Assembly (NCBI GenBank): GCA_014360495.1
Contig: JACIXR010000006.1
Span: 1 to 64,000 of the forward strand
Direction: 5' to 3'
DNA from: a bacterium
Lineage (GTDB): Bacteria; Armatimonadota; JACIXR01
Length of the DNA stretch: 64,000 bases
Shown here: positions 1 to 64,000 of the stretch, piece after piece
Position numbering within the stretch: the stretch's first letter is position 1
Layout of the letters: each line of letters opens with the position of its first letter
Notes under the pieces: model-generated
Seen by the model: the letters and a program-made list of their open reading frames with translations, nothing else
The model's database searches: none
What the model was told of the DNA's origin: nothing
Made by a program: the position numbers and the translations under genes

Positions 1-21
1 CGGGAAGGCTACGCCTTCCCG
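1..21 (-). terminator. Hairpin downstream of first DUF1559 gene
   Basis: A perfect 9-bp inverted repeat (CGGGAAGGC, loop TAC, GCCTTCCCG) begins 14 nt beyond the stop codon of the leftward DUF1559 gene. The GGGAAGGC/GCCTTCCC core recurs in the hairpin after the second DUF1559 gene. The window edge hides whether a T-tract follows, so termination is an inference from position; mRNA 3'-end stabilisation is the alternative. Confidence 0.4.
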
Positions 22-34
22 CCCCCCATCTCCT

Positions 35-754
35 TTACGGCAGCTCGTAGTTGTCGTTGCAGGTCAAATCGTAGGGCGTGCAGGGACCTTGATCCTGATT
101 CCACATATTGATTGGTGATGTCGTCTGCTGAGGCTTCAACCACTTCACATGTCCATCAGCGAAGATGAATACCTTTCCATCGGCGTGCCAACAGCTCTCC
201 TTGCGGAAAACCCAGTTGCACCAAGTGCCAGCGTCAGCGCAAGCGATATGAGGCTCATGAATTATTATAAGGTTAGCTGGAGCTTTAAGGTCTGCCATCT
301 TCTTTGGTGCTCCACAGAAGGAGGAACCATTGTAATTGTAATGGAACTTGACGCCAGGGGGAACGGGTATAGCCGTTGGGACTACGGAACCATAACAGCA
401 ATCGTTCGTTTCCTCACCCTGACTTGCATAATCACCAGACGGCTGGGAAGGACAAGTCCATATTTGCCAGTTTTTGAGGTAAGGCTGAATCATCAATCGC
501 CAAGTCATATAAGGTGCTTCTTGAGGTGCCCAGCATGGTCTTCCCTTACCCCATCTATCCATTGGATATGTCTCGTCCCAATCTTGGCAATACATCATCA
601 GCGCTAGCCCTATCTGCTTAGCATTGGACATACAAGCCGCCTTTCTTGCTTGCTCTCTTGCTCGGCTGAAGACGGGGAAGAGGATGGCGGCCAGAATGGC
701 GATGATAGCTATGACGACCAATAGCTCAATGAGCGTGAAGCCCTTCCTTTTCAT
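35..754 (-). CDS. DUF1559 type IV prepilin-like protein (copy 1)
   Basis: A 239-residue exported pilin-like protein. The class III signal is textbook: short basic tip MKRKG, cleavage expected after Gly5, Phe6 as first mature residue, Glu10 as the conserved +5 glutamate, then a hydrophobic helix to about residue 29 and [12 protein letters not shown]. The C-terminal FADGHVKWL near residue 198 is the DG motif of DUF1559 proteins. The start is fixed by a perfect ribosome site (AAAGGAGGTG) 5 nt upstream. The family is greatly expanded in Planctomycetota and Armatimonadota and its function is poorly known; surface display through a type II secretion or type IV pilus-like system is the usual inference. 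Copy 2 lies just upstream in the same direction, and the two share a nearly identical 5' block. Assignment to the family is secure; the role is not. Confidence 0.9.
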
Positions 755-785
755 CTTTTCACCTCCTTTCCTTTCAGATTTTTAG
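642..785. repeat. Near-identical pilin leader block (copy A)
   Basis: These 144 nt, covering the 5' leader, ribosome site and first ~37 codons of DUF1559 copy 1, match positions 1485-1628 (copy 2) with only four differences by my alignment (offset 843). Identity stops abruptly in the coding body. The DUF1559 gene at 26.8 kb encodes the same leader peptide with many synonymous changes, so the identity here reflects recent duplication or gene conversion rather than protein constraint alone. Confidence 0.85.
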
Positions 786-800
786 CGGCATACTGTCTTG

Positions 801-835
801 AAAGGGATGGGAAGGCACTGCCTTCCCATCCCTTT
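801..835 (-). terminator. 17-bp perfect hairpin after second DUF1559 gene
   Basis: AAAGGGATGGGAAGGCA and its exact reverse complement flank a single base, giving a 17-bp arm (in practice about 15 bp with a 5-nt loop). It begins 4 nt past the stop codon of the leftward copy 2 gene. No clear T-run follows in the leftward direction, so it may be a weak terminator or a 3' stabiliser. It shares the GGGAAGGC core with the hairpin at 1-21. Confidence 0.55.
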
Positions 836-838
836 CCT

Positions 839-1597
839 TTACCATTCCCAATCGTAATATCTAAGCTTTCCGCCTCCCGTAATCGTCCTTATCTGGTTCC
901 AATTCAACCACTTAGCGTGTCCATCAGCGAATACGATATGGGAACCTCCCATATGGTAGGTGTGGTTATCAGGGTCAGGTGGAACGGCTGCTGGGTCAGC
1001 TGGCGGGCAGCCACAGCCCCACCAATCCTTGAAGGCGATTCTGCGGAGAAACGCCCTGGCGGGGTCCTGTGTCCACACGAAATGGTAATCTCCCAGGTAT
1101 TGGCAAGGGGAATCGGCGATGACCACAGTATCTGCAGGATGTTGTAGGCGAGACATCCTCAGCGGTCTCTGATAAGACATAGGTTCGCTATAGCCGTAAT
1201 TTATCTTAACTCTGTTCCAAGCAGGGCAGCCGTTTTCATCCTTGAACTCGGATAGTCTGGTGATAGCGGGGAAGCAGAAGCAGTGAGAACCGCTCTGGCT
1301 GGGGCAGGAGAATATGCTCACATTCTTGACATAGGGGAAAATATTACTCAACCAGTAGGAAACATCTCCCCTCCATTGGCAAACTGCTTCGCCCCAACAG
1401 GAGACGGGATAGCACTCGTCCCAATCCTGAACATACATCATCAGCCCTGTGCCTATCTGCTTCATATTGGACAGACAAGCGGCTTTTCTTGCTTGCTCTC
1501 TTGCTCGGCTGAAGACGGGGAAGAGAATGGCGGCCAGAATGGCGATGATAGCTATGACGACCAATAGCTCAATGAGTGTGAAGCCCTTCCTTTTCAT
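839..1597 (-). CDS. DUF1559 type IV prepilin-like protein (copy 2)
   Basis: A 252-residue protein with the same prepilin leader as copy 1 ([10 protein letters not shown], cleavage after Gly5, Glu10) and the DUF1559 signature [17 protein letters not shown] near its end (FADGH from residue 223). The middle, residues ~60-200, is unrelated in detail to copy 1 and rich in Cys and Trp, as is usual for the variable globular part of these proteins. It is translated from an AAAGGAGGTG ribosome site. It lies upstream of copy 1 in the same direction, separated by a strong hairpin, so the two are probably separate transcripts or differentially terminated. A minor pseudopilin of a secretion system that exports the nearby glycosidases is possible, but nothing in the sequence shows it. 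Confidence 0.9.
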
Positions 1598-1628
1598 CTT
1601 TTCACCTCCTTTCCTTTTAGATTTTTGG
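1485..1628. repeat. Near-identical pilin leader block (copy B)
   Basis: Partner of 642-785: leader, ribosome site and N-terminal codons of DUF1559 copy 2, with four mismatches in 144 nt. The shared block includes about 40 nt of untranslated DNA, so recombination copied regulatory sequence together with the signal peptide. Confidence 0.85.
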
Positions 1629-1811
1629 CTTCATAAAATAAAGAGCCGAGACAACGATACCACAACACCCTTTCTTTAAGAGAATTTCTTTTCTCTGCTT
1701 ATTCAACCGTTTAGCTCGTATTTTTAACATATCTAATCCCTATGTTACAGCATTTGCAAATCAAGGTCAATACATTTTTCTTTTAACTCCATTATAAACA
1801 TAGTCAAAATT

Positions 1812-1841
1812 ATGTCAATAATTTTAAAATTATTATGACAT
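1812..1841. promoter_or_regulatory. AT-rich dyad between DUF1559 and glycosidase genes
   Basis: The 315-nt divergent intergenic region (1598-1912) is very AT-rich. It contains a perfect 16-bp palindrome, ATAATTTTAAAATTAT at 1818-1833, flanked by ATGTCA (1812-1817) and TGACAT (1836-1841). It lies about 70 nt upstream of the rightward glycosidase start, where an operator would be expected. A partial LacI-type core, AACCGTTT, occurs at 1705-1712. No regulator is assigned; chance palindromes are common in such AT-rich DNA. Confidence 0.3.
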
Positions 1842-1912
1842 TTAAAAAATTTTTGGGGTGGAAGGAAAATTGCTTTTAAGATAAAATCATCTTAAAGGAG
1901 GGTGATTATGAG

Positions 1913-3982
1913 ATGAAATTTCGTCTTTTACTTCTTGTTCTTATCTCTTTTTCCTTGGCGTTCGCTGAGGAAAATCGCCTCTATATCATCTCTCAATATG
2001 ATTGGGGAAACAAGACCGGCTTTTACCTTGATTTTGAGAACTCCTCTCAGGGCTCCGCTCCCTGCAAGCTTGAAACCCTTCGCCTCATCCTCGGAATAGC
2101 GGATGGGAAAAATTGGCGCTTCATAGTCGCCACTCCAAAATGGCAATTCAACAGGACTTATTCAGCGAAAGCCATTATAACCCGCCATAAGGGAGAGCTT
2201 TATCTTGATGGAGAGCTTATAGGGGTTAGCGAAGGTGGATTTCTTCCCTTCAAGGGTGAACTATCCCTTTACAATATACCAGGATGGGCAAAAGGCAGGG
2301 CGGAGTATCTCATAGTAGTGGAGAGGATAAATCTCTCAAGCGGAGGGAAAAAGAGAGCCCTTTCTTTCCCTCAACCGAAAATCCCCCTTTTCGTCTTTGA
2401 GCCCCAATTTCCTCAAGACATCCCTTTTGAAGTTAAAGATGAAATAGAGATGGAGGTGAAATTCTATATAATTCCCTATCCTAATTTAAGGGAGATTTCT
2501 CCTTTCATAGACCGTTATGGACAATGCAGGTATGCCGATTGGAAGGGAAAGATAAAGAGCGATGAGGACTTAAGAAGGGCTTGGGAAGAGGAAGAGAGGA
2601 TGCTTAAAAGTTTGAGCGAGCCCAAGGGTTACGATAAATACGGAGGGTACAAGCTTGCGGGGTGGAAGGAGAAAGGAACAGGATTTTACAGGGTAGTTAA
2701 AAGGGGAGGGTTTTGGTGGCTTGTATCCCCTGAGGGGAATCCCTGTTTTTATCTTGGGCTTTGTGGAGTTCCCTCACTTAATTGGGAGATGACGCCTGTG
2801 AGCGATAGGGAATATCTCTTTGAGTGGCTCCCACCGAAGGAGGGGATATATTCCGCCTGCTGGGGAAAAGGCGCATGGGGAGATGGCTCAACGGAATATG
2901 TTGCCTTTCATACGGCGAATATGATACGCAAATATGGGAAGGATTGGCAGAAGATAGCGCTTGATTTAACAAGGAGACGCCTGAAGCTCTGGGGATTCAG
3001 CGGTGTTGGGAAATGGGGAGCTATGGAGGGAATGCCCTATCTTCCCGTCCTTCGTAGGTGGGATGTTCCTAACATCGCCCGTCACCCAGATATATTTGAT
3101 GAAAAGGTGAGGGAGAAATTCAAGGAGTCGCTTCGTTCTCAGATAGAGCCGAGCAAGAACGACCCATTTGTTGTGGGTTGGTCCCTGGGAAACGAATATG
3201 AGGAGATAATAACGAAAGGGGAGATTTCCGATATCTTGGGGAAATCAGCGAATGTTCCCGCTAAAAGAGCGTTGATAGATTATGCCCTGGAGAAGATATA
3301 TAAGGGTGATTGGCAGGCTATGGCGAAAGCCTGGGGATTGAATGTGAGGAGTAAAGAGGAATTATATCAAGTGAAAGTTAATCCCCCTGGTGAGGATTTG
3401 GAGAAGATGCGGCTATTCTACGCTGAAAAATACTATGAATTCATTTACAAGACAGTGAAGGAGATAGACCCTAACCATCTATATTTTGGCTTTTGGATTG
3501 TTCCCAGATGGTGGGAGAGCGAGGAGGATTGGAGAGTGGCAGCGAAATATTGTGATGTGATCGGCTACGATTTGTATTCTTTTAATTTTATGAGCGATTG
3601 GCTGAGAAAACTGGTTAAGGAAACAGGTAAGCCGATAATTTGCGGTGAGTTTTCCTACCCTGCTTTCTATGATGGAGAGAGGGGATTTGGGCTTTACGGC
3701 GTTTGGGCGAAGGATGACGCTCATTCAGGAGAGCTTTATAAGAAGTGGGTAAGGGATGCCTCAAGCAATCCCTATTGTGTTGGGATTGCTTGGTTTTTCT
3801 ACAGGGACCAGCCATTAACGGGAAGGGGACCGGGCAGAGGAGAGGAGCTGGTTTATGGAGAGCATTACGCTTTCGGGATGGTGGATGTAGGGGATAGACC
3901 CAAATGGGATTTGGTGAAGAGGGTGAGGGAGGCAAATCTCTCCGCTGTGAAGTGGAGATTGGAGGCGAGTAAAGTAAAGTAA
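1913..3982 (+). CDS. Secreted GH50-like (clan GH-A) glycoside hydrolase
   Basis: A 689-residue exported enzyme. Residues 1-18 form a signal peptide (MKFRLLLLVLISFSLAFA), an N-terminal beta-rich domain runs to about 190, and a TIM barrel follows. Features typical of GH50 agarase-like and related clan-A enzymes are WWLVSPEGNPCFYLG near 270, WGFSGVGKWG near 360, a probable acid/base Glu428 in GWSLGNEYEE and a probable nucleophile Glu579 in IICGEFSYP. The start follows AAAGGAGGGTGAT; an ATG 5 nt earlier stops at once. A paralogue at 49800-51902 is similar along its full length but has Asp at the nucleophile position. It stands alone between an AT-rich divergent promoter region and the convergent aro operon. 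The substrate cannot be read from the sequence; beta-linked galactans or glucans are possible. Confidence 0.8.
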   Translation: MKFRLLLLVLISFSLAFAEENRLYIISQYDWGNKTGFYLDFENSSQGSAPCKLETLRLILGIADGKNWRFIVATPKWQFNRTYSAKAIITRHKGELYLDGELIGVSEGGFLPFKGELSLYNIPGWAKGRAEYLIVVERINLSSGGKKRALSFPQPKIPLFVFEPQFPQDIPFEVKDEIEMEVKFYIIPYPNLREISPFIDRYGQCRYADWKGKIKSDEDLRRAWEEEERMLKSLSEPKGYDKYGGYKLAGWKEKGTGFYRVVKRGGFWWLVSPEGNPCFYLGLCGVPSLNWEMTPVSDREYLFEWLPPKEGIYSACWGKGAWGDGSTEYVAFHTANMIRKYGKDWQKIALDLTRRRLKLWGFSGVGKWGAMEGMPYLPVLRRWDVPNIARHPDIFDEKVREKFKESLRSQIEPSKNDPFVVGWSLGNEYEEIITKGEISDILGKSANVPAKRALIDYALEKIYKGDWQAMAKAWGLNVRSKEELYQVKVNPPGEDLEKMRLFYAEKYYEFIYKTVKEIDPNHLYFGFWIVPRWWESEEDWRVAAKYCDVIGYDLYSFNFMSDWLRKLVKETGKPIICGEFSYPAFYDGERGFGLYGVWAKDDAHSGELYKKWVRDASSNPYCVGIAWFFYRDQPLTGRGPGRGEELVYGEHYAFGMVDVGDRPKWDLVKRVREANLSAVKWRLEASKVK

Positions 3983-4058
3983 GAGGGAAGTTGAGTTTCT
4001 CCTTTTAGAAAAGTTGGAGCAGCATTTTAGAGTTTGTCTTACTTGGCGGGAGCTTGTA

Positions 4059-5339
4059 TTAGGACGACTGGGAAATCGCCTCGCCGATCAGGGGTTTGAT
4101 GAGCGAGAAGAACTCGGGGAAAGAGATTGCGACGCATTGAGCGTTCCTAACCACCGTTTCACCTTCGCTCGTCAATCCCAGGATGGCGAATGCCATTGCT
4201 ATCCTATGGTCTCCAAATGAATTTACAACCGCGCCCTTTGTCTTTCCACCTCTAATCAACAATCCGTCCTTCCTCTCCTCCACCTCCACCCCCATCTTCC
4301 TCAAGCCAATCGCTAAAGCCCTTATCCTATCCGTTTCCTTATATCTCAGCTCTTCGGCATTTCTTAACTCCGTAATCCCCTTAGCCCTCGCTCCGAGGAT
4401 AGCCAATATGGGTAATTCGTCTATCATCAAAGGGATATCCTTGTCAATTTTAGTCCCCATTAATTCCCCTCCCATCACCTCAATATCGCCGACGGGTTCG
4501 TTAGCTTCCTCTCTCAAGTTCCTTATATCCACCTTCGCTCCCATATCTCGTAGGACATTCAAAAAGCCCGTCCTCGTTGGGTTAAGTCCTACATCCTTTA
4601 TAATCAAATGGGAACGGGTGAGAAGGGCAAGGGCTATGAAAAACGCCGAGGAGGAAAAATCGCCGGGGATTCTCATTTTGAGAGGTGAGAGCCTTGAACT
4701 CTCCTCAATGCTTATCCCCTCTTTCCACTCTATCTTCGCGCCCATATAGGAGAGCATCCTTTCGGTATGGTCTCGAGAGGGAGATGGCTCAAATACCGTG
4801 GTCTTTCCCTCCGCGAAGAGACCGGCGAGGAGTACTGCCGATTTGACCTGTGCCGAGGCTACGGGAAGGCGATACTCTATTCCCTTCAGTTTCCCTCCCC
4901 AAATTGCTAAGGGTGGATAACGAGAAGCCCTCGCAAAAATCTTAGCGCCCATCATCTCAAGAGGTTGCTTTATCCTATCCATAGGTCTTCTGCGAAGGGA
5001 TGAATCGCCCGTGAGGATGGAGAGGAAGGGATGAGCGGAGAGAATGCCGGATAGAAGCCTCATAGTCGTTCCCGAATTGCCTGCATTCAAGATATTTTGC
5101 GGTTCCTTCAAGTTCCCACCTCTTATCCTCACCCTCCTTCTCTCAAGCTCCCATTCCACTCCCAAAAGCCTCAAACATCTCAAGGTGCTCATACAATCCT
5201 TACAGATATTGAAATTGTCCAAATCGCTTTCTCCCTCAGCGATGCTTCCCAGCATCGCACCCCGATGGGAGATTGACTTATCCCCCGGTATCATTATCTC
5301 TCCCTCAAATTCCCTTGCCCTTCTACAAACAAGCTTCAT
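4059..5339 (-). CDS. aroA: 3-phosphoshikimate 1-carboxyvinyltransferase (EPSP synthase)
   Basis: A 426-residue cytosolic enzyme that joins phosphoenolpyruvate to shikimate-3-phosphate, step six of the shikimate pathway. Family marks are in order: PGDKSISHR near the N-terminus, NAGNSGTTMRL (the PEP site), RRRPMDR, SRDHTERML, KETDRIRA and GDHRIAMA. Length is normal for the family. It is the last gene of the leftward hisC-aroF-tyrA-aroA group, and its start overlaps the end of tyrA by 17 nt, which suggests translational coupling. It is convergent with the glycosidase gene ending at 3982. I see no clear terminator in the 76-nt gap between them. Confidence 0.96.
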   Translation of the reverse strand: MKLVCRRAREFEGEIMIPGDKSISHRGAMLGSIAEGESDLDNFNICKDCMSTLRCLRLLGVEWELERRRVRIRGGNLKEPQNILNAGNSGTTMRLLSGILSAHPFLSILTGDSSLRRRPMDRIKQPLEMMGAKIFARASRYPPLAIWGGKLKGIEYRLPVASAQVKSAVLLAGLFAEGKTTVFEPSPSRDHTERMLSYMGAKIEWKEGISIEESSRLSPLKMRIPGDFSSSAFFIALALLTRSHLIIKDVGLNPTRTGFLNVLRDMGAKVDIRNLREEANEPVGDIEVMGGELMGTKIDKDIPLMIDELPILAILGARAKGITELRNAEELRYKETDRIRALAIGLRKMGVEVEERKDGLLIRGGKTKGAVVNSFGDHRIAMAFAILGLTSEGETVVRNAQCVAISFPEFFSLIKPLIGEAISQSS

Positions 5340-6189
5340 CCAATTTCTCCCTCTCTTCCTTCGCCTTCTCCAATTTATCCCTCAATTTTCCCTCCTCCAA
5401 TCCCTTTCTCATCTCTTCCATAACCTCCTCCCATTCCTCCCAAACTTTTAGGAGGTTTTCCTTGTTCTCTATAAATATCTCTTCCCACATATCGGCAGGG
5501 CTCTTCGCTATCCTCGTCATACTTTTGAATCCACCCGCGACGAGCGACCTCGCTCCTTCTTCTCTTTCGCAGAGTTTGCTAAATAGCAAGGAGAGAGCGA
5601 ATGCGAGGATGTGGGGGAAGTGGCTTGTGTAGGAGAGCAAAAGGTCGTGTTTTTCCGCATCCATAATCAAAGGCTTTGCCCCTATAGCTCTAACCAATTC
5701 GCTGAGCTTTCCCATCCCCTCATCAGTTGAGCGTGGAGAGGGAGTGAGGATATAGATTGAATTTTTAAATAGCTCCGCGTCAGCCCATTCCACTCCCTTT
5801 TTCTCCATTCCCGCAAGGGGATGACCGCCCACGAAGACGATATGTTCAGGGAGCTTTTCCGATTCCTCAACGATTCTTCTCTTGACGCTTCCCACATCGG
5901 TTACGAGGCAACCTTCCTTTGCGAATTTAGCTATCTGAGGGAAGAAGGAGGGAATAGTCGCGGGAGTTGTGGCGAGAACGATTAAATCGGCTTGGGAGAA
6001 GGCTTCCTCCGAGGAGAGGGTTGCGAAATCAATAGCTCCCTTCTGGAGAGCTTTCTCTAAGCTCTCCATTCTCCTTCCCAAGCCGATGATTCTCTTGGCG
6101 ATTTTGGCTTTCCTGATGGCTAAGGCGAGCGAGCCGCCGATTAAACCAACGCCAACTATTGAGATGGTCTTAAATGATGCCTCGTCCAT
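5323..6189 (-). CDS. tyrA: Prephenate dehydrogenase
   Basis: A 288-residue NAD(P)-dependent enzyme that oxidatively decarboxylates prephenate to 4-hydroxyphenylpyruvate for tyrosine. The Rossmann motif GVGLIGGSLA lies near the N-terminus and GGHPLAGMEKKG marks the substrate domain. I prefer the ATG at 6189, one base after the aroF stop and behind a GGGGAG ribosome site, over an ATG at 6219 inside aroF that would add ten residues with no family counterpart. The charged, Glu/Lys-rich tail from about residue 255 is probably helical. No ACT domain is present, so feedback control, if any, is not through one. It overlaps aroA by 17 nt. Confidence 0.93.
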   Translation of the reverse strand: MDEASFKTISIVGVGLIGGSLALAIRKAKIAKRIIGLGRRMESLEKALQKGAIDFATLSSEEAFSQADLIVLATTPATIPSFFPQIAKFAKEGCLVTDVGSVKRRIVEESEKLPEHIVFVGGHPLAGMEKKGVEWADAELFKNSIYILTPSPRSTDEGMGKLSELVRAIGAKPLIMDAEKHDLLLSYTSHFPHILAFALSLLFSKLCEREEGARSLVAGGFKSMTRIAKSPADMWEEIFIENKENLLKVWEEWEEVMEEMRKGLEEGKLRDKLEKAKEEREKLDEACL

Positions 6190-6190
6190 C

Positions 6191-7213
6191 TCAGAGGGTT
6201 CTCCCCACAGCTTGGGCAACAGCCCTCAGTTCCTCAACGAGGGGGAGGAAGTTCTCAATGCGGAGGGATTGTGGACCATCTTTGAGGGCTTGTTCTGGGT
6301 GGGGATGAACTTCAATGAGGAGACCATCAGCGCCCGCTGCTATCGCCGCCTTTGATACCGCTGGCACGAGCTGCCATTTACCCGTCCCATGGCTGGGGTC
6401 GGCAATGACAGGCAGGTGAGATAAATCCTTAACTAAGGGGATGGCGTTGATATCCAAAGTGAATCTTGTGGAGGGCTCAAATGTCCTTATTCCTCTCTCG
6501 CAAAGGATGATGTTGAGGTTGCCCTCTTTCGCGATGTATTCCGCTGCCAAGAGCCATTCCTCTATAGTAGCGCCGAATCCCCTTTTGAGCACGACGGGCT
6601 TACCGCTCTTTCCCACTTCGGAGAGAAGGCGGAAGTTGTGCATATTCCGGGTTCCTATTTGCAGGATATCGGCATGCTCGGATACGAGCTCAACATCACG
6701 AGGGTCCATAACCTCGGTGACAACGAGAAGACCGAACTCCTTTTTAACCTGAGAGAGGATTTCCAGTCCCTCTTCTCCCAATCCCTGGAATGAATAGGGG
6801 GAGGTTGAGGGTTTGAAGGCGCCTCCCCTCAATATCCTTACTCCTGCCTGCTTCACCGCCTTTGCGGTCTCGTAGACCTGCTCATAGGACTCCACTGAGC
6901 AGGGTCCAGCCATCAAAACAACCTTTTGTCCTCCTATCTCCACATCGTCAACCTTTATCACTGAGCCCTGAGGGCGAAACTCCCTCGCGACGAGGTGATA
7001 AGGCTTGACGATTATCAACACATCTTCCACAAAGGGAAGAGAGCGGAGGACATCAGCACACTCTAACTCGTTTACCTCAGGAACCCCGACTCCTCCAATG
7101 ACAAGTTTCTCAACTCCTTTCGATATGTGGATTTTGTATCCCCACGCCTCAAGGCGTGAGGTAACCTCTTTCACTTCCTCGTCGGTTGCCTTAGCATTTA
7201 GAATGACGAGCAT
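6191..7213 (-). CDS. aroF: DAHP synthase (3-deoxy-7-phosphoheptulonate synthase)
   Basis: A 340-residue enzyme that condenses phosphoenolpyruvate and erythrose 4-phosphate, the entry step of the shikimate pathway. Residues 1-75 form the small ferredoxin-like N-terminal domain seen in the Thermotoga-type subfamily, where it mediates feedback inhibition by aromatic amino acids. Residues ~85-340 are the KDO8P/DAHP barrel, with GPCSVES, VLKRGFGATIEEW, ILCERGIRTFE, DPSHGTGK and IEVHPHPEQALKDGPQSL. Its ATG overlaps the hisC stop codon (TAATG), and tyrA starts one base after its own stop, so the genes are tightly coupled in one transcript. Confidence 0.95.
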   Translation of the reverse strand: MLVILNAKATDEEVKEVTSRLEAWGYKIHISKGVEKLVIGGVGVPEVNELECADVLRSLPFVEDVLIIVKPYHLVAREFRPQGSVIKVDDVEIGGQKVVLMAGPCSVESYEQVYETAKAVKQAGVRILRGGAFKPSTSPYSFQGLGEEGLEILSQVKKEFGLLVVTEVMDPRDVELVSEHADILQIGTRNMHNFRLLSEVGKSGKPVVLKRGFGATIEEWLLAAEYIAKEGNLNIILCERGIRTFEPSTRFTLDINAIPLVKDLSHLPVIADPSHGTGKWQLVPAVSKAAIAAGADGLLIEVHPHPEQALKDGPQSLRIENFLPLVEELRAVAQAVGRTL

Positions 7214-8301
7214 TAATCAGCACCTCCCAATGCCTTTTTAAGCGCTCTTATGAACCTTTCGTTCTGTTCCATAGTCCCTATGCTCACCCTCAGGAAGGTT
7301 GGGCAGCCGAATATATCGCCAGTCCTAACAATCACTCCCTCCCGAAGAAGAGCCTGGAAGACCTCCCTGCTATCCCTTTTGACATCAACGAAGATGAAGT
7401 TGGCTTGAGTAGGCAGATAGAATAAGCCCATCTCTTCAAATTGCTCGTAAAGATATCGCTTTCCCTCCCAAATCGTCATCTGTGTCTTCTTCAGATGTTC
7501 CTCGTCATCCAAGGCGGAGACAGCGGCAACTTGAGCGAGATAATTGACATTGAAGGGTTCCCGTGTATGCTCTATCGCTTGAACTGTGTCCTCTTTAGCA
7601 ACCCCATAGCCTATTCTCAATCCGGCTAAGCCGTAAATCTTGCTGAAGGTGCGGAGAACGATGACATCCTTTCCCTCCCGGAGCAAGGAGAGGCTATCGG
7701 GGAAGGATGGGTCATCAACGAACTCGTAATAAGCCTCATCCAAAACTACGAGTTTTCCTTCCGCTTCCTTGACGAGTTTTTCCAATTGTTCTTTTGAAAG
7801 GAAAGTGCCGGTGGGATTATTGGGGTTGGCGATGAATATTACCTTTGTCTTTTCGTTTATGGCGTCAATGAGGGAATCCACATCATATTGGAAATCCTTG
7901 AGAGGAACTTTTCTGCATACGGCTTTATTTAAGAGAATGGCGGCTTCATATCTGACGAAGGAGGGGTCAACCATTATAGCTTCGTCTCCTTCATCCAGGA
8001 AGGCGAGCCCGATGAAATGAATTATCTCGTCCACGCCGTTTCCGAAGACGAAGGAGGAAGGAGGGAAACCGAGCTTTTGGGAAAGCTTCTCCCTCAGAAT
8101 AGCGCAGTTGCCATCGGGATAATAGCTGACATTTTCCAAGCTCTCTCTCATTGCTTCAAGGGCGCGTGGGGAGGGTCCGAGAGGGTTCTCATTAGAGGCC
8201 AATTTGATAACATCCGTGAGTCCAAGCTCACGCTTGACTTCCTCAATGGGCTTTCCTGGTTGGTAAGGTTCAATTTTATAAATGTGCTCTTTACCCTTCA
8301 T
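7213..8301 (-). CDS. hisC: HisC-like aromatic/histidinol-phosphate aminotransferase
   Basis: A 362-residue fold-type I pyridoxal-phosphate aminotransferase. Recognisable are SNENPLGPSP near the N-terminus, FANPNNPTG-type AN(P)NNPTGT, VVLDEAYYEF (cofactor Asp and Tyr) and TFSKIYGLAGLRIGYG, whose Lys forms the Schiff base. By sequence it is a HisC-family enzyme, but it opens an aromatic biosynthesis operon (hisC-aroF-tyrA-aroA) and no other his gene is near. It may therefore act mainly on 4-hydroxyphenylpyruvate and phenylpyruvate, as HisC-type enzymes do in several bacteria. Its stop overlaps the aroF start. Confidence 0.92.
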   Translation of the reverse strand: MKGKEHIYKIEPYQPGKPIEEVKRELGLTDVIKLASNENPLGPSPRALEAMRESLENVSYYPDGNCAILREKLSQKLGFPPSSFVFGNGVDEIIHFIGLAFLDEGDEAIMVDPSFVRYEAAILLNKAVCRKVPLKDFQYDVDSLIDAINEKTKVIFIANPNNPTGTFLSKEQLEKLVKEAEGKLVVLDEAYYEFVDDPSFPDSLSLLREGKDVIVLRTFSKIYGLAGLRIGYGVAKEDTVQAIEHTREPFNVNYLAQVAAVSALDDEEHLKKTQMTIWEGKRYLYEQFEEMGLFYLPTQANFIFVDVKRDSREVFQALLREGVIVRTGDIFGCPTFLRVSIGTMEQNERFIRALKKALGGAD

Positions 8302-8343
8302 TTATCATCAAGCTCCTTGGGGATTAAAGGTTATAGGGAGGTT

Positions 8344-8829
8344 TTAAAAGGGTGGAGGAGGAGGTGTATCGTCTCCTCCACCGCCACCTCCTGAGCCTCC
8401 TCCGTCTGAGCTGCTGGAGGGAGTTGTGTATTGGAAGGTTAAAATGAGGGTTTCCTTCCCAAAGTTATCCGTTGCATAGACTTTAATTTCGTAAGTCCCA
8501 TCTTGTTGAAGGATGACATCGGCAACCCAAATATTTGTAGCGGAATTCAGGATTGGATTAAATTGTCCTGAAACTGGTCCGGAGAATTCGCCGCGCATAG
8601 AACTGATAGATGTGTTTTGGAGAGGGATGCAGGAATAGAGGAAAGTAAGGGTGCGGGAGGTGGGGTTCCAAACTTTATCCAAGACCTCAACCATATATCC
8701 GCTGGCTGGGTAGTTTATCCCACTGTCGGAGGAGGGGTTCGTTCCAGTGCCTGTAGTGAGGCTAACAGGTCCGCCACAGCCGGCGAGTATTAGGAATACC
8801 GATAAAAGGGCGATTTTTCCGATTTTCAT
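8344..8829 (-). CDS. Small lipoprotein of unknown function
   Basis: A 161-residue protein with a lipoprotein signal peptide: basic start, hydrophobic core, and lipobox ILAGC with Cys18 as the predicted lipidated residue. The mature part (about 40-140) looks like one Ig-like beta-sandwich, with KVWNPTSRTLTF and DGTYEIKVYATDNFGKE as in Ig-like or PKD-like extracellular domains. The tail is low complexity: serine, then a glycine run, then DDTPPPPPF. I do not recognise a specific family. The hisC gene starts 42 nt downstream in the same direction, so this may be the first gene of the aro transcript, though no functional link is evident. Its promoter predicts a leaderless message. Confidence 0.75.
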   Translation of the reverse strand: MKIGKIALLSVFLILAGCGGPVSLTTGTGTNPSSDSGINYPASGYMVEVLDKVWNPTSRTLTFLYSCIPLQNTSISSMRGEFSGPVSGQFNPILNSATNIWVADVILQQDGTYEIKVYATDNFGKETLILTFQYTTPSSSSDGGGSGGGGGGDDTPPPPPF

Positions 8830-8836
8830 ATTGAAA

Positions 8837-8865
8837 ATAATAAAAAGATGCTATGAAAAAGTCAA
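8837..8865 (-). promoter_or_regulatory. Promoter of lipoprotein gene (leaderless type)
   Basis: On the minus strand TTGACT (8865-8860), 17 nt and TATTAT (8842-8837) form a near-consensus sigma-70 promoter. The -10 box ends exactly 7 nt before the ATG at 8829, so transcription should begin at or next to the A of the start codon. No Shine-Dalgarno sequence fits in the gap. Confidence 0.75.
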
Positions 8866-8924
8866 CAATTTGTTTGATTCGCTGATGTATTTGAGCCTTT
8901 TAATACTTGGGCAGTTGCCCTTTT

Positions 8925-8964
8925 GTCATTGAGAGGCTTTCCAAAGGAAAGCTGTGGCAATCTC
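8925..8964. repeat. Dispersed GTCATTG...CAATCTC repeat
   Basis: GTCATTGAGAGG, a small hairpin (GCTTTCC AAA GGAAAGC) and GTGGCAATCTCT form one unit of an intergenic repeat family also present four to six times at 38.6-38.9 kb. The unit sits in the 361-nt gap 8830-9190, which otherwise shows only the lipoprotein promoter and an AT-rich palindrome near 9130. Short ORFs across it are repeat-derived and not supported as genes. Confidence 0.7.
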
Positions 8965-9127
8965 TTATTTAATGCCACGGGAACTCTCTATAGATTCTTG
9001 AACTATCTTGAACACGCAATATCCCTAAGCATCCTCAGTCCAAAAGGTTCTATCTTCTGTACCCCTATGGGAGAGAAGCTTTTAGGCGAAAACCAGTTTC
9101 GCTAAGTTTCGCCATCTCTTCATCTAT

Positions 9128-9140
9128 AATGATAATCATT
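9128..9140. promoter_or_regulatory. Fur-box-like palindrome
   Basis: AATGATAATCATT is a perfect 13-bp palindrome about an A. The extended site from 9127 matches 15 consecutive positions of the 19-bp enterobacterial Fur consensus. It lies between the end of the large leftward gene (9191) and the repeat at 8925, about 300 nt upstream of the lipoprotein, with no gene immediately downstream. It is probably a chance AT-rich palindrome unless an unannotated transcript starts here. Confidence 0.25.
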
Positions 9141-9190
9141 GATAATAATTATATATCACTGCACCGAATATAAATCTCAGAAAACGAGCC

Positions 9191-12100
9191 CTATTCTCCC
9201 CTTATATAATCTATTGAGAATCTGGCATCGGGAGCTCCGCCAGTTGGGTCTATGCGGATGGCGGTTATCCGTTTTCCTTTCCATAGAGGATGATTGCCAA
9301 CGTCTATCACATATTCGTGATACTTTCCATCCGATATTATGGGGAATTTCACCGTCTTGTCCTCGGCGAAATTGGGGGAATCCGCCGTCGCCCAATAAAG
9401 CTCCGCCCCTCCACCAGCCGTCGTCATCATTCTTATCCTAATCCTTGCGCAGCTATTTCCATCAATATCCATCCCAAACCTTACCATATATGGGTCGCCT
9501 CCCGTCGCAATACCCTCCAAGCATCCATTTCTAACCTCCAAATCCGCTATATCGTTCTGCGACCACCATCCCTCAAGAGATTCAGCGAATTCAAATTCTA
9601 ACCTCGTCCTGAGCTCTGGAAGAACGCTCACCTTTTTAACCTCTATCCCCTCCACCTTGACCTCCTGCCAGGAGTCGCTCGCCTTAAGGTTCACCCCCAC
9701 CAAGCCCATATTGGAATCATATTCAAAGCTCGCTTCTTTCCCATTCACTAGCACCCTCTGGGGCTTGCTGGCTCCCGCAATGACAACCCAGCCCGGCTCC
9801 CCACTGGGAAGCTTTATCTCAAAGGAGAGGTTCTTTCCTCTCAAAGATGCATCCCTGACCTTCCCCCTATAATTCACACGAAAATCGCCAATCTTAATCG
9901 TCTGAGGTTCGCTATCCCTATTCAATAGCTTGTAAACGCACTTCAAAATCAACATAGGAGAGAAGACCCATCCCGCCTTATCTCCCTTAATCGCCCCTAT
10001 GCTATCCGGCCAAAGGGCTATGTTCTCTCCCTCCTCGTCCTGCTGATACATAGCGCTGCGTGTTATCCCCTCTGCCACCTTTTTCCAGGGGAAGGATTGG
10101 TCGTAATCCCACAATTTAAGAAGGGCATAAGCGTAGCGCAGACCGTTCCATTGAACTGGTCTACCGAACCAGGAGACCTCATATAAGCTCGCTCCGAAAA
10201 CGGGAATGGAAGCGTATCTCATAAATGGAAACTTGGGCTCATTCCACACATAGATGAAAGGCAATCCCCTCCTCGCCCACTTTTTCGCTTCCTCCAAATA
10301 TTCCTTATTCCCAGTTGCCCTATAGCCCTCAATATAGGCATCAACAGCATCTGAGGCGGCGAGGACATCAGGAGTATGAACGGGCACTTCCCAAACCTGG
10401 GCAGCTCTCGGCACATTGAACCTTTTCATAAACTCCAAAGCCTTCAATCCTGCCTGCAAGAGCTTTTGGTCTCCGCTCATCCTCGCATAACGGAGGATTT
10501 GATAGGCATTGTAGGCGCAGGTGCCAACCTCAACCGCATTGTGGGGTCCCAATTGGCGATAATCATAACCCTCAAATACTCCCGTTCCCAAGCGGTTGGC
10601 GTAAAATCGCCAGGAGCCATCCTCCCACTGCTGATTGAGAAGGCTTATCGCTTGCATACCCATCCCTAGCACAGACCTTAATGGTTCATTGAAGGTGAAG
10701 CCGAGGTCATCCCCAGCTATATCAATGCGATATTTATTTCTCATAAAATCTATCATTTCCCAGCATTTCCTCTTTACATCCGCTGAAGGGGAAAGGAGAT
10801 AGCCTTGATAGAGGTCATAGAGGAAGGAAGAAGGACGACCTTTCCCAGAGAGGAGGGGACCGGCTCCCTTAGATGTCCACCACTGCTCCTCCTCGGGAAT
10901 CCAAAGGGATTTCAGATAGGCATTCATAGAAAACTCTATCTCCTTTAGATAATTCCCTCTCGGGATGGTCATAGGCTCGGGCACACCGAAGAGGGAAAAC
11001 CATTTATCCATCGCTGATAGGGCGTCTTTTGCCTCTCCGCTGGCGTAAATCCAAGCGGTGAGCTTCAGGCTTTTGCCCTTAGCGAGCTTATATGGCTTAT
11101 CCGCGAGGCGCTCGTTTTCCCTCACCCATTGAGGGACTGAGGGCAGAAACAATCCCATTATATGGGCGTTTCTCCCCTCAAACCAATCAGGAGAGGCGAA
11201 GACTGCGCTCGGTCTATCGTTTTCGCCATCCCATTTCTGATAAGCATCCCAGAGAACGGCTACCGAAAGCCCCTTGTTGTATATGCTCATAAGGGGAATT
11301 GTTATCTTATTTGGATGAGGAACATATCTAATCCTATCGGGATGATTTTCCGAGATGTCTAGACTGCTGGAGGAGCGTTCGCCGTCAACAAGCCATTCCA
11401 AGCCGGGGAAGAGCGCCTCTTCCTTCCCTTCCCCGAAGCTTCCCTCTCCCGCTAAAAGAAGGGGACCCTCAAATAGGAGAAGCTCCCTATCCTTATTGCA
11501 AGTGAGTGTGTAATCCGCCTTAAACACATCATTCCCTTTAGCCAAGGTGAGTTTGAGTTCAAATCGCCAGTTACCGCCGTCCTCATCCTTGAATTGTTTG
11601 GAGAAGAGAAGCTGGGCTTCGTTCTTTTGGCGCGAAATCTTTGGGGCGTTTGTATAAATCAGCATTTCTGTCTTTTTGCCTTTAAGGGAAAAGATGAGGC
11701 GGGCGAGATGAGGGATTCTCGCAAGGGATTTCCACTCATTGCCTTGTTTTACCCTTATCTCGGCTATACCATACCCGAAGGAGGAGCGGGGGAAAAGGAT
11801 GGCGAGCTTCTCGTTTGAGAGAATTGCGACTCCATCTTTCACAATCGCATTAGCCTGAGGAAAGGAAGGAGTGTAAGCGGGAAAAGAAGCGCCAATCAAC
11901 AAGCTTCCTTTGAACTCCCTTTTTTCTCCCTGCAGAGATAGCTCTACTTTCGCTTCTTCCTTTATGCTCTCCCTCAAAGCCTTCACCTGCCAGGAGAGCC
12001 TCGCCGAGCTTTGGGGTGGGAGGGAATCTATCCTCTTCTGCTGGGCATCGAGGAGGTTAAGGTTTTTGGAAAGGGAGATGCTGGAGGATATGTCCTTGGC

Positions 12101-13084
12101 GATTGCGGTTCCCGCGTTTCTTAGAATGAGGTAGATACCGCCGTTTTGACCGGGAGAGAGGATTGATCGCCCCAATTGAAGCTCCGCCTTGATGGAGGGC
12201 GCGAGCTTTAGCTCGGCATCCGCTTCCCAACCCATCTTGGATTTAGCGGACAGCCTTATCACATCTTCCCTATCCCTTATCCCTGAAACCTTCCAGCTAA
12301 CCTCGGTGGGAAATTCCTTGATTCCGACCGATTTGACCTCTTGAGTGAGGGAGTCGGTAGTGGAGAGATAGGAGGGAAGCTCAAGGGAGACGGTCAAGTC
12401 GCCGATTTCATCACCTATGTTCTGCAGTTCCGCCTTGACGAGGCATTCCCTGCCTTCTTTTCCCTTTATCTCCTCAATATAGAGCTTCTTTATAGCGGGC
12501 ACAGCCCCCGCCTTCTCCATATATTCCACATCGTCTATCAACCAAGCTCCTCTCCCTCCGTAAATGCGGGGAGCGAGCATGACCCATTTCACTTTCGGCT
12601 TGCCGGAGAAATCGTATGTGACAACAGCTTTATGCCATTTACCATCCCCTATATGGCTTTGGGGGACTATGTAGGATTGACGAGGTAGTCCCGTATCTTC
12701 CAAGGGCTTAGCGGACATAGGGATGACGAAGAAGGCGAGCTTGGCATCCTTATCGGCTGATAGCGCCTTATACCAGAAGGAGATAGCCCCCTTCAATTCA
12801 GAAAGCATGCTGCCCTGTTCCCCGCTGAAGGGCTTCCAGGCGCGATTCAACCCCGTTTCCTCGCTTGGGACTTCCTTAATCCTGTGAAGTAGGAGGGAAT
12901 ATTTGCCCGAGTGAGCGTCAGTGGAAACCCCTATCTCGCTCGTTGGTGGACCGCCCACGGGTTCCCAATGCTGGGGAAAACCCTGAGGATTAAGCTCCTC
13001 AAATCCTCCGTTAGTTATCGGGTTCCCCTTGCTAAATCCAGAGAAAAGAATTATGATGAGCAAAACGAGCAAGCTAAATCTCAT
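9191..13084 (-). CDS. Large secreted multidomain carbohydrate-active-type protein
   Basis: A 1297-residue exported protein with signal peptide MRFSLLVLLIIILFSGFSKG and a clear ribosome site (AAGGAGG). Domains by eye, positions approximate: residues 20-195, a carbohydrate-binding-like jelly roll (ITNGGFEELN...GFPQHW, ending WLIDDVEY); 200-400, two Ig-like repeats of the NEW3/CARDB kind (LQNIGDEIGDLTVSL, LRNAGTAIAKDI); 400-710, a long beta-rich region; 720-1080, an alpha/alpha toroid with tandem helical hairpins (NAYQILRYARMSGDQKLL, YIEGYRATGNKEYLEEA); 1190-1297, a terminal beta-sandwich (SLEGWWSQND...FSIDYIRGE). The arrangement resembles polysaccharide lyases or glycosidases with a supersandwich plus toroid core, but I recognise no named family or catalytic residues. 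It is monocistronic and divergent from the HD-GYP gene. Confidence 0.8.
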   Translation of the reverse strand: MRFSLLVLLIIILFSGFSKGNPITNGGFEELNPQGFPQHWEPVGGPPTSEIGVSTDAHSGKYSLLLHRIKEVPSEETGLNRAWKPFSGEQGSMLSELKGAISFWYKALSADKDAKLAFFVIPMSAKPLEDTGLPRQSYIVPQSHIGDGKWHKAVVTYDFSGKPKVKWVMLAPRIYGGRGAWLIDDVEYMEKAGAVPAIKKLYIEEIKGKEGRECLVKAELQNIGDEIGDLTVSLELPSYLSTTDSLTQEVKSVGIKEFPTEVSWKVSGIRDREDVIRLSAKSKMGWEADAELKLAPSIKAELQLGRSILSPGQNGGIYLILRNAGTAIAKDISSSISLSKNLNLLDAQQKRIDSLPPQSSARLSWQVKALRESIKEEAKVELSLQGEKREFKGSLLIGASFPAYTPSFPQANAIVKDGVAILSNEKLAILFPRSSFGYGIAEIRVKQGNEWKSLARIPHLARLIFSLKGKKTEMLIYTNAPKISRQKNEAQLLFSKQFKDEDGGNWRFELKLTLAKGNDVFKADYTLTCNKDRELLLFEGPLLLAGEGSFGEGKEEALFPGLEWLVDGERSSSSLDISENHPDRIRYVPHPNKITIPLMSIYNKGLSVAVLWDAYQKWDGENDRPSAVFASPDWFEGRNAHIMGLFLPSVPQWVRENERLADKPYKLAKGKSLKLTAWIYASGEAKDALSAMDKWFSLFGVPEPMTIPRGNYLKEIEFSMNAYLKSLWIPEEEQWWTSKGAGPLLSGKGRPSSFLYDLYQGYLLSPSADVKRKCWEMIDFMRNKYRIDIAGDDLGFTFNEPLRSVLGMGMQAISLLNQQWEDGSWRFYANRLGTGVFEGYDYRQLGPHNAVEVGTCAYNAYQILRYARMSGDQKLLQAGLKALEFMKRFNVPRAAQVWEVPVHTPDVLAASDAVDAYIEGYRATGNKEYLEEAKKWARRGLPFIYVWNEPKFPFMRYASIPVFGASLYEVSWFGRPVQWNGLRYAYALLKLWDYDQSFPWKKVAEGITRSAMYQQDEEGENIALWPDSIGAIKGDKAGWVFSPMLILKCVYKLLNRDSEPQTIKIGDFRVNYRGKVRDASLRGKNLSFEIKLPSGEPGWVVIAGASKPQRVLVNGKEASFEYDSNMGLVGVNLKASDSWQEVKVEGIEVKKVSVLPELRTRLEFEFAESLEGWWSQNDIADLEVRNGCLEGIATGGDPYMVRFGMDIDGNSCARIRIRMMTTAGGGAELYWATADSPNFAEDKTVKFPIISDGKYHEYVIDVGNHPLWKGKRITAIRIDPTGGAPDARFSIDYIRGE

Positions 13085-13290
13085 AGGGCAGACCTCCTTT
13101 ATCTTTATTATGGAGGAAATAATTCCTTAGAGCAAGGAGTAAAATGTTAGAATAAGCTTGAATATATCGTTTAAGAAGCGGTAATTTAAAGAAATACAGT
13201 GGTTGTAGTGAAAAAAAATAGACAAAAGAAACTTAGTTTATTAAATTTTGATTAATTAATAGTTTAAAATATCAGGCAGGAGGTTTCCTA

Positions 13291-14613
13291 ATGGAGCAGC
13301 AGAAGATTTCTCCTACCGAAGTGTTTGTTGCTCTCTCAACAGTCCTTGACCTTGCTCACCCAGAGCTCTCAAATCACCACAAGGTCTGCGCCTACATATC
13401 CCTTAAAATAGCCGAGGAGATGGAGTTGGAGGAGGAGCTGAGGAGAAACCTGTTTTTCTCCGCCCTCGTTCACGACATCGGTATCCTCTCTCTAAGGGAA
13501 AGCATAGAAGTTCATCAAATTGAGGCAACTGACCCCCACCGCCACGCCTATATCGGCTATTGTCTCCTGCGTAATAACTCCTTCTTCACAAAAGTGGTTC
13601 CTCAAGCGGGAAACATCTTGCTTTACCATCACGCTCCCTGGCGAGAAATGGAGAATGCTTCTGTTCGCACCAACCTTTTAGAGGCGGTCATAAAAACGAC
13701 GGAAGAGGAGATATCCATCGCAAGCTATATTTTAAGCCTTGCGGATAAGGTTTCCATCCTCATTAAACCCGACAAGTTCATTCTTCATCAGGCTGGGGAT
13801 ATTCGCCGAACGATAGAGGGATTGGCTTTGAAGCTTTTACCTGAAAATGTCATTGAGGCGTTCATTTCTGTATCAAGCAAGGAAAGCTTCTGGCTTGAGC
13901 TTGTCTCTCCCTATTTGGATTCACTCCTTTTTGAAAAAGCTAATTTCCCCTCCATCCCCTTGGATTGGGAGGAAGAGCTTTCAATAGCTTACCTTATCTG
14001 TGATATAACCGACTTTAAGAGCCCTTTCACTTCCGTTCATTCTTTCAGCGTGGGTGAGTTAGCTGAGAGGATAGCGAGCTTCTGCGGTTTCTCAAAAGAA
14101 GAGCTCAAAATGATTAAAATGGCAGGCTATATGCACGATTTGGGGAAGCTTGCCGTTCCCACTGAGGTTTTAGAGAAGAACGGAAGGCTAACGCCGGAGG
14201 AATTTGAGGTCGTGAAGGCGCATCCTTTCTATACCTATATGGTGTTATCTCGTGTAAAGGGATGGGAGAAGATAAGAGATTGGGCTTCCTTCCATCACGA
14301 GCATCTTGATGGAACGGGCTATCCCTTCCATTTAAAAGAGGAGGATTTGGATTTAGGTTCCAGAATTATGGCGGTAGCTGATGTTTTTTCCGCATTGAGG
14401 GAGTATCGTCCCTATCGGGGCGTTATGGGGAAGGAGGATGTGATTGGGATTTTGAAAAAGCTCGTGGAGGATAGGGCGCTTGATGGAGAACTAGTATCTA
14501 TCGTGGAGGAGAGATACGATGAATTAGATACTGCCTTCCTCCAAGCCCAATTCTCTATGCTCAATCACTATCAGCGTTTTTGGCAGTCTCTCGCCCATAT
14601 ATCCCTTCCCTGA
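13291..14613 (+). CDS. Tandem HD / HD-GYP domain protein
   Basis: A 440-residue cytosolic protein with no sensor or receiver domain in front. An N-terminal HD-type region (residues ~10-190) keeps HKVCAYIS, ALVHDIG and a second metal-like LLYHHAPW. The C-terminal region (~230-430) is a full HD-GYP domain with HSFSVGELAERIA, YMHDLGKLAVP, HPFYTYMVL, HHEHLDGTGYP and ADVFSALREYRPYR. HD-GYP proteins hydrolyse cyclic di-GMP or related dinucleotides, using the HD residues as metal ligands. The tandem layout resembles two-domain phosphohydrolases in Thermotoga-like and Planctomycete genomes. Start: ATG after CAGGAGG. It is divergent from the large secreted protein and converges on the small zinc-ribbon ORF, overlapping it by about 50 nt. 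Confidence 0.9.
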   Translation: MEQQKISPTEVFVALSTVLDLAHPELSNHHKVCAYISLKIAEEMELEEELRRNLFFSALVHDIGILSLRESIEVHQIEATDPHRHAYIGYCLLRNNSFFTKVVPQAGNILLYHHAPWREMENASVRTNLLEAVIKTTEEEISIASYILSLADKVSILIKPDKFILHQAGDIRRTIEGLALKLLPENVIEAFISVSSKESFWLELVSPYLDSLLFEKANFPSIPLDWEEELSIAYLICDITDFKSPFTSVHSFSVGELAERIASFCGFSKEELKMIKMAGYMHDLGKLAVPTEVLEKNGRLTPEEFEVVKAHPFYTYMVLSRVKGWEKIRDWASFHHEHLDGTGYPFHLKEEDLDLGSRIMAVADVFSALREYRPYRGVMGKEDVIGILKKLVEDRALDGELVSIVEERYDELDTAFLQAQFSMLNHYQRFWQSLAHISLP

Positions 14614-14743
14614 GAATTTCCTCCGTCCAGTAAAGGGAGACGATGCCAGCACAGGCTCCGCAGAGAGCTATCGTTTCCTCTTCAAATAGGAAGAGGGATT
14701 CTCCACAAAGGGGGCAGATAATGAGCTCTCCATTCCCATCTAT
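14561..14743 (-). CDS. Small zinc-ribbon ORF with non-ATG start
   Basis: Directly after the iscU stop the minus strand reads TGA TGA ATA and then 59 further sense codons in the same frame, ending in TGA at 14563-14561. The predicted peptide carries two CxxC knuckles about 23 residues apart, ICPLCGE and LCGACAG, as in a zinc ribbon, followed by a Trp- and charge-rich tail. There is no ATG, GTG or TTG; an ATA at 14743 lies just behind GGAAGGTGATGA, and an ATT is eight codons on. It could be a real small gene of the isc operon with a rare start codon, or a decayed extension. The last ~50 nt lie antisense to the HD-GYP gene. No homologue is recognised. Confidence 0.4.
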   Translation of the reverse strand: MDGNGELIICPLCGESLFLFEEETIALCGACAGIVSLYWTEEILREGIYGRETAKNADSD

Positions 14744-14746
14744 TCA

Positions 14747-15124
14747 TCACCTTCCTTTCTTTCTCTTGTAATCCTCTATCGCTGCTCTTATTCCTTCTTC
14801 AGCCAAAAGGGAGCAGTGATATTTTATCGCGGGTAAGCCGCCCAAGGCTTCCGCCACTGTCCTGTTCGTTATCTTCAAGGCTTCCTCTATATCCTTCCCC
14901 TTCACGAGCTCGGTAACCATTGAGGAAGTGGCTATGGCAGCCGCACAACCGAAAGTTTGAAACTTGCAATCTTCTATTTTGTTAGCCTTCACCTTAATAT
15001 AAATCACCATTATATCGCCGCACATAGGATTGCCAACTTTTCCCACTCCATCAGCATTCTCAATCTTTCCTACATTTTTGGGATTGCGAAAATGCTCCAT
15101 AACCTTCTCGCTATATTCCAACAT
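14747..15124 (-). CDS. iscU: Fe-S cluster assembly scaffold IscU/NifU N-terminal type
   Basis: A 125-residue scaffold on which Fe-S clusters are assembled from sulfur supplied by IscS and then passed to target proteins. It starts MLEYSEKVMEHFRNPKNVG, as the family does, and keeps all three ligand cysteines: GNPMCGD, FGCAAAIA with the following SSM, and KYHCSLLAEE. The Asp after the first Cys is present. It is the last full gene of rrf2-iscS-nadA-iscU and starts 11 nt after the nadA stop. Its natural partners here are the upstream cysteine desulfurase and NadA, itself a 4Fe-4S enzyme. Two tandem TGA codons end it, followed by the zinc-ribbon ORF. Confidence 0.95.
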   Translation of the reverse strand: MLEYSEKVMEHFRNPKNVGKIENADGVGKVGNPMCGDIMVIYIKVKANKIEDCKFQTFGCAAAIATSSMVTELVKGKDIEEALKITNRTVAEALGGLPAIKYHCSLLAEEGIRAAIEDYKRKKGR

Positions 15125-15135
15125 ATCTAATCACC

Positions 15136-16035
15136 TCAAACATACTCTAACATCTTCTCAAGGGATTTTCTCGCCCGAGATATTATTTCCTCGGGGAGCT
15201 CTATCTTATATCTTTCATAGAGGAGGGAAAAATATACATCCTCTAAAGTCGTCAGCTTCATATTTCTACACATCAATGCCCTGGGGACGAGGAACTCTTT
15301 TGTGGGGTTCTCCTTCTTCAATCTATGCAATAAGCCTACTTCAGTGCATATTATAAATCTTTTAGCCCTGCTTTCCCTGGCATATCTAAGCATTCCAGAG
15401 GTTGAGAGGACGGCATCAGCGAGGTCCAAGACCTCAGGGTCGCATTCGGGATGGGCGAGAACGAGCGCATCGGGATATTTCTTCTTCGCTTCCCTAACCT
15501 CTTCCGCCTTTATCCTCTTATGCACATAACAGAAGCCTTCCCAAGGATGGATTTTCTTGCCATCCGAAAAGCGAGCGCTCCAAAGGGCGAGGTTCTTATC
15601 GGGAACGAAGAAGATCTCCTCCCCCTCTATATTCCTCACTACCTGCAAAGCATTCGCCGATGTGCAACAGACATCTGCTTCCGCCTTCACATCAGCATTT
15701 GTGTTGACATAAGCAACAACCTTCGCCCTTGGATGAATTCTCCTCCATGCCCTTATATCCTCAGCGCTAACCATCTCCGCCATCGGGCAGATTGCATCGG
15801 AACGGGGCAAAAGGACAACCTTTTGAGGTGAGAGAATCTTCGCCGTCTCAGCCATAAATTTCACGCCGCAAAAGACCACAATTTTATTTTCCATCTGAGC
15901 AACCTTCCTTGATAGTTCCAAGCTATCACCAACGAAATCAGCTATATCCTGCACCTCTGGCAATTGATAATTGTGCGCTACTATAAGAGCGTTTTTCTCT
16001 TCCTTAAGTTTCAATATCTTTTCTCTAAGCTCCAT
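15136..16035 (-). CDS. nadA: Quinolinate synthase
   Basis: A 299-residue 4Fe-4S enzyme that condenses iminoaspartate with dihydroxyacetone phosphate to quinolinate in NAD synthesis. Family marks are LIVAHNYQLPEVQDIADFVGDSL, split as AHNYQLPEVQ and DIADFVGDS, then FCGVKFMAETA (first cluster Cys), CCTSANA (second), AHPECDPEV, and RALMCRNMKLTTLEDV (third Cys near the end). I take the ATG at 16035; a TTG 15 nt upstream would add five residues and overlap iscS. The gene lies inside the iscS-iscU operon, consistent with its need for cluster assembly. nadB and nadC are not in the window. Confidence 0.95.
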   Translation of the reverse strand: MELREKILKLKEEKNALIVAHNYQLPEVQDIADFVGDSLELSRKVAQMENKIVVFCGVKFMAETAKILSPQKVVLLPRSDAICPMAEMVSAEDIRAWRRIHPRAKVVAYVNTNADVKAEADVCCTSANALQVVRNIEGEEIFFVPDKNLALWSARFSDGKKIHPWEGFCYVHKRIKAEEVREAKKKYPDALVLAHPECDPEVLDLADAVLSTSGMLRYARESRAKRFIICTEVGLLHRLKKENPTKEFLVPRALMCRNMKLTTLEDVYFSLLYERYKIELPEEIISRARKSLEKMLEYV

Positions 16036-16040
16036 ATTCC

Positions 16041-17192
16041 TCACTCCCAAAAGGGGGATATTTTCCTCAATTCCTCAACTATGGAGGGAAATACCTTGCT
16101 CACCCTCTTCACATCTTCTTCTTTATTGAATTTCCCCAAGCTGAAACGAAGGGAGCCATGGGCTACCTCGGGAGGAACGCCCATAGCGAGGAGAACATGG
16201 GAAGGCTCTAAAGAACCTGAAGTGCAAGCCGAACCCGAAGAGGCGTAGATTCCCTCCCTATCAAGGTTTATAAGCATTGATTCCCCCTCAACATATTTAA
16301 CGCAAATGGAGAGGGTGTTGTAGAGCCTATTTTGAGGGTGTCCATTCAATACAACCTCGGGAATCCTTTCCAATAGCCTTCTCTCAAGCTCATCTCTCAA
16401 AGCCCTCACCCTTTTTCCCTCCTCCGTCATCTCCTCCTGGGCTATCTCCGCAGCCTTCCCCAAGCCGACTATCCCTGCTACATTCTCCGTTCCCCCTCTT
16501 CTTCCCCTCTCCTGCTCGCCTCCCTGAATGATGGGAGATATCTTCACTCCTTTCCTCACATATAAAGCTCCCACTCCCTTCGGTCCGTAAAATTTGTGGG
16601 CTGAGAGGGAGAGGAGGTCAATCCCCAACTCTTTAACATCTATGGGAATCTTCCCCACCGCCTGAACGGCATCTGTATGGAAATAAACTCCGTGCCTCTT
16701 TGCTATCTCCCCTATCTTTTTTATCGGCTGTATCGTTCCCACCTCATTGTTGGCAAACATAATGGAAATTAAAATCGTTTGGGGAGTGATGCTTTTCTCC
16801 AAAGCATCCAAATCTACCACTCCATAACGGTCAACGGGAAGATAAGCTATCTGAAAGCCCTGCTTTTCAAGGAACTTACAAGTGTTTAGGACGGCGTGAT
16901 GTTCTATCTGCGAGGTTATTATATGTTTCCCTTTATCTTGATACGCGTAAGCTATTCCTTTTATCGCAAAGTTGTCCGATTCTGTTCCACCTGAAGTAAA
17001 GATTATCTCGTTTGGGTTGGCGTTGAGGAGCTTTGCGAGCTTTTCCCTTGCCTCCTCAACCGCTTTCCTCGCCCTTTGAGCTAGGGAGTAGATGGAGGAA
17101 GGATTGCCGAACTCCTCCTTGAGATAAGGAAGCATAGCGGAAAGAACCCTTTCGTCTATGGGGGTTGTAGCATTGTAATCCATATAAATCAT
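16041..17192 (-). CDS. iscS: Cysteine desulfurase (IscS/NifS)
   Basis: A 383-residue pyridoxal-phosphate enzyme that removes sulfur from cysteine for Fe-S assembly and tRNA thiolation. It begins MIYMDYNATTP, has TSGGTESDNFAIKG, SAHKFYGPKGVG (the Schiff-base Lys) and the catalytic persulfide loop SSGSACTSGSLEPSHVL. The active-site Cys sits in the longer-loop arrangement typical of IscS/NifS rather than SufS. It follows the rrf2 regulator by 3 nt and is followed by nadA with no intervening gene, so all four genes likely share the promoter in front of rrf2. Confidence 0.95.
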   Translation of the reverse strand: MIYMDYNATTPIDERVLSAMLPYLKEEFGNPSSIYSLAQRARKAVEEAREKLAKLLNANPNEIIFTSGGTESDNFAIKGIAYAYQDKGKHIITSQIEHHAVLNTCKFLEKQGFQIAYLPVDRYGVVDLDALEKSITPQTILISIMFANNEVGTIQPIKKIGEIAKRHGVYFHTDAVQAVGKIPIDVKELGIDLLSLSAHKFYGPKGVGALYVRKGVKISPIIQGGEQERGRRGGTENVAGIVGLGKAAEIAQEEMTEEGKRVRALRDELERRLLERIPEVVLNGHPQNRLYNTLSICVKYVEGESMLINLDREGIYASSGSACTSGSLEPSHVLLAMGVPPEVAHGSLRFSLGKFNKEEDVKRVSKVFPSIVEELRKISPFWE

Positions 17193-17195
17193 TTT

Positions 17196-17618
17196 CTAAA
17201 CACCTCCTAAGGCGAGTTGCCTTTTCACGAGGTCGCTGAGCTTCTTTTTCTCAAAAATCTCCCTCAGGGCAGAGGAAGCCTCATCCCAGAGTTCCCTCGT
17301 TGCACAGCAGGCGCTTTTCTCGCAGAAGCGGGGATTATCAAGGCAGGGGACGAGGGAGAGGGAGCCAGCGACGCTTTTTATGATTTCAAAAAGGGATATA
17401 TCCTCGGGAGGGCGGGGAAGGATATAGCCGCCTCCCGGACCCCTCATGCTGATGAGAAGTCCTCCCGCCTCAAGGGCATAGGCGATTTGTCTCATATACT
17501 TGAGGGGGATGGATTGGCGCTCGGCGACTTTTTCCAGCTTCACTGGACCTTTGTTCCAGTGAAGGGCGAGCTCCAGCATCAATCTCATACCATAACGGAC
17601 TTTCGTTGAAAGTCTCAT
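17196..17618 (-). CDS. Rrf2-family (IscR-like) transcriptional regulator
   Basis: A 140-residue winged-helix regulator: MRLSTKVRYGMRLMLELA and SIPLKYMRQI lie in the DNA-binding part, and GPGGGYILPRPPEDISL in the wing, where Rrf2 proteins contact DNA. Cysteines near residue 95 (PCLDNPRFCEKSACC) match the three-Cys cluster-ligand region of IscR-like members, so it probably senses Fe-S status and represses the isc genes when clusters are plentiful. It is the first gene of rrf2-iscS-nadA-iscU. An inverted repeat over its predicted transcription start is a candidate autoregulatory operator. Confidence 0.92.
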   Translation of the reverse strand: MRLSTKVRYGMRLMLELALHWNKGPVKLEKVAERQSIPLKYMRQIAYALEAGGLLISMRGPGGGYILPRPPEDISLFEIIKSVAGSLSLVPCLDNPRFCEKSACCATRELWDEASSALREIFEKKKLSDLVKRQLALGGV

Positions 17619-17631
17619 AATCGCCTCCTAT

Positions 17632-17689
17632 TGTATACTATTTTGATAAACTTTATACACTATTATATCAAGAAGATTTGGAAAGTCAA
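17632..17689 (-). promoter_or_regulatory. Promoter and candidate operator of the rrf2-isc operon
   Basis: On the minus strand TTGACT (17689-17684), 16 nt and TATAAT (17667-17662) form a strong promoter. The inverted repeat TGTATA (17659-17654), 16 nt, TATACA (17637-17632) overlaps the expected start of transcription and ends just before the AGGAGG ribosome site. The position suits repression by the encoded Rrf2 protein; the sequence does not match the E. coli IscR type 1 box, so the link is inferred from geometry. Confidence 0.6.
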
Positions 17690-17738
17690 ATTGAGATTGT
17701 GAAAACTTACCTTCCCGAATAGAAATACCTTTTCAAGG

Positions 17739-17767
17739 TTGATTTTCTTTTAGTTCTTATTCATTAT
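17739..17767 (+). promoter_or_regulatory. Promoter of alr (leaderless type)
   Basis: TTGATT (17739-17744), a 17-nt spacer and CATTAT (17762-17767) precede the alr ATG by exactly 7 nt. No ribosome-binding sequence is present. The geometry equals that of the lipoprotein and gyrB promoters in this window. Confidence 0.5.
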
Positions 17768-17774
17768 TAAATTT

Positions 17775-18887
17775 ATGAGTTACTGCTGGGCTGAGATAGA
17801 TTTAAACGCTATCATCCATAATCTCAAGCAAATCCAAAGATTTGTAGGCGAAAATGTAAAGGTTATGGCTGTTGTGAAAGCCGATGCCTATGGGCACGGC
17901 ATAGAGGAAGTAGCGAAAGCCATTTCCTCTCAGGGGAATTTCTACTTCGGGGTTTCCTCCCTTCAAGAGGGAATAAAATTGAGAGAAGCTGGGATAAAAT
18001 CACCAATAGTCAACCTCCTCCCCACCCTTCCGGAGGACATAAAGGAAACAATTCATTGGAATATAACGCCCATAATCTCCAATGGGAAAATAGCTCATCT
18101 CATAAACGAGGAAAGCAAGCGGCAGGGGAGGATATGTCCGGTTCACATAAAGATAGACACCGGAATGGGCAGGTTGGGAATAAGTCCAGATGTAGCCCTT
18201 GATTTCGTCTTGAGATTTCGTGAATACGAAAACCTTTCCCTTGAGGGAATTTATACCCATTTCGCCTCCGCCGATAGCGATTTGGATTTCACAAAACATC
18301 AGCTCTCCATTTTTCTTGAAGTTTTGAAGGAAATAAGGGAGCGAGGAATAGAAATCCCCCTGAAACATTGCGCCAACAGCGCCGCCATTTTCTCCCTGAA
18401 GGATTCCCATCTTGATATGGTGCGTCCGGGCATAGCCCTCTATGGGATAAATCCCACTCAAAACGGTGCCGTTGGACTCCTTCCCGCTATGAGCGTTAAG
18501 GCGAAAGTTATAGAGGTGAAGGACCTGCCCGCTGGTCATAGCATAAGCTATGGTAGGACATATATATTGCCTCGGAAAAGCAGGGTGGCGGTGATTGGGA
18601 TAGGCTACGCTCAAGGATTTTTCCGCTCATTTTCCAATAAAGGAAATGTTTTGATTAAGGGAAAGAGGGCACCTATATTGGGGGTAGTGTGTATGGACCA
18701 GATGGTCGTTGATGTAAGCGAAATAGAGGGTGTTGAATTGGGAGAAGAGGTGGTAATAATGGGAAGGCAAGGGGAGGAGGAAATAACTCCGTGGGAATTG
18801 GCGAAGTTTAGCGAAACAATTCCCTACGAAATTCTAACCTCTTTGGGACATCAGCTTCCGAGAGCATATAAGCCAACAAGATATTAG
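17775..18887 (+). CDS. alr: Alanine racemase
   Basis: A 370-residue pyridoxal-phosphate enzyme that interconverts L- and D-alanine for peptidoglycan. It has AVVKADAYGHG with the cofactor Lys near residue 36, HIKIDTGMGRLGI, ANSAAI, MVRPGIALYG, the second catalytic Tyr in SISYGRTY, and CMDQMVVDV. Length is standard. It is divergent from the rrf2-isc operon. The start codon has no ribosome site and lies 7 nt past a -10-like box, suggesting leaderless translation. Confidence 0.95.
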   Translation: MSYCWAEIDLNAIIHNLKQIQRFVGENVKVMAVVKADAYGHGIEEVAKAISSQGNFYFGVSSLQEGIKLREAGIKSPIVNLLPTLPEDIKETIHWNITPIISNGKIAHLINEESKRQGRICPVHIKIDTGMGRLGISPDVALDFVLRFREYENLSLEGIYTHFASADSDLDFTKHQLSIFLEVLKEIRERGIEIPLKHCANSAAIFSLKDSHLDMVRPGIALYGINPTQNGAVGLLPAMSVKAKVIEVKDLPAGHSISYGRTYILPRKSRVAVIGIGYAQGFFRSFSNKGNVLIKGKRAPILGVVCMDQMVVDVSEIEGVELGEEVVIMGRQGEEEITPWELAKFSETIPYEILTSLGHQLPRAYKPTRY

Positions 18888-18904
18888 ACATCTTTTAATT
18901 TCCC

Positions 18905-18950
18905 CGTTCTTTTGGTAGGAAGAAAAGGAAAAGGTGAATTTAAAAGAACG
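18905..18950 (+). terminator. Weak inverted repeat after alr
   Basis: CGTTCTTTT (18905-18913) and AAAAGAACG (18942-18950) could pair with a 28-nt loop, 18 nt after the alr stop. The long loop and missing T-run make it a poor intrinsic terminator. The remaining DNA to 19052 shows no gene that I can support. Confidence 0.2.
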
Positions 18951-19052
18951 AAGGTAGCGAAATAACTTGTCAAAACTATGCAATGGATGTGAGCGGTAGC
19001 GAAGGGGTGTCAATGAAACCAACATCCAAATTTTATGAGAAGGCATATCTGC

Positions 19053-19501
19053 TCAAACAATATCCAGAGCATTCAATCCCCAGATAAAGTAATGAAAGCC
19101 AAAGAAAAGGGTCCTGATATTTAAAGAGACGGAAAGAAATGCTATGATGCTATCTCTTTTGCCGTAGAGGGCAAAAACGAGGGAATAGATAAGTAGGAGA
19201 GTTAAATTATAGTCAACCCAACAAAAGAATCTCTGGACGAAAAAGCGAGGAGGGATGGGAGAGCCGATATCAAGGGCGAATAGGGTGGCGATGGCAACGA
19301 GCCCAAGGAGAAACCTCGTCGGTATCGGCTTCTCAAATGCCTCCCAGGGCTCAAGGAGAAGTTTGAAATAAAAACTTAATCCTCTGGGTGTTCATCCTTA
19401 GGATAAAGGAGGGCAGGAGCAAAACAACCGTTATTACTTCTATTGTTGATATCCTCTTCCTCAGGCTATCCCCTCTCCAATGAAGACAAATCAGCGAGCA
19501 T
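19053..19501 (-). pseudogene. Frameshifted small membrane protein
   Basis: The minus strand reads ATG at 19501, overlapping the flavin reductase stop, and can be followed through three reading frames as one protein of about 150 residues. [11 protein letters not shown] shifts at a GGGG run into DSLRKRISTIEVITVVLLL, then at a CAAAC stretch into LLLEPWEAFEKPIPTRF and on to GLNALDIV and a TGA at 19055-19053. Four hydrophobic segments are visible (ISTIEVITVVLLLPSFIL, FLLGLVAIATLFAL, LTLLLIYSLVFALYG, and one near the end). Both shifts sit in short homopolymers, so this is a recent pseudogene or a sequencing error. It would be the third gene of a gyrB-flavin reductase-membrane protein operon. The family is not recognised. 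Confidence 0.6.
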
Positions 19502-20039
19502 AGACTCTTTTTCCTGCTATCGCGTAGACATTTCCTCCGAGATGATGTAGCGTCTGTCCTTCTATTTTCTCCGTTATCAAATGCCCATCGTAAAGGTCAT
19601 CGTTGACCGAACCCGCTATCACCTGACCGATGAAAATCGTGTGGTCGCCGGCTGTATAATGGGCGTAAAGCTTGCACTCTATATGTCCAATGCATTCCTC
19701 AATCAGTGGTGCTTTCACCTTGCTCGCCGGGATGGGAGTTAATCCTGCCTCCTTGAACTTATCTCTATTTCTTCCCGAAATCGTCCCACAGAGATGCACT
19801 TGCTTCAAAAGGGAAGCATTTGGGACATTAACCACGAACTCGCCGGAATTGAGTATCAAATCGTGGGAATAGCGGGAGGGAGCAACGCTTATCGCCAATA
19901 GAGGCGGACGGATGCTCACTGGCGTTGACCAAGCCAAAGTTATTATATTTGGTCCCTTTTCTCCCATCACCGTCACCAAAATGGTTGGACCGTGATTGAT
20001 GAGCTGAAGGGCTTGATTGGGGGTGAGTTCCTTTTTCAT
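19491..20039 (-). CDS. Flavin reductase-like (FMN-binding split barrel) protein
   Basis: A 182-residue protein of the flavin reductase/DIM6 family, which binds FMN and usually reduces free flavin with NAD(P)H for a partner oxygenase or acts as a flavoredoxin. Typical features are [15 protein letters not shown] followed by [17 protein letters not shown] (the FMN phosphate region), SGEFVVNVP, and the conserved [12 protein letters not shown]. It starts inside the gyrB stop (ATGA overlap), an odd partner for gyrase, and is followed by the frameshifted membrane protein. The donor and acceptor are not evident. Confidence 0.88.
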
Positions 20040-21961
20040 ATATCTAAGTTGCGCACCTCCTTAGCGTGCTTCTCTATGAATTCCCTTCTCGGCTCAACTT
20101 TCCCTCCCATGAGAATGGTGAAAATCTCGTCCGCTTTTATCGCATCTTCAATTGTTACTTGAATCAATGTTCTAGTGGAAGGGTCCATAGTCGTTTCCCA
20201 TAATTGTTGGGGATTCATTTCTCCCAAACCTTTATACCTCTGAATCGTTACATCCTTTTTCTTTATCTTCTTTAAAATCTCCTCCAACTCGCTATCGCTG
20301 TAGGCGTAATAGCGTTCCTTGCCATCCCTTCCTACTTTAATCTGATAAAGAGGAGGCTGAGCGATGTAGATGTGCCCCCTCTCTATTAGAGGACGCATAT
20401 AGCGGAAGAAGAAGGTCAAAAGGAGCGTTCTTATGTGAGCGCCATCAACATCAGCATCAGCCATAATTATTATGCGGTGGTAGCGCAGACGGTCTATATT
20501 GAATTTCCCATCTTCCTCTCCGCTCTCCGCTATCCCCGTTCCGAGAGCGGTTATAAGCGATTTTATCTCCTCGTTCTCCAAGGCTTTATCAAGCCTCGCT
20601 TTCTCAACATTTAGAACCTTTCCCCGTAGGGGAAGTATCGCCTGATAACGCCTATCCCTTCCCTGCTTAGCTGAACCTCCCGCTGAATCTCCCTCAACTA
20701 TGTAAAGCTCACACTTTGAGGGGTCCTTCTCCGTGCAGTCGGCTAACTTGCCGGGAAGCGAACCGCTTTCAAGGGCGCTTTGCCGTTTCACTAAATCCGC
20801 AGCTTTGCGAGCCGCCTCCCTCGCCCGATAAGCTGTTAGCCCCTTCTCTATGATTTTCCTCGCAACCGAGGGATTTTCCTCAAAGAAACGCGATAGCTCC
20901 TCCCCAACGATGGAATTCATCAGCCCTTCCATCTCGCTGTTGCCCAATTTCGTCTTCGTCTGACCTTCAAATTGGGGTTGGAGAAGCTTAACGCTTATAA
21001 CCGCCGTTAAGCCTTCCCTCGCGTCCTCTCCACCTATATTCGGGTCCTTGTCTTTCAGAAGTCCCAATTTCCTTGCATATTGATTGATAACCCTCGTGAG
21101 GGCGGTTTTGAATCCGGAAACATGTGTCCCACCTTCCACTGTATTTATATTATTTGCGAAGGAGAGAATCGTTTCCTGATAGCCATCCGTGTATTGGATA
21201 GCTACCTCCACTTCGCAGCCATTGCGCACCTGCTTGAAATAAATTGGCTTGTGGATGGGTTTTTTGTTGCGATTGAGGAATTGAACGAAGGCTTCCAATC
21301 CTCCCTTGAACTGGAAGGATTCCTCCGTTCCCGTTCTCTCGTCCTTGAAGATTATCTTGACGCCGGGGTTGAGGTAAGCGAGATAGCGGAAGCGCTCAGC
21401 GAGGATTTCATAGGACCAATCAAATTCTCCGAATATCTCCTTATCGGGCAAGAAGCGAACCGCTGTGCCAGTATGGGAGGCATTGCCAATCGCCTTTAGG
21501 GGAGCGAGAGGAACGCCTCTCTCATACTTTTGATACCAGACCTTTCCCTCTCTTTTAACCCTCACTTCCAACCATTCAGAGAGGGCGTTGACGACGGAAA
21601 CGCCCACGCCGTGCAGACCTCCCGCTACCTTATAGCTTCCTCCACCGAACTTAGAACCAGCATGGAGGACGGTCATAACGACCTCCACGCCGGGGATTTG
21701 GAGCTCGGGATGGATATCCACTGGGATGCCCCGCCCATTATCAACCACTGATACGCTCTTGTCCTCGTGGATGGTTATCTCAATCCTGTCGCAGAAGCCG
21801 GCGAGAACCTCATCAATGGAATTGTCTACGACCTCAAAGACGAGATGGTGAAGACCACGAGGACCTGTAGAGCCTATATACATAGCGGGGCGTCTTCGGA
21901 CAGCCTCAAGCCCCTTGAGAACCGTTATCTGTTCAGCTGTGTATTCCTTCAATTCTTCCAC
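20036..21961 (-). CDS. gyrB: DNA gyrase subunit B
   Basis: A 641-residue ATPase subunit of gyrase that drives negative supercoiling with GyrA. The GHKL ATPase part has [43 protein letters not shown] and [15 protein letters not shown]; the TOPRIM part has [30 protein letters not shown] and [19 protein letters not shown]; and [14 protein letters not shown] is near the end. The insert seen in proteobacterial GyrB is absent. I place the start at the GTG at 21961: the ATG 16 codons upstream would put a complete promoter (TTGACT, 17 nt, CAAAAT) inside the coding region, and [11 protein letters not shown] is the normal GyrB N-terminus. An overlapping flavin reductase gene follows. Confidence 0.95.
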
Positions 21962-21968
21962 AATATTA

Positions 21969-21997
21969 ATTTTGGGGGGAAAATATGAAGAAGTCAA
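21969..21997 (-). promoter_or_regulatory. Promoter of gyrB (leaderless type)
   Basis: On the minus strand TTGACT (21997-21992), 17 nt and CAAAAT (21974-21969) are followed by 7 nt and the GTG at 21961. The spacing equals that of the lipoprotein promoter and supports the GTG start over the upstream ATG at 22009. Confidence 0.6.
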
Positions 21998-22029
21998 TAT
22001 TCCCTGCATAATTCCATACCATTTGAGAC

Positions 22030-22100
22030 TCCTTTGCTTATTAAGCTCAACTATACCCGTTGAAGAGTTCTATGGAGCGCTCCCCATAGCCGTTACACTA
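22030..22100 (-). pseudogene. Fragment of a transposase (integrase core) gene
   Basis: On the minus strand this stretch reads [13 protein letters not shown] followed by a stop. It aligns at DNA level (roughly three quarters identical by eye) with the better-preserved fragment at 54.1 kb, which reads ENRYLERFHETLQR, a hallmark of the C-terminal end of rve-type transposases. Both copies contain GCTTATTAA and CCGTTGAAGAGTT. The rest of the 22010-22247 gap shows no gene. It is a short decayed relic. Confidence 0.4.
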
Positions 22101-22247
22101 CCCTCCTCATGACTTGAATTATATCGTCCACCTTTTGGGAATGTTTGGGAAAGAAATAGATTTTAACTTTGACAAGTAAGGTTATGAATCAGCAGAGGGA
22201 ATCTGGTTTTAACTTTAAAGGTATGATTAAAGAAGTTAGAATAAGCG

Positions 22248-24317
22248 TTATCTCGCCTTTACAAGCCTCAATTTCAACATCCCCCTTCCTTGAGAGTAAA
22301 AGTGAAAGACCCTCCCTTCGGGTAGGGGAGCGGAAATCGTATCAAGATATAGCTTGGCTCTCAAAGACATAATGCAACTGCTCCACTGCCAGTTCTCTTC
22401 CCCTCCCGTCTTTATGACCCAATTTGCTCTTAAATCCCGAACTGGTGCCCAAAGGGAAGGGAAATCGGGAGGAAGAAGAGCGCACAAGTCCTCGGGTATA
22501 CCCGGATAATAAAATATAGTAGGACATTTCTCCCATTTGCCCTGGTAGCTTCTCACCTCAACCCACCAATCCCCCTTTTCGCTTTTCTTGCCCGTCAACC
22601 AGAAAACCCCTCCCACGATGTTATAGGGGAAGGAGAGATTAAGGGTCAACCGGCATTCTTCACCCTTTTTCGCTGGCAGATATACCTTGAATTCTTCGTT
22701 CCATAGAAGATTTTCCTTCTCAAAAGCCGACCAATCCTCTTCCTTGCTTGCCCTTACATTGGGCAAGAGGAAGTAGCCATTTCCCTCAGCTGATAGCATG
22801 ATCTTGGAGCTCGGAGGCAATTGAGTTGCTACTGGACAAATCGTGCCTTTTCCTTTTATTCTCGCGTTGCTTATTTTCTCATATGCTTCCAATTCCAAAC
22901 TTTCCACCTTCCACACTCCGTTTGGGAGACGAATTTCAGCATCACCCTCAACGGGCACCAGCATCTCCATTTTCTCAGAAGAGATTTTTAGGGGAAATTT
23001 TTTCAATTTTTTGCTCAGATAGATTCCCCCCACGAATAGAGGTTCCCTGCCGAGCGATTGGATTATTAGCTTTGAAGGTCTGGATATATCAACTCCTTTT
23101 TTGGATAATTCCACGATGTCTATAGCTTCTTTCAAATCAATTTTGCATTGATTTCCGTTTTCGTCTGCAATAATTACTTTTCCTTTTCCGATGAACGGTA
23201 TAAGAAGCCATTTATAATTCTGAAGTGGCAACTTTTCAAGGGATGTGCTCCAGCTACGATGTGTTCCATTTAGATAGAGGGCGCCATTTTGGGAAGATAT
23301 GAGGAGGATTCCCTCCTCGCTTTCCCCTCCAAGTAGGTTAACAGGTTTACCCCTCTGGTCCGTTCTCATTTCCCTGAAATCCTCAATACATAAGGGGTCA
23401 TCAGAGGAATGGAAGGCACGGTAAAAGGGGAACCAGCAGGTCATTCTTTTCCCATCGTTCTCTTTGCAGTCCAAAAAGCCGTTTGCCCAGTCGCTCATTT
23501 GCCAAAGGACGAGATACTTCACTCTCCACTTCATAAGCTCCCTCACTCGTGGGAGGATAAATTGCCTCACTTCCTCTTCGGGAAAACAATTCTTCCTCTC
23601 CAAGCCGAACTCCCCAATCATAATATTTCTGTGCCCTACCTTTTTTGAGATGTAATCAAGGGTCTGGGTAAGATTATCAAGGTGTGCCCAAGAAGAGAGG
23701 GAGACCATTTCCGGTTTAACTTTTGGCAGTATCACATTGGTAACACAATCTCTACCTTTCAAATCAACCTTATTAACCTCTATCATTTCTATGAGCGTCA
23801 TGCCTTTTTCTCCTATCTCCTTTTTTGCCCTTCTTATCCCTTTCTGCCTCGCCTGGAAAAAGGAGATGCCTCTTTCATCAAGGGGTGCCCAATTATCGCT
23901 CTCCCATATGCCCATAACAATCGTCTTTCCACTCCCCTTGTATTTTTCCAGGAGATAGCGAGCTGCATCATAATAGACCTTTTCCGTCCAATTTGCGTCG
24001 TATTGTTTTCCTGACCAATCCCACATCGTTAGGATTATAATGGAAAACTTAGAGAAGATTTCTTGATATGCTGGAGAGGATAAAACCGTTGGGAAGTCCT
24101 CTTCTCCTCCATAGAAGGCATCTACGGGCACCCTTATTATCTTCACGCCAAACTCCTTTGCCTTTTCAACGAGCTCGGGGAGGGAGAAATCATTGAATTT
24201 ATTGTGTTTTGCCCAGGCATAGATTCCACAATGCTCCCTAAGCCAAAGGGATTCCCTTTCATTGAACCAATCGGTTCCGTATGTGAGCAAGGGAAGCAAA
24301 AAAGCCAAGATAAACAT
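22248..24317 (-). CDS. Secreted clan GH-A glycosidase-like protein
   Basis: A 689-residue exported protein. The start at 24317 gives a clean signal peptide (MFILAFLLPLLTYG) behind AGAGGAGG at 7 nt spacing; an ATG 36 nt upstream lies inside the preceding gene. Residues ~25-300 form a TIM-barrel-like domain with GVKIIRVPVDAFYGG, IILTMWDWSGKQYD, Glu139 in VMGIWESDNW as candidate acid/base, and Glu236 in NIMIGEFGLE as candidate nucleophile, the usual positions in cellulase-like clan GH-A enzymes. Residues 320-689 are beta-rich domains without a recognised family. It is the last gene of the LacI-DUF1559-DUF6785 operon, so its substrate is probably the sugar the LacI protein senses. Confidence 0.78.
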   Translation of the reverse strand: MFILAFLLPLLTYGTDWFNERESLWLREHCGIYAWAKHNKFNDFSLPELVEKAKEFGVKIIRVPVDAFYGGEEDFPTVLSSPAYQEIFSKFSIIILTMWDWSGKQYDANWTEKVYYDAARYLLEKYKGSGKTIVMGIWESDNWAPLDERGISFFQARQKGIRRAKKEIGEKGMTLIEMIEVNKVDLKGRDCVTNVILPKVKPEMVSLSSWAHLDNLTQTLDYISKKVGHRNIMIGEFGLERKNCFPEEEVRQFILPRVRELMKWRVKYLVLWQMSDWANGFLDCKENDGKRMTCWFPFYRAFHSSDDPLCIEDFREMRTDQRGKPVNLLGGESEEGILLISSQNGALYLNGTHRSWSTSLEKLPLQNYKWLLIPFIGKGKVIIADENGNQCKIDLKEAIDIVELSKKGVDISRPSKLIIQSLGREPLFVGGIYLSKKLKKFPLKISSEKMEMLVPVEGDAEIRLPNGVWKVESLELEAYEKISNARIKGKGTICPVATQLPPSSKIMLSAEGNGYFLLPNVRASKEEDWSAFEKENLLWNEEFKVYLPAKKGEECRLTLNLSFPYNIVGGVFWLTGKKSEKGDWWVEVRSYQGKWEKCPTIFYYPGIPEDLCALLPPDFPSLWAPVRDLRANWVIKTGGEENWQWSSCIMSLRAKLYLDTISAPLPEGRVFHFYSQGRGMLKLRLVKAR

Positions 24318-24336
24318 AGGGATTCCTCCTCTTGAA

Positions 24337-26175
24337 TTATATGAAAAAGCCATAAACCTCCTTATTAAATACTATTCCTATTATGCTCCATAAGCTCCCG
24401 ATGGCGTATTCGCCTATAATTAATCCGAGGAAAATCGGCATAGCGTTTCTATATGCCTTCAATCCACCCTGCTTGAGGATTATGCTTTTAGCCAGCCAGC
24501 TCAAGAAGACGGAGAACCATAGCCAGGACATCGTCCAAGAGCCAGCGATTGCATAGCCTACTGGATGGAGTGGGAAGAAGGGGAAAAGACTCCTTATGAA
24601 GAAGAGAGAAAGTGTTAGCCCGAGACCGAAGCTAAACTGTCTCATAGAGGGAGCATCCATTCCGGAAGGGGAGCTAAGCCATTTATCTAACCTATTAAAA
24701 GCTTCGGCGCCCAATCCCACACCGAATCTCTGTAATTTTGCCCCCACACCCCAAGTGTAAAAGATGTGTAGATAAATGAAATAAGCAGATATGAATCCAA
24801 CAAATGCGGAGATGAGGTAGATAAATCCAAGGCGAGCTTCGTTAATTCCCTTAGCCTGTTCAGCTATTTTCATTCCCTCAAGCTCGTGGGCTATGGGGTG
24901 GTTTCGGTAGTCGCGTGTGACCCAATAAAGGAGGGAGAGAACGGAGAGGTTTTGCGCTCCGAAGATTCTCGTGCCGAAAAGCGAAGTCAAGAGCCAATCG
25001 GGGCCGGCATAGTAAAGGTCGTGAGTAGGAGGTCCAAGCTCTGCTCTCATCCTTGCCACGGAAATCGCTATTATGAAATAAATTGAGAAGAAAGCAAGGG
25101 CAACCCAAAGCGATATACCAGCGATGTGAACGAAGGTTACAAGTCCCAAGAAGCCAGCTAAAAAGCCGATAATATGCTTAATTTCTCCTTGCTTTAATAG
25201 GTTTTTTATATGCCTGCGAGCTCCCCAAAGGGCGAGAATTCCTATCCCTATCCAAGCGCCAGATGATTGGGCGCTTTGATAGGGACCGGGCATAGGCTCC
25301 ATACCGAGGGCTGAGCGAAAGACGAGCTGAAATTTCCAGAAAAGGTAGAAGAACCAAGAGGAGAAGGCGAGGTCAAGGGGAATGAAGTAAGCAAGTCCCA
25401 CGGCGAAGGGATAAAAGCAGATTGGCGTCCAGCCAATGGCATTCCAGGGAGGAATGTGAATAAGGGGTCCGAGGTCGAACCTTGTATTAAGGTAGAAGAG
25501 ATAAGGAAAGAAGAAATGGAGTCCATGCCAAATATCAAGACAGCCGGCGAAAGCGAATCCAGCCCAAAATAGCTTGTTTTTGAAGACCAATCCTTCCTCG
25601 CTGGTCAGTTCCAGGGGGACTTGGGCTATGGGAAATGTGAGACGTTGAGCCTTTATCCAATGGTCCTTGAATATAGAGCTAAGACAATAGAAACACCAAA
25701 TTAAAAGGATTGCGAATGTTCCCCAGGCAAAAAGGGGAGGGAGGAAATGCTTTATATAGGGAAGGAATGTGCTCCCACCAAGATATAATCCTGAGAGAGC
25801 TTGTTTGTCTTTCACTATCAACCAGGAAGGCAAGTAGGGTAGAATCTTTGTCTCCCATTGGTTTTCTTGAGTAGCGAACCAGCGAGGGTAGCCCAAAAGG
25901 CTCATGAGTATCTGCATCATATCGTGGGCGCAGAGGGAGGTGGCGATGCAGAGCATAATGTAAATAATTAGGAGTTCGTAGCGAGATAGGTAAAAACGGG
26001 TGAACCTTCGTAGGAGGGAATTAATTAATAGAAGAAAAAGGAGGGTGGCGAGGGCGTTAAAGAAGAGGGAGAGGACGGTGGCGTGAAGGGTGTAATAGAC
26101 GATTTCCGCCATCGCCACCCAATAACAATTCAAAGGGATGAGCAGGCAACCCAATATTATCGCTCGCCAGGGCAT
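24337..26175 (-). CDS. DUF6785/DUF6784-type multi-pass membrane protein (copy 1)
   Basis: A 612-residue integral membrane protein with about a dozen hydrophobic helices. Motifs shared with the copies at 36.5 and 52.1 kb are a large extracytoplasmic loop after the third helix containing WLIVKDKQA, FYPFAVGLAYFIPLDLAFS, RAELGPPTHDL near residue 380, GAQNLSVLSLLYW and FPLHPVGYAIAG near the end. The start is set at 26175 (MPWRAIILGC), the family-like N-terminus; an upstream ATG lies within the reading frame of the interrupted DUF1559 gene. The family has no established function; the polytopic fold and repeated pairing with exported glycosidases suggest sugar transport. It lies between lacI/DUF1559 and a secreted glycosidase, overlapping neither after start correction. 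Confidence 0.85.
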   Translation of the reverse strand: MPWRAIILGCLLIPLNCYWVAMAEIVYYTLHATVLSLFFNALATLLFLLLINSLLRRFTRFYLSRYELLIIYIMLCIATSLCAHDMMQILMSLLGYPRWFATQENQWETKILPYLPSWLIVKDKQALSGLYLGGSTFLPYIKHFLPPLFAWGTFAILLIWCFYCLSSIFKDHWIKAQRLTFPIAQVPLELTSEEGLVFKNKLFWAGFAFAGCLDIWHGLHFFFPYLFYLNTRFDLGPLIHIPPWNAIGWTPICFYPFAVGLAYFIPLDLAFSSWFFYLFWKFQLVFRSALGMEPMPGPYQSAQSSGAWIGIGILALWGARRHIKNLLKQGEIKHIIGFLAGFLGLVTFVHIAGISLWVALAFFSIYFIIAISVARMRAELGPPTHDLYYAGPDWLLTSLFGTRIFGAQNLSVLSLLYWVTRDYRNHPIAHELEGMKIAEQAKGINEARLGFIYLISAFVGFISAYFIYLHIFYTWGVGAKLQRFGVGLGAEAFNRLDKWLSSPSGMDAPSMRQFSFGLGLTLSLFFIRSLFPFFPLHPVGYAIAGSWTMSWLWFSVFLSWLAKSIILKQGGLKAYRNAMPIFLGLIIGEYAIGSLWSIIGIVFNKEVYGFFI

Positions 26176-26180
26176 TGTCT

Positions 26181-26837
26181 TTATTGTGCCCAGCCATACC
26201 ACATTTTGACACGTGTCTCTAAGGGAGTCATCTCCTGCCAATGAACCCATTTGACATATCCATCAACGAAACCGATGTTATTTCAGCCCATATGCCTTAC
26301 ATTTTCCTCCTTTTGGAGGTCGGGATTGCATTGGGCTTGGCAGACATTCGTCCAGGGAACAGCGGCAAGACAACCGAAAGTGGTTGCCGAATCAAATACT
26401 AAAGCTGTCTGGCTGGGACTATCAATGCGAGCAAGGCTGATCGTTCCAGAAACACCCCATTTAGCCCACATACCATGAAGACAGGAATTCATCCCGTAGT
26501 TCGTAGCTGGCCATTGATGAAAGGTCGGGCTACAATATCCGCACCAAATATCCTGCATATAACGAGTGGGACATTTATAAATAGAGGTGTTTTTAACATA
26601 GGGATAGATGTGAGTTGGCCATGTCATATAATTCCAATCGGTGAGAGGGAAACATTCGTCCCAATCTTGCAGATATTGAAGAGTAGCTTGGGTCAATTGC
26701 TTCAAATTAGAGAGACAGTGGGCTTTTCTCGCCTGCTCCCTTGCCCTGCTGAAAACAGGGAAGAGAATCGCAGCGAGGATTGCTATGATAGCTATCACCA
26801 CTAAAAGCTCTATCAGCGTAAATCCTTTCCTTTTCAT
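26181..26837 (-). pseudogene. DUF1559 prepilin-like gene interrupted by an in-frame TGA (copy 3)
   Basis: The leader is identical in protein to copies 1 and 2 ([20 protein letters not shown]) but carries many synonymous differences. The frame stops at TGA (26285-26283) within HMG-stop-NNIGFVDGYVKW, exactly where copy 2 reads [16 protein letters not shown]. Reading on gives 33 more codons and a TAA at 26181, a full protein of about 218 residues that ends 5 nt before the DUF6785 start. One base change, GGA to TGA, explains it. TGA is a normal stop elsewhere here, so this is a nonsense mutation or a base error rather than recoding. Its ATG overlaps the lacI stop (ATGA). Confidence 0.85.
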
Positions 26838-27847
26838 TTTTTCACCCCCTTTCTTGGAGTTTTCGTTGACATCCGAACTATTAGTTTCTGCTCCATTACA
26901 ACCTTCTGCAAAATCCTTTCCTTCTTAGTCAAGATATCCATTAGTATTTTGGCAGCCGTCTCTCCTTGTTCTTTCCTCGGCTGCCAAACAGTCGTGAGAG
27001 GGACACTCAGGAGGGAGGCTATCTCTATATCGTCGTAGCCGACTAACGATATGTCTTCGGGTATCCTTATCCCGTTTTCCTGTGCAGCTTTCATCGCTCC
27101 TATAGCCACTACATCATTTGCGCAGAATAAGGCAGTGAAATCTATTCCCCTGTTCATCAACTCTTTAAAGCCTTTATAACCATCCTTAGCTGTTGAGTGT
27201 CCATAAAGGACAAGTTCCTCTCTGAAGGGGAGCCCGTAGCGTTCAAGCGCTTTTTTATAGCCCTCAACCCTATCCATCGCACCGGGTAGCCTGGTGGGTC
27301 CAGCTAAATATGCGATGTCCCTGTGCCCAAGTGAGAGGAGGTGTTCAACTGCTTGTCTTGCTCCCTCTACATTGTTCGTGGTAACGCATGGATTATCTCC
27401 GGGAAACCAGTCTATGGGAACGAATGGAGGTCCGTTTTGTAATAGGTCTTGAATATGAGAGAAGGACACATTGAGGCAGGTTATGATTATCCCCTCAACC
27501 CTCCTATCTCTTAGAAGGGAGATATATTTTTTCTCTTTTTCCGGGTCATATCCGCTACTGCAAAGTAGTAGGCTATATCCGTAGGAAGAGATAACTTCCT
27601 CAACTCCTTCCGCTATCTCAGCGTAGAAGGGATTGCTTATATCCAGAACGACAAGCCCTATCGTATAGCTTCGTCTTGTTGCTAAGCCTCTTGCAAGGAT
27701 GTTGGGGCGATAACCAAGCCTCTCAGCAGTTTGATGGACGAGCTGTTTGGTTTTCTCGCTTATCGCGGGATGATTCCTCAGCGCCCTGCTGACAGTAGAG
27801 GGCGCAACGCCGAGCTCTTTGGCTATCTCTTTAATCGTGACTTTCAT
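26834..27847 (-). CDS. LacI-family transcriptional regulator
   Basis: A 337-residue sugar-responsive repressor. Residues 1-50 form the helix-turn-helix and hinge ([33 protein letters not shown]), and 60-337 the periplasmic-binding-protein-like effector domain ([49 protein letters not shown]). The start at 27847 gives the canonical [13 protein letters not shown]; an upstream in-frame ATG would add 29 atypical residues. It is the first gene of lacI-DUF1559-DUF6785-glycosidase, all leftward with short overlaps. A perfect operator lies between its -10 box and start codon, so it likely represses its own operon until a saccharide binds. The effector sugar is unknown. Confidence 0.95.
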
Positions 27848-27849
27848 TA

Positions 27850-27894
27850 TGCAACCGTTTCCATTAATGATAACGCAGATTGTGGAATAGTCAA
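27850..27894 (-). promoter_or_regulatory. lacI operon promoter with LacI-type operator
   Basis: On the minus strand TTGACT (27894-27889), 16 nt and TATCAT (27872-27867) form a promoter. Immediately downstream, 27863-27850 holds TGGAAACGGTTGCA, which fits the LacI-family operator consensus TGNAANCGNTTNCA at every defined position on both strands. It overlaps the expected transcription start and ends 3 nt before the lacI ATG, the classic position for autorepression. Confidence 0.75.
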
Positions 27895-28151
27895 ATATTT
27901 TTTGGTTTTGTTGAAAAACTCCATATCTTGACAATTTTACACTATTTCTTTATCTTCATAGTTGATGATATTTATGGAATTTGCGGCGAGAAAAAGACTT
28001 GTTAAAGCTCTCTTTAGCTTTTGTTTCAGAAAGGAGTATTGGGGTTTAGTAAGGGCAAAAAGCATAGCAGAGCAAAGGAGCGAGTCAGAAAGGCTCCAAA
28101 CCTTAGTTCCTCCAAGCTAAGCTCAGATGTAAAAAAATTTAAAAATTTGGG

Positions 28152-31100
28152 CTATTTATTAATTACATCAATCATCTCGGCGTTCCAGGCACCTACTCTT
28201 AATCCTCTCAAGCTTTTTCTTGTTCCCTCTATGTTGGGCATAAGCTCGAATCCGATTACCTTTTCCTCCCCTGGGTCAAGCCAGAAATAACCATCTTCAA
28301 GGCGCAAGCTGTCGGATATATCTGGAGCGGATATATGGACCCCAACGGCGGGCAATTCCCCTATATTCCTCACAACGATTCTATCTCGGTCCATATGAGC
28401 GGATAATCTGGTCTTAGGTAGACTGAATAGGCAGCCCGGCTTCTCTCGGAAATTGAACCAATAATAGTTCCTCGTTAATTTCTTGTCGTTCTTGAGCAAA
28501 TCCAAAACCAATAAGAGAGGTATGTGATTTTCACTTGGAATGGGAAAATCCAATTCGCCAACGAGAAGATTCCCTTCACCCTTACTCACTAATTCAAGCC
28601 TTCTCTCAGCCACCATTTGGAGCTTCCCATTGAACAATCTCACCCAAACCTCGCCCTTTCCCTTGGATTCCTTTTTATCATCCAAAAGCCATATCTCGGT
28701 TTGGAGAATGTCTCCAGGAGGGTAGGAGAAGGATTTGAAGAGGGCGACAACTTGCAGGGGAGCATAGGCGTCTTGCACGAAATAATGTGCTATTTTGGGG
28801 ACGCCGTACCAATCAACCGTGGACCAGGAACAGCCGGGGTAGACATCCGTTAGCTTATAGTAAATAACACCGGTTGAGAGGGGAAATCTCGTTCTCATCT
28901 TTTCCAGAACTACCCTTACGCCGGTTGCTTGCGCCAATTGGCTGCCTCTGATGAAGCCCTGCAAATCCTCGCAAGGGTCAAATTCCTTTGCATAGTGGAG
29001 AAGATGCACCATATTTTGGGGTGTGAATGTCGGAGTATGGTGGATAAAGGCGCTGTCATCGGCAGGAGGCCAGGTATTCCGTTCCTCAGGAGGTAGGTAT
29101 TTCAGCGTGCTTTCATAGGAGCAGGGGGAGGCCAAGCCGAACTCGCCTATGAAAGGAGCGGTTAGGTCCAGATTCCTCTCCAATGGCTGGAGTCCCCAGT
29201 AAACATCGTAGTTATGGATGCTACCCCCGTAGGGGTCGGTTCTATGATAGGGGCGAGTGCCGTCAAGCTCATAGCATTTTCTTCCCAGCAGTTCAATCAA
29301 CCAACCCTGCCCGCTATGTTCATTTCCTCCGCACCAAAGGGCTAAGGAGGGATGATTTCTCAACCTGCGAATGTTCAGATCGGCTATTTCCTCCGCAACA
29401 GCCTGCCGTATAACATCAAATTTCTGCCAAGTGAGGGGAAATTCTTGCCAAACCATTATGCCCAGCTCGTCGCAGATATCGTAAAATGTGTCCGTTTCCA
29501 ACAACCCTCCTCCCCAAGCCCGAAGAATCTGGATATTTGCGTCCTTTGCTAAAGTGAGGAATCTCCTATATCTTGCTTCATCAAGCCTGAGAAAGGCATC
29601 AAGGGTTGCCCAGTTCGTTCCTTTGAGAAAAACAGGTCTTCCATTTATGACGAAGGTCCAATTATAAAGGTGGGGTTTAGGACCGTCTGGCAAGGGGGTC
29701 GTCTTTATTGTGCGGATGCCGAAACGAGTGGAGGAAAAATCAAGGATGCGATTTCCCTCTTTATAAGCTATTTGTAGATGGTAAAGATTCTGCTCGCCCA
29801 ATCCATTAGGATACCAGAGGCGAGGATTGGGAATAGCAAATTGCAAATGCTCTTGCCAAAACATACCTTTCCCTTTCACGGGAAGGGTAAAACGATAGGA
29901 TTTTCCTTTGAAGTTAGCTGGGGTGAGCACTCCCTCAATTTCGCCCTGAAAAGCCCTCTTGCTTCTCAAAGCGATGTAAAGGCTCATCAAACCTTTCTGA
30001 GCGTCTTGAGTGGATATAAATAAATCTGTAATCTCAACATCGGGGACGGTTTCCACCCTCACCGAGCGCCAGATTCCAATGGGTGGGCAGTTCACATAAT
30101 GCCATCCGTAGACGCAGTTCGTTTTGAAAACGAGCGTCCAATCAGGAGGTATGGGGTCAATGCGGACTATTAGGGTGTTTTGTTTCTGAACGATGCCCGT
30201 TATATCAAATGTGGGACCGCCGAAGGGACCTTCGTGCTCCCCTAAGCGGACGCCATTGAGATAGAAGGTGGCGCTATAATCTACTCCCTCAAAGACGAGG
30301 CGGGTAGGCTTTCCAGGCTCCCAAGCGAAGTCCTTGCGAAACCACCATTCTTTCTCAGCGACTTCCTTCCGAGCGATTTGGTCGTTGAAACCAACGGTGG
30401 GGTCAGGTATTTTCCCCGCCTTGAAAAGGGCTGTTTGCACGCTACAGGGAACCTCCGCTTCCATCGCCTCCTCCCAACCTTCTCCTTTGATGAGCTTACC
30501 CTCATTGCCTTTTCCACGAGGAAAGCCAAGCATAAGCCACTTGCCATCAAGCTTGAGAGTTTTGCGAGGATTTCTCAAAATCTTCTTTTCCGTAGGCTGA
30601 AGTTGAATCCCCTTGGGAGGAAGAGAGAGCGGGGAGGGGGCAGGAGAGAAGGCTTCGTAATCAATATCATCAAGGGATTTGCCAGCCACTCCCTCCTCTC
30701 TAAGGAGTTCCTCGTAAGTTGTAGCCTTGATTTCTCCTTGCTTTATCGCCTCTGCGATTTTGACCACTGCTTCAAGCCAATAGTTCCTCACTCGCTCGCT
30801 CATATCCTCTCCACCACCCCAATGGATTAGCCATCCCTTGCCATAGGGGATGGCTCTCAACAAGGGAACGCAATCTAAACTCCATATTAGAACCGCTGCT
30901 TTTGAGACCTCAAAGGTGCGAATGGGACGCGCGGGAAGATTTATTGGCTCTAAAAGTCCAATCCTTTTCCCCTGCTTTGTCAACTGGAGCTCGCCCGAGC
31001 CGAAACATACGGAGGCACGCCAGCCGAAGAAATCGTCCCAATGATTTGAATCCAACTTTCCAGTTTTTATGTCCTTGCTTATGTAATGGGGAACGCCGAT

Positions 31101-31439
31101 GGGCATCGCATATATACCACCTTGCTCAACATATTTCTTCAATGCCTCCGCAACAACACCTCCCCAAGTGCCAATCTCTGGATAAGTGTGGTCGGTGGAA
31201 ATGAGTATCACATCGTATTTTGAGAAGCCTTCCAATGATAGTTCCTCGGCGGTTAAGAGCTTGGGTGAGCATTCAAATTTCTTCAAAAAATTGAGTACTT
31301 CCTCTCCCTTCCAAAGGGAGGCGAAGGGTTTAGCCCAAGTGGAGTAATCAACGAGTTCATCAGCAATTACTCCGACTTTAAGAGAACAATAAGCTGGCAA
31401 AACAGGGATAATGAGAAATAAAAGAGAGAAGTATTTCAA
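28152..31439 (-). CDS. Secreted GH2 beta-mannosidase-like enzyme with N-terminal Rossmann-like domain
   Basis: A 1095-residue exported protein. The TTG at 31439 is the best start: it overlaps the stop of the upstream gene, sits behind GGAAGGGAGGGA, and yields a signal peptide (MKYFSLLFLIIPVLPAYC). Residues ~20-230 resemble a glutamine-amidotransferase-like or ThuA-like fold (LKVGVIADELVDYS, YDVILISTDHTYPEIG, KYVEQGGIYAMP). Residues ~290-1000 are a GH2 enzyme of the beta-mannosidase branch: WWFRKDFAW, VDYSATFYLNGVRLGEHEG, ILRAWGGG, acid/base Glu707 in CGGNEHSG and nucleophile Glu766 in FIGEFGL. It is the last gene of the operon with GH92, so removal of terminal beta-mannose from a mannose-rich glycan is likely. 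The gap 27935-28151 upstream of lacI holds no gene I can support. Confidence 0.85.
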   Translation of the reverse strand: MKYFSLLFLIIPVLPAYCSLKVGVIADELVDYSTWAKPFASLWKGEEVLNFLKKFECSPKLLTAEELSLEGFSKYDVILISTDHTYPEIGTWGGVVAEALKKYVEQGGIYAMPIGVPHYISKDIKTGKLDSNHWDDFFGWRASVCFGSGELQLTKQGKRIGLLEPINLPARPIRTFEVSKAAVLIWSLDCVPLLRAIPYGKGWLIHWGGGEDMSERVRNYWLEAVVKIAEAIKQGEIKATTYEELLREEGVAGKSLDDIDYEAFSPAPSPLSLPPKGIQLQPTEKKILRNPRKTLKLDGKWLMLGFPRGKGNEGKLIKGEGWEEAMEAEVPCSVQTALFKAGKIPDPTVGFNDQIARKEVAEKEWWFRKDFAWEPGKPTRLVFEGVDYSATFYLNGVRLGEHEGPFGGPTFDITGIVQKQNTLIVRIDPIPPDWTLVFKTNCVYGWHYVNCPPIGIWRSVRVETVPDVEITDLFISTQDAQKGLMSLYIALRSKRAFQGEIEGVLTPANFKGKSYRFTLPVKGKGMFWQEHLQFAIPNPRLWYPNGLGEQNLYHLQIAYKEGNRILDFSSTRFGIRTIKTTPLPDGPKPHLYNWTFVINGRPVFLKGTNWATLDAFLRLDEARYRRFLTLAKDANIQILRAWGGGLLETDTFYDICDELGIMVWQEFPLTWQKFDVIRQAVAEEIADLNIRRLRNHPSLALWCGGNEHSGQGWLIELLGRKCYELDGTRPYHRTDPYGGSIHNYDVYWGLQPLERNLDLTAPFIGEFGLASPCSYESTLKYLPPEERNTWPPADDSAFIHHTPTFTPQNMVHLLHYAKEFDPCEDLQGFIRGSQLAQATGVRVVLEKMRTRFPLSTGVIYYKLTDVYPGCSWSTVDWYGVPKIAHYFVQDAYAPLQVVALFKSFSYPPGDILQTEIWLLDDKKESKGKGEVWVRLFNGKLQMVAERRLELVSKGEGNLLVGELDFPIPSENHIPLLLVLDLLKNDKKLTRNYYWFNFREKPGCLFSLPKTRLSAHMDRDRIVVRNIGELPAVGVHISAPDISDSLRLEDGYFWLDPGEEKVIGFELMPNIEGTRKSLRGLRVGAWNAEMIDVINK

Positions 31440-33187
31440 AATAGCAATTCCCTCCCTTCCAAAATCTTTTTCGCTCGGCTTATCGCCCAGACATACCAGC
31501 TGCTTTGCTCGCCGTTCCCCGGGTCGTTTAGGTTCATCTTGCCATCCGGTGAAAGCCAAAAGCATTCAGCGAAGAGGGGATTGTTGTTCGCCTTTTCCAA
31601 AAAACTCAAAAGCTCACAAGCCCTGTCCCATTCCCCCCTCTCAACAGAATAGAGAAACTCCCAAGCCCATTGTTTGCCTATCACTGCTCTCGCTATCCTA
31701 TCGGGTGGATTCCACTCCGCTCCCAATAGCTTGAATCCCTCCCAATCGAAGAAAGCCCTTTTTCTATACTCCTCAATAGTCGCTCGTAAAATCTCCTCAT
31801 CCGCTCCCCTCCAACCCGCCGCTATAGGGGAAAGATTGACCCAAGATAACCCATCATATATCTTTCCAGCACCTCCATCGGGGAGTCTCATCTCGGCATA
31901 AATCCTTTTTCCGCCCATCTCCATAGTCAAAAATTCCTTTATCCCCCTCTCAAGACGGGATAGAGCTTCTTTCCATTTGTAGTAATGCTCCCAATCGCCC
32001 CTTCTTTTTGCGATGGGGAGCATCTCCCGCCAAGCCTCAGCGGTGAAAACCTGGGTCAAGAGGTCGTAGCAATCCCAAAATCTCACCTCGCGGGAATGTT
32101 CAAAACAGGGGTTGCGGATTAGATAAGTCGTGGTCGTGCCCCATCCCATATTCATGTAGGGCATATCGGTTGCCAAATCGCAAAGCCTTGCTATTTGTTC
32201 GTAAGTTTTGTTTTCAAAATCCCTATCATTGCTGACCGTGATATATCTCGCCCAAGCCAAGATTATGTGATAATGTCCATCGGGTTGGTCGGCTTTATCC
32301 CAGATAGGGATGATTTGTCTCTCTATATGTTTAAGGGAGCCGAAATCAAGGGCAAAGGCGGTGATATGGTCTTTGTGAATCTGCCAGCCGATTGGAGGTT
32401 TATCGTGGGAATAGGCGCCGCCGAAGGGATTTTCCCCAACTTCGTTCAATCCCACCCAAGCCATTGTCCCTTTTCCCTCAAAACGAAGGCGGAGGAGGTA
32501 GGATTTGCCCACTTCCAAGGAAACGGGTTCTGGGAAAACGGCTCTCAGCCAACGTCCAGATTCTATTTTATCGGAGGGAATGGAAATGGCGGCGATTGGC
32601 TTTTCATCATCTGGCTCGCGAACAATCTCAACGAACAAGGTTCCATCAGCGTTATCCTTCGTCAGCCAAGCCTCAATGGCATAGAGCTTTGAGGAAGTGG
32701 CTTTAAATTGCTGAGCCCCTCCGTAATCTGGGTAATCAAGGCGATAGAGGTGGATGTAGTGTAATGTCTGTCCGGGATTCTTTTTATCAGGTAGGGGTTC
32801 TCTTTCCCTGTATGCTGGTCCGATGACATGAGGGATTCGATTCATTCCGGATAGAGCGGTGGCGGAGAGAACATATTCAAGCGATTTTTTCGCCTCCTCA
32901 AACTCTCCATTCTCCAATAATAGGAAGACATAGGGACCAAGTGTGCGAGGGAACTCGCCTCCATAAGCCCCCGTGAGGGATTCGGGAAGGTAGCCGTCGG
33001 GTTTAAGCCGTTCAAGTAAGCTTTTATATGTGTTTTGGTAAAGCCTTTGATGAAACTCGCTGTTCAAAAGCTTTAGGACATCTTCCTTCGTATGCATAGC
33101 ATTCGCTCCTTTAAGAGAGGTGAAGGAAAGAAGGAGGAGAACCAAGGTAAGAAATAAGCGTTGGTTCAATTTTATTTGTTGTTTCAT
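31436..33187 (-). CDS. Secreted alpha-toroid protein of mannoside operon
   Basis: A 583-residue exported protein with an N-terminal signal (basic MKQQIKLNQR, hydrophobic core, cut near AxA at ANA, residue ~30). Residues 35-110 and 310-575 are helical hairpins in the style of an alpha/alpha toroid glycosidase (ESLTGAYGGEFPRTLGPYVFLL, split as ESLTGAYGGEFPRTLG and PYVFLLLENG; NMGWGTTTTYLIRNP; YDGLSWVNLSPIAAGWRG). A beta-rich insert at ~165-275 resembles a carbohydrate-binding or concanavalin-like module (TLFVEIVREPDDEKP, YLLRLRFEGKG). I do not recognise the family or the catalytic pair. It sits between GH92 (7 nt upstream) and GH2 (overlapping), so it presumably acts on the same glycan. Confidence 0.75.
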   Translation of the reverse strand: MKQQIKLNQRLFLTLVLLLLSFTSLKGANAMHTKEDVLKLLNSEFHQRLYQNTYKSLLERLKPDGYLPESLTGAYGGEFPRTLGPYVFLLLENGEFEEAKKSLEYVLSATALSGMNRIPHVIGPAYREREPLPDKKNPGQTLHYIHLYRLDYPDYGGAQQFKATSSKLYAIEAWLTKDNADGTLFVEIVREPDDEKPIAAISIPSDKIESGRWLRAVFPEPVSLEVGKSYLLRLRFEGKGTMAWVGLNEVGENPFGGAYSHDKPPIGWQIHKDHITAFALDFGSLKHIERQIIPIWDKADQPDGHYHIILAWARYITVSNDRDFENKTYEQIARLCDLATDMPYMNMGWGTTTTYLIRNPCFEHSREVRFWDCYDLLTQVFTAEAWREMLPIAKRRGDWEHYYKWKEALSRLERGIKEFLTMEMGGKRIYAEMRLPDGGAGKIYDGLSWVNLSPIAAGWRGADEEILRATIEEYRKRAFFDWEGFKLLGAEWNPPDRIARAVIGKQWAWEFLYSVERGEWDRACELLSFLEKANNNPLFAECFWLSPDGKMNLNDPGNGEQSSWYVWAISRAKKILEGRELLF

Positions 33188-33193
33188 CGTTTC

Positions 33194-36100
33194 TCAGTCG
33201 TAAATCTTCATTTTACCTATCAGCCCATAGAACCAATCGCCTGGAGGGGCATCCCTTCGCTTTGTGCCGATGTAAAGGGGGTCGTTGGTAATGGGAATCG
33301 TTCCTTTCACATCGTTTCTCTCGCTTATCTTTTTCCCATCAATCCAAATCTGCATAAATCCCCTTTTTCCGTCGTATTTCGCGAGGATGTGATGCCATTG
33401 ACCGGGAACGGGCAAATCGCAGGACAAATATCCATTCTGAATGCCAGCGATATGCCAAACCAACTTTCCACCCTCGGCGGTTAGCCTATATTGATTATCG
33501 TTTGTCCCTTTCTGGAGTATTCTCCTGTTTCCATTCCAATCTATGGGATAAATCCAAACGCAAACGGTTATGGAGTTAACGGGATTTAGGGATGGGGAAT
33601 TTGGGACCTCCACATAGTCATTGGCTCCATTGAATCTCAAGGCATATCCTCTATCTCCCTGCTCCCATTGCGCTCCCACTATGCGTCCATCATTCCCACA
33701 TAATGATGAATCCTTCAGGATGTCACCTCCCTTTCCCTCCATCTTATACCATAGAACAACGAACTCCCCAACAGGGAAAATAACGGGCTTGAAATCCCCT
33801 ACGCTTAAGCGATGGAGTCCCTCACTTGCTATATTAATGGGGATGCTTAGTTTCTTTTCCTCCCCAGGGGCAAGGCTTACCCTCCTAGTTTCCGCTATTT
33901 CATCATCAAGGTAGATTTTCACATCCTCCTCTCCCACTTTGCTTCCTATGTTCTTTAGGGTAACCTCCACCACGGCATCATTTTCCCCTTTCCTAACTAC
34001 ATTGAATCCCAGATATTGAATTGAAGCGGGTCGTTCCAAGACCTTTACTTTCTTGGGAGGCAAATTGCCTACCTGCAGGAGATGCTCTCCAGCGGAGAAC
34101 AATCTGCAGGGGATTTCCACCCTTGTCTTCTCGCCCGAATTCAGAACAATCTTTTTCGTTAAAAACAATTTTCCGTCTTGGAGAAGCTTTACTTCAACCG
34201 TTCCCAAGCCACCGATGTTCTTCACGTCAACGCTTACCTTGAACTCCTCATTTGGCTCAACTACTTCCTTCTCGACTTGAAGATTGGAATATTCCTCTTT
34301 GGGTTCCTTAGTGGTGATTGAAGGCGGAGCGGATTTGGGGTCGCTACCCCACTTCTTATTCGGCTCTTTCCCCATCCAGAAGACGAGCTTTCCGCCTTTT
34401 TCTATCTCTGAATGCCAGAACCAGGGTCTATTCAAGGGCTTTCCATTGAGCTCAGCTTTTTGAATATACTTGTTCACTTTGGATACATTGTGAGCGATTA
34501 TCTCCAAATCCTTGCCGTTTCCCAAATGGATAATTGCTCTCTTAACCATCGGGCTGCCAATCTGATAGGTCGGCTGTCCGGGGCAGACGGGATAGAAGCC
34601 GAGAGCGCTGAATAGATACCAAGCTGACATCTGCCCGCAATCGTCATTGCCGGGAAGTCCATCAGCTGAAGCTTTAAACAGTCTTTCCATTGTATGCCTT
34701 ATCCATTCCTGGGTTTTCCAGGGAGCTCCCGCGTAATCAAACATAAAGGGAGCCTGCATACTTGGTTCGTTACCGGGGTCGAAGTGCCCCTCCCGAAAGA
34801 ATCTATCCAATAGCTCAACGAACTTTTCCCTACCACCTATCAAATTTATCAATCCCTGAACATCGTGAGGGACATAGAAGGTGTAAATCCAGGCGTTGGC
34901 TTCAGTAAACCAGGGATACCATTGATTTGGGTCGGATTCCTCAACCCACGAGCCGTCTGACTTCCTTCCCCTCATAAATCCCGTTTCAGGGTCAAAAACA
35001 TTTCTATAATTAAGGGAGCGTTCAAGGAAATAGCGATATTCATCCATCCTCCCAAGAGCCTTTGCCATCTGAGCCACGCAATAATCATTATAGGCGCCCT
35101 CAAGCGTATTTGAAACCGCCTCGCCAACCTTATCTACCGGGCAATAGCCAAGCTTCTTGTAATATTCAATCCCTTCCCTTGCCTCATAATATCCAGCGGG
35201 CGTCTCGCCTCCCGGGACCATTGCATCCTTCCACATAGCCTGATAGGCTTTCTTTGCATCAAACCCCCTTATGCCCTTTACATACGCATCTGCGATGACG
35301 GAATCGGCATGCGTGCCAATCATTACATTTGTATATTTGGGATTCGGCCACTTTGGCATCCAGCCACCCTCTTCGTAAATCCTGACCAATCCCTCTATCA
35401 TCTTCGCATTCTCTTCGGGCTCAAGGAGAACGAGGAGGGGGTGTTCTGCCCTATAGGTGTCCCAAAGGGAGTAATCCTCATAGTAATTCCCCTGATGAAT
35501 CTTGCCGTCAAAAGGGCTAAGGTAATAGCCATCCTCGTTGAAAATGCGAGGTAGAAGATAACAATGGTACAGTGCTGTGTAGAAGATTTTCTTCTCCTCA
35601 TCTGTCCCCTCTATCTCTATTTTCCTCAATTTCTCATCCCAAATCCTCTTAGCTTGAGAGCTTATTTCCTCAAAGTTCCAGTTGGGAATCTCCTTATCAA
35701 GATTTTTCTTTGCTTGCTCAACGCTTATGAAGGAGGAGCCAATCTTCACTAAAATTGGCTCGTTTTGTGTTGTAGAGAACTTCACATAGGCACCTGCGCC
35801 GCCTCCCTCCTCTGAAATAGAGCCTTTGTGGACTTCATTCCCTTTGAATGTCCCGAATTCGCTGAATGGCTTGTTGAATTTGGCATAGAAATAACCCCTA
35901 TACCTGTAATCGTTGTAGCCGAAGATTTCCCCTTTCTCGGGAATAATTTTCACGGAGCCCGAGCCCATAGGGTTATCAATCAGAATGTAGGCTTCATTCG
36001 TCTGAGGGAATGTGAAGCGGAAGAAACCACAGCGGATTGTAGCGGTTATCTCCGTTTTGATGGAATAATCTTTCAAGATGACGGAGTAATAGTGAGGGAG

Positions 36101-36466
36101 GGCTATCTCATCCGAGTGGTTGAAAGAGGAAGCTCTTTCCTGGGGAGAAGTCTTCAGCTCGCCGACGAGGGGAGTTATGCCGATGCATCCGTAATCGCCC
36201 ATACAGGAGCCGCTCGGGAAATGGGTTCCCCTGAAGCCTTGAATCTTCTTATCGTTATAATGGTATGGCAGGTCCTGCCTTCTCGTTTGGGGTGCCCAAG
36301 CGGTCATTCCGAAGGGGAGGGAGGCTCCGGGAAAGCATCTACCATCCGCGCCGCTCCCGATTCTCGTGTCCACATAATCCGAATAAGAGGGGTTCTTCTT
36401 AGGGGCATTGAAAGATTGAAGCGAGATTAAAAAGAGGAGAGAAAGGAAAATGAATGTTTTTTTCAT
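33194..36466 (-). CDS. Secreted GH92 alpha-mannosidase with CARDB and LamG modules
   Basis: A 1090-residue exported enzyme. Start: ATG 36466 behind TAGGAGGTG, giving signal peptide MKKTFIFLSLLFLISLQSF. Residues ~30-725 form a GH92 exo-alpha-mannosidase (calcium-dependent, inverting): YVDTRIGSGADGRCFPG, LPFGMTAWAPQ, WDTYRAEHPLL, and the strongly conserved GLPGNDDCGQMSAWYLFSA and GFYPVCPG. Then come two CARDB-like beta domains (~740-925; VKNIGGLGTVEVKL, LKNIGSKVGEEDVKI) and a terminal LamG/concanavalin-like domain (~930-1090; ALRFNGANDYVEVPNS, WIYPIDWNGNRRILQK). The accessory domains suggest binding to an insoluble or cell-attached glycan. It is the second gene of the leftward mannoside operon after DUF6785 copy 2. 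Confidence 0.93.
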   Translation of the reverse strand: MKKTFIFLSLLFLISLQSFNAPKKNPSYSDYVDTRIGSGADGRCFPGASLPFGMTAWAPQTRRQDLPYHYNDKKIQGFRGTHFPSGSCMGDYGCIGITPLVGELKTSPQERASSFNHSDEIALPHYYSVILKDYSIKTEITATIRCGFFRFTFPQTNEAYILIDNPMGSGSVKIIPEKGEIFGYNDYRYRGYFYAKFNKPFSEFGTFKGNEVHKGSISEEGGGAGAYVKFSTTQNEPILVKIGSSFISVEQAKKNLDKEIPNWNFEEISSQAKRIWDEKLRKIEIEGTDEEKKIFYTALYHCYLLPRIFNEDGYYLSPFDGKIHQGNYYEDYSLWDTYRAEHPLLVLLEPEENAKMIEGLVRIYEEGGWMPKWPNPKYTNVMIGTHADSVIADAYVKGIRGFDAKKAYQAMWKDAMVPGGETPAGYYEAREGIEYYKKLGYCPVDKVGEAVSNTLEGAYNDYCVAQMAKALGRMDEYRYFLERSLNYRNVFDPETGFMRGRKSDGSWVEESDPNQWYPWFTEANAWIYTFYVPHDVQGLINLIGGREKFVELLDRFFREGHFDPGNEPSMQAPFMFDYAGAPWKTQEWIRHTMERLFKASADGLPGNDDCGQMSAWYLFSALGFYPVCPGQPTYQIGSPMVKRAIIHLGNGKDLEIIAHNVSKVNKYIQKAELNGKPLNRPWFWHSEIEKGGKLVFWMGKEPNKKWGSDPKSAPPSITTKEPKEEYSNLQVEKEVVEPNEEFKVSVDVKNIGGLGTVEVKLLQDGKLFLTKKIVLNSGEKTRVEIPCRLFSAGEHLLQVGNLPPKKVKVLERPASIQYLGFNVVRKGENDAVVEVTLKNIGSKVGEEDVKIYLDDEIAETRRVSLAPGEEKKLSIPINIASEGLHRLSVGDFKPVIFPVGEFVVLWYKMEGKGGDILKDSSLCGNDGRIVGAQWEQGDRGYALRFNGANDYVEVPNSPSLNPVNSITVCVWIYPIDWNGNRRILQKGTNDNQYRLTAEGGKLVWHIAGIQNGYLSCDLPVPGQWHHILAKYDGKRGFMQIWIDGKKISERNDVKGTIPITNDPLYIGTKRRDAPPGDWFYGLIGKMKIYD

Positions 36467-36486
36467 AAAAACACCTCCTACTATTT

Positions 36487-38424
36487 TTATGGCCATGGGA
36501 AGAAAGGAGGAGGGACCCTCGTGAGGGAAGATATTAGGGTCCAGATGACAGCCATCGTGAACTCGCCCAATATCATCCCCAAAAACAAGGGGCGACCTTT
36601 AGCGAAGAGCTTCATTCCACCGTAGCGAGTGATAAACCATTTGATTATCCAAGCCACGAAAACTGGGAACCAGAAAACAATCATCGTCCAGGAGGCGCAG
36701 AGGGCATATCCTAAAGGGTGAAGTGGCCACCAAAAATATCTGAAACGCATAAAGGCAAGGAAGAATGTGAAGATAGCGCCAGCTGCGAAGAATGTGGGCG
36801 CTCGCCAATCGTGAGAGATATGAGATTCTATTGCTGGGGCATGGTCCTGAAAAGCCCAAAGGCAGTTCCCCTGATAAACATATTCATAGAGGGTAATCCC
36901 TCCATACTTGTAGGGAATCATTAGGTGAAGGATGGTGCCGACGCCTAAAGCAACTAAAATGGCTATGGCGAAAACGGGAAGGAACTGTCTCCTTTTTATT
37001 CCCACACCATCGCCGAGTTTCAAGCCGTCTAGGAAAGCCGTGAGGAGCAATCCTCTCTGGTCTCTTGTGAAGACTGCATCCAAAAAGGCAAGAGTTGTGA
37101 GATTTTGCGCTCCGAGGGTGCTCTTTGAGGCGAAGACGGCATATAAATCAATGGGGCGGAAGGAGGTCTCCGTCATAAGCATTCCTGCTTCAGCTGTACT
37201 TCTCGCCATAACGATTGCCACGATGAAGAAGTAGACGAAGAACTCCATCACAGCCAACCAAATTGATAATCCCGTAACATAAGCCCAGCCGACGATGAGG
37301 ACGAACGAGATAAGCAATCCCCAGAAAGCGACGCTATAAGGCAGAAGCTCGTTTGAATCGTCAATGACCTTCTTCCCGATGGCATTTTTTAAGACCTTCT
37401 TGAAATGTGGGAAGCTAATATAAAGAAGGTAAAAAGAAAGGACGATATACGCTCCTGCGACTTGATAGCCGATGAATAAGTGAGTGGGATAGAGGGGCAT
37501 ATTGTCCATAACCATTCCCAAAGAAGAGGCTATTACATCCTGGAGGCGTGAGAAGGCGAAGAAAAACCAAAGGCTGAAAAGGAGCTCGGTGGGGAGGAAG
37601 TAGAAGAAACCGATGGCGGCGAAGGAACAGTAAATGGGTGTGTAGAAGATATCCGACCAGGGACGGGTGGTGAAATGCTGGTTGAGATTATATTGAAGGG
37701 GGATTTCTGGAAGGGAAGGGATGAATTTTTGTATGCCGTTATAAATGAAGATGACAGAGGGTATGGCGAAGCCAATCCAGGTGAGGCGGTTGGAGAAAAA
37801 CGCGCCCGTCTCCTCATCCCTTGCGAGTTCGAGGGGAAGTTGGATGAGGGGGAAGGAGAGCTTCTCGTTATCAACCCATTGGCGGCGGAGGAGGGTTGCG
37901 AGGCAGAGGAGAGCAAAATAGACGAGGAGAACTAAAATTATCCAGGAGATGAGGGGAATTTCCCATTTCCCTATCCAATGTTGCCATCTGCTCCAAGAAA
38001 GGGTGCCTTCGTAGAATTCCTTAGCCACCTCTTGCTGTGCTTCGCCTGCGGGATTCCAAGGGACGAGCCATCTTTTAATATGGGGGAAGAAGAGCTCCTC
38101 CCATTTATTCGGCACATTGGCATAGTAATTCTCGGAAACTAAAAGGGGAATGAGTTTCTCAAGGAGCCCGCGGGAGGCAATCATAGTTCCCACGAGCATC
38201 ATTGAATAAATAATGAGCATTTCCTGTGGGGTAAGATGGAATTTCTTTGAGATTTTCCCGGCGAGTCTATTTATTATGAGGACGAATGTGAACATACCAA
38301 TGACAACGGGAGGAAATTGAAGGATGCCGATTTGGATGTATTTGGTAACCAGCTCGGCGAAGCAGACGGTGATGACGCAGAGAATAACGCAGATTATGCC
38401 GATAATTAAGCTTCTTAGAGTCAT
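36487..38424 (-). CDS. DUF6785/DUF6784-type multi-pass membrane protein (copy 2)
   Basis: A 645-residue polytopic membrane protein and first gene of the GH92-GH2 operon (GH92 starts 20 nt downstream). It shares with the other copies the loop after helix three (WLVPWNPAGEAQQ), FAAIGFFYFLPTELLFSLWFF, GAQNLTTLAFLDAVF, WWPLHPLGYALCASWTM and LGMILGEFTMAVIW. The motif seen as GPPTHE in copies 1 and 3 is diverged here (RSTAEAGMLMTETSF), so it may handle a different ligand. Function is unknown; import of oligosaccharides released by the co-expressed mannosidases is my inference. There is no ribosome site: the ATG lies 7 nt after TAAATT. Confidence 0.85.
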   Translation of the reverse strand: MTLRSLIIGIICVILCVITVCFAELVTKYIQIGILQFPPVVIGMFTFVLIINRLAGKISKKFHLTPQEMLIIYSMMLVGTMIASRGLLEKLIPLLVSENYYANVPNKWEELFFPHIKRWLVPWNPAGEAQQEVAKEFYEGTLSWSRWQHWIGKWEIPLISWIILVLLVYFALLCLATLLRRQWVDNEKLSFPLIQLPLELARDEETGAFFSNRLTWIGFAIPSVIFIYNGIQKFIPSLPEIPLQYNLNQHFTTRPWSDIFYTPIYCSFAAIGFFYFLPTELLFSLWFFFAFSRLQDVIASSLGMVMDNMPLYPTHLFIGYQVAGAYIVLSFYLLYISFPHFKKVLKNAIGKKVIDDSNELLPYSVAFWGLLISFVLIVGWAYVTGLSIWLAVMEFFVYFFIVAIVMARSTAEAGMLMTETSFRPIDLYAVFASKSTLGAQNLTTLAFLDAVFTRDQRGLLLTAFLDGLKLGDGVGIKRRQFLPVFAIAILVALGVGTILHLMIPYKYGGITLYEYVYQGNCLWAFQDHAPAIESHISHDWRAPTFFAAGAIFTFFLAFMRFRYFWWPLHPLGYALCASWTMIVFWFPVFVAWIIKWFITRYGGMKLFAKGRPLFLGMILGEFTMAVIWTLISSLTRVPPPFFPWP

Positions 38425-38431
38425 ATATTAA

Positions 38432-38460
38432 AATTTAAGAGATAAACTCGTTTTATGCAA
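38432..38460 (-). promoter_or_regulatory. Promoter of DUF6785-GH92-GH2 operon
   Basis: On the minus strand TTGCAT (38460-38455), 17 nt and TAAATT (38437-38432) precede the ATG at 38424 by 7 nt, which fits the leaderless pattern. Between the boxes, 38442-38456 is the interrupted palindrome ATAAA-N5-TTTAT, a possible repressor site. Confidence 0.45.
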
Positions 38461-38599
38461 GAAAATGTAGTGGGGCGTCCGAGAAAAGGGATTAAGCCCA
38501 GGCATTGGATTTTGTGGGACTGAAAATTTGTCTCTTTAAATGGTATGAAAACCGAAATGAAAGATAGGAATGGAATTAAATAGCGATTTAAAATTTAAT

Positions 38600-38914
38600 G
38601 TAGTGCGAGGCTTTCCGTAAGGGAAACCTGAGCAATCTATATATTTCTTGAAAGAAACAAGGGGTTGCTTCGCTCCTCGCAATGACAGAAAAGGACACCG
38701 CTCAAAATGGAGCAGTCTCTCATTGCTGGTTAGAGATTGCCGCGCCTTCTGCGAAGCAGAAGGCGCGCAATGACAATGGGGCTCTTATCCCGCTACGGAA
38801 GGAATTGTCGCTAAAACCTACACCCATAGATGCGAGGCTTTACAAAGGGAAGCCGTGGCAATCTCTCTTTTATGGGTCCAGAAAACAGGATTGCTTCGTC
38901 GCTCCCCAATGACA
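38600..38914. repeat. Cluster of dispersed GTCATTGCGAGG...CAATCTC repeats
   Basis: The 577-nt gap 38425-39001 holds several copies of one repeat family in both orientations: about 38604-38638 (TGCGAGGCTTTCC...), 38664-38687 (inverted GTTGCTTCGCTCCTCGCAATGAC), 38733-38775 (inverted, with a perfect 12-bp hairpin CGCGCCTTCTGC-GAA-GCAGAAGGCGCG at 38741-38767), 38831-38868 and 38888-38914. Each unit has GTCATTGCGAGG- and GGCAATCTC-like ends around a variable hairpin. Such units are known as intergenic dispersed repeats in many environmental bacteria. A 76-codon frame across them is a by-product. Confidence 0.8.
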
Positions 38915-38985
38915 ATTGGGAATTAAAAAGTCCAATAATGTTAAATACTGGGACCTTTCATTGCAACAACCCTTCCTTTTCATGT

Positions 38986-38991
38986 TATAAT
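38986..38991 (+). promoter_or_regulatory. -10 box of larC
   Basis: TATAAT lies 10 nt before the larC ATG with no ribosome site in between, so the message should have a leader of only a few bases. A poor -35 (TTGCAA at 38961, spacer 19) is the best available. Confidence 0.4.
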
Positions 38992-39001
38992 TAACTCTAC
39001 T

Positions 39002-40171
39002 ATGAAAATCCTGTATTTTGACTGTTTTTTAGGTGCAAGTGGAGATATGATTCTCTCCGCTCTTTTTGACCTCGGCGTGCCTTTGGAACTTGTTCAAAAG
39101 ACGATTGAACGAGTTTCCTCTCGCGATGTGAAGCTTTCCCTCAAGAGGGTGGAGAAAAATCATTTGTCAGCTCTTTCCCTTGAAATCTCTGCCTCTACCT
39201 CCGATAAAAGCCTCTCCTATAAGGAAATGAAGGAGATGATTGAAAGGGCGGATTTGAAGCAGAAGATAAAGGATGACTCGCTCGCCATCCTTGAGAAATT
39301 GGCGTCTGCAGAGGCTTTCGTCCATGGCGTAAATATAGATGATGTCCATTTCCATGAATTGGGAGGGATTGATACAATCGTTGACATCGTTGGTACATCA
39401 ACCGCCATAGATTTCCTCTCCATTGAGGAGATATACTCCTCTCCGCTACCTATCTCCTATGGCTTCATTGAGGTAGAGCATGGCATCCTTCCTCTTCCCG
39501 CCCCAGCGACTATGAAGCTATTGGAAGGAGTTCCTATCCGCCAAGTAAATGTTGAGGGCGAGACCCTAACTCCCACTGGTGCAGCGATAATAACTTATTA
39601 CGCGAAGGGATATTCCCTCCCTCCTATGAGATTATCCAAAATAGGCTTGGGGGCAGGGCAGAAGGATTTCCCTATTCCCAACATATTAAGGGTTTTGCTT
39701 GGGGAATCTATTGGGGAATTTAAAATTGAGGACGTAGTCCTTTTAGAGACGAACATAGACGATATGGCGCCCAATCTATATGAATTCGTCATTGATGAGC
39801 TCTTTAAAGCGGGAGCGCTTGATGTTTTCCTTCAGCCGATAATCATGAAGCGTTCAAGACCAGGAGTGATTCTCTCTGTCCTCTGCAAGCCAGAGGATGT
39901 AGGGAGATTATCTGAGTTGATGTTTCGGGAGACGACTACATTGGGGATAAGAGTTAATAGGCTGGAGAGGATGGTTTTGGAGAGGGAGATTGTTAAAGTG
40001 GAAACGAAATGGGGAGAGGTTGAGGTGAAGGTTGCGAGGGTGGGTGATAAAATTTTAGGATTTTCACCCGAACTCCGCTCTTGCGAGGAGATAGCTAGAA
40101 AGCAGAACATTCCATTGAAAACGGTTATAGAGGAGGTTAGGAAATCATATATGGAAGGGGGATGGGAATAA
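39002..40171 (+). CDS. larC: Nickel-pincer cofactor synthesis protein LarC
   Basis: A 389-residue protein of the LarC (DUF111) family, which inserts nickel into the pyridinium dithiocarboxylate cofactor of lactate racemase-type enzymes in a CTP-dependent reaction. Family marks are YFDCFLGASGDMILSAL at the N-terminus, VHFHELGGIDTIVDIVG, EHGILPLPAPATMKLL, TPTGAAIITYYA, LLETNIDDMAPNLYEFV and RPGVILSVLC. It is one continuous ORF, without the frameshift seen in some lactobacilli. larA, larB and larE are not adjacent, so the partner enzyme is unknown. It has no ribosome site; a TATAAT lies 10 nt upstream. It converges with the methyltransferase remnant. Confidence 0.93.
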   Translation: MKILYFDCFLGASGDMILSALFDLGVPLELVQKTIERVSSRDVKLSLKRVEKNHLSALSLEISASTSDKSLSYKEMKEMIERADLKQKIKDDSLAILEKLASAEAFVHGVNIDDVHFHELGGIDTIVDIVGTSTAIDFLSIEEIYSSPLPISYGFIEVEHGILPLPAPATMKLLEGVPIRQVNVEGETLTPTGAAIITYYAKGYSLPPMRLSKIGLGAGQKDFPIPNILRVLLGESIGEFKIEDVVLLETNIDDMAPNLYEFVIDELFKAGALDVFLQPIIMKRSRPGVILSVLCKPEDVGRLSELMFRETTTLGIRVNRLERMVLEREIVKVETKWGEVEVKVARVGDKILGFSPELRSCEEIARKQNIPLKTVIEEVRKSYMEGGWE

Positions 40172-40177
40172 TTTCTA

Positions 40178-40525
40178 TTAAAATCTTTCAAAAAATCTAT
40201 CAATATCAGCCCTTAATTCAATCCCTACCTCCTCAAAGCAATCCAAAACCGTCTCATAAGCACCTTCGCTGTCTAAGAAATTTCGGAACTCTTTTCCTAT
40301 TAAGCTGACGGTGAGCACATTCCTAACATCGGCATCGCTCATCTTTTGTATTTCCTGTTTAAAATAAACTTCTTTTTTGAATTTATCGGTGTAGGTATCA
40401 AGAAAATATTCAACCAGTTGCGGAATAAATTCCCCTTTATAAGGATGTAGCCGATGAACATGTTTGGTTCCTTTTGCTTCTTTATATTCTGCGAAGGCGA
40501 ACCCACAATAATTTTCCCCAAGCAA
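40178..40525 (-). CDS. Hypothetical protein; possible DNA methyltransferase remnant
   Basis: A 115-residue ORF starting at TTG (40525). Residues ~10-50 (EYKEAKGTKHVHRLHPYKG, then FIPQLVEYFLD) resemble the N-terminal lead of type II adenine/cytosine-N4 DNA methyltransferases, where a SAM-binding motif should follow. Here that motif is missing and the sequence changes after KKEVYF to an unrelated acidic tail (MSDADVRNVLTVSLIGKEF to FFERF). It may be a fused remnant left by an internal deletion, or a small unknown protein. It follows miaA after 59 nt of DNA without a gene. The methyltransferase likeness is from memory of the motif. Confidence 0.4.
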   Translation of the reverse strand: MLGENYCGFAFAEYKEAKGTKHVHRLHPYKGEFIPQLVEYFLDTYTDKFKKEVYFKQEIQKMSDADVRNVLTVSLIGKEFRNFLDSEGAYETVLDCFEEVGIELRADIDRFFERF

Positions 40526-40584
40526 CTTCTCCCATTACTTTTTCCATTGACTTCCGTAACTACGCCTTTAGATTTTTACGAAAA

Positions 40585-41550
40585 TCAAGTCATTCCCCAC
40601 AATCTTTCCAATTCCTCATAAATCTCAACTGCTGCATCCTTTGGTTCTCGTCCCTCCCACATCCTCACTTCCCTGAATCCTTCTCCCCTTATCCATATCA
40701 TCTGCCTGCGGGCGTAGTGCCTTGTGTTCCTCTTCATAAGATATAAAGCCTCCTCTAAGCTCATTTTCCCCTGCAAATACCACATTATCTCCCTATATCC
40801 GTGCCCTTGCATAGAGATGAAATCATCTTTACAGCCCATCTCCATCAACCTCTTTACCTCATCCAACAAACCCTCTCTTACCATCCTTTCCGCCCTCTCG
40901 TTTATCCTCCTATATAAAACATTTCTATCCCATATTAGGGCGAATTTGAAAGGTAGAAAGGGAGGTGCCTTCGTCTCCTTCATAAGCTGGGACATAGGCT
41001 TGCCAGTGGCATAATAAATCTCCAATGCCCTGATTATCCTCTTCAAATCGTTGGGATGAAGCTCTCTTGCACGCTCTGCGTCCACTTCCATCAGTTTCCT
41101 ATATAAGCTTCCCTTTTCTCTCATTTCCTCTTCCATCAACCTCTTCCGAAGCTCGGGATTTGCTGGAGGAGCTTGGAAGAGTCCCTTTAATAACGAATCT
41201 ATATAAAGACGGGTGCCTCCCACAAGAAGGGGAACCTTCTTCTCCTCAAAATATAGCTTCTCAATCAAGGGAATTGCTAAGGAGAGATAATCCGCAACTG
41301 TGAAGACCTGGTTCGGCTCGGCGATATCTATGAGATGATGTCTCACTCTCGCTCTTTGTTCTGCTGTCGGTTTTGCCGTCCCGATATCCATATACTTGTA
41401 TACTGCCCTCGCGTCCGCTGAAATCACATCGGTATTCAATAGAAGGGCGAGCTCAATCCCCACCTCCGTTTTTCCCGAGGCGGTGGGACCGGTTAGGACA
41501 ACTATTGGAATCTTCTTTTCTATTTCCCTTTGTTTTTCCTCATCCACCAC
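40585..41550 (-). CDS. miaA: tRNA dimethylallyltransferase
   Basis: A 321-residue enzyme that transfers a dimethylallyl group to N6 of A37 in tRNAs reading UNN codons. The P-loop is GPTASGKTE, with ISADARAVYKYMDIGTAKP (tRNA-binding Asp) and HHLIDIAEPNQVFTVADY, NDLKRIIRALEI, and the late QGHGYREI and RNTRHYARRQMIWIRG. The common SADSMQVY reads SADARAVY here. The start is a GTG that overlaps the end of the DUF4349 gene by 31 nt, so an internal start a few codons later is possible. The two genes are co-transcribed; hfq, mutL and mutS are not adjacent. Confidence 0.95.
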   Translation of the reverse strand: MVDEEKQREIEKKIPIVVLTGPTASGKTEVGIELALLLNTDVISADARAVYKYMDIGTAKPTAEQRARVRHHLIDIAEPNQVFTVADYLSLAIPLIEKLYFEEKKVPLLVGGTRLYIDSLLKGLFQAPPANPELRKRLMEEEMREKGSLYRKLMEVDAERARELHPNDLKRIIRALEIYYATGKPMSQLMKETKAPPFLPFKFALIWDRNVLYRRINERAERMVREGLLDEVKRLMEMGCKDDFISMQGHGYREIMWYLQGKMSLEEALYLMKRNTRHYARRQMIWIRGEGFREVRMWEGREPKDAAVEIYEELERLWGMT

Positions 41551-42398
41551 ACTATACCAACTATGGGAACCCAGAGGACGCCGAGGACTGCTATCCAGAT
41601 GATTAGATAAGATATGCCACGGAGAATGAGGACAACGCTACGCCAAGCTCTCTTGGCCACATACATAGGACGCCATTTCTGGGCAGGTGGAATCGGCAAG
41701 AGCTCCTCTGAGAGGGCGAGTTTGACATTTATCGTGGACATGGCGGAGCTCTGCTCCAAATACTGTATCTTTCCCTTTATTCTCTCTATTTCCTCCCTCA
41801 CGTTCTTCAATTCATTGAAAACCTCCATTACATCGGAGATTCTACCCGCTCTTTCCATAATTTTCAATAGCTGGCTCTCCGCAGCTTGTAGGTTCCTCAG
41901 CTGGGCTTGAAGGTCAACATATTCTTCTGTTACATCTTGTCCCTTAACTTCCTCAAAGATAACTCGCTCGCCCAACTTGCGGATGAAGCTCAAGGATTCC
42001 TCAAAATCCCTTGCGGGAACTCGCACGCTTATCTCGCCAACGGGAACGCCGTCCTTTTCCTCTACATTGCTTTTAACCACCCATCCTCCTTTCTCCTCCG
42101 CATAGCGACTGATACCCCTTATCGTATTCTCTATGTTTTTCACTACTAAGTGAAGGGTGGCGGATTTAATCACTAAACGAGATGAGAGCTGGGGAGGCGT
42201 TCCGAAGGAAATGCTTTTAGCTTCAACTGGTTTACCGACCGGGCTTTTCCTTGGCATCATCATACCAGGAGCTCCAGCTGGTTTGCTGACGATTGCTCGC
42301 TTTGTTCCCGTTGACCTCAGCGCCAAGATGGTTATCCCAGCGATGACCAGGATGAGGAAAACTCCTAAAGCTAATATCTCTTTCACCCTATCCTGCAT
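41520..42398 (-). CDS. DUF4349 membrane protein
   Basis: About 292 residues. An N-terminal membrane segment (EILALGVFLILVIAGITIL), an extracytoplasmic domain with LVVKNIENTIRGISRYAEEKGGWV, split as LVVKNIENTIRGISRY and AEEKGGWV, a coiled coil near 140-200 (DLQAQLRNLQAAESQLLKI, FNELKNVREEIERIKGKI) and a C-terminal hydrophobic segment ending WWMRKNKGK define the DUF4349 family, a membrane-anchored protein of unknown function. The ATG at 42398 is preferred because TTGACA-18-TAAAAT at 42455-42426 places transcription between it and an upstream TTG. miaA follows with overlap. Confidence 0.88.
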   Translation of the reverse strand: MQDRVKEILALGVFLILVIAGITILALRSTGTKRAIVSKPAGAPGMMMPRKSPVGKPVEAKSISFGTPPQLSSRLVIKSATLHLVVKNIENTIRGISRYAEEKGGWVVKSNVEEKDGVPVGEISVRVPARDFEESLSFIRKLGERVIFEEVKGQDVTEEYVDLQAQLRNLQAAESQLLKIMERAGRISDVMEVFNELKNVREEIERIKGKIQYLEQSSAMSTINVKLALSEELLPIPPAQKWRPMYVAKRAWRSVVLILRGISYLIIWIAVLGVLWVPIVGIVWWMRKNKGK

Positions 42399-42425
42399 TT
42401 CTCTTACGCACGAGTGATTTCTCAA

Positions 42426-42455
42426 ATTTTACGAAATAATTATGCTACCTGTCAA
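42426..42455 (-). promoter_or_regulatory. Promoter of DUF4349-miaA
   Basis: On the minus strand TTGACA (42455-42450), 18 nt and TAAAAT (42431-42426) form a consensus-like promoter about 28 nt upstream of the ATG at 42398, leaving a short conventional leader. Confidence 0.6.
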
Positions 42456-42572
42456 ATTTTTGTATAATTTTAACACGCTTTCAAAAGGGAATCGCCTAAA
42501 AACTTCTTCATTAAATCATAGACTTTTCTTGCCCTTTTCCCTCTTTTGAGGTTAAAATTCTATTGATGCAGA

Positions 42573-43451
42573 ATGGAAAAAGCAATCTTTTCGGTTGAGC
42601 TTCCCCTTCCCCTTTTCAAAAGGGGAAAAGTGCGTGATATCTATGAATTGGATGGACATCTCTTGTTCATCGCAACAGACCGCATCTCCGCTTTTGATGC
42701 CGTCCTTCCCACGCCCATCCCCTATAAAGGGAAAGTTCTTACCGCCCTCTCCCTCTTCTGGTTTGAATTCCTAAAGGATATCATCCCCAATCACACCCGT
42801 TCCATTCCCCTGCCTCCTCAATTGGACCTCTACAAACCCATTCTTGAGGGGCGCTATATGATAGGGGTTAAAACGAAGCCCATACCCATTGAATGCGTTG
42901 TGCGTGGCTATCTCTTCGGCTCCGCTTGGAGGGAGTATCAGGAGAAGGGAGAGGTCTGTGGGATGAAACTCCCTGCCAACTTGAAGCTTGCGGATAAGCT
43001 TCCTTCTCCCATCTTTACACCCTCAACGAAGGCGGAAACGGGACACGATATCAACATAACAATTGAGGAAATGGAAAAAATAGTGGGGAAGGAGACGGCG
43101 GATTTCCTCATTGATAGGAGCTTAGCTATTTATGAGAAAGCATCTACATATGCTGAAGAGAGGGGAATCATCATAGCGGACACTAAATTTGAGTTCGGTT
43201 GGCACGAGGGCGAGATAATCCTGATAGATGAGGTATTGACGCCGGATTCCTCTCGCTTTTGGGATGCCGAACTATACGAGCCGGGGAAAAATCAACCCTC
43301 TTTTGATAAGCAATTCGTCAGGGATTATCTGGAGAGCATAAACTGGGATAAGACACCACCCGCCCCTCCCTTGCCAAAGGAGGTTGTTGAAGGAACAGCT
43401 CAGAGATATCTCGCTGCCTATCGCAGATTAACGGGGAAGGATGACCTCTGA
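42573..43451 (+). CDS. purC: SAICAR synthetase
   Basis: A 292-residue ATP-dependent ligase that couples aspartate to CAIR in purine synthesis. It has FKRGKVRDIYELDGHLLFI, split as KRGKVRDIYEL and DGHLLFIATDRISAFDAVL, then VVRGYLFGSAWREY, FTPSTKAETGHDINI, IIIADTKFEFGW, LIDEVLTPDSSRFW and PSFDKQFVRDYL. It belongs to the longer eukaryote/archaea-like branch (about 290 residues) rather than the 237-residue enterobacterial type. No clear ribosome site precedes the ATG; TAAAAT lies 14 nt upstream. It overlaps the apgM start (TGATG). Other pur genes are not in the window. Confidence 0.95.
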   Translation: MEKAIFSVELPLPLFKRGKVRDIYELDGHLLFIATDRISAFDAVLPTPIPYKGKVLTALSLFWFEFLKDIIPNHTRSIPLPPQLDLYKPILEGRYMIGVKTKPIPIECVVRGYLFGSAWREYQEKGEVCGMKLPANLKLADKLPSPIFTPSTKAETGHDINITIEEMEKIVGKETADFLIDRSLAIYEKASTYAEERGIIIADTKFEFGWHEGEIILIDEVLTPDSSRFWDAELYEPGKNQPSFDKQFVRDYLESINWDKTPPAPPLPKEVVEGTAQRYLAAYRRLTGKDDL

Positions 43452-44641
43452 TGAAATATATCATCATAGTTGGAGATGGTATGGCTGACCTGCCTCATGA
43501 GGATTTGGGCGGACAAACACCCCTTGAATACGCCTACAAGCCCAACATCAATCGCTTAGCTGGCTCTGCCCTCCTTGGTGGAATGGTGAGAACCGTTCCC
43601 GAGGGGATGGAGCCTGGCTCGGATGTTGCCAATATGAACATATTGGGCTATGACCCCAGGAAGTATTACACGGGAAGGGGTCCCCTTGAGGCAATTGCTA
43701 TGGGCGTGCCGATGAACAAAGAAGATGTGGCTTTCCGCTGTAATTTGGTCTCAACCGATGGGGAGAGAATCGTAGATTATAGCGCTGGGCATATATCAAG
43801 CGAGGAGGCAAGGGAGATTATAGAAATTCTCAATAGAAAGCTCGGTTCATCAAAGGTGCAATTCTATCCCGGCGTCTCCTATAGACATCTTATGGTATGG
43901 AGAAATGGAAAGGATGAACAACTCCTCACCCCTCCCTACAACATAGTTGGCAAGCCCTTTAAGCCTTATTTACCGCAGGGAGAAGGGGAGGAATTTCTTC
44001 GTTCCCTTATTTACAATTCCTATGAAATTCTTGACAATTTAGAGATGAACAAGCGAAGAAGAGATGAGGGTAAGCCGCCAGCAAATCTCATTTGGCTTTG
44101 GGGGCAGGGACGCCTTCCCCAACTTCCCCTCTTTTTCCTGAAATGGGGGCTTGTGGGAGGGGTAATCTCCGCAGTTGACCTCATCAAGGGTTTGGGGAAA
44201 GCGGCAGGGTTGCAGGTCATAAATGTCCCAGGTGCCACTGGCTACATAGACACAAATTATGAGGGAAAGGCGGAATATGCCCTTGAGGCTTTGGAGAAGA
44301 TGGATTTCGTCTTCATCCACATTGAGGCTCCAGATGAATGTGGACACACAGCAGATTTGGAGAATAAGATAGCCTCAATTGAGGCTATAGATGAGAAAAT
44401 CGTGGGGAAAATCATAAGAGAGCTTCCAAGCATTGATGAGGATTTCAAAATCCTCATCCTTCCCGACCATCCCACGCCTGTATCAGTCCGCACCCATACG
44501 GCAGACCCCGTTCCTTTCCTCATCTACTCTTCAGAAAAGCCTCTGAGAGGGGAGGAGAACTTCTCGGAGAGATGGGGTAAGGAAAGGGAATATTTCCTTG
44601 AGGAGGGAAATAAATTAATAGAGATATTCTTGAAAGGCTGA
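43451..44641 (+). CDS. apgM: Cofactor-independent phosphoglycerate mutase, archaeal type
   Basis: A 396-residue member of the alkaline-phosphatase superfamily, ApgM branch, which interconverts 2- and 3-phosphoglycerate. Metal and catalytic motifs are IIIVGDGMADLP, EGMEPGSDVANMNILGYDP (with the Ser nucleophile), GRGPLEAIAMGV, FRCNLVST, HIEAPDECGHTADLENKI and LPDHPTPVSVRTHTADPVPF. Some bacterial members have been proposed to act as homoserine kinases, so the glycolytic role is likely but not certain. It starts within the purC stop codon and is followed after 23 nt by tilS. Confidence 0.92.
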   Translation: MKYIIIVGDGMADLPHEDLGGQTPLEYAYKPNINRLAGSALLGGMVRTVPEGMEPGSDVANMNILGYDPRKYYTGRGPLEAIAMGVPMNKEDVAFRCNLVSTDGERIVDYSAGHISSEEAREIIEILNRKLGSSKVQFYPGVSYRHLMVWRNGKDEQLLTPPYNIVGKPFKPYLPQGEGEEFLRSLIYNSYEILDNLEMNKRRRDEGKPPANLIWLWGQGRLPQLPLFFLKWGLVGGVISAVDLIKGLGKAAGLQVINVPGATGYIDTNYEGKAEYALEALEKMDFVFIHIEAPDECGHTADLENKIASIEAIDEKIVGKIIRELPSIDEDFKILILPDHPTPVSVRTHTADPVPFLIYSSEKPLRGEENFSERWGKEREYFLEEGNKLIEIFLKG

Positions 44642-44664
44642 AGGAAACGATAGAGGAACACGGG

Positions 44665-46002
44665 ATGCTTTCTCGTGGGGATAGGGTGGTGGTTGCTGTT
44701 TCTGGTGGACCTGATTCGGTTTTCCTTCTCCATCTCCTCCTTCAAATCTCGCAAGAACTCTTTCTTCAGCTCTTTGTCGCTCATTTAAATCATATGTTGA
44801 GGGAGGAGGCGGTTAAGGAGGAGGAGTTCGTTAGGGGGTTAGCGGAAAAATACTCTCTTCCCTTTTACAGTGAACGGTTAGAAGTAGCTAAATTGCTGAG
44901 GAAGGGGGAGACATTGGAGGAGGGGGCAAGGAGGATAAGATACGATTTTCTCAGGCGGGCGGGGGAGAAGTTCTCAGCGAATAAGATAGCCTTGGGGCAT
45001 AATGCAGATGACCTTGTGGAAACTGTTCTGCTAAATCTCATAAGGGGAACGGGAATTCGTGGGTTGAGGGGAATTCCTCCTGTGCGGGAAGAGGGGTCAA
45101 TCACCTTCATCCGCCCCCTTATCGCTATATGGCGGGAGGAGATAACGCAATATCTCAAAGATAGAAATATATCCTACATGATAGACAGGAGCAATTTATC
45201 GTTGGAATTTACAAGAAACAAGATACGCCATCAAGTGATTCCCCTCTTGGAGGAGATAAATCCAAAAGTGAAGTTAGCGATACACAGGCTGGGGGAAATC
45301 GCTAGAGAGATAAATTCCTACATAGAGGATGAGGTTAGGAAGGCGAGGAAGGAACTCGTAGAAGGAAAGAGTGAATCCTTTCTTCGTATCAACATTTCCG
45401 GGCTTTTCGCTTTTCATCCCGCTTTACAAAAAGAAATCCTTCGCTCAATTCTCGCTGAATTCATAACTTATGAAATATCAAGGGAGGAAATAGAAAGGAT
45501 TTTGGAAGTGGGGAGGAGCGGAGGGGCGGTAACCCTCCCGGGTGGGATTGATGTAAGGCGGGTAGGAGATGTGCTTCAATTCAAAAAAGGGAAGGAGGGC
45601 AAGATAGAGTACGAAATAGAGTTGAAGATTCCCGGTAGCACTTCAATTCCCGGGGCAGGGGTGAGGATAGAGGCGAAGATAATAGAGGGGAAATATCTGG
45701 TAAGGGATGCAGTTTGCAGGGAAGTGACATTGGATATGGATGGAATAAAGGGTAGGTTGATCGCGAGGAATTGGAGGAGGGGAGATAGGTTCGTTCCGCT
45801 CGGGATGAGGAAAGAGAAGAAGCTGCAGGACATCTTCGTTGATAGGAAGATTCCCAGAGAGGAACGGAGGCTGATACCGATAGTTTGCGATGAAGAAGGC
45901 ATTATTTGGATAGTAGGAGTGGCGATAAGTGAGCGGGTGAAGGTGGGGGAGGAGACAAGGAGGGTTCTGCATTTAAAAGCTATTTCTGAAGAACAGCTCT
46001 AA
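44665..46002 (+). CDS. tilS: tRNA(Ile)-lysidine synthase
   Basis: A 445-residue ATP-dependent enzyme that converts C34 of the CAU-anticodon tRNA(Ile) to lysidine, essential for AUA decoding. The PP-loop is VVVAVSGGPDSVFLLHLL, followed by LFVAHLNHMLRE, ALGHNADDLVETVLLNLIRGTG (split as GHNADDLVET and VLLNLIRGTG), and the C-terminal domains with WRRGDRFVPLGM and KKLQDIFVDRKIPREER. The first ATG places the P-loop very close to the N-terminus; family members usually have about 12 more residues. An in-frame ATT at 44626 or CTG at 44638 could be the true start, overlapping the apgM end. It converges with nikR, overlapping by 4 nt. Confidence 0.95.
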   Translation: MLSRGDRVVVAVSGGPDSVFLLHLLLQISQELFLQLFVAHLNHMLREEAVKEEEFVRGLAEKYSLPFYSERLEVAKLLRKGETLEEGARRIRYDFLRRAGEKFSANKIALGHNADDLVETVLLNLIRGTGIRGLRGIPPVREEGSITFIRPLIAIWREEITQYLKDRNISYMIDRSNLSLEFTRNKIRHQVIPLLEEINPKVKLAIHRLGEIAREINSYIEDEVRKARKELVEGKSESFLRINISGLFAFHPALQKEILRSILAEFITYEISREEIERILEVGRSGGAVTLPGGIDVRRVGDVLQFKKGKEGKIEYEIELKIPGSTSIPGAGVRIEAKIIEGKYLVRDAVCREVTLDMDGIKGRLIARNWRRGDRFVPLGMRKEKKLQDIFVDRKIPREERRLIPIVCDEEGIIWIVGVAISERVKVGEETRRVLHLKAISEEQL

Positions 46003-46421
46003 GGAATCTCCTTGCCCGTCGTTGCGAGGGCGAGATTCTCAAACTTTATTCCCTTGATGGAAGTTATCGCCTTTTCTACCTCCTTTATCTCCTTTACTTT
46101 TCCCCTGATGAAGATAGCTTCAACGCAGTTATCCTCGTCCAAGTGGATGTGGAGCGTAGTGATTATGCGAGGGTGGAAGTGGTGTTGGGCATCAACGAGT
46201 TTATCAACGATATCGCTTTTGTGGTGATCGTAAACGATAGTCAAGACGCCGACGGTTTCCCTTTCATCTATCCGCCATTCCTCCTCAATGAGCTCCCTTT
46301 TCAAAAGGGCTCGGAAAGCCTCAGACCTATTTGGGAAGCCCTTCTCCTTCACGAAGGCGTCAAACTTCTTAAGGAGTTCCGGATAAACCGAAACGCTGAA
46401 CCTTACGACCTTTTCTTTCAT
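45999..46421 (-). CDS. nikR: Nickel-responsive regulator NikR
   Basis: A 140-residue ribbon-helix-helix repressor with a C-terminal ACT-like metal domain. The DNA-binding part is VVRFSVSVYPELLKKFDAF plus NRSEAFRALL. All four high-affinity nickel ligands of NikR have counterparts at the canonical spacing: His80, His91, His93 (LHIHL) and Cys99 (EDNC). NikR senses nickel and controls uptake or nickel-enzyme genes; nickel users in this window are larC (6 kb upstream) and the [NiFe]-hydrogenase (13 kb downstream). No recognised NikR operator was found by eye. The ATG lies 7 nt after TAAAAT with no ribosome site. Confidence 0.93.
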   Translation of the reverse strand: MKEKVVRFSVSVYPELLKKFDAFVKEKGFPNRSEAFRALLKRELIEEEWRIDERETVGVLTIVYDHHKSDIVDKLVDAQHHFHPRIITTLHIHLDEDNCVEAIFIRGKVKEIKEVEKAITSIKGIKFENLALATTGKEIP

Positions 46422-46628
46422 ATTTATTATTTTATACTAATTCTCATTCTATTTCTATGTTCATATCTTAAATGTGGAGGAACCTATATATTTTTGAGTT
46501 TAATTTAGTTAATTCTCGGGGCTGCATGGCGAGATTGCTTTCTTTCAATGCCTTTCTTATACTCATGTTAAATTTATGCCTCATAATCTATCACCCTCCC
46601 ATCGGTTTGACATAAGAGAATTTTTATA

Positions 46629-46658
46629 TTGACTTTCTCGGTTTGAGAATGATACAAT
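46629..46658 (+). promoter_or_regulatory. Promoter of GH116 operon (leaderless type)
   Basis: TTGACT (46629-46634), an 18-nt spacer and TACAAT (46653-46658) are followed by exactly 7 nt and the ATG at 46666. The rest of the 46422-46665 gap contains AT-rich sequence only. Confidence 0.65.
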
Positions 46659-46665
46659 TTCATAA

Positions 46666-49600
46666 ATGGTTAAAGGGAGGTTGAAGGAATTGAGAATTTT
46701 CAATATCCTTTTATCCGTTCTTTTTGCTCTTCCTCTTTTGGGGGCGAATTTTGAGTTCACGAAGGAGAATTACGCCGGTCGTTCGGGGATTGTCCTCGGA
46801 GGGCTGGGAACGGGCACGATTGAGATTCGTCCAAATGGAGCGCTTGAGGAATGGCAGATTTTCAACAACACAGCTAACCCCTATCCTAGTCCTCGCAGTT
46901 TCTTTGCCATAAGAGTCAAACAGGAAGGAAAGGTTCCCATTGCGAAGGTGCTTCAGCTGACTCACGAAACCCTTCCCACGATTGAAAAGATATACTATAA
47001 AGGGGAATTTCCTTTCGCCCATCTTCTTTATAAAGATAGGGAATTGCCAATCCAAGTAGAGATGTCTGCCTTTTCATCCTTCATTCCTCACGATTATAAG
47101 AACTCCGCTCTTCCCCTCGCTTTCTTCCGCTTCAAATTGAAGAACACTTCTACCAAAAAATGCGAGGCATCCCTCCTTTTCGCCTGTCAGAATATGGTGG
47201 GGATAAGCGAAGGCTACAGTGGGAAGGTTGCGAACAGGTTAATTGTCCAGAAGGGATTTTATGGAGTCGATTTGAGCGTTCCCGTAGGAGAACCAGCTTC
47301 TTATTCCCGCCCAATTAGGGTGCTCATGATCTCGCGCCCGGATGTTTCCGATTTCCGAGACCAGCTTGTTCGCACAATTGAGGCGAGAGATCTGACGATA
47401 AGATGGGTCAAAGTTGAGGGAGGGAAGGTCGTTTTGCCCACAAAAGACGCCGCGCAATTGAAGAGAGAATACGACATACTTTGGCTTGCTGAGACCACGA
47501 GGATGGCGGAAAGCCTTGGCGAGGAGAATATGAGGGTTATTCAGGAGGCAGTGCGGATAGGGATGCCCTTCATCTTAACCGGCGGCTGGGATTCCTTCTA
47601 CGGCTACAATGAGGAACGCTGGGGGAAGTTAGCGGGAACAATCATTGAAGAGATAGTGCCAATTAAGTTCAAAACGTCCTTTGATGCGGTTAATCAGCCG
47701 ATAGATATGATTATTAAAGATGCATCTCATCCTATATTTCAAAACTTCCCACGAGAATCCATCCATCTGGGTGGATACAACGAGATTGCCGAGCTTAAGC
47801 CTGAAGCGAAAGTGCTTATGGCTTCCCCAGATGGCAAACCCCTTCTCATAGAGGGAAGGTATGGGGATGGGAAGGTGCTAGTGCTGGCAACTGCGATTTG
47901 GGGAGGCTGGCCGGCTAATAGCACATCTTGGTCTTCATTATTGAGGAGCATCGTAGCCTACCTCGGTGACGCTCAGTATGGTTCACCCACCGGTCTCCCT
48001 AAGGATTCACCAACGATGGGCGATATATTCATCGCAACTAATTCTCCTGCCCAGCCATCTGTCTGGGAAGATTACACCTCCCTTTGGAAAGATTTCACCC
48101 AAAGGGGGATTGTATCTCAGAAGGAGGGAAGGGATGGATGCCTGAGCGTACAGGTAACCCTTGCCCCGAGGGAGGAGAGGGAGGTCTTATTCCTCCTCTC
48201 TTGGTATTTCCCCAATCTCTACGATTCACAGAGGCGACTTTTAGGGCATAAATACGAGGAATGGTTCAAGAACGCTGAAGATGTAGCGAAATATGGCTTG
48301 AATAATTATCAGCGTCTTTATACTGAATCCCTTGCCTTCCACGACGCCTTCTATTCCACCCTTCCTCACTGGCTTGCCGATGCCATTAACTCCCAGTTCA
48401 CCACTCTTTACAAGAGCTCCTGGTGGACTAAGGATGGAACATTTGGGATTTGGGAAGGTATGAATGCCTGTTGTGGTCTGCAGACAACAGATGTGAGCTA
48501 TTACGGTTCCTTCCCCGTCCTTCTCTTCTTCCCCGAGTTGGAGAAGGTTGAAATAGGATTGACCGCTCGCGCTCAAAGCGAAAAGGGAGAAATCCCGCAT
48601 TTCTTCCCCGCCCGCTTTGATGTTCCCGATGGCTACTGGCGAATAGATATGGAGCCACAGTTCATCCTGATGGTCTATCGTGATTATCTTTGGACGGGAG
48701 ACAAGGCGTTCCTCGTGAAGATGTGGTCTCATGTAAAAAGAGCGATAGATTACGAGCTCTCAATAGATAGTGACGATGATGGCATTCCCAATATAGAGGG
48801 TTCCGCCTTGACCTATGATGGGTGGCCTATGCATGGAACGAGCGTTTATGTTGCGAGCGTTTGGCTTGCTGGTTTGCGAGCGGCGAGCGAGATGGGCTAT
48901 ATAGTGGGCGATAGGGAGATGGCACAACGCTACGCAGCCCTTTATCGCAAGGCGAGGGATAGCTTCATCAAGGAGCTTTGGAATGGCGAGTATTTCATTC
49001 TATATCACGATGTCGCAACGGGTCGCAAGGATAATTGCTGTATGCTCGACCAGATGAACGGTCAATGGTACGCCCATATGCTGGATTTGGGATATATCCT
49101 TCCCAAAGACATGGTTAAGTCGGCGATTACTGCTTGCTATAAATACAATAGAAAGCCCGTTCAAAAGGGAATGGCGTATATAGATTGGCAAAAAGGAGAA
49201 TGCTGGGTGAACGGCGCCTGGCCAAGAGGAGGAGCAACCGTGCCAGAGATAGGAGGACAATGGGGTTCCCCCTGGACGGGAACGGAGTATATGTTCGCTT
49301 CACTTTTAATCTACGAAGGAATGGTCAAGGAGGGTCTGGATGTAGTGAAGGCTGTATACGACCGCTACAATTATGCCGGCTTGACCTGGAACCATATAGA
49401 ATGCGGATGGCACTACTTCCGCCCAATGGACTCTCTAACAATCCTGCTCGCTTTGCAGGGCTTCAACTACGACGCGCCCAAAGCTTCCCTTTCCCTTAAA
49501 CCGAGATTCAATCCCCAAAATCATACCTCTCCCTTCGTAATTCCCACAGGTTGGGGCATATTCACTCAGGAAAGAAAGGAAGGAAAACAGATTAACTCAC

Positions 49601-49803
49601 TTACTCTAAAGAGAGGTAAACTCGTCCTCTCCTCGCTTCGCCTTCAAACGGATAAAAGGCCGAGCTCGGTATTAGTTGAGAAGCGAGCTAAGAGGGCAAC
49701 TAAAATAGCTGCGGAGTTCAGCTGGAAAGATGGAGAACTCATCCTCAACTTTAAGGAACCCTTAACCCTCCAAATGGGAGATAGGCTGTACATAGAGATG
49801 TGA
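46666..49803 (+). CDS. Secreted GH116 glycosidase with inserted Rossmann-like domain
   Basis: A 1045-residue exported enzyme of the GBA2-like GH116 family (beta-glucosidase, beta-xylosidase or glucosylceramidase). Signal peptide to about residue 27 (IFNILLSVLFALPLLGA), N-terminal beta-sandwich with GIVLGGLGTGTIEIRPNG and LEEWQIFNN, and a C-terminal alpha toroid with candidate nucleophile Glu597 in GIWEGMNACC and candidate acid/base Asp718 in TYDGWPMHGTSVY; GHYF-type WHYFRPMDSLTILLALQGF near the end. Residues ~214-428 interrupt the sandwich with an amidotransferase-like domain (IRVLMISRPDVSDF, YDILWLAETTRM, PFILTGGWDSFYGY, GRYGDGKVLVLAT), unusual for GH116. ATG 46666 fits a leaderless promoter; a TTG at 46690 behind AAAGGGAGG is the alternative. 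The next gene overlaps by 4 nt. Confidence 0.88.
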   Translation: MVKGRLKELRIFNILLSVLFALPLLGANFEFTKENYAGRSGIVLGGLGTGTIEIRPNGALEEWQIFNNTANPYPSPRSFFAIRVKQEGKVPIAKVLQLTHETLPTIEKIYYKGEFPFAHLLYKDRELPIQVEMSAFSSFIPHDYKNSALPLAFFRFKLKNTSTKKCEASLLFACQNMVGISEGYSGKVANRLIVQKGFYGVDLSVPVGEPASYSRPIRVLMISRPDVSDFRDQLVRTIEARDLTIRWVKVEGGKVVLPTKDAAQLKREYDILWLAETTRMAESLGEENMRVIQEAVRIGMPFILTGGWDSFYGYNEERWGKLAGTIIEEIVPIKFKTSFDAVNQPIDMIIKDASHPIFQNFPRESIHLGGYNEIAELKPEAKVLMASPDGKPLLIEGRYGDGKVLVLATAIWGGWPANSTSWSSLLRSIVAYLGDAQYGSPTGLPKDSPTMGDIFIATNSPAQPSVWEDYTSLWKDFTQRGIVSQKEGRDGCLSVQVTLAPREEREVLFLLSWYFPNLYDSQRRLLGHKYEEWFKNAEDVAKYGLNNYQRLYTESLAFHDAFYSTLPHWLADAINSQFTTLYKSSWWTKDGTFGIWEGMNACCGLQTTDVSYYGSFPVLLFFPELEKVEIGLTARAQSEKGEIPHFFPARFDVPDGYWRIDMEPQFILMVYRDYLWTGDKAFLVKMWSHVKRAIDYELSIDSDDDGIPNIEGSALTYDGWPMHGTSVYVASVWLAGLRAASEMGYIVGDREMAQRYAALYRKARDSFIKELWNGEYFILYHDVATGRKDNCCMLDQMNGQWYAHMLDLGYILPKDMVKSAITACYKYNRKPVQKGMAYIDWQKGECWVNGAWPRGGATVPEIGGQWGSPWTGTEYMFASLLIYEGMVKEGLDVVKAVYDRYNYAGLTWNHIECGWHYFRPMDSLTILLALQGFNYDAPKASLSLKPRFNPQNHTSPFVIPTGWGIFTQERKEGKQINSLTLKRGKLVLSSLRLQTDKRPSSVLVEKRAKRATKIAAEFSWKDGELILNFKEPLTLQMGDRLYIEM

Positions 49804-51902
49804 ATAGCAGAGGCATTCTCATCCTAGGGTTTTCAATTTTAGCGGGGCTATGCTTAGCGAAGCAAAGCCGCCTCTATATAGCCTCTCAGCATAACTGGGA
49901 GGAGAAGAGAGGATTCTATATAGACTTTGAGAATACATCAGAGGGAGAGGTTTGCCATATGGCAAACCTCTCCCTTGTTCTTGCCATCGCCGATGGTGAA
50001 AAGTGGCGCTTCCTATCTTTCAAACCACAGTGGCAAACGGGAAAGGAATATTTTTTAAAGGCAGAGATAAACAAAGAAACAGCGAGAATTTGGCTTGATG
50101 ATGAACTAATAGGAGAAAGCGAAGGAGGCTTTCTCCCTGCAGATGATTTTCTTTGGCTCAACTACATTCCCCTTTGGGGTAGAGTAAGACAGGATTATAT
50201 CGTCTTCTTAAAAGACATTAATTTGGAATCTGGCAATCAAAAAATCAGTTTCTCCTTCCAGCCCTCCATTCCTCTTTTCCTCTTTGAACCCCAATGTCCG
50301 AAGAGAATGAAATGGAAAACAGAAGGGGCAATAAAATTAAATGCTCACTTTATAATAATCTCCTATCCCGACCTCAGAAGCTTATCTCCCTTCATAGACA
50401 GCTATGGTCAATGCAGATATGCTGATTGGGAGGGGAAGATTAAAAGCGATGAGGATTTGAAAAGGGCTTGGGAAAAGGAAATGGAGATTCTAAAGGAATG
50501 GGGAGAGCCGAGGGGATATGACCGCTTCGGAGGATATGAGCTATTAGGATGGAAGGAAAAGGGAACAGGATTTTATAGAGTCGTAAAGAGAGAAGGTTAT
50601 TGGTGGTTGATAACGCCTGAGGGAAATCCTTGTTTTTATCTGGGGCTCTGTGCTGTCCCACCCGCTCCCTGGGAAATTATGACGCCTGTTTCTGGCAGAG
50701 AATTCCTATTTGAGTGGCTTCCTCCCAAGGAGGGTCTTTATTCCGAGGCTTGGGGTAGGGGATACTGGGGTGAAAGCGAGAAGGATTTCTTCTGTTTCCA
50801 TTATTCAAATATGATAAGCAAATACGGAAAGGATTGGAGAAAATTGGGGGAGGAAATCACGAGAAGAAGGTTGAAATCTTGGGGATTTTCCGGGGTGGGA
50901 AAATGGGGAAGGTTGGAAGGGATGCCCTATTTTCCCGTTTTGGGGAGATGGGATGTCCCAAACCTCGTTAGCCATCCAGATATCTTTGATGAGAAAGTAA
51001 GGGGAAAATTCAGGGAAGCGCTTCGCAATCAAATTGAGCCGAAAAGGGATGACCCTTACATCGTTGGCTGGTCATTGGGCAATGAGTATGACGAGATAAT
51101 ATCAAGGGAGGAGATAAAGGAGATTCTGGGAAAGGGGGCTGATGTGCCAGCTAAAAGGGCGCTGATAGATTTCGCTTTGGAGAAGATATATAAAGGGGAT
51201 TTTAAAGCGATGGTTGAAGCTTGGGGAAGTAAGGCTGAGGAGAAAGAAGGGCTTTATGAGGAAAAGCTCAACCCGCCAAGCAGTGATTTGGAGGAATTGA
51301 GGCGATTTTATTCCGAGAAATATTACGAATTCGTCTATAAAACAGTGAAAGAGCTCGACCCCAACCATTTATTCTTAGGCTTTTGGATTATTCCCTCTTG
51401 GTGGGAGGATGAAGATTATTGGGAGCTATTTAAAATCTCCGCTAAATATTGTGATGTAATAGGCTATAATTTGGGCGCCTATGAATTTATGAGCGAGAGA
51501 TTTAAGAGATTAGTTGAGGAAGTTGGCAAGCCTATAATCTGCGGAGATTTTTCCTTTCCCGCTTTTTATAATGGGGGAAGAGGATTTGGGATATGGGGGG
51601 AAATTTTCGTTAAGGATGAGGCTGAGGCGGGAGAATATTATCAGGAATGGATAAGGGAAGGAGCTGAGAATCCATACTGTGTGGGCTTTCTCTGGTTCCT
51701 TTATCGGGACCAACCGATAACCGGTAGAGGACCCTGTGGGATTGACATCGTTACAAGAGGTCCTAATCCACCAGACCTTGTCTGCGGTGAGCATTATGCT
51801 TTTGGGCTGGTGGATATAACCGATACTCCGAAATGGGAATTGGTAAGGCGAGTAAGGGAAGCGAACCTCTCGGCGATAAAATTAAGGGCGGGAAAGAGAT
51901 AG
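49800..51902 (+). CDS. Secreted GH50-like protein with Asp at the nucleophile position
   Basis: A 700-residue paralogue of the protein at 1913-3982, with the same layout: signal peptide (GILILGFSILAGLCLA), N-terminal beta domain (LYIASQHNWEEKRGFYIDF, split as LYIASQHNWE and EKRGFYIDFENT), and TIM barrel (WWLITPEGNPCFYLG, WGFSGVGKWG). The acid/base Glu429 (GWSLGNEYDE) is kept, but the nucleophile motif reads IICGDFSFPAFY, with Asp583 where the paralogue has Glu579. This could slow or abolish a retaining mechanism or change it; binding without catalysis is possible. The start is a GTG overlapping the GH116 stop (ATGTGA), so the two are translationally coupled. A DUF6785 gene follows after 226 nt. 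Confidence 0.8.
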   Translation: MNSRGILILGFSILAGLCLAKQSRLYIASQHNWEEKRGFYIDFENTSEGEVCHMANLSLVLAIADGEKWRFLSFKPQWQTGKEYFLKAEINKETARIWLDDELIGESEGGFLPADDFLWLNYIPLWGRVRQDYIVFLKDINLESGNQKISFSFQPSIPLFLFEPQCPKRMKWKTEGAIKLNAHFIIISYPDLRSLSPFIDSYGQCRYADWEGKIKSDEDLKRAWEKEMEILKEWGEPRGYDRFGGYELLGWKEKGTGFYRVVKREGYWWLITPEGNPCFYLGLCAVPPAPWEIMTPVSGREFLFEWLPPKEGLYSEAWGRGYWGESEKDFFCFHYSNMISKYGKDWRKLGEEITRRRLKSWGFSGVGKWGRLEGMPYFPVLGRWDVPNLVSHPDIFDEKVRGKFREALRNQIEPKRDDPYIVGWSLGNEYDEIISREEIKEILGKGADVPAKRALIDFALEKIYKGDFKAMVEAWGSKAEEKEGLYEEKLNPPSSDLEELRRFYSEKYYEFVYKTVKELDPNHLFLGFWIIPSWWEDEDYWELFKISAKYCDVIGYNLGAYEFMSERFKRLVEEVGKPIICGDFSFPAFYNGGRGFGIWGEIFVKDEAEAGEYYQEWIREGAENPYCVGFLWFLYRDQPITGRGPCGIDIVTRGPNPPDLVCGEHYAFGLVDITDTPKWELVRRVREANLSAIKLRAGKR

Positions 51903-52114
51903 TCCAAAAAAGAGTTATGGCTTTTTCCAGCGCACGCTTGGCGAAGGGCATGGAGCAAAACGGGTAAATCTATTTGTCTGAAGCGGAGAAAAATAAGATT
52001 CTCTCAACAAAAGGGGAGCTTGCATTCCTTAAGGATTGTCAAAATATATTTATCAAATGGAAACTACCTATCATAAAATTAAATTTTTTCTTCTCTAAGT
52101 ATTGCGAAATTCAA

Positions 52115-52120
52115 TATAAT
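52115..52120 (+). promoter_or_regulatory. -10 box of DUF6785 copy 3
   Basis: A perfect TATAAT ends 8 nt before the ATG at 52129, with no ribosome site between; the -35 region is not convincing. It suggests that copy 3 has its own, possibly leaderless, transcript in addition to any read-through from GH116. Confidence 0.4.
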
Positions 52121-52128
52121 TACTAAAA

Positions 52129-54048
52129 ATGGAAAGAAAAGGCATAAGCTGGCGAGCTTTTTTAATTGGTTTCCTTCTCATTCCTCCCAATGTGTATTGG
52201 GTTATGATGGTGGAGGGAATTTGGCACACTGGTCATCCCAGCGTTATGTCTTTGCCCTGGAATGTCGTCTTTAACATCCTTATTTTGTTGCTCATAAATC
52301 TTTTAATAAAAAGGACTTTCCCCCACCTTGCCCTCACGCAGGGGGAATTTATCGTCATATATATTATGCTCGCTCTGGCGAGCGTAATAGCTGGGCACGA
52401 TTCCCTCCAGCTCGGCATCCCTGAAATGGCTATTCCCTACTGGCTTGCCACTCCCGAGAACAAATGGCAAGAGCTCTTCTTCAAATATCTTCCCAAATGG
52501 TTAATAGTTCCCAAGAAAGATATGGTCGCTCCCTTTTTCATCGGCGGAGAGAACTTCTTCCAGAAGGAATATTTAAGGGCTTGGCTTCCTCCCATCCTTT
52601 GGTGGTGTCTCTTCATCTTTTTCTTAGGTCTTATGATGATTGCCATAAACAGCATAATAAGGAAGCAGTGGGTTGAGAACGAGAAGTTGAGCTATCCAAT
52701 AATTCAACTCCCCTTGGCGATGACGGAGCGCGGTGGTGAAGCCACTTTCTTCAAAAACAGGACTCTCTGGGTTGGCTTCGGAATTGCTGCGCTCATTGAT
52801 ATCATCAATGGTCTCCGTGTTCTCTATCCTACTTTCCCCCTCTACATACGTGTTCGTCACGATGAGGTAAATTTAGGTCAATACATAACGACCTTTCCCT
52901 GGAACGCGATAGGCTGGCTTCCATTGCCTTTATATCCCTTCATAATCGCCATGGGTTACTTTATGCCCCTAGACCTATCATTTTCTCTCTGGTTTTTCTA
53001 TCTATTCAAGAAAATGCTCTTGGTAATCACCGCTGCGTTAGGCTATCAGGAAAGGACGGGAGCTTTCCCCTATATAAATGAACAATCCTATGGAGCTTGG
53101 TTCGCTCTTTTCTTTTACGCTGTTTGGGGGGCGAGGCGCCATCTTTGGCTGACAATTAAGAAGGCATTAGGCAAGGCGGATATAGATGATAGCGACGAAC
53201 CCCTCAGCTATCGCAGTGCCTATTTGCTTCTAATTGTTTCCTTTTCTTTCCTCGTTTGGTTCTGCGTGAGAGCAGGAATGTCTTTAGGGATAACCCTTGC
53301 TTTTTTCTTCATAGTATTTGTTATTTTATTCGCCATAGCCCGGGTTCGGGCGGAAGTGGGTCCGCCAACTCACGAGATGGCTGGTTCAATGAATGCATAC
53401 AACATCTTGACGGAAATCTTGGGAACGAAGGGGGTTGGCGGGAACAACCTGACTGTTTTTTGCCTTTTCTGGTGGCTAACGGGCAGAGGGTATAGGACGA
53501 CACCTATGCCTTTCTATCTTGAAGGCTACAAGATGGCTGAGGAAGCGAAGACGAGTGCAAGAGGGTTGATTTATGCGATGGCTGTTGCTCTTCCTTGGGG
53601 AGCTTTCTGCGCCTATATAGCGGCATGCTATGAACAGTTCAAAGTCGGTCCAAGCCCCCTTTTGGACCACAATTACTACATATATAATCAATTGGCAACG
53701 GACCTTTCCTCTCCAAGAGCGGTAAATCCAGGGGCGATGATAGCGATGGGGGTCGGGATAGCCTTTACCGTTTTGATGATGAATATGCGTGCCCGTTTCG
53801 TTTGGTGGCCTCTTCACCCTGTAGGCTATGCTATTTCAATGAATTTCGGAGCGGAATATTACTGGTCCTGTCTCGTTATAAGCACGCTCATAAAATTCAT
53901 CGTTATAAAAGTGGGAGGCTATAAATGGCATAGAAGGGTCATTCCATTTATGTTCGGCATCATATTGGGGGAGTATTCGGTGGGCGCCTTCTGGAGTGTT
54001 TTGAGCGTTATTCTGCGTCAGAGGATGTACGATTTCTGTCCGGGTTAA
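52129..54048 (+). CDS. DUF6785/DUF6784-type multi-pass membrane protein (copy 3)
   Basis: A 639-residue polytopic membrane protein. It shares with copy 1 an N-terminal ISWRAFLIGFLLIPPNVYW (copy 1: MPWRAIILGCLLIPLNCYW), LYPFIIAMGYFMPLDLSFSLWF (split as LYPFIIAMGY and FMPLDLSFSLWFF), RVRAEVGPPTHEM near residue 405, WWPLHPVGYAIS and IPFMFGIILGEYSVGAFW. The first part of the GPPTHE region lies next to a long helix and is the most conserved polar motif, a candidate substrate or ion site. It follows two secreted glycosidases on the same strand, the third such pairing in the window. No transport family is recognised with confidence. Confidence 0.85.
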   Translation: MERKGISWRAFLIGFLLIPPNVYWVMMVEGIWHTGHPSVMSLPWNVVFNILILLLINLLIKRTFPHLALTQGEFIVIYIMLALASVIAGHDSLQLGIPEMAIPYWLATPENKWQELFFKYLPKWLIVPKKDMVAPFFIGGENFFQKEYLRAWLPPILWWCLFIFFLGLMMIAINSIIRKQWVENEKLSYPIIQLPLAMTERGGEATFFKNRTLWVGFGIAALIDIINGLRVLYPTFPLYIRVRHDEVNLGQYITTFPWNAIGWLPLPLYPFIIAMGYFMPLDLSFSLWFFYLFKKMLLVITAALGYQERTGAFPYINEQSYGAWFALFFYAVWGARRHLWLTIKKALGKADIDDSDEPLSYRSAYLLLIVSFSFLVWFCVRAGMSLGITLAFFFIVFVILFAIARVRAEVGPPTHEMAGSMNAYNILTEILGTKGVGGNNLTVFCLFWWLTGRGYRTTPMPFYLEGYKMAEEAKTSARGLIYAMAVALPWGAFCAYIAACYEQFKVGPSPLLDHNYYIYNQLATDLSSPRAVNPGAMIAMGVGIAFTVLMMNMRARFVWWPLHPVGYAISMNFGAEYYWSCLVISTLIKFIVIKVGGYKWHRRVIPFMFGIILGEYSVGAFWSVLSVILRQRMYDFCPG

Positions 54049-54137
54049 TTAACCCTTTGGATAATTCCATAACATTTGGGACTCCTTAGGAGATTTCCCA
54101 TATTGCTTGCCAATTAACTCCAAAGGAATAACATCGT

Positions 54138-54554
54138 TTGCTTATTAAATTCTTCTATATCCGTTGAAGAGTTTCATGGAATCGCTCCAGATAGCGGTTC
54201 TCTTGCCCTCTCCTTGGATGAAGGAGATACTATCAAGAATTTCTCCATAACTTCCCTTGCGCTCCTGCTTGATAATCTCGGAAAAGCCTAAGAGGAACCA
54301 AATCTTGAGACAACATCTATCTATAGCGCTAATGGTTAAAAAATTGTCTCTTCTTAGTTTTTCTTGGATTTTTAGGACTTCTTGAAAATTGTGCTTATTG
54401 AAACGCCAAAAACTTTCTTTGCTGCTTCTACTCCATACTTATCTGAAAACTCCATTACTTCTAACCTAAACTTAACTATATCTTCTCCTTTCAAATCTCT
54501 CCTCAAATAAAAATTGCCTCTCTTCATATCTACTAAGTTAACTTTATATTCCAA
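54138..54554 (-). pseudogene. Degenerate transposase with internal deletion and frameshifts
   Basis: The intact 60-codon start (54554-54372) reads FRLEVMEFSDKYGVEAAKKV and FGVSISTIF, the helix-turn-helix beginning of IS481/IS3-like transposases, but ends where the strand after STIF should continue RWKK-like. About 200 nt further on, another frame gives ENRYLERFHETLQR, the C-terminal end of an rve integrase core, again followed by stops. The catalytic middle is missing. The end at 54138-54200 is similar to the fragment near 22.05 kb. No terminal inverted repeats are seen. The 54049-54137 DNA has no gene. Confidence 0.55.
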
Positions 54555-54572
54555 TATATTTTTTGAAATTAT

Positions 54573-55040
54573 TCACCCCTTCCACAAGTCCCCAAGATAG
54601 GGGACGCCAGGGCGGTTTAAGGATTTTTCTATCTCCTCTCCAAGAGGAGGGATGAGCTCTATTTCCTTGATTTTCCCCAAGGGGATGAAATTCATTCCCA
54701 CGAGCCTGGGTCCAATTGGCACATTTTTAGGCTTGAATTCTCCACCGATTTTCCTTGCTCTGAAAACTATTGTCACAACATGTCTTTCCGGCTCTATCAC
54801 ATCAAAGACGAACAGAATTTCTCCCACTTCTATCTTCAATCCGCTTTCCTCCCAAAGCTCCCTTTTAAGACAATCCACAATCCTTTCTCCTTTCTCCAAT
54901 CCACCACCTGGCAATGTCCAATACTCTTTCTCTCCCCTTTTATGTCTCGCTAAAAGGATTTTGCCATCATCAATTAGGACACAAGCAGCTCTCAGCTTGA
55001 GCTCTTGGGGTTTGAATTCGTAGCCCGACATAAAAAGCAC
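54573..55040 (-). CDS. Nudix hydrolase
   Basis: A 155-residue pyrophosphatase-type protein. The Nudix box reads GGGLEKGERIVDCLKRELWEE then SGLKIEV (GX5EX7REUXEEXGU complete, around residues 45-68). It starts behind AAAGGAAG. The substrate cannot be told from the box; similarity of LRAACVLIDDGKILLARHKRGEKE, split as LRAACVLIDDGKILLA and RHKRGEKE, is to ADP-ribose/ADP-sugar or housekeeping nucleotide hydrolases. It lies between the transposase relic and the divergent hydrogenase operon, without a clear partner. Confidence 0.92.
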   Translation of the reverse strand: MLFMSGYEFKPQELKLRAACVLIDDGKILLARHKRGEKEYWTLPGGGLEKGERIVDCLKRELWEESGLKIEVGEILFVFDVIEPERHVVTIVFRARKIGGEFKPKNVPIGPRLVGMNFIPLGKIKEIELIPPLGEEIEKSLNRPGVPYLGDLWKG

Positions 55041-55121
55041 TTCCTTTCGCTATTTTTCTTTTTTTATTATATGGAGTGCCTAAAAAGAATCAAAATTTTA
55101 TAAAATTTATAAGAATTTTTC

Positions 55122-55149
55122 TTGACATAGATGTTTTGCCGTCTATTAA
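55122..55149 (+). promoter_or_regulatory. Promoter of the hydrogenase operon
   Basis: TTGACA (55122-55127), a 16-nt spacer and TATTAA (55144-55149) precede a conventional leader with AAAGAGGTAG ahead of the ATG at 55186. Unlike several other promoters here, this one leaves a normal ~30-nt leader. Confidence 0.55.
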
Positions 55150-55185
55150 TTATTTTGATATTTATCTCAAAAGAGGTAGATTGAT

Positions 55186-56823
55186 ATGAAAGCTCAAACG
55201 GATATCGGCGATGTAGAGAAGCTAAAGAAGCAACCGACCATATGCACCTTCTGCGGTTGCGGATGTGCCTTCTACCTTTTCCCTGAGGGTTTCCTCGTCC
55301 CAGCCCAAAATCATCCTGTATCTCGGGGAAAGCTTTGCCTTAGGGGTTGGAGCTATGCCGACCTCCTCTTCACACCCAATCGCCTTAAAACTCCCCTCGT
55401 GCGTAGAAACGACAAGCTTGAGGCAACATCTTGGGACGAAGCCCTACAGATTGCGAGCGAGAAATTGAAGGCGATAAAGGATAAATATGGAGGAGATGCT
55501 ATAGGGGTTTTGGGCTCGGCTCGCGCAAGCGTTGAGGATAATTTCACTCTCTACCAATTCGCAAGCAAAGTTTTGGGAACGAAAAACATTGACTCCTTCT
55601 ACCGTCTCGGCTTCTTGCGCTCGGAGAATTTCTCTTTCCCGGATTTGGAGAAAGCCGACCAGATAATCCTCCTATCCTGCGATATAGCGGAGAGGCATCC
55701 CCAAGCAGCCTCCTTTGTTATCGGAGCGCTTTCCCAAGGGGCTTTCTTATATGTTATAGATTCTCGCCTTCCCCAGATGGGAAGGCTTGCCTCAATCCAC
55801 ATTCAGCCTTCCCCTATGGAGTTGCTTAAGGAGGCGGAAAACTTCATAGATAATTTGGAAGTAAAAGGGAATGCCTATCTCCTCTATTCCTCGGAGATAA
55901 CCCTCTATGGGTGGGCTTATGAAGTGCAGAATGTGTTGAATAAGGCCGCTGCAAAGGGAATAAAGCCAATCTTTCTCTGCGATTACGCCAATCAAAGGGG
56001 AATGATTGAGGCTGGAATCCATCCCCAAGGTGGGCTCTCCTTCTACGAGATGCTAGAGGAGGCGAAAAAGGGAAATCTCAAGGCTCTCGTGATTATGGCT
56101 GATAATCCCTCCGCCCGCTTCCCTCAACTCTTCAGGGAAGCGAGGGAGAAACTTGATTTCCTTCTTGTCATTGACCCACTCCGCACGGATGCGGTCGAGA
56201 TGGCGGATGTCGCCTTTCCGGGCACCTTTTTCTTTGAAAAAGAGGGAACTACCGTTAACGCTGAGGGGAGGCGCCAAGCCCTCCATCCAACCGTCCCACC
56301 TGCTTGGGAGCAAACGGAAATAGATATTCTCCTCATTCTTTCTGAGAAGTTGGGTTCTCGTCTTCCTTTTCCTTCTGCCGAATTAATTGAAATGGAGAAG
56401 AAGGAGTGGCAACCAGAGTTCAAAGCTATTTCGCCCAATCCTACCAATCCCGATTATCCTTTCACCCTTCTTTTAGACCCCTCCTACATCTGGAGCGGGA
56501 CCGCCATGGCTAATGCGACCTTTATATTCAAGAGGGAGTCAAGTATAGTCCTATCAGATTTCCCAAATGGTTTCTTAAATATGAATTCCGAGGATGCGAA
56601 GGAAATGAGGATAAGGGATAGAATGATTGTAAATGTGGAAACACCCAAAGGCTCAATAAGCCTGCCTGTTTTGACATCTTTACGAGCAGGTAGAGGAATT
56701 CTGCTCTTTCCCCTTTATCTTTGGGAGAAAGTAGCTCGTGAGTTGGGAGGGGTTGAGCTCGACGAAGCCCTTGGGATGCCAATTTTCAAACCTCTACCAG
56801 CGAGGATAGCAAAGGAGGAATAG
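55186..56823 (+). CDS. FdhA/NuoG-like molybdopterin-family protein lacking the Cys/Sec ligand
   Basis: A 545-residue protein of the molybdopterin oxidoreductase superfamily. Cys20, 23, 27 and 51 (CTFCGCGC and KLCLRGW) bind one 4Fe-4S cluster; the middle keeps WDEALQIASEKL, VLGSARASVEDNF and LVIMADNPSARFP, and the later part AVEMADVAFPGTFFFEKEG. Two things argue against formate oxidation: the loop that carries Sec or Cys in formate dehydrogenases (as NxDxxARVUH) reads NIDSFYRLGF, with Gly142 and Phe143 at those positions, and the protein is about 130 residues shorter than FdhA. It therefore resembles the non-catalytic NuoG of complex I. First gene of the operon; the next starts 3 nt after its stop. 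Probable role: wiring electrons between the diaphorase and the hydrogenase. Confidence 0.82.
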   Translation: MKAQTDIGDVEKLKKQPTICTFCGCGCAFYLFPEGFLVPAQNHPVSRGKLCLRGWSYADLLFTPNRLKTPLVRRNDKLEATSWDEALQIASEKLKAIKDKYGGDAIGVLGSARASVEDNFTLYQFASKVLGTKNIDSFYRLGFLRSENFSFPDLEKADQIILLSCDIAERHPQAASFVIGALSQGAFLYVIDSRLPQMGRLASIHIQPSPMELLKEAENFIDNLEVKGNAYLLYSSEITLYGWAYEVQNVLNKAAAKGIKPIFLCDYANQRGMIEAGIHPQGGLSFYEMLEEAKKGNLKALVIMADNPSARFPQLFREAREKLDFLLVIDPLRTDAVEMADVAFPGTFFFEKEGTTVNAEGRRQALHPTVPPAWEQTEIDILLILSEKLGSRLPFPSAELIEMEKKEWQPEFKAISPNPTNPDYPFTLLLDPSYIWSGTAMANATFIFKRESSIVLSDFPNGFLNMNSEDAKEMRIRDRMIVNVETPKGSISLPVLTSLRAGRGILLFPLYLWEKVARELGGVELDEALGMPIFKPLPARIAKEE

Positions 56824-56826
56824 CTG

Positions 56827-57924
56827 ATGCCGATTTTGTCCTACAAAAAAATAAGTAAGGAAAATCTTCTCAAGATGTTGGAGGAAATCGCTAAGGAAGA
56901 GGAGCTCATTGCTCCCGTTGAGATGTATGGGGGTGAGGCGCTATTTCAGCCTGTCAAGGATATCAGTGATATAACCTTCAATTATGTCAATACGCTCTTT
57001 CCTCCGAAACAGTTTCTCCTTCCACGCTTTGAGAAGATATTGACTTACAAGAAAGAGGATGGAGAACTCAAAGTGGAGGAAACCATAGAGGCACCAAAGC
57101 GAACGATTTTCGGCATTCGCCCCTGCGATGTTGAGGGCATTCGTTATTCGGAATACTTCTATTCTGGGAAGATGTTTGGGCGAGAGGACCTCGCCGACCC
57201 CCATTTTATGGCGAGGAGAAATAACTTGACTCTTATAAGCGTTTCCTGTCAAAATCCTGCCCCAACCTGCTTCTGCGTATGTTGCGATGGTGGTCCTTTC
57301 TCTGAGGAGGGATTTGACCTCCAGCTCACCGACCTTGGGGAGAATTGGTTATGTGAGGTGGGCTCCGAAAAGGGGATGGTATTAGTTGAGAGATTTTCCT
57401 CTCTCTTTGAGGATGCGAAAGAGGAGGAAATCAAGAGGAGAAAGGAACTTGAGGATGAGGTTCTGGAAAGATTTGGTCCCTATCCCGCCTTCTCCGGCGC
57501 AACTTTAAGGAGGGTGACGGAGGGGAATATCCCACGCCAGGTATGGGAGAGCTTGGGTGAAAGATGTGTGGTTTGCGGTGGCTGGCAATTCCTCTGCCCC
57601 TGCTGTTTCTGCTACACCGTTGTTGACATAGGAGATGATAACGAAGGTTATAGGGCGAGGATTTGGGATTCCTGCCATTTTGAAGGTTATTCCCGGCTCG
57701 CTGGCGGTCCCAATCCCCGAAAGTCAAGGGATAGAAGGAGAGAGCGTTGTATATTCCATAAGTTTTCCTGGCAGTATGTTGAGAGGATGGGAAGGCATGG
57801 ATGCGTTGGCTGTGGAAGGTGCGTGATAACCTGTATGGGATATGTGCATTTGCCGCAAACGGTGTGGGAGATAAGGAGTGCCTTTAGGGAGGAGAGCTAT
57901 AAGAAGGAGGCTAAGGTGAAATGA
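56827..57924 (+). CDS. Sulfhydrogenase beta-like / AsrA-type Fe-S protein
   Basis: A 365-residue iron-sulfur protein similar to the beta subunit of archaeal cytoplasmic (sulf)hydrogenases and to AsrA of anaerobic sulfite reductase. It holds many cysteines: RPCDVEGIRY, CFCVCCDGGPF, CVVCGGWQFLCPCC and a terminal CVGCGRCVITCMG, enough for at least two 4Fe-4S clusters. In the family this subunit passes electrons between the flavin/NAD(P) subunit and the catalytic subunits. It is tightly placed: 3 nt after the FdhA/NuoG-like gene, and its stop overlaps the next start (ATGA), which encodes the gamma-like partner. The function is well supported by this pairing. Confidence 0.87.
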   Translation: MPILSYKKISKENLLKMLEEIAKEEELIAPVEMYGGEALFQPVKDISDITFNYVNTLFPPKQFLLPRFEKILTYKKEDGELKVEETIEAPKRTIFGIRPCDVEGIRYSEYFYSGKMFGREDLADPHFMARRNNLTLISVSCQNPAPTCFCVCCDGGPFSEEGFDLQLTDLGENWLCEVGSEKGMVLVERFSSLFEDAKEEEIKRRKELEDEVLERFGPYPAFSGATLRRVTEGNIPRQVWESLGERCVVCGGWQFLCPCCFCYTVVDIGDDNEGYRARIWDSCHFEGYSRLAGGPNPRKSRDRRRERCIFHKFSWQYVERMGRHGCVGCGRCVITCMGYVHLPQTVWEIRSAFREESYKKEAKVK

Positions 57925-58745
57925 AGCAAGAAGCATTGTTTCTACCGACGATAGTCTCCATAAAGGAAATAAGGCAGGAGATACCCCTCGTGGCAACCTT
58001 TCGCCTTCCGAAGCCCGATGGTTTCACACATAAGCCGGGTCAGTTTCTTGAGGTATCCCTCTTTGGGAAAGGGGAGGTGCCAATCTCCATTTCCTCCCCA
58101 CCTTCCTATGAGGACATTCTCTTAACGATAAGAAACTCAGGTTATGTAACATCGTTTATTCACAAACTAAAAGAAGGAGACAAGATCGGGATAAGGGGAC
58201 CCTATGGGAACTCCTTCCCTTATGAGGAATACAAGGGTTATGATGTTCTGTTTGTGGGTGGAGGGATTGGACTCGCTCCCTTGCGCTCCCTTCTTTGGGA
58301 GATGCTCTATCACAGGGATGATTTCGGGAGGATAATCCTCCTTTATGGAGCGAGAACTCCCGCTGACCTCCTTTATCCTTGGCAATATGAGGAATACGAG
58401 AGAAAAGGGGTAGAGTTGCTCTTAACGGTTGATAGGGGGGATGAGAAGTGGACGGGGAATGTTGGAGTAGTAACGACGCTTTTTGATAAGATAAAGATAG
58501 AACCGGAAAGAACTGTGGCATATGTTTGCGGACCGGGTATAATGATTAGGTTCGCCTTGAGGGACCTTGTTGAGAAGCTGGGGATTCCAGCTCACAATTG
58601 TATAGCGACTTTGGAAAGGCATATGAAATGCGGAGTGGGGAAATGCGGGCATTGCGTTATAGGTGAGAAGTATGTTTGTATAGATGGTCCAGTATTCCGC
58701 TATCCAGAGATTAAAATGATGGAAAGGTTTGATGACCCATGGTAG
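57921..58745 (+). CDS. Sulfhydrogenase gamma-like / AsrB-type FAD-NAD(P) reductase
   Basis: A 274-residue flavin reductase of the ferredoxin-NADP reductase fold. FAD part: FTHKPGQFLEVSLFGKGEVP, split as HKPGQFLEVSL and FGKGEVPISISSPP; nucleotide part: VLFVGGGIGLAPLRSLL and VAYVCGPGIMIRFAL; and a terminal 2Fe-2S site CGVGKCGHCVIG plus YVCIDGPVF. This is the NAD(P)H-interacting subunit of cytoplasmic hydrogenases and sulfite reductases in this family. With the preceding beta-like protein it should form the diaphorase module of the complex, reducing NAD(P) or taking electrons from NAD(P)H. Cofactor preference is not evident. It overlaps the protease gene by 7 nt. Confidence 0.9.
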   Translation: MKQEALFLPTIVSIKEIRQEIPLVATFRLPKPDGFTHKPGQFLEVSLFGKGEVPISISSPPSYEDILLTIRNSGYVTSFIHKLKEGDKIGIRGPYGNSFPYEEYKGYDVLFVGGGIGLAPLRSLLWEMLYHRDDFGRIILLYGARTPADLLYPWQYEEYERKGVELLLTVDRGDEKWTGNVGVVTTLFDKIKIEPERTVAYVCGPGIMIRFALRDLVEKLGIPAHNCIATLERHMKCGVGKCGHCVIGEKYVCIDGPVFRYPEIKMMERFDDPW

Positions 58746-59212
58746 CTATGGATAGCCTGGTTCAACTGAAGGATATATTAGAAAAAGAGAGGGTGGCAAT
58801 CTTGGGAGTTGGTAATCCCTTGATGGCGGATGATGGGGTGGGCAGTTGGATTGCTGAGGAGCTAAAAGGAAAGGTAAAGTGTCCTGTTTTCATAGGGGAA
58901 GATGTGCCTGAGAATTATCTTTACGATATATTGAGGGAAGAGCCCAAATGGCTTTTAGTTATAGATGCGGTGGATTTCGGTGGGGAGGCGGGTGAGGTGA
59001 AATTGGTCAATATGGAGGAATTGACGCCTCGCTTTCTCTCCTCTCATGGTATGTCGCTCAACATAATGGGGACGATTTTGAAAGAGAAGGGCTGTGAGAT
59101 GATGTTGTTGGGCATTCAGCCAAAGAATCTTTCATTAGGAGGGGAGATGAGCGAGGAAGTTAAAAGGAGCGGAGAAGAGATAATATCCCTCATTAGGAGC
59201 TGGTCAGGATGA
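58739..59212 (+). CDS. hycI: Hydrogenase maturation protease (HycI/HyaD type)
   Basis: A 157-residue nickel-dependent endopeptidase that removes the C-terminal tail of the hydrogenase large subunit after [NiFe] insertion. It has ILGVGNPLMADDGVG with the metal-binding Asp, LVIDAVDFGGEAGEV with the second, and SSHGMSL with the His. Its presence in the operon implies that the large subunit downstream is made with a cleavable tail and carries a real [NiFe] centre. A second ATG three codons on (58748) is an equally good start. It overlaps both neighbours (7 nt and ATGA). Confidence 0.93.
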   Translation: MVAMDSLVQLKDILEKERVAILGVGNPLMADDGVGSWIAEELKGKVKCPVFIGEDVPENYLYDILREEPKWLLVIDAVDFGGEAGEVKLVNMEELTPRFLSSHGMSLNIMGTILKEKGCEMMLLGIQPKNLSLGGEMSEEVKRSGEEIISLIRSWSG

Positions 59213-60693
59213 CGAATGGAGAGCTTGTCAATATTTACCTATTGTTGGTTTCCCTCTTAGCCCTTCCCTTTATTGGTGGTTTGGTGACTCTTGGCTTGAA
59301 GAGAAAGGATGCCGATGTAGTAGCGGGCTTGTTCTCCCTCGTGGTCTTCGCGCTTGCTATAATCCTTGCTCTCAAAGCGGGGACGAGGGAGTTAACCTTC
59401 GCATTCGGTTCCCTCCCGTGGCTGGGGATACAGGAGATATTCGGCTTTAGAGTTGACCCTCTCGCTGTGATTATGCTACTCGTAACCACATTCATCGGCT
59501 TCTTCGTCGTGGTCTATTCCTCATTTTATCTAAGCGAGGGGAATAGGGAACACCCAACGACGAATGGGAAAGGGAGATATTATTTCTGGCTTCTCTTCTT
59601 CCTGGGGGCGATGGTGGGCGTTTCAATCTCCCAGAATTTCTTTCAATTCTTCATCTTCTTTGAGCTCACCACGATTTGCTCCTTTGCCTTGATAGATTTC
59701 TATGAGACTCCGAGGGCTCTGCGTGCGGGCTTCACTGCCTTAATAACAACCTCCCTTGGCAGCTTGTGTTTCCTCGCTGGGCTTGCTATTCTCGCCGTCT
59801 ACGCTCACTCATTTGACTTTGAAGCTGTTCGAGACCTTTCCCCTTCCATAAAGGCTACTTTCTTCATCCTCCTTTGGATATCCGCGTTAGCCAAGGGAGC
59901 GCAGGTGCCATTCCAGATATGGCTTCCACAAGCTATGGAGGCGCCGACGCCGATTTCCGCTTATCTCCACGCTGCTTCAATGGTGAAAGTAGGCGTCTTT
60001 CTCATAGCGAGGATGGTAACAACTCCTCATGCTTTTTATCCCGAATCCTTGGGAGTTCTCGTCTCTCTCTGGGCTCTCTTCTCAATGCTCTTCGCTCTCC
60101 TTGCCTTCTTGGGAGCAGACGATATAAAGAAATTGCTTGCTTATTCCACTATTGTACATATAGGATATATCCTTTTGGGATTAAGCTTATGGTTAATGGG
60201 AGCGGACATCAAAGCCTTGCAAGGTGGTATCCTCCATATAATCAATCACTCCGTTTCCAAGGGCTTACTTTTCCTCTGTGCTGGAATAATATCGTATATA
60301 ACCGGGACGAGGAAAATCAGTGAAATCGGTGGATTGGGCACTAAACTTCCTGTTAATGCCATCGCTTTTACTATAGGAGGATTTGCAGTTGGTGGGTTCC
60401 CTCCATTTGCTTGTTTCTTCAGCAAATTCTATATGATTCTCGGGGCAATTTCGCTCCACAATTGGATAGGCATACTCGCCGCGGTCTTTATGGTATTAGA
60501 AAGCACTATTTCCTTGACATGGTATATAATGATCACACATAGGATTTTTATGGGAGATGAAAAGCCAAAACTTGGAGAAGTAAAACCAATCCCCTTGTAT
60601 ATAAACATTATCTTGGTTTTTCTGGCTTTAGCGACGATTGTTGTTCCCCAACTTGGATTAGAATTCGTTAAAGTTTTTGAGGTGATAAGATGA
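59209..60693 (+). CDS. Complex I NuoM/MrpD-like proton-pump subunit
   Basis: A 494-residue membrane protein of the antiporter-like (Nuo L/M/N, MrpA/D, HyfF) family with about 14 helices. The key charged residues are visible: Glu in FFELTTICSFALIDFYE (helix 5), Lys in ISALAKGAQVPFQIWLP (helix 7), Lys in SMVKVGVFLIAR (helix 8) and Lys in DDIKKLLAYSTIVHIGY, with GGFPPFACFFSKFYM late. These make a proton path in complex I and group 4 hydrogenases. With the next gene it gives two pump-type subunits before the catalytic large subunit. Start overlaps hycI (ATGA), stop overlaps the next gene (ATGA). Confidence 0.92.
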   Translation: MTNGELVNIYLLLVSLLALPFIGGLVTLGLKRKDADVVAGLFSLVVFALAIILALKAGTRELTFAFGSLPWLGIQEIFGFRVDPLAVIMLLVTTFIGFFVVVYSSFYLSEGNREHPTTNGKGRYYFWLLFFLGAMVGVSISQNFFQFFIFFELTTICSFALIDFYETPRALRAGFTALITTSLGSLCFLAGLAILAVYAHSFDFEAVRDLSPSIKATFFILLWISALAKGAQVPFQIWLPQAMEAPTPISAYLHAASMVKVGVFLIARMVTTPHAFYPESLGVLVSLWALFSMLFALLAFLGADDIKKLLAYSTIVHIGYILLGLSLWLMGADIKALQGGILHIINHSVSKGLLFLCAGIISYITGTRKISEIGGLGTKLPVNAIAFTIGGFAVGGFPPFACFFSKFYMILGAISLHNWIGILAAVFMVLESTISLTWYIMITHRIFMGDEKPKLGEVKPIPLYINIILVFLALATIVVPQLGLEFVKVFEVIR

Positions 60694-62657
60694 ACGGAAT
60701 GGAACTTTTGCTTCAGGGCTTTGGCATATTAGTTTTGGGAGCAATCATAACCGCCCTTTTGGGCAAGTGGAATCGGCTAAATGGTTGGATGGCTTTCATC
60801 CTGGGTTCACTTGCCAGCGTCCTCATTTTAATTGGGGCGGTGCAAACCCTTATTAGTGGCGATTTGCCATCCAAGGGCAGTGGAATATTCTCTATTTTCT
60901 TCCTTGATAAATTGAGCTCTTTCTTCCTGCTCGTAATCTCGGGGATTTCCATTGTATCGCTTCTCTATTCCATTAGATACATTGAACATTATCGTAAAAG
61001 CACGAGCCTTTACTATCCGTTTCTACTCTTATTTATTTTGGGGATGGGCGGGGTTGTGAGTGTTAGAAATATGTTTGCTTTCCTCCTATTTTGGGAATTT
61101 ATGACCTTGACCTCTTATTTTCTCGTTATTTACGAAAGCGAAAAACCCGAGAATCTATTGGCTGGTTTTCGTTATTTCTTCTGGTCATTTCTTTCTGCTG
61201 GTTGTATTGAGCTTGCCGTTGCCCTTCTCTATATTCAAACAAACTCCTTTGATATGAATATAATGAAGGGCGCTATGCCGACTATTCAGGAAAAACATCC
61301 ATTTATGTTTCATTCACTACTTGCCTTGTTCCTTGTTGGCTTTGGCATAAAAGCGGGTATTTTCCCCTTCGGGAACTTCTGGCTTCCCGATGCTCACCCC
61401 GCTGCCCCTTCCCCCGTATCCGCATTGCTTTCCGGTGTGATGATAAAAACCGGTGTTTACGGGATACTGAGGACCTTTCTCTGGATGTTACCCCTTTCCC
61501 CTGCTTCAAATATATGGGGAAGTATCATAGCCGCTATGGGAGCTATATCATTAGTGATGGGCACTCTTTCCGCCTTGGAACAAACAGACAGCAAGAGACT
61601 CCTTGCCTTTCACTCTATTGGGCAGATGGGTTATATTTTCTTAGGGGTAGGGGCGGGGTTGGCTCTACTCTCTCTTAGCTCTCCCTTTGGTTATTTCGCT
61701 CTTTTCGGGGGATTGCTTCACCTTTTCAACCACTCAATCTTTAAATCTCTCCTTTTCCTCTCCGCAGGCTCAATTCTCTATAAAAAGGGAACAAGGGAAC
61801 TAAGCGAATTAGGCGGGCTTGCTTCCTCTATGCCTCTTACATTCTTTGCCGCCCTAACGGCGTCTTTCGCAATAGGTGGAATCCCACCTTTAAATGGTTT
61901 TGTTAGCAAGTGGTTGTTGGTTTTTTCTACATCAATACCTGCAAGGTTGCATTATGAGTTTCCTATTTGGGCTATAGCAAGCATCTTTGCCAGTGGATTG
62001 ACAATAGCTTCTATGCTGAAATATGTTGGCTCCGCTTTTATGGGGTTGAAGAAAGAAGAAGATAGCTACAACGATGTGCCATTAACGATGCAAATATCTC
62101 AGATACTGCTGGCAGCCGCTTGCCTAATCACCGGCATTGTAGCTGTATTGCCATTAGGTATTATCCACAACTCGCTGAAGGAAAGCATTATGAATCTTCC
62201 GCCTTATGAACAGCTAATCGGGACAGGGATTGAAATCGCTCCGAAACTTAAAGGGCTTTCTATAGCTTTATGGAATCCCATGTTGATATTGCTCTCATTG
62301 ATTATTTTAAGTGCCATATTTTATGAATTCATCAGAGGTGCCAAAAAGGAAACAGTCATCTGGTTGGGTGGGGTATTGCCTGATAGAAGGAACTTAGTAT
62401 ATGACCCCCATTCTTATTTCCTCACCTTACGCAGGGGGATATGGTCAAATATCCCCAGCATTCCCTTACCCAGGATAGAGAGGTTGAGTCGCTTATCGGT
62501 GGCTCCTGGGGAGGATGTTTATGAGCCGCTGATTCGTTTAGGGCATCGCTTCATTGAGAGATTGCGAAAAGTCCATTCCGGGCTTCTGCAAACTTATATC
62601 CTCTGGCAAATGCTTGGCTTGGCGATTGCCCTTTTATTGATATATGCTTTTAAATAA
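60690..62657 (+). CDS. HyfB/HycC/NuoL-like proton-pump subunit
   Basis: A 655-residue membrane protein, the longer antiporter-like subunit. It has Glu in FLLFWEFMTLTSYFLVIYE, Lys in GFGIKAGIFPFGNFWLPDAH and MIKTGVYGILRTF, SKRLLAFHSIGQMGYIFLG, and IGGIPPLNGFVSKWLL. The C-terminal ~170 residues extend past the core as in HyfB/HycC (helix to about 550, soluble stretch with RLSRLSVAPGEDVYEPL, final helix ILWQMLGLAIALLLIY). This length and tail favour HyfB/HycC over NuoL. It overlaps the previous gene (ATGA), and 14 nt separate it from the large subunit. Confidence 0.92.
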   Translation: MNGMELLLQGFGILVLGAIITALLGKWNRLNGWMAFILGSLASVLILIGAVQTLISGDLPSKGSGIFSIFFLDKLSSFFLLVISGISIVSLLYSIRYIEHYRKSTSLYYPFLLLFILGMGGVVSVRNMFAFLLFWEFMTLTSYFLVIYESEKPENLLAGFRYFFWSFLSAGCIELAVALLYIQTNSFDMNIMKGAMPTIQEKHPFMFHSLLALFLVGFGIKAGIFPFGNFWLPDAHPAAPSPVSALLSGVMIKTGVYGILRTFLWMLPLSPASNIWGSIIAAMGAISLVMGTLSALEQTDSKRLLAFHSIGQMGYIFLGVGAGLALLSLSSPFGYFALFGGLLHLFNHSIFKSLLFLSAGSILYKKGTRELSELGGLASSMPLTFFAALTASFAIGGIPPLNGFVSKWLLVFSTSIPARLHYEFPIWAIASIFASGLTIASMLKYVGSAFMGLKKEEDSYNDVPLTMQISQILLAAACLITGIVAVLPLGIIHNSLKESIMNLPPYEQLIGTGIEIAPKLKGLSIALWNPMLILLSLIILSAIFYEFIRGAKKETVIWLGGVLPDRRNLVYDPHSYFLTLRRGIWSNIPSIPLPRIERLSRLSVAPGEDVYEPLIRLGHRFIERLRKVHSGLLQTYILWQMLGLAIALLLIYAFK

Positions 62658-62671
62658 AAAGAGGTGTTGAT

Positions 62672-64000
62672 ATGGCTATCAGTGTTGAGCAACAGATTTT
62701 AGAGAGATTCAAAGAAAAGGCAACGAATGTAAAAAGCTTGCCTAACCGCCTCTTCGTTGATTTACCAAGAGAATATGTAAGGGAGGCGGTTAATATAATC
62801 TTCAATGAGTTAGGGGCAAGATATGAGATTAGCGTCGGGACGGATGCCCGTCCCATACACGGAAACTTTGAAATTCTCCACTTCTTCGCTTTTGATAAGG
62901 ATAATTTCCGTGTTGCCCTCCGATTCAAGGTGCCTCCCGATGACCCCAAGATAGATTCAATAACCCCCATAATTCCGGGTGCAAATTGGGCGGAAAGGGA
63001 GTTTAGGGACTTCATCGGTGTGGAGCCCGTGGGGCATCCCGACCCACGAAGACTGGTTCTGCCGGACGATTGGCCGGAAGGAGTCCATCCATTGCGGAAG
63101 GAGGTCCCCTATAATTATCAGCCTCCCGCAACAACTGGCTGTGAGTTCAAGTTCAAGGAGCCACCACCTGGTGCAACGGCTCTTCCCATCGGACCATTCT
63201 TCCCCGTTTTAGAGGAGCCTATCCAATTTAGGCTGTTCATTGAGGGAGAGAATGTTGTGGGAGCTGACCATAGGGGATTTTATGTGCATAGAGGAATAGA
63301 GAAGCTTGGAGAGAGTCAGCTTACCTATAACCAGATACCATTCCTCGCCGAACGAATCTGTGGCATCTGCGGTTTCACTCACTCCGTATGTTACTGCCAA
63401 ACTGTTGAGGGAGCGGCGGGTATAGAGATACCCTTACCAGCTAAGTATGTGCGAAGCTATTGTTTGGAGATGGAGAGGGTGCATAGCCACCTTCTCTGGC
63501 TCGGGCTCGCCTGCCATATTTTGGGCTTTGATACATTGTTTATGCAGTTCTGGAGGATAAGGGAGCCAATAATGTGGATGGCGGAGAGGATAACCGGGAA
63601 TAGAAAGAATTACGGTATGAATCTCGTGGGAGGCACAAGAAGGAACATACCGGAGGAAATAAGAGAAGAGCTTTTGAGGGTAATTGACAAAACTGAAGAA
63701 GAGACTTTGGAGCTCTCAAAGACCCTCCTGAACGATAGCGCCTTCATAGTACGGACGAAAGAGGTGGGAATTCTAACACCCGAGGAGGTAAGGCTAACGG
63801 GAGCGATTGGACCTACAGCTCGTGCCTCAGGGGTTGATATAGATGTGAGGAGAGATTTCCCCTACGCGGCTTATCCCTATTTGAAATTTGATGTGATAGT
63901 GCTCAATGGATGTGATGTCCTCTCAAGGGCATTGGTACGAGTTTATGAGACGATTGAGTCCTTGAAGATGATGCGGCAGATATTGAAGGAGCTTCCCGAC
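62672..64000 (+). CDS. Group 4 [NiFe]-hydrogenase large subunit, NuoC-HycE fusion (5' part)
   Basis: 443 codons are present and the frame is open to the window edge, so the C-terminus is missing. Residues 1-170 are a NuoC-like domain (IPGANWAEREFRDFIG, GHPDPRRLVLPDDWPEG, HPLRKEVPYNY) fused to a HycE/NuoD-like domain, as in formate hydrogenlyase HycE. The first [NiFe] ligand motif is intact: RICGICGFTHSVCYC, with Cys230, Cys233 and His237, so this is a true hydrogenase and not complex I NuoD, which lacks these cysteines. RVHSHLLWLGLACHILGFDT matches the family. Start ATG 62672 follows GAGGTG. Subunits expected after the edge are the C-terminal CxxC motif, NuoH-, NuoB- and NuoI-like genes. Membrane-associated, cytoplasmic face. 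Confidence 0.95.
   Translation, partial: MAISVEQQILERFKEKATNVKSLPNRLFVDLPREYVREAVNIIFNELGARYEISVGTDARPIHGNFEILHFFAFDKDNFRVALRFKVPPDDPKIDSITPIIPGANWAEREFRDFIGVEPVGHPDPRRLVLPDDWPEGVHPLRKEVPYNYQPPATTGCEFKFKEPPPGATALPIGPFFPVLEEPIQFRLFIEGENVVGADHRGFYVHRGIEKLGESQLTYNQIPFLAERICGICGFTHSVCYCQTVEGAAGIEIPLPAKYVRSYCLEMERVHSHLLWLGLACHILGFDTLFMQFWRIREPIMWMAERITGNRKNYGMNLVGGTRRNIPEEIREELLRVIDKTEEETLELSKTLLNDSAFIVRTKEVGILTPEEVRLTGAIGPTARASGVDIDVRRDFPYAAYPYLKFDVIVLNGCDVLSRALVRVYETIESLKMMRQILKELPD

Follow-up and report, generated by a model that had tools for sequence, protein, structure and literature searches.

The inserted domain discussed here is missing from the solved GH116 glycosidases TxGH116 and ExoMA2. 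As far as the available parts of the two reports go, the solved enzymes TxGH116 and ExoMA2 combine a beta-sandwich with an alpha/alpha barrel and an acid/base aspartate (PMC10167657, PMC10509167), ExoMA2 possessing in addition a long loop within the N-terminal domain (PMC10509167). A class I amidotransferase-like (GATase1-like) fold on an exported carbohydrate enzyme is known from the Agd3 esterase (CE18) of Aspergillus fumigatus, where it forms the N-terminal module CBM87. According to the accessible portion of that report, residues 141-364 of Agd3 adopt the GATase1-like fold, are structurally closest to 3RHT, and lack the Cys-His-Glu triad; conserved aromatic residues at the C-terminal sheet edge bind the glycan, and replacement of W344 raised the Kd 12.7-fold (PMC7229062). 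Alpha/beta accessory domains of glycosidases have also been described in GlmA and the GH42 family. In the excerpts at hand, domain II of GlmA makes the dimer and touches the barrel of the partner, oligomerisation turns a cleft into a pocket in both GlmA and GH42 (PMC6566704), and a type 1 amidotransferase-like domain follows the barrel in one GH42 of Bifidobacterium (PMC9323360).

The GH116 glycosidase P0001 is encoded at 46,666-49,803 on the forward strand of the window, the whole stretch of 64,000 nucleotides analyzed here. The open reading frame of 1045 residues matches PF12215, the GH116 N-terminal family, in two stretches (E = 9.4e-51, 173.7 bits) and PF04685, the GH116 catalytic family (E = 1.3e-65, 222.5 bits), both above the Pfam cut-offs. 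Its best match in the PDB is TxGH116, and residues 590-997 also match the exo-beta-D-arabinofuranosidase 8IC6. Residues 1-26 form a hydrophobic, signal-like stretch as judged by eye, and the host protein is probably exported, given the signal-like or twin-arginine-like appearance of the N-termini. The first part of the N-terminal sandwich comprises residues 40-204 (46,783-47,277, with PF12215 matching at 42-190); the second part, together with a linker, comprises residues 440-530 (47,983-48,255, from Pfam and the alignment described below), and the catalytic domain follows at residues 531-960 (48,256-49,545, PF04685). The earlier note had a domain splitting the sandwich at about residues 214-428, with three motifs that lie at residues 219-230, 302-314, and 403-414. 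Comparison with the insert-free GH116 L089 confirms this division and widens its limits: residues 39-204 and 440-1041 of P0001 abut at L089 residue 335, the first alignment stopping at residue 204. Because L089 aligns to both flanks with nothing in between, we assign the entire insertion to residues 205-439 (47,278-47,982, phmmer coordinates). TxGH116 has 66 residues between the matched pieces, whereas P0001 has 288.

The core of the insert, residues 213-432 (47,302-47,961), belongs to the GATase1_like family PF07090, which matches residues 274-423 with an E-value of 2.5e-14 and 53.9 bits against a Pfam cut-off of 27. In the PDB, the insert alone matches 3RHT, 2GK3, and 3SOZ at 1.6e-11 to 2e-6, and a profile of seven orthologous inserts matches the same entries at 4e-13 to 1.7e-10. 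The fold is thus known by homology, and the proposal of a class I amidotransferase-like domain holds. A resemblance to ThuA had been suggested as well; PF06283 is indeed found, but with 20.9 bits for the whole protein and 24.8 bits for the insert alone it does not reach its cut-off of 33.4. The insert is homologous to the three stand-alone PF07090 proteins of the PDB in its C-terminal two thirds. The full-length model of P0001, built from three sequences, had a mean pLDDT of 34.5 and was unusable. Among the viral contigs searched, we found no relatives of the insert or of the GH2 N-terminal domain discussed below.

The stand-alone proteins are separate chains of about 250 residues carrying the motif S-D-x-x-P-H-W, which is present in all five stand-alone relatives compared (three PDB chains and two plasmid-borne proteins). 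The insert within GH116 shows A-T-A-I-W-G-G-W instead, so that the aspartate and the histidine of the motif are gone. At this place lies the conserved WGGWP of P0001 (residues 412-416, 47,899-47,913). The motif is likewise missing from L074, a stand-alone protein within the phylum, and its loss is therefore not special to fusions. The insert core of P0001 contains no cysteine, and neither cysteine nor histidine occurs among the 51 invariant insert residues of the seven orthologs, leaving no Cys-His-Glu triad. A second conserved stretch, GGWDSFYG (residues 306-313, 47,581-47,604), in which G306, G307, W308, D309, F311, Y312, and G313 are invariant in the seven orthologs, appears to occupy the place of the nucleophile elbow of class I amidotransferases. 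Judged from these residues, the insert lacks the catalytic residues of amidotransferases and is most probably catalytically dead. Coupling of the glycosidase to an active amidotransferase, or to a ThuA-type enzyme acting on sugars, would fit the membership in PF07090 and a stand-alone relative encoded in a sugar operon of Aureimonas. However, the absence of cysteine, the lost aspartate and histidine, and a ThuA score under the cut-off speak against it, and the host looks exported, away from the usual ATP-dependent partner, which makes active catalysis by the insert very improbable.

We detected the insert at E ≤ 0.001 in 35 of 291 genomes of the window's phylum and the full architecture of GH116 with insert in seven, three from the same genus as the window and two each from families f8 and f10. 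Since these seven genomes keep it in frame, with dN/dS of about 0.06-0.12 for the insert (pairs for which dS was computable), the architecture of P0001 is no artefact. The orthologous inserts share 58-63% identity with that of P0001 inside the genus and 39-41% in the other families; for the catalytic domains the values are 87-89% and 46-49%. Purifying selection acts on the insert, which nevertheless evolves faster than the catalytic domain. Invariance in the seven orthologs is concentrated on aromatic residues: 13 of the 21 aromatics are invariant, including W308, F311, Y312, W412, and W415, compared with 38 of the 199 other residues (Fisher p = 6.7e-5), a comparison covering the insert core and residues that are generally well conserved anyway. 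Several of these aromatics may be core residues.

We propose, with a probability of about one half, that the insert is a dead GATase1-like module that binds glycan and extends the groove of an exported GH116 exo-glycosidase. Seated in a hairpin of the sandwich, the insert would enter and leave the host at a single edge and could thereby be held rigidly. The invariant aromatics at the edge of the former amidotransferase site would stack on a polysaccharide, and the ends of the bound chain would be presented to the GH116 pocket with E597 and D718. Export, glycan binding, and a position beside the active site are the properties we infer for the insert. In the part of the Agd3 report available, CBM87 shares with the insert a triad-free GATase1-like fold on an exported carbohydrate enzyme, conserved aromatics in the same region, and 3RHT as a relative; it differs in being N-terminal on an esterase, whereas the P0001 domain lies inside the sandwich and its glycan binding is predicted (PMC7229062). 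Agd3 is absent from the five PDB matches of the insert profile at E ≤ 10, and we accordingly use CBM87 as a structural rather than a sequence precedent.

The main rival is an oligomerisation module, which would pair subunits and close the cleft into a pocket, as domain II of GlmA and the trimerisation of GH42 beta-galactosidases do. Apart from these precedents, PF08532, the GH42 trimerisation family, matches L068 and L075, two other domain-bearing proteins of the same phylum, and ExoMA2, a GH116 without insert, is a dimer according to the part of the report available (PMC10509167). Like the insert, the GH42 and GlmA domains are alpha/beta accessory domains of glycosidases; however, as described in the accessible texts, they follow a TIM barrel and make an oligomer (PMC6566704, PMC9323360), and P0001 is not matched by PF08532 at E ≤ 1. 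The invariant residues of the insert also seem grouped at the former catalytic edge, not spread over the surface, which speaks against oligomerisation; we consider it a serious candidate, albeit a somewhat unlikely one.

For the glycan-binding module, the occupancy of the same hairpin in other GH116 enzymes is informative. A GH116-like match at E ≤ 1e-20 was found in 201 of the 291 genomes of the phylum. We sampled 110 GH116 loci (30 retrieved by search, 80 by stretch), corresponding to 107 distinct open reading frames, and the sample is biased towards P0001 because most loci were chosen among the highest-ranking similarity matches. The hairpin holds neither module in 53 of the 107, the GATase1_like domain in seven, a beta-sandwich of about 140 residues alone in 22 (e.g., L165, L180, and L181), and a sandwich nested in GATase-like flanks in 25, some of the latter being weakly supported. 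In 23 of the 53 module-free proteins, the region spans 127-165 residues and is longer through another kind of stretch. The sandwich thus occupies the hairpin in 47 of the 107 proteins, and beta-sandwiches are the usual build of binding modules. The beta-sandwich of the GH116 hairpin ends in WGHINVDHI or a similar sequence; the nested stretch had no Pfam match in the five proteins scanned.

Once the sandwich was removed, the flanks of the 25 nested cases, taken as a group, proved related to the set of seven inserts (95.9%, E = 5.5e-9, score 62.0), compared with a maximum score of 20.0 in 40 shuffles. Only the seven orthologs were used for this comparison; the iterated profile, which included some of the GH116s with large inserts, was avoided as circular. 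Taken singly, the flanks gave E-values ranging between 5.5e-6 and more than 0.1. For 12 of the 25, no individual match reached the classification threshold, and L185 and L197, whose flanks are short, are doubtful as nested cases.

Outside the phylum, all five plasmid-borne GH116s compared, from Bacteroidota and Pseudomonadota, show 20-38 residues at the position that takes up 236 in P0001, and none of them gave a GATase1-like match. The insertion, absent from these and from the solved structures, is therefore not part of GH116 as commonly described, in line with the earlier note, and the 53 sampled proteins with neither module show that it is not standard in GH116 of the phylum either. Among the papers listed in the literature searches, most of them non-subscription, we found no description of this GH116 insertion. 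Because the same site is occupied in other GH116s, the insertion in P0001 is not a one-off, and the hairpin is an insertion hot spot within the window's phylum. When mapped onto a tree built from the catalytic part, presence or absence of the GATase-like domain requires five changes and the full set of four hairpin states six, but the starred branches alone force fewer, so that repeated gain is likely, not proven. As a tentative extension, which we would sooner doubt than assert, the hairpin might be an evolutionary socket into which GATase-like and sandwich modules have been plugged several times, even nested in each other, with relatives common to GH2, forming an unrecognized family of swappable glycan-binding modules.

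Domains related to the insert also occur in GH2 enzymes. L049, another GH2 encoded in this genome and with orthologs in genomes G001 and G002, matches PF07090 at residues 775-923, between Ig-like domains. A tree of 38 domains places all seven GH116 inserts in one group (support 98/94), and a wider branch (97/96) unites them with three GH2 domains, one domain of the large GH2-bearing protein L076, and one stand-alone protein. Since related modules sit in unrelated glycosidases of the same bacterium, we regard the domain as a reusable, little-noticed accessory part. The combination of this reuse in GH2 with the frequent sandwich at the hairpin, the invariant aromatics, and the CBM87 precedent leads us to favor the glycan-binding reading. 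The insert could instead be a structural hitchhiker, a compact domain with close ends that is tolerated by a permissive hairpin and at most stabilizes hot-spring proteins. Such a view gains from the variety of the hairpin, which hosts different domains or none, and from the 53 sampled enzymes that manage without either module. Against it stand the constraint on the insert (the dN/dS values given above, and an identity between families of about 40%, near that of the flanking sandwich) and the recurrence of closely related domains in GH2, and we consider it unlikely.

Elsewhere, L062 (2,652-5,576) shows a VWA domain between the two halves of its PF07090 match, which means that the GATase1-like domain itself hosts insertions; L063, L064, L069, and L070 show similarly split matches. 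L051, L052, and L053 (about 1195 residues) have a GATase1_like domain at about 250-405, followed by weak GH127/GH9-like matches, and are possibly a third class of glycosidase with the same kind of insertion.

A similar domain had also been noticed at the N-terminus of P0002, a GH2 glycosidase at 28,152-31,439 on the reverse strand (PF22666, PF00703, PF02836, PF17786). This domain (30,735-31,382, reverse strand) matches no Pfam family at E ≤ 10, and PF07090 matches none of the ten members of its family, which is present in 10 of the 291 genomes. The ten-member family matched a 38-member GATase1-like profile at 95.5% (E = 1.6e-8, score 55.3), while column shuffles reached at most 24.5 (n = 60) and the reversed alignment 19.2. 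When single proteins of the window (39 proteins from 46 open reading frames of at least 150 residues, overlapping frames left out) were scored against the broad GATase1-like profile, P0001 reached 263.5, P0002 40.3, and the next protein 21.0. From the profile score above the shuffles and the ranking within the window, we take the P0001 insert and the P0002 domain to be remote relatives. The broad profile was iterated from the insert itself and came to include DUF7408- and GH42-like members, so its result indicates kinship at the superfamily level only. When the two small profiles were compared directly, no significant match resulted (probability 1%, P = 0.053). The similarity thus stands as superfamily kinship, not as a direct match; neither of the outcomes that would have refuted the earlier note, unrelated folds or an insertion standard in GH116, was observed. 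A single-sequence model of the P0002 domain reached a mean pLDDT of 49.7; with this low-confidence model, Foldseek found no match at E ≤ 0.001, VIA-align returned generic flavodoxin- and receiver-like alpha/beta domains (best Z 7.5), and no GATase-like entry was among the matches listed for either program. As far as sequence comparison goes, the sharing of the domain between GH116 and GH2 is real, with the P0002 domain as a remote member; the idea of an accessory domain common to two unrelated glycosidases is better borne out by L049, which groups with the GH116 inserts.

The catalytic center of P0001 seems intact. E597 (48,454-48,456) and D718 (48,817-48,819), the candidate nucleophile and acid/base, are present in all 107 sampled GH116s. 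D718, within TYD, aligns with the acid/base D593 of TxGH116. The nucleophile E441 of TxGH116 aligns with Q606, and we considered a loss of the nucleophile. This was rejected, because sequence alignment does not bring the nucleophiles of GH116 subfamilies 1 and 4 into register, according to the available part of the ExoMA2 report (PMC10509167), and E597 is invariant. Glu431 of ExoMA2 in the same text, together with this invariance, makes E597 the likely nucleophile. Within residues 597-609 (48,454-48,492), C603 occurs in 107 and C602 in 104 of the 107 proteins, with a third cysteine in one large clade (CCPxNCTHVW); these cysteines might form a metal or thiolate site.

The annotation "putative glutamine amidotransferase" given to such domains in genomes would be incorrect in this case. 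Should glycan binding by the domain hold true, its family, which has many fusions in the phylum, could supply new binding modules, and the hairpin of GH116 would offer a natural and repeatedly tried position at which to attach a further domain to a glycosidase. The single case of Agd3 would then become a testable general rule, by which dead GATase-like folds are reused to grasp sugar chains.

Downstream, a relative of beta-agarases (49,800-51,902, forward strand) overlaps the P0001 gene by four bases and matches 4bq2 (E = 1.7e-40), which we take to be a GH50 beta-agarase; it adjoins the P0001 orthologs in G001 and G002 as well. The same cluster contains a DUF6785/DUF6784 protein (52,129-54,048, forward strand; PF20581, E = 6.8e-156), presumably a membrane transporter. 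Two further proteins of this type lie near glycosidase genes at 24,337-26,250 and 36,487-38,424, both on the reverse strand, and this recurrence suggests a dedicated type of transporter. P0002 is accompanied by a GH92 enzyme, another DUF6785 protein, and a LacI-type regulator, and the surroundings of both P0001 and P0002 look like polysaccharide-use clusters. The GH92 (33,194-36,496, reverse strand) carries a C-terminal Laminin_G_3 domain. In the Persicobacter locus L202 (1,333-4,026 and 4,033-5,406), an insert-free GH116 lies beside GH28 genes, which hints at pectin-like substrates.

Follow-up and report, generated by a model that had tools for sequence, protein, structure and literature searches.

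The analysed stretch of an Armatimonadota genome carries the start of an operon whose product is probably a membrane-bound, ion-pumping NAD(P)H:H+ oxidoreductase, that is, a hydrogenase taking its electrons from a pyridine nucleotide. The operon combines a group 4 [NiFe] hydrogenase, NAD(P)-type, HydB/HydG-like beta and gamma subunits and a formate dehydrogenase homologue (FdhA-like protein). New here are the clade-wide loss of the active site of this homologue with retention of its iron-sulfur cluster, the missing pathway for the cofactor, and the relationship of beta to the corresponding subunits of formate dehydrogenases.

Organization and distribution of the operon

The window, which is the whole analysed stretch of 64,000 nucleotides, comes from a genome of 2.55 Mb that is 97% complete. 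Reading of the open reading frames gives seven operon genes at 55186-64000, all on the forward strand:

55186..56823 (+), FdhA-like/NuoG-like subunit, 545 aa; Pfam Molybdop_Fe4S4 and Molybdopterin, alignment to FdhF and NuoG
56827..57924 (+), beta subunit (HydB/AsrA-like Fe-S protein), 365 aa; NCBIfam HydB/ShyB, below cut-off
57921..58745 (+), gamma subunit (HydG/AsrB/PyrK-like diaphorase with FAD, NAD(P) and [2Fe-2S] parts), 274 aa; Pfam NAD_binding_1, DHODB_Fe-S_bind and FAD_binding_6
58739..59212 (+), HycI-type hydrogenase maturation protease, 157 aa; TIGR00072, above cut-off
59209..60693 (+), HyfD-like antiporter-like pump subunit, 494 aa; NF005097, above cut-off
60690..62657 (+), HyfB-like antiporter-like pump subunit, 655 aa; best model hydrogenase 4 subunit B
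62672..64000 (+), HycE-type large subunit (NuoC-NuoD fusion), truncated by the window end; 557 aa when complete on the contig

Neighbouring genes either overlap at their ATG and stop codons or are separated by gaps of 3 to 14 bases, and the upstream neighbour is a divergent Nudix-like gene, so that the operon starts with the FdhA-like gene. Pfam and NCBIfam agree on the gene families. The seven-gene operon of the first-pass annotation is thus real, with co-directional, overlapping or nearly abutting genes of the families described there. Beyond base 64000 the operon runs on along the flanking contig, which completes the gene set of a Hyf-like group 4 [NiFe] hydrogenase: HycE is followed by HycD (NuoH-like), HycF (NuoI-like, with two ferredoxin motifs), HyfE, HyfF, HycG (NuoB-like) and, at the downstream end, the Hyp maturation genes HypA, HypF and HypD. 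The flank, checked for NuoB-, NuoH- and NuoI-like genes, therefore holds all of them as HycG, HycD and HycF, in addition to HyfE. The two pump subunits first described (HyfD-like and HyfB-like) are indeed the ones within the window, but the full count is three, since HyfF, also antiporter-like, lies past its edge. We found no gene for a HycB-like linker.

The gene order is identical in two other genomes of the genus. We surveyed 251 Armatimonadota genomes by profile search and fetched the loci with their flanks; the operon is present at 20 of 20 further loci, a non-random sample picked by similarity to the FdhA-like profile, and the active-site Cys is missing from all of them. HycE was seen in 17 of these loci and at least one antiporter-like gene in the other three. 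Contigs of relatives in the phylum are titled Armatimonadetes, Hebobacteria and Zipacnadia, and further members of the clade occur on a KSB1 contig and in unclassified bacteria. The recurrence of both the operon and the residue loss in the two genus genomes and at all 20 further Armatimonadota loci excludes chance, frameshift or assembly error. One apparent operon copy without an FdhA-like gene (L208) was rejected, as a longer flank (L219) revealed a diverged copy of the gene.

The hydrogenase and its membrane arm

The catalytic subunit is of the NuoC-HycE type, as the first-pass annotation had proposed. The complete HycE of 557 aa has the same residue as E. coli HycE at 41% of 553 aligned positions, and its best match among solved structures is subunit 5 of the E. 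coli formate hydrogenlyase (FHL; 7z0s_E, E 2.6e-136, near full length). Both CxxC pairs of nickel ligands are intact (RICGIC and DPCVSC), as they are in the relatives aligned over their full length, and both are missing from the E. coli NuoCD and NuoD controls. The group 4 partner set is complete on the contig, with HycG, HycF, HycD, HyfB, HyfD and HyfF. HycG keeps four cluster cysteines, and HycF keeps eight together with three more that are conserved. The key Glu and Lys residues of pump subunits are in place in HyfB, HyfD and HyfF, where the positions of NuoM Glu144, Lys234, Lys265 and Glu407 are occupied by E, K, K or E, and K, respectively. Sequence comparison, made with E. coli references only, assigns the hydrogenase to group 4 [NiFe], HycE/HyfG type. 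Searches of the three genus genomes revealed neither an [FeFe] hydrogenase nor a further NiFe hydrogenase, which leaves the operon enzyme as the only hydrogenase of the genus.

Loss of the active site in the FdhA-like subunit

Alignment with E. coli FdhF and NuoG places G142, F143, a cysteine and R53 of the window protein at the positions of FdhF Sec140, His141, Arg333 and Lys44. The loss of the Sec/Cys (Gly142) and of the following His (Phe143) had been noticed at first pass, and it extends across the clade. None of 30 clade members has a catalytic Cys/Sec; in the same alignment all 20 control FdhA/FdhF proteins keep U/C140, H141, R333 and K44. A wider alignment of 33 rows represents 32 distinct copies (L105 and L150 being one locus), and Cys/Sec and His are missing in all 32. 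The hydrogenase arm is at least partly visible beside 30 of these copies, while the contigs of the other two (L078 and L107) end first. The position equivalent to Sec140 is occupied by eleven residues across the clade (G, H, D, L, E, V, A, Y, Q, R and F), and no cysteine from a neighbouring loop is consistently found near the active site in the 32 distinct copies. By contrast with this freely varying position, the [4Fe-4S] cysteines (C20, C23, C27 and C51 in the window protein) are complete in 31 of the 32, the exception being L039, where one is lost. The protein begins directly at the Mo-Fe4S4 domain and has no N-terminal Fe-S domains. Its AlphaFold model (pLDDT 90) matches FdhF with a TM score of 0.79 and NuoG with 0.75 in Foldseek.

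We searched the three genus genomes, each 97% complete, for synthesis of the molybdenum cofactor. Profiles of MoaC, the MoaA C-terminal domain and MoeA gave no hits in any of them, and the same searches were positive in 11 of 14 control genomes. The FdhA-like protein is the sole PF00384 (molybdopterin-family) protein in each of the three. Together, these absences and the solitary FdhA-like protein rule out a molybdenum formate dehydrogenase in the genus, and reading the FdhA-like protein of the genus as a Mo/W pterin enzyme is not plausible. Among 27 operon-bearing genomes, MoaC was also not found in five members of two other families, whose completeness is 97-99% (G072, G134, G104, G124 and G007); the operon is thus retained in other lineages without MoaC.

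These observations bear on whether the operon encodes a formate hydrogenlyase, with the FdhA-like protein as a working Mo/W formate dehydrogenase. Fdh-alpha is its best-scoring NCBIfam model, although at 226 bits it stays far below the cut-off of 666, and FdhF is its best fold match. Such an enzyme is nevertheless scarcely conceivable here: in the window protein other residues stand in place of Cys/Sec, His and the substrate Arg, Moco biosynthesis is absent from the genus, and no second FdhA with Cys/Sec exists further along the operon or anywhere else in the genus. With active-site residues and cofactor synthesis both missing, we reject formate hydrogenlyase for the genus, in agreement with the earlier view of this DNA. 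The NuoG-like role given to the FdhA-like protein at first pass is supported by the same lines of evidence, and a kept cluster next to a freely varying active site fits an electron relay. It is possible, if doubtful, that the subunit is instead a scaffold or relic and that electrons pass from beta to HycF directly, the rest of the scheme being unchanged. The shrinkage of the protein to 545 aa, the missing cluster cysteine of L039 and the off-pathway position of NuoG cluster N7 in complex I (PMC9474812) would all suit a scaffold, but 31 of the 32 distinct copies retain all four cluster cysteines even though the active-site position varies freely.

The NAD(P)-type input module and proposed electron transfer

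Pfam, NCBIfam and structure matches bear out that NAD(P)-type beta and gamma subunits accompany a group 4 hydrogenase that has antiporter-like pump genes. The beta subunit matches the beta chain of Pyrococcus furiosus sulfhydrogenase 1 (9nez_B, E 3.5e-47), and gamma matches chain 9nez_C of the same NADPH sulfhydrogenase (E 1.5e-51). Gamma has one FAD domain and one [2Fe-2S] domain, whose four cysteines are present in 36 of 36 rows. In beta, the clade-specific Cys152 is found in 28 of 28 group-4-linked rows versus 0 of 8 formate-dehydrogenase-linked rows, and the genus has Trp at Cys253, losing one normally conserved cluster cysteine. An N-module of the NuoEF type is not what we find: the window genome has no true NuoF, and the FdhA-like protein lacks the N-terminal Fe-S domains. 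The sole PF01512 match in this genome was rejected as NuoF, being a PduS-like protein beside microcompartment genes.

The sulfhydrogenase matches of beta and gamma, the FAD, NAD(P) and [2Fe-2S] parts of gamma, the absence of any other hydrogenase in the genus and of a true NuoF in the window genome lead us to conclude that the operon enzyme is in all likelihood the hydrogenase through which the cell uses NAD(P)H, with the reaction coupled to ion movement. Hydride would pass from NAD(P)H to the FAD of gamma, and electrons would then travel from the gamma [2Fe-2S] cluster through the beta Fe-S clusters, the [4Fe-4S] cluster of the FdhA-like protein, HycF and HycG to the [NiFe] site of HycE, where H2 would be formed. 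Ion translocation by HycD, HyfB, HyfD, HyfE and HyfF would be coupled to this reaction. The transfer of electrons from NAD(P)H to protons is uphill at standard conditions (about -320 versus -414 mV), so that outward pumping during H2 evolution requires very low H2 or a second donor. By the established redox potentials, only low H2 brings the forward reaction close to equilibrium, so that the coupling may have either direction and either sign. Reversible operation is expected: a little energy could be conserved when H2 is low, and when H2 is high the enzyme would consume membrane potential or use H2 to reduce NAD(P)+. Its physiological use would most likely be the disposal of fermentation NAD(P)H as H2.

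Counting against this explanation are the C253W change in the beta subunit of the genus, the loss of a cluster cysteine in L039, the lack of a HycB-like linker and a mismatch between the gamma and beta trees.

The energetic cost of NAD(P)H as donor also bears on a ferredoxin-linked or three-way enzyme, which would be thermodynamically easier. Ferredoxin would then be the main donor, as in Mbh, or act alongside NAD(P)H by confurcation, with beta and gamma serving for exchange between ferredoxin and NAD(P). Either NAD(P)+ or ferredoxin serves the thermococcal NAD(P)-formate dehydrogenases (PMC10025317), Dehalococcoides is predicted to have group 4 hydrogenases equipped with a bifurcating BfuABC module (PMC9304861), and an Mbh-like function is assumed for a Saganbacteria case in the passages of PMC6349859 that concern it. 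We regard such an enzyme as unlikely: the operon lacks the NuoE/NuoF-type BfuBC core, the sole NuoF homologue of the window genome is PduS-like, and Pfam and NCBIfam searches reveal no second flavin domain in gamma.

Origin of the operon

In the alpha tree the group-4-linked proteins all fall into a single clade (96/99) that is separate from NuoG, although a joint clade of FdhA-like proteins and NuoG is not rejected by the AU test (p-AU 0.337). The join of this clade with the Cys/Sec formate dehydrogenases, including those linked to beta and gamma, is weak (40/74). The beta tree is more decisive: group-4-linked and nearly all formate-dehydrogenase-linked beta subunits are sisters (100/99), the exception being the formate-dehydrogenase-linked beta of L098, which is placed elsewhere. 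This pair stands apart from most other beta subunits, including those beside group 3b-type large subunits. The first-pass proposal that the N-module was assembled from HydBG is therefore not upheld, and the module looks instead like a captured NAD(P)-type formate dehydrogenase. FdhA genes that stand beside beta and gamma without group 4 genes keep their Cys (L044 and L098), and in deltaproteobacterial ones of this arrangement a UGA codon lies in frame and is read as Sec. The gamma tree gives a mixed picture, is not congruent with the beta tree and does not serve as support for capture of the module as one block; gamma appears to have been exchanged at times.

The most likely origin, and the simplest account of these sequences, is capture of an NAD(P)-type formate dehydrogenase by a group 4 hydrogenase. 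The alpha subunit of the dehydrogenase would subsequently have lost its active site, either in parallel with the origin of NuoG in complex I or in relation to it. The tree favours an inactivation independent of that of NuoG without proving it (AU p = 0.34). The evidence is evenly poised on the fuller scenario of a second, independent complex-I-like NAD(P)H input module, in which a whole formate dehydrogenase would have been captured, the Mo site of alpha lost early in favour of a NuoG-like relay, and molybdopterin synthesis lost later in several lineages.

Comparison with known systems and implications

The operon shares with E. coli Hyc/Hyf (group 4a) the HycE-type NuoCD fusion, HycD, HycF, HycG, HyfB/D/E/F, HycI and an FdhF homologue. 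Unlike Hyc/Hyf, it lacks HycB/HyfA, its FdhA-like protein has no Sec, His or Mo cofactor, and beta and gamma are added. Complex I likewise has an inactive FdhA homologue, NuoG, which retains its [4Fe-4S] cluster and sits between a flavin module of the NAD(P)H type on one side and the pumping arm on the other. The window enzyme ends at [NiFe] rather than quinone, however, takes its input through FAD-containing gamma and beta rather than NuoEF, and has an FdhA-like protein without the N-terminal ferredoxin domains of NuoG. The NAD(P)-linked formate dehydrogenases, namely the thermococcal Nfd (compared from the literature) and the deltaproteobacterial Sec type (compared from the sequences here), have the same set of FdhA, beta and gamma and include the nearest relatives of beta, but they possess an active Cys/Sec, are soluble and have no adjacent group 4 genes. 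Soluble hydrogenase (sulfhydrogenase) I of P. furiosus, of group 3b, has homologous beta and gamma (9nez), but with cytoplasmic group 3 catalytic subunits and neither a membrane arm nor an FdhA homologue. The predicted Mbh-Bfu of Dehalococcoides also joins a group 4 hydrogenase to an NADH-type input module, which has a NuoEF-like bifurcating core instead of HydB/HydG-like subunits (PMC9304861).

The only published precedent found for the enzyme type, in a literature that mostly left out subscription journals, is from Saganbacteria RX5A (Matheus Carnevali et al. 2019, PMC6349859). The passages of that paper on the hydrogenase describe the same gene combination, call it enigmatic with its donor unknown, and find the nearest sequences in Zixibacteria and Omnitrophica. 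They state that phylogeny does not identify the oxidoreductase as a formate dehydrogenase and suggest an Mbh-like role. Compared by description only, RX5A differs from the window operon in a gene named cooF, and those passages report no active-site loss. Group 4b/4g hydrogenases, Asr sulfite reductase and incomplete Nuo are reported from Hebobacteria and Zipacnadia (PMC10290634). Both classes have copies of the operon (L043 and L105), and copies of this type may explain the Asr and incomplete Nuo of that report. More generally, genes annotated in Armatimonadota as 'anaerobic sulfite reductase' or as 'partial complex I' may belong together in a single hydrogenase.

It is an old puzzle why complex I contains NuoG, which is homologous to formate dehydrogenase but has no metal site. 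The structure paper on E. coli FHL raised an FHL-type ancestor, found the docking to be different and suggested independent events (PMC9474812). The FdhA-like family provides a present-day example of a formate dehydrogenase that has apparently become an electron relay for a hydrogenase, and its many variants, together with near relatives that have the active site, open this transition to dissection. For the Saganbacteria-type enzyme, the operon offers a testable donor, NAD(P)H.

In the genus formed by the window genome and the two other genomes with the same operon, tryptophan replaces a cluster cysteine at residue 253 of the HydB/AsrA-like beta subunit (window 56827-57924). The cysteine at this position is retained in 33 of the 36 beta subunits compared in a cysteine audit, which revealed no genus-wide substitute for the lost Cys253. 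A relative of the operon in Armatimonadetes SKYB36 (L039:1-19001) has one detected antiporter-like gene, as against three, and its FdhA-like protein is missing one cluster cysteine.

FdhA-like proteins of 860-946 aa from Bacillota, Chloroflexi, Dehalococcoidia and Actinobacteria (loci L045, L046, L048, L057, L067, L069 and L114) form a separate clade. Alignment shows that the catalytic His is replaced in this clade and Arg333 (FdhF numbering) is changed to Gln; the catalytic Cys is also replaced in six of the seven members. A complex I-type operon in a Nitrospiraceae contig (L052:9359-18134) carries a tandem pair of NuoG-like genes (819 and 859 aa), and the 820 aa type is present on other Nitrospirota contigs as well.

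Searches with PF00384 and PF01512 found neither NuoG nor a true NuoF in the window genome, and its complex I therefore lacks the standard NADH module. NuoA-, B-, C- and D-like genes stand isolated on another contig (L006:9322-11745, G000:C3). A second AsrA/HydB-like gene, with no hydrogenase nearby, forms a pair with the gene for an Fe-S protein of 309 aa (L213:7037-8994, G000:C2), and both remaining genomes of the genus have this pair too. A bacterial microcompartment locus (L179:4465-11491, G000:C9) encoding an aldolase, shell proteins, an aldehyde dehydrogenase and a PduS-like protein points to deoxysugar fermentation.

Copies of the operon occur in Hebobacteria and Zipacnadia (loci L043 and L105). 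'Anaerobic sulfite reductase' and 'partial Nuo' have been annotated in these classes (PMC10290634), labels that may refer to the operon's beta/gamma genes and its hydrogenase genes.
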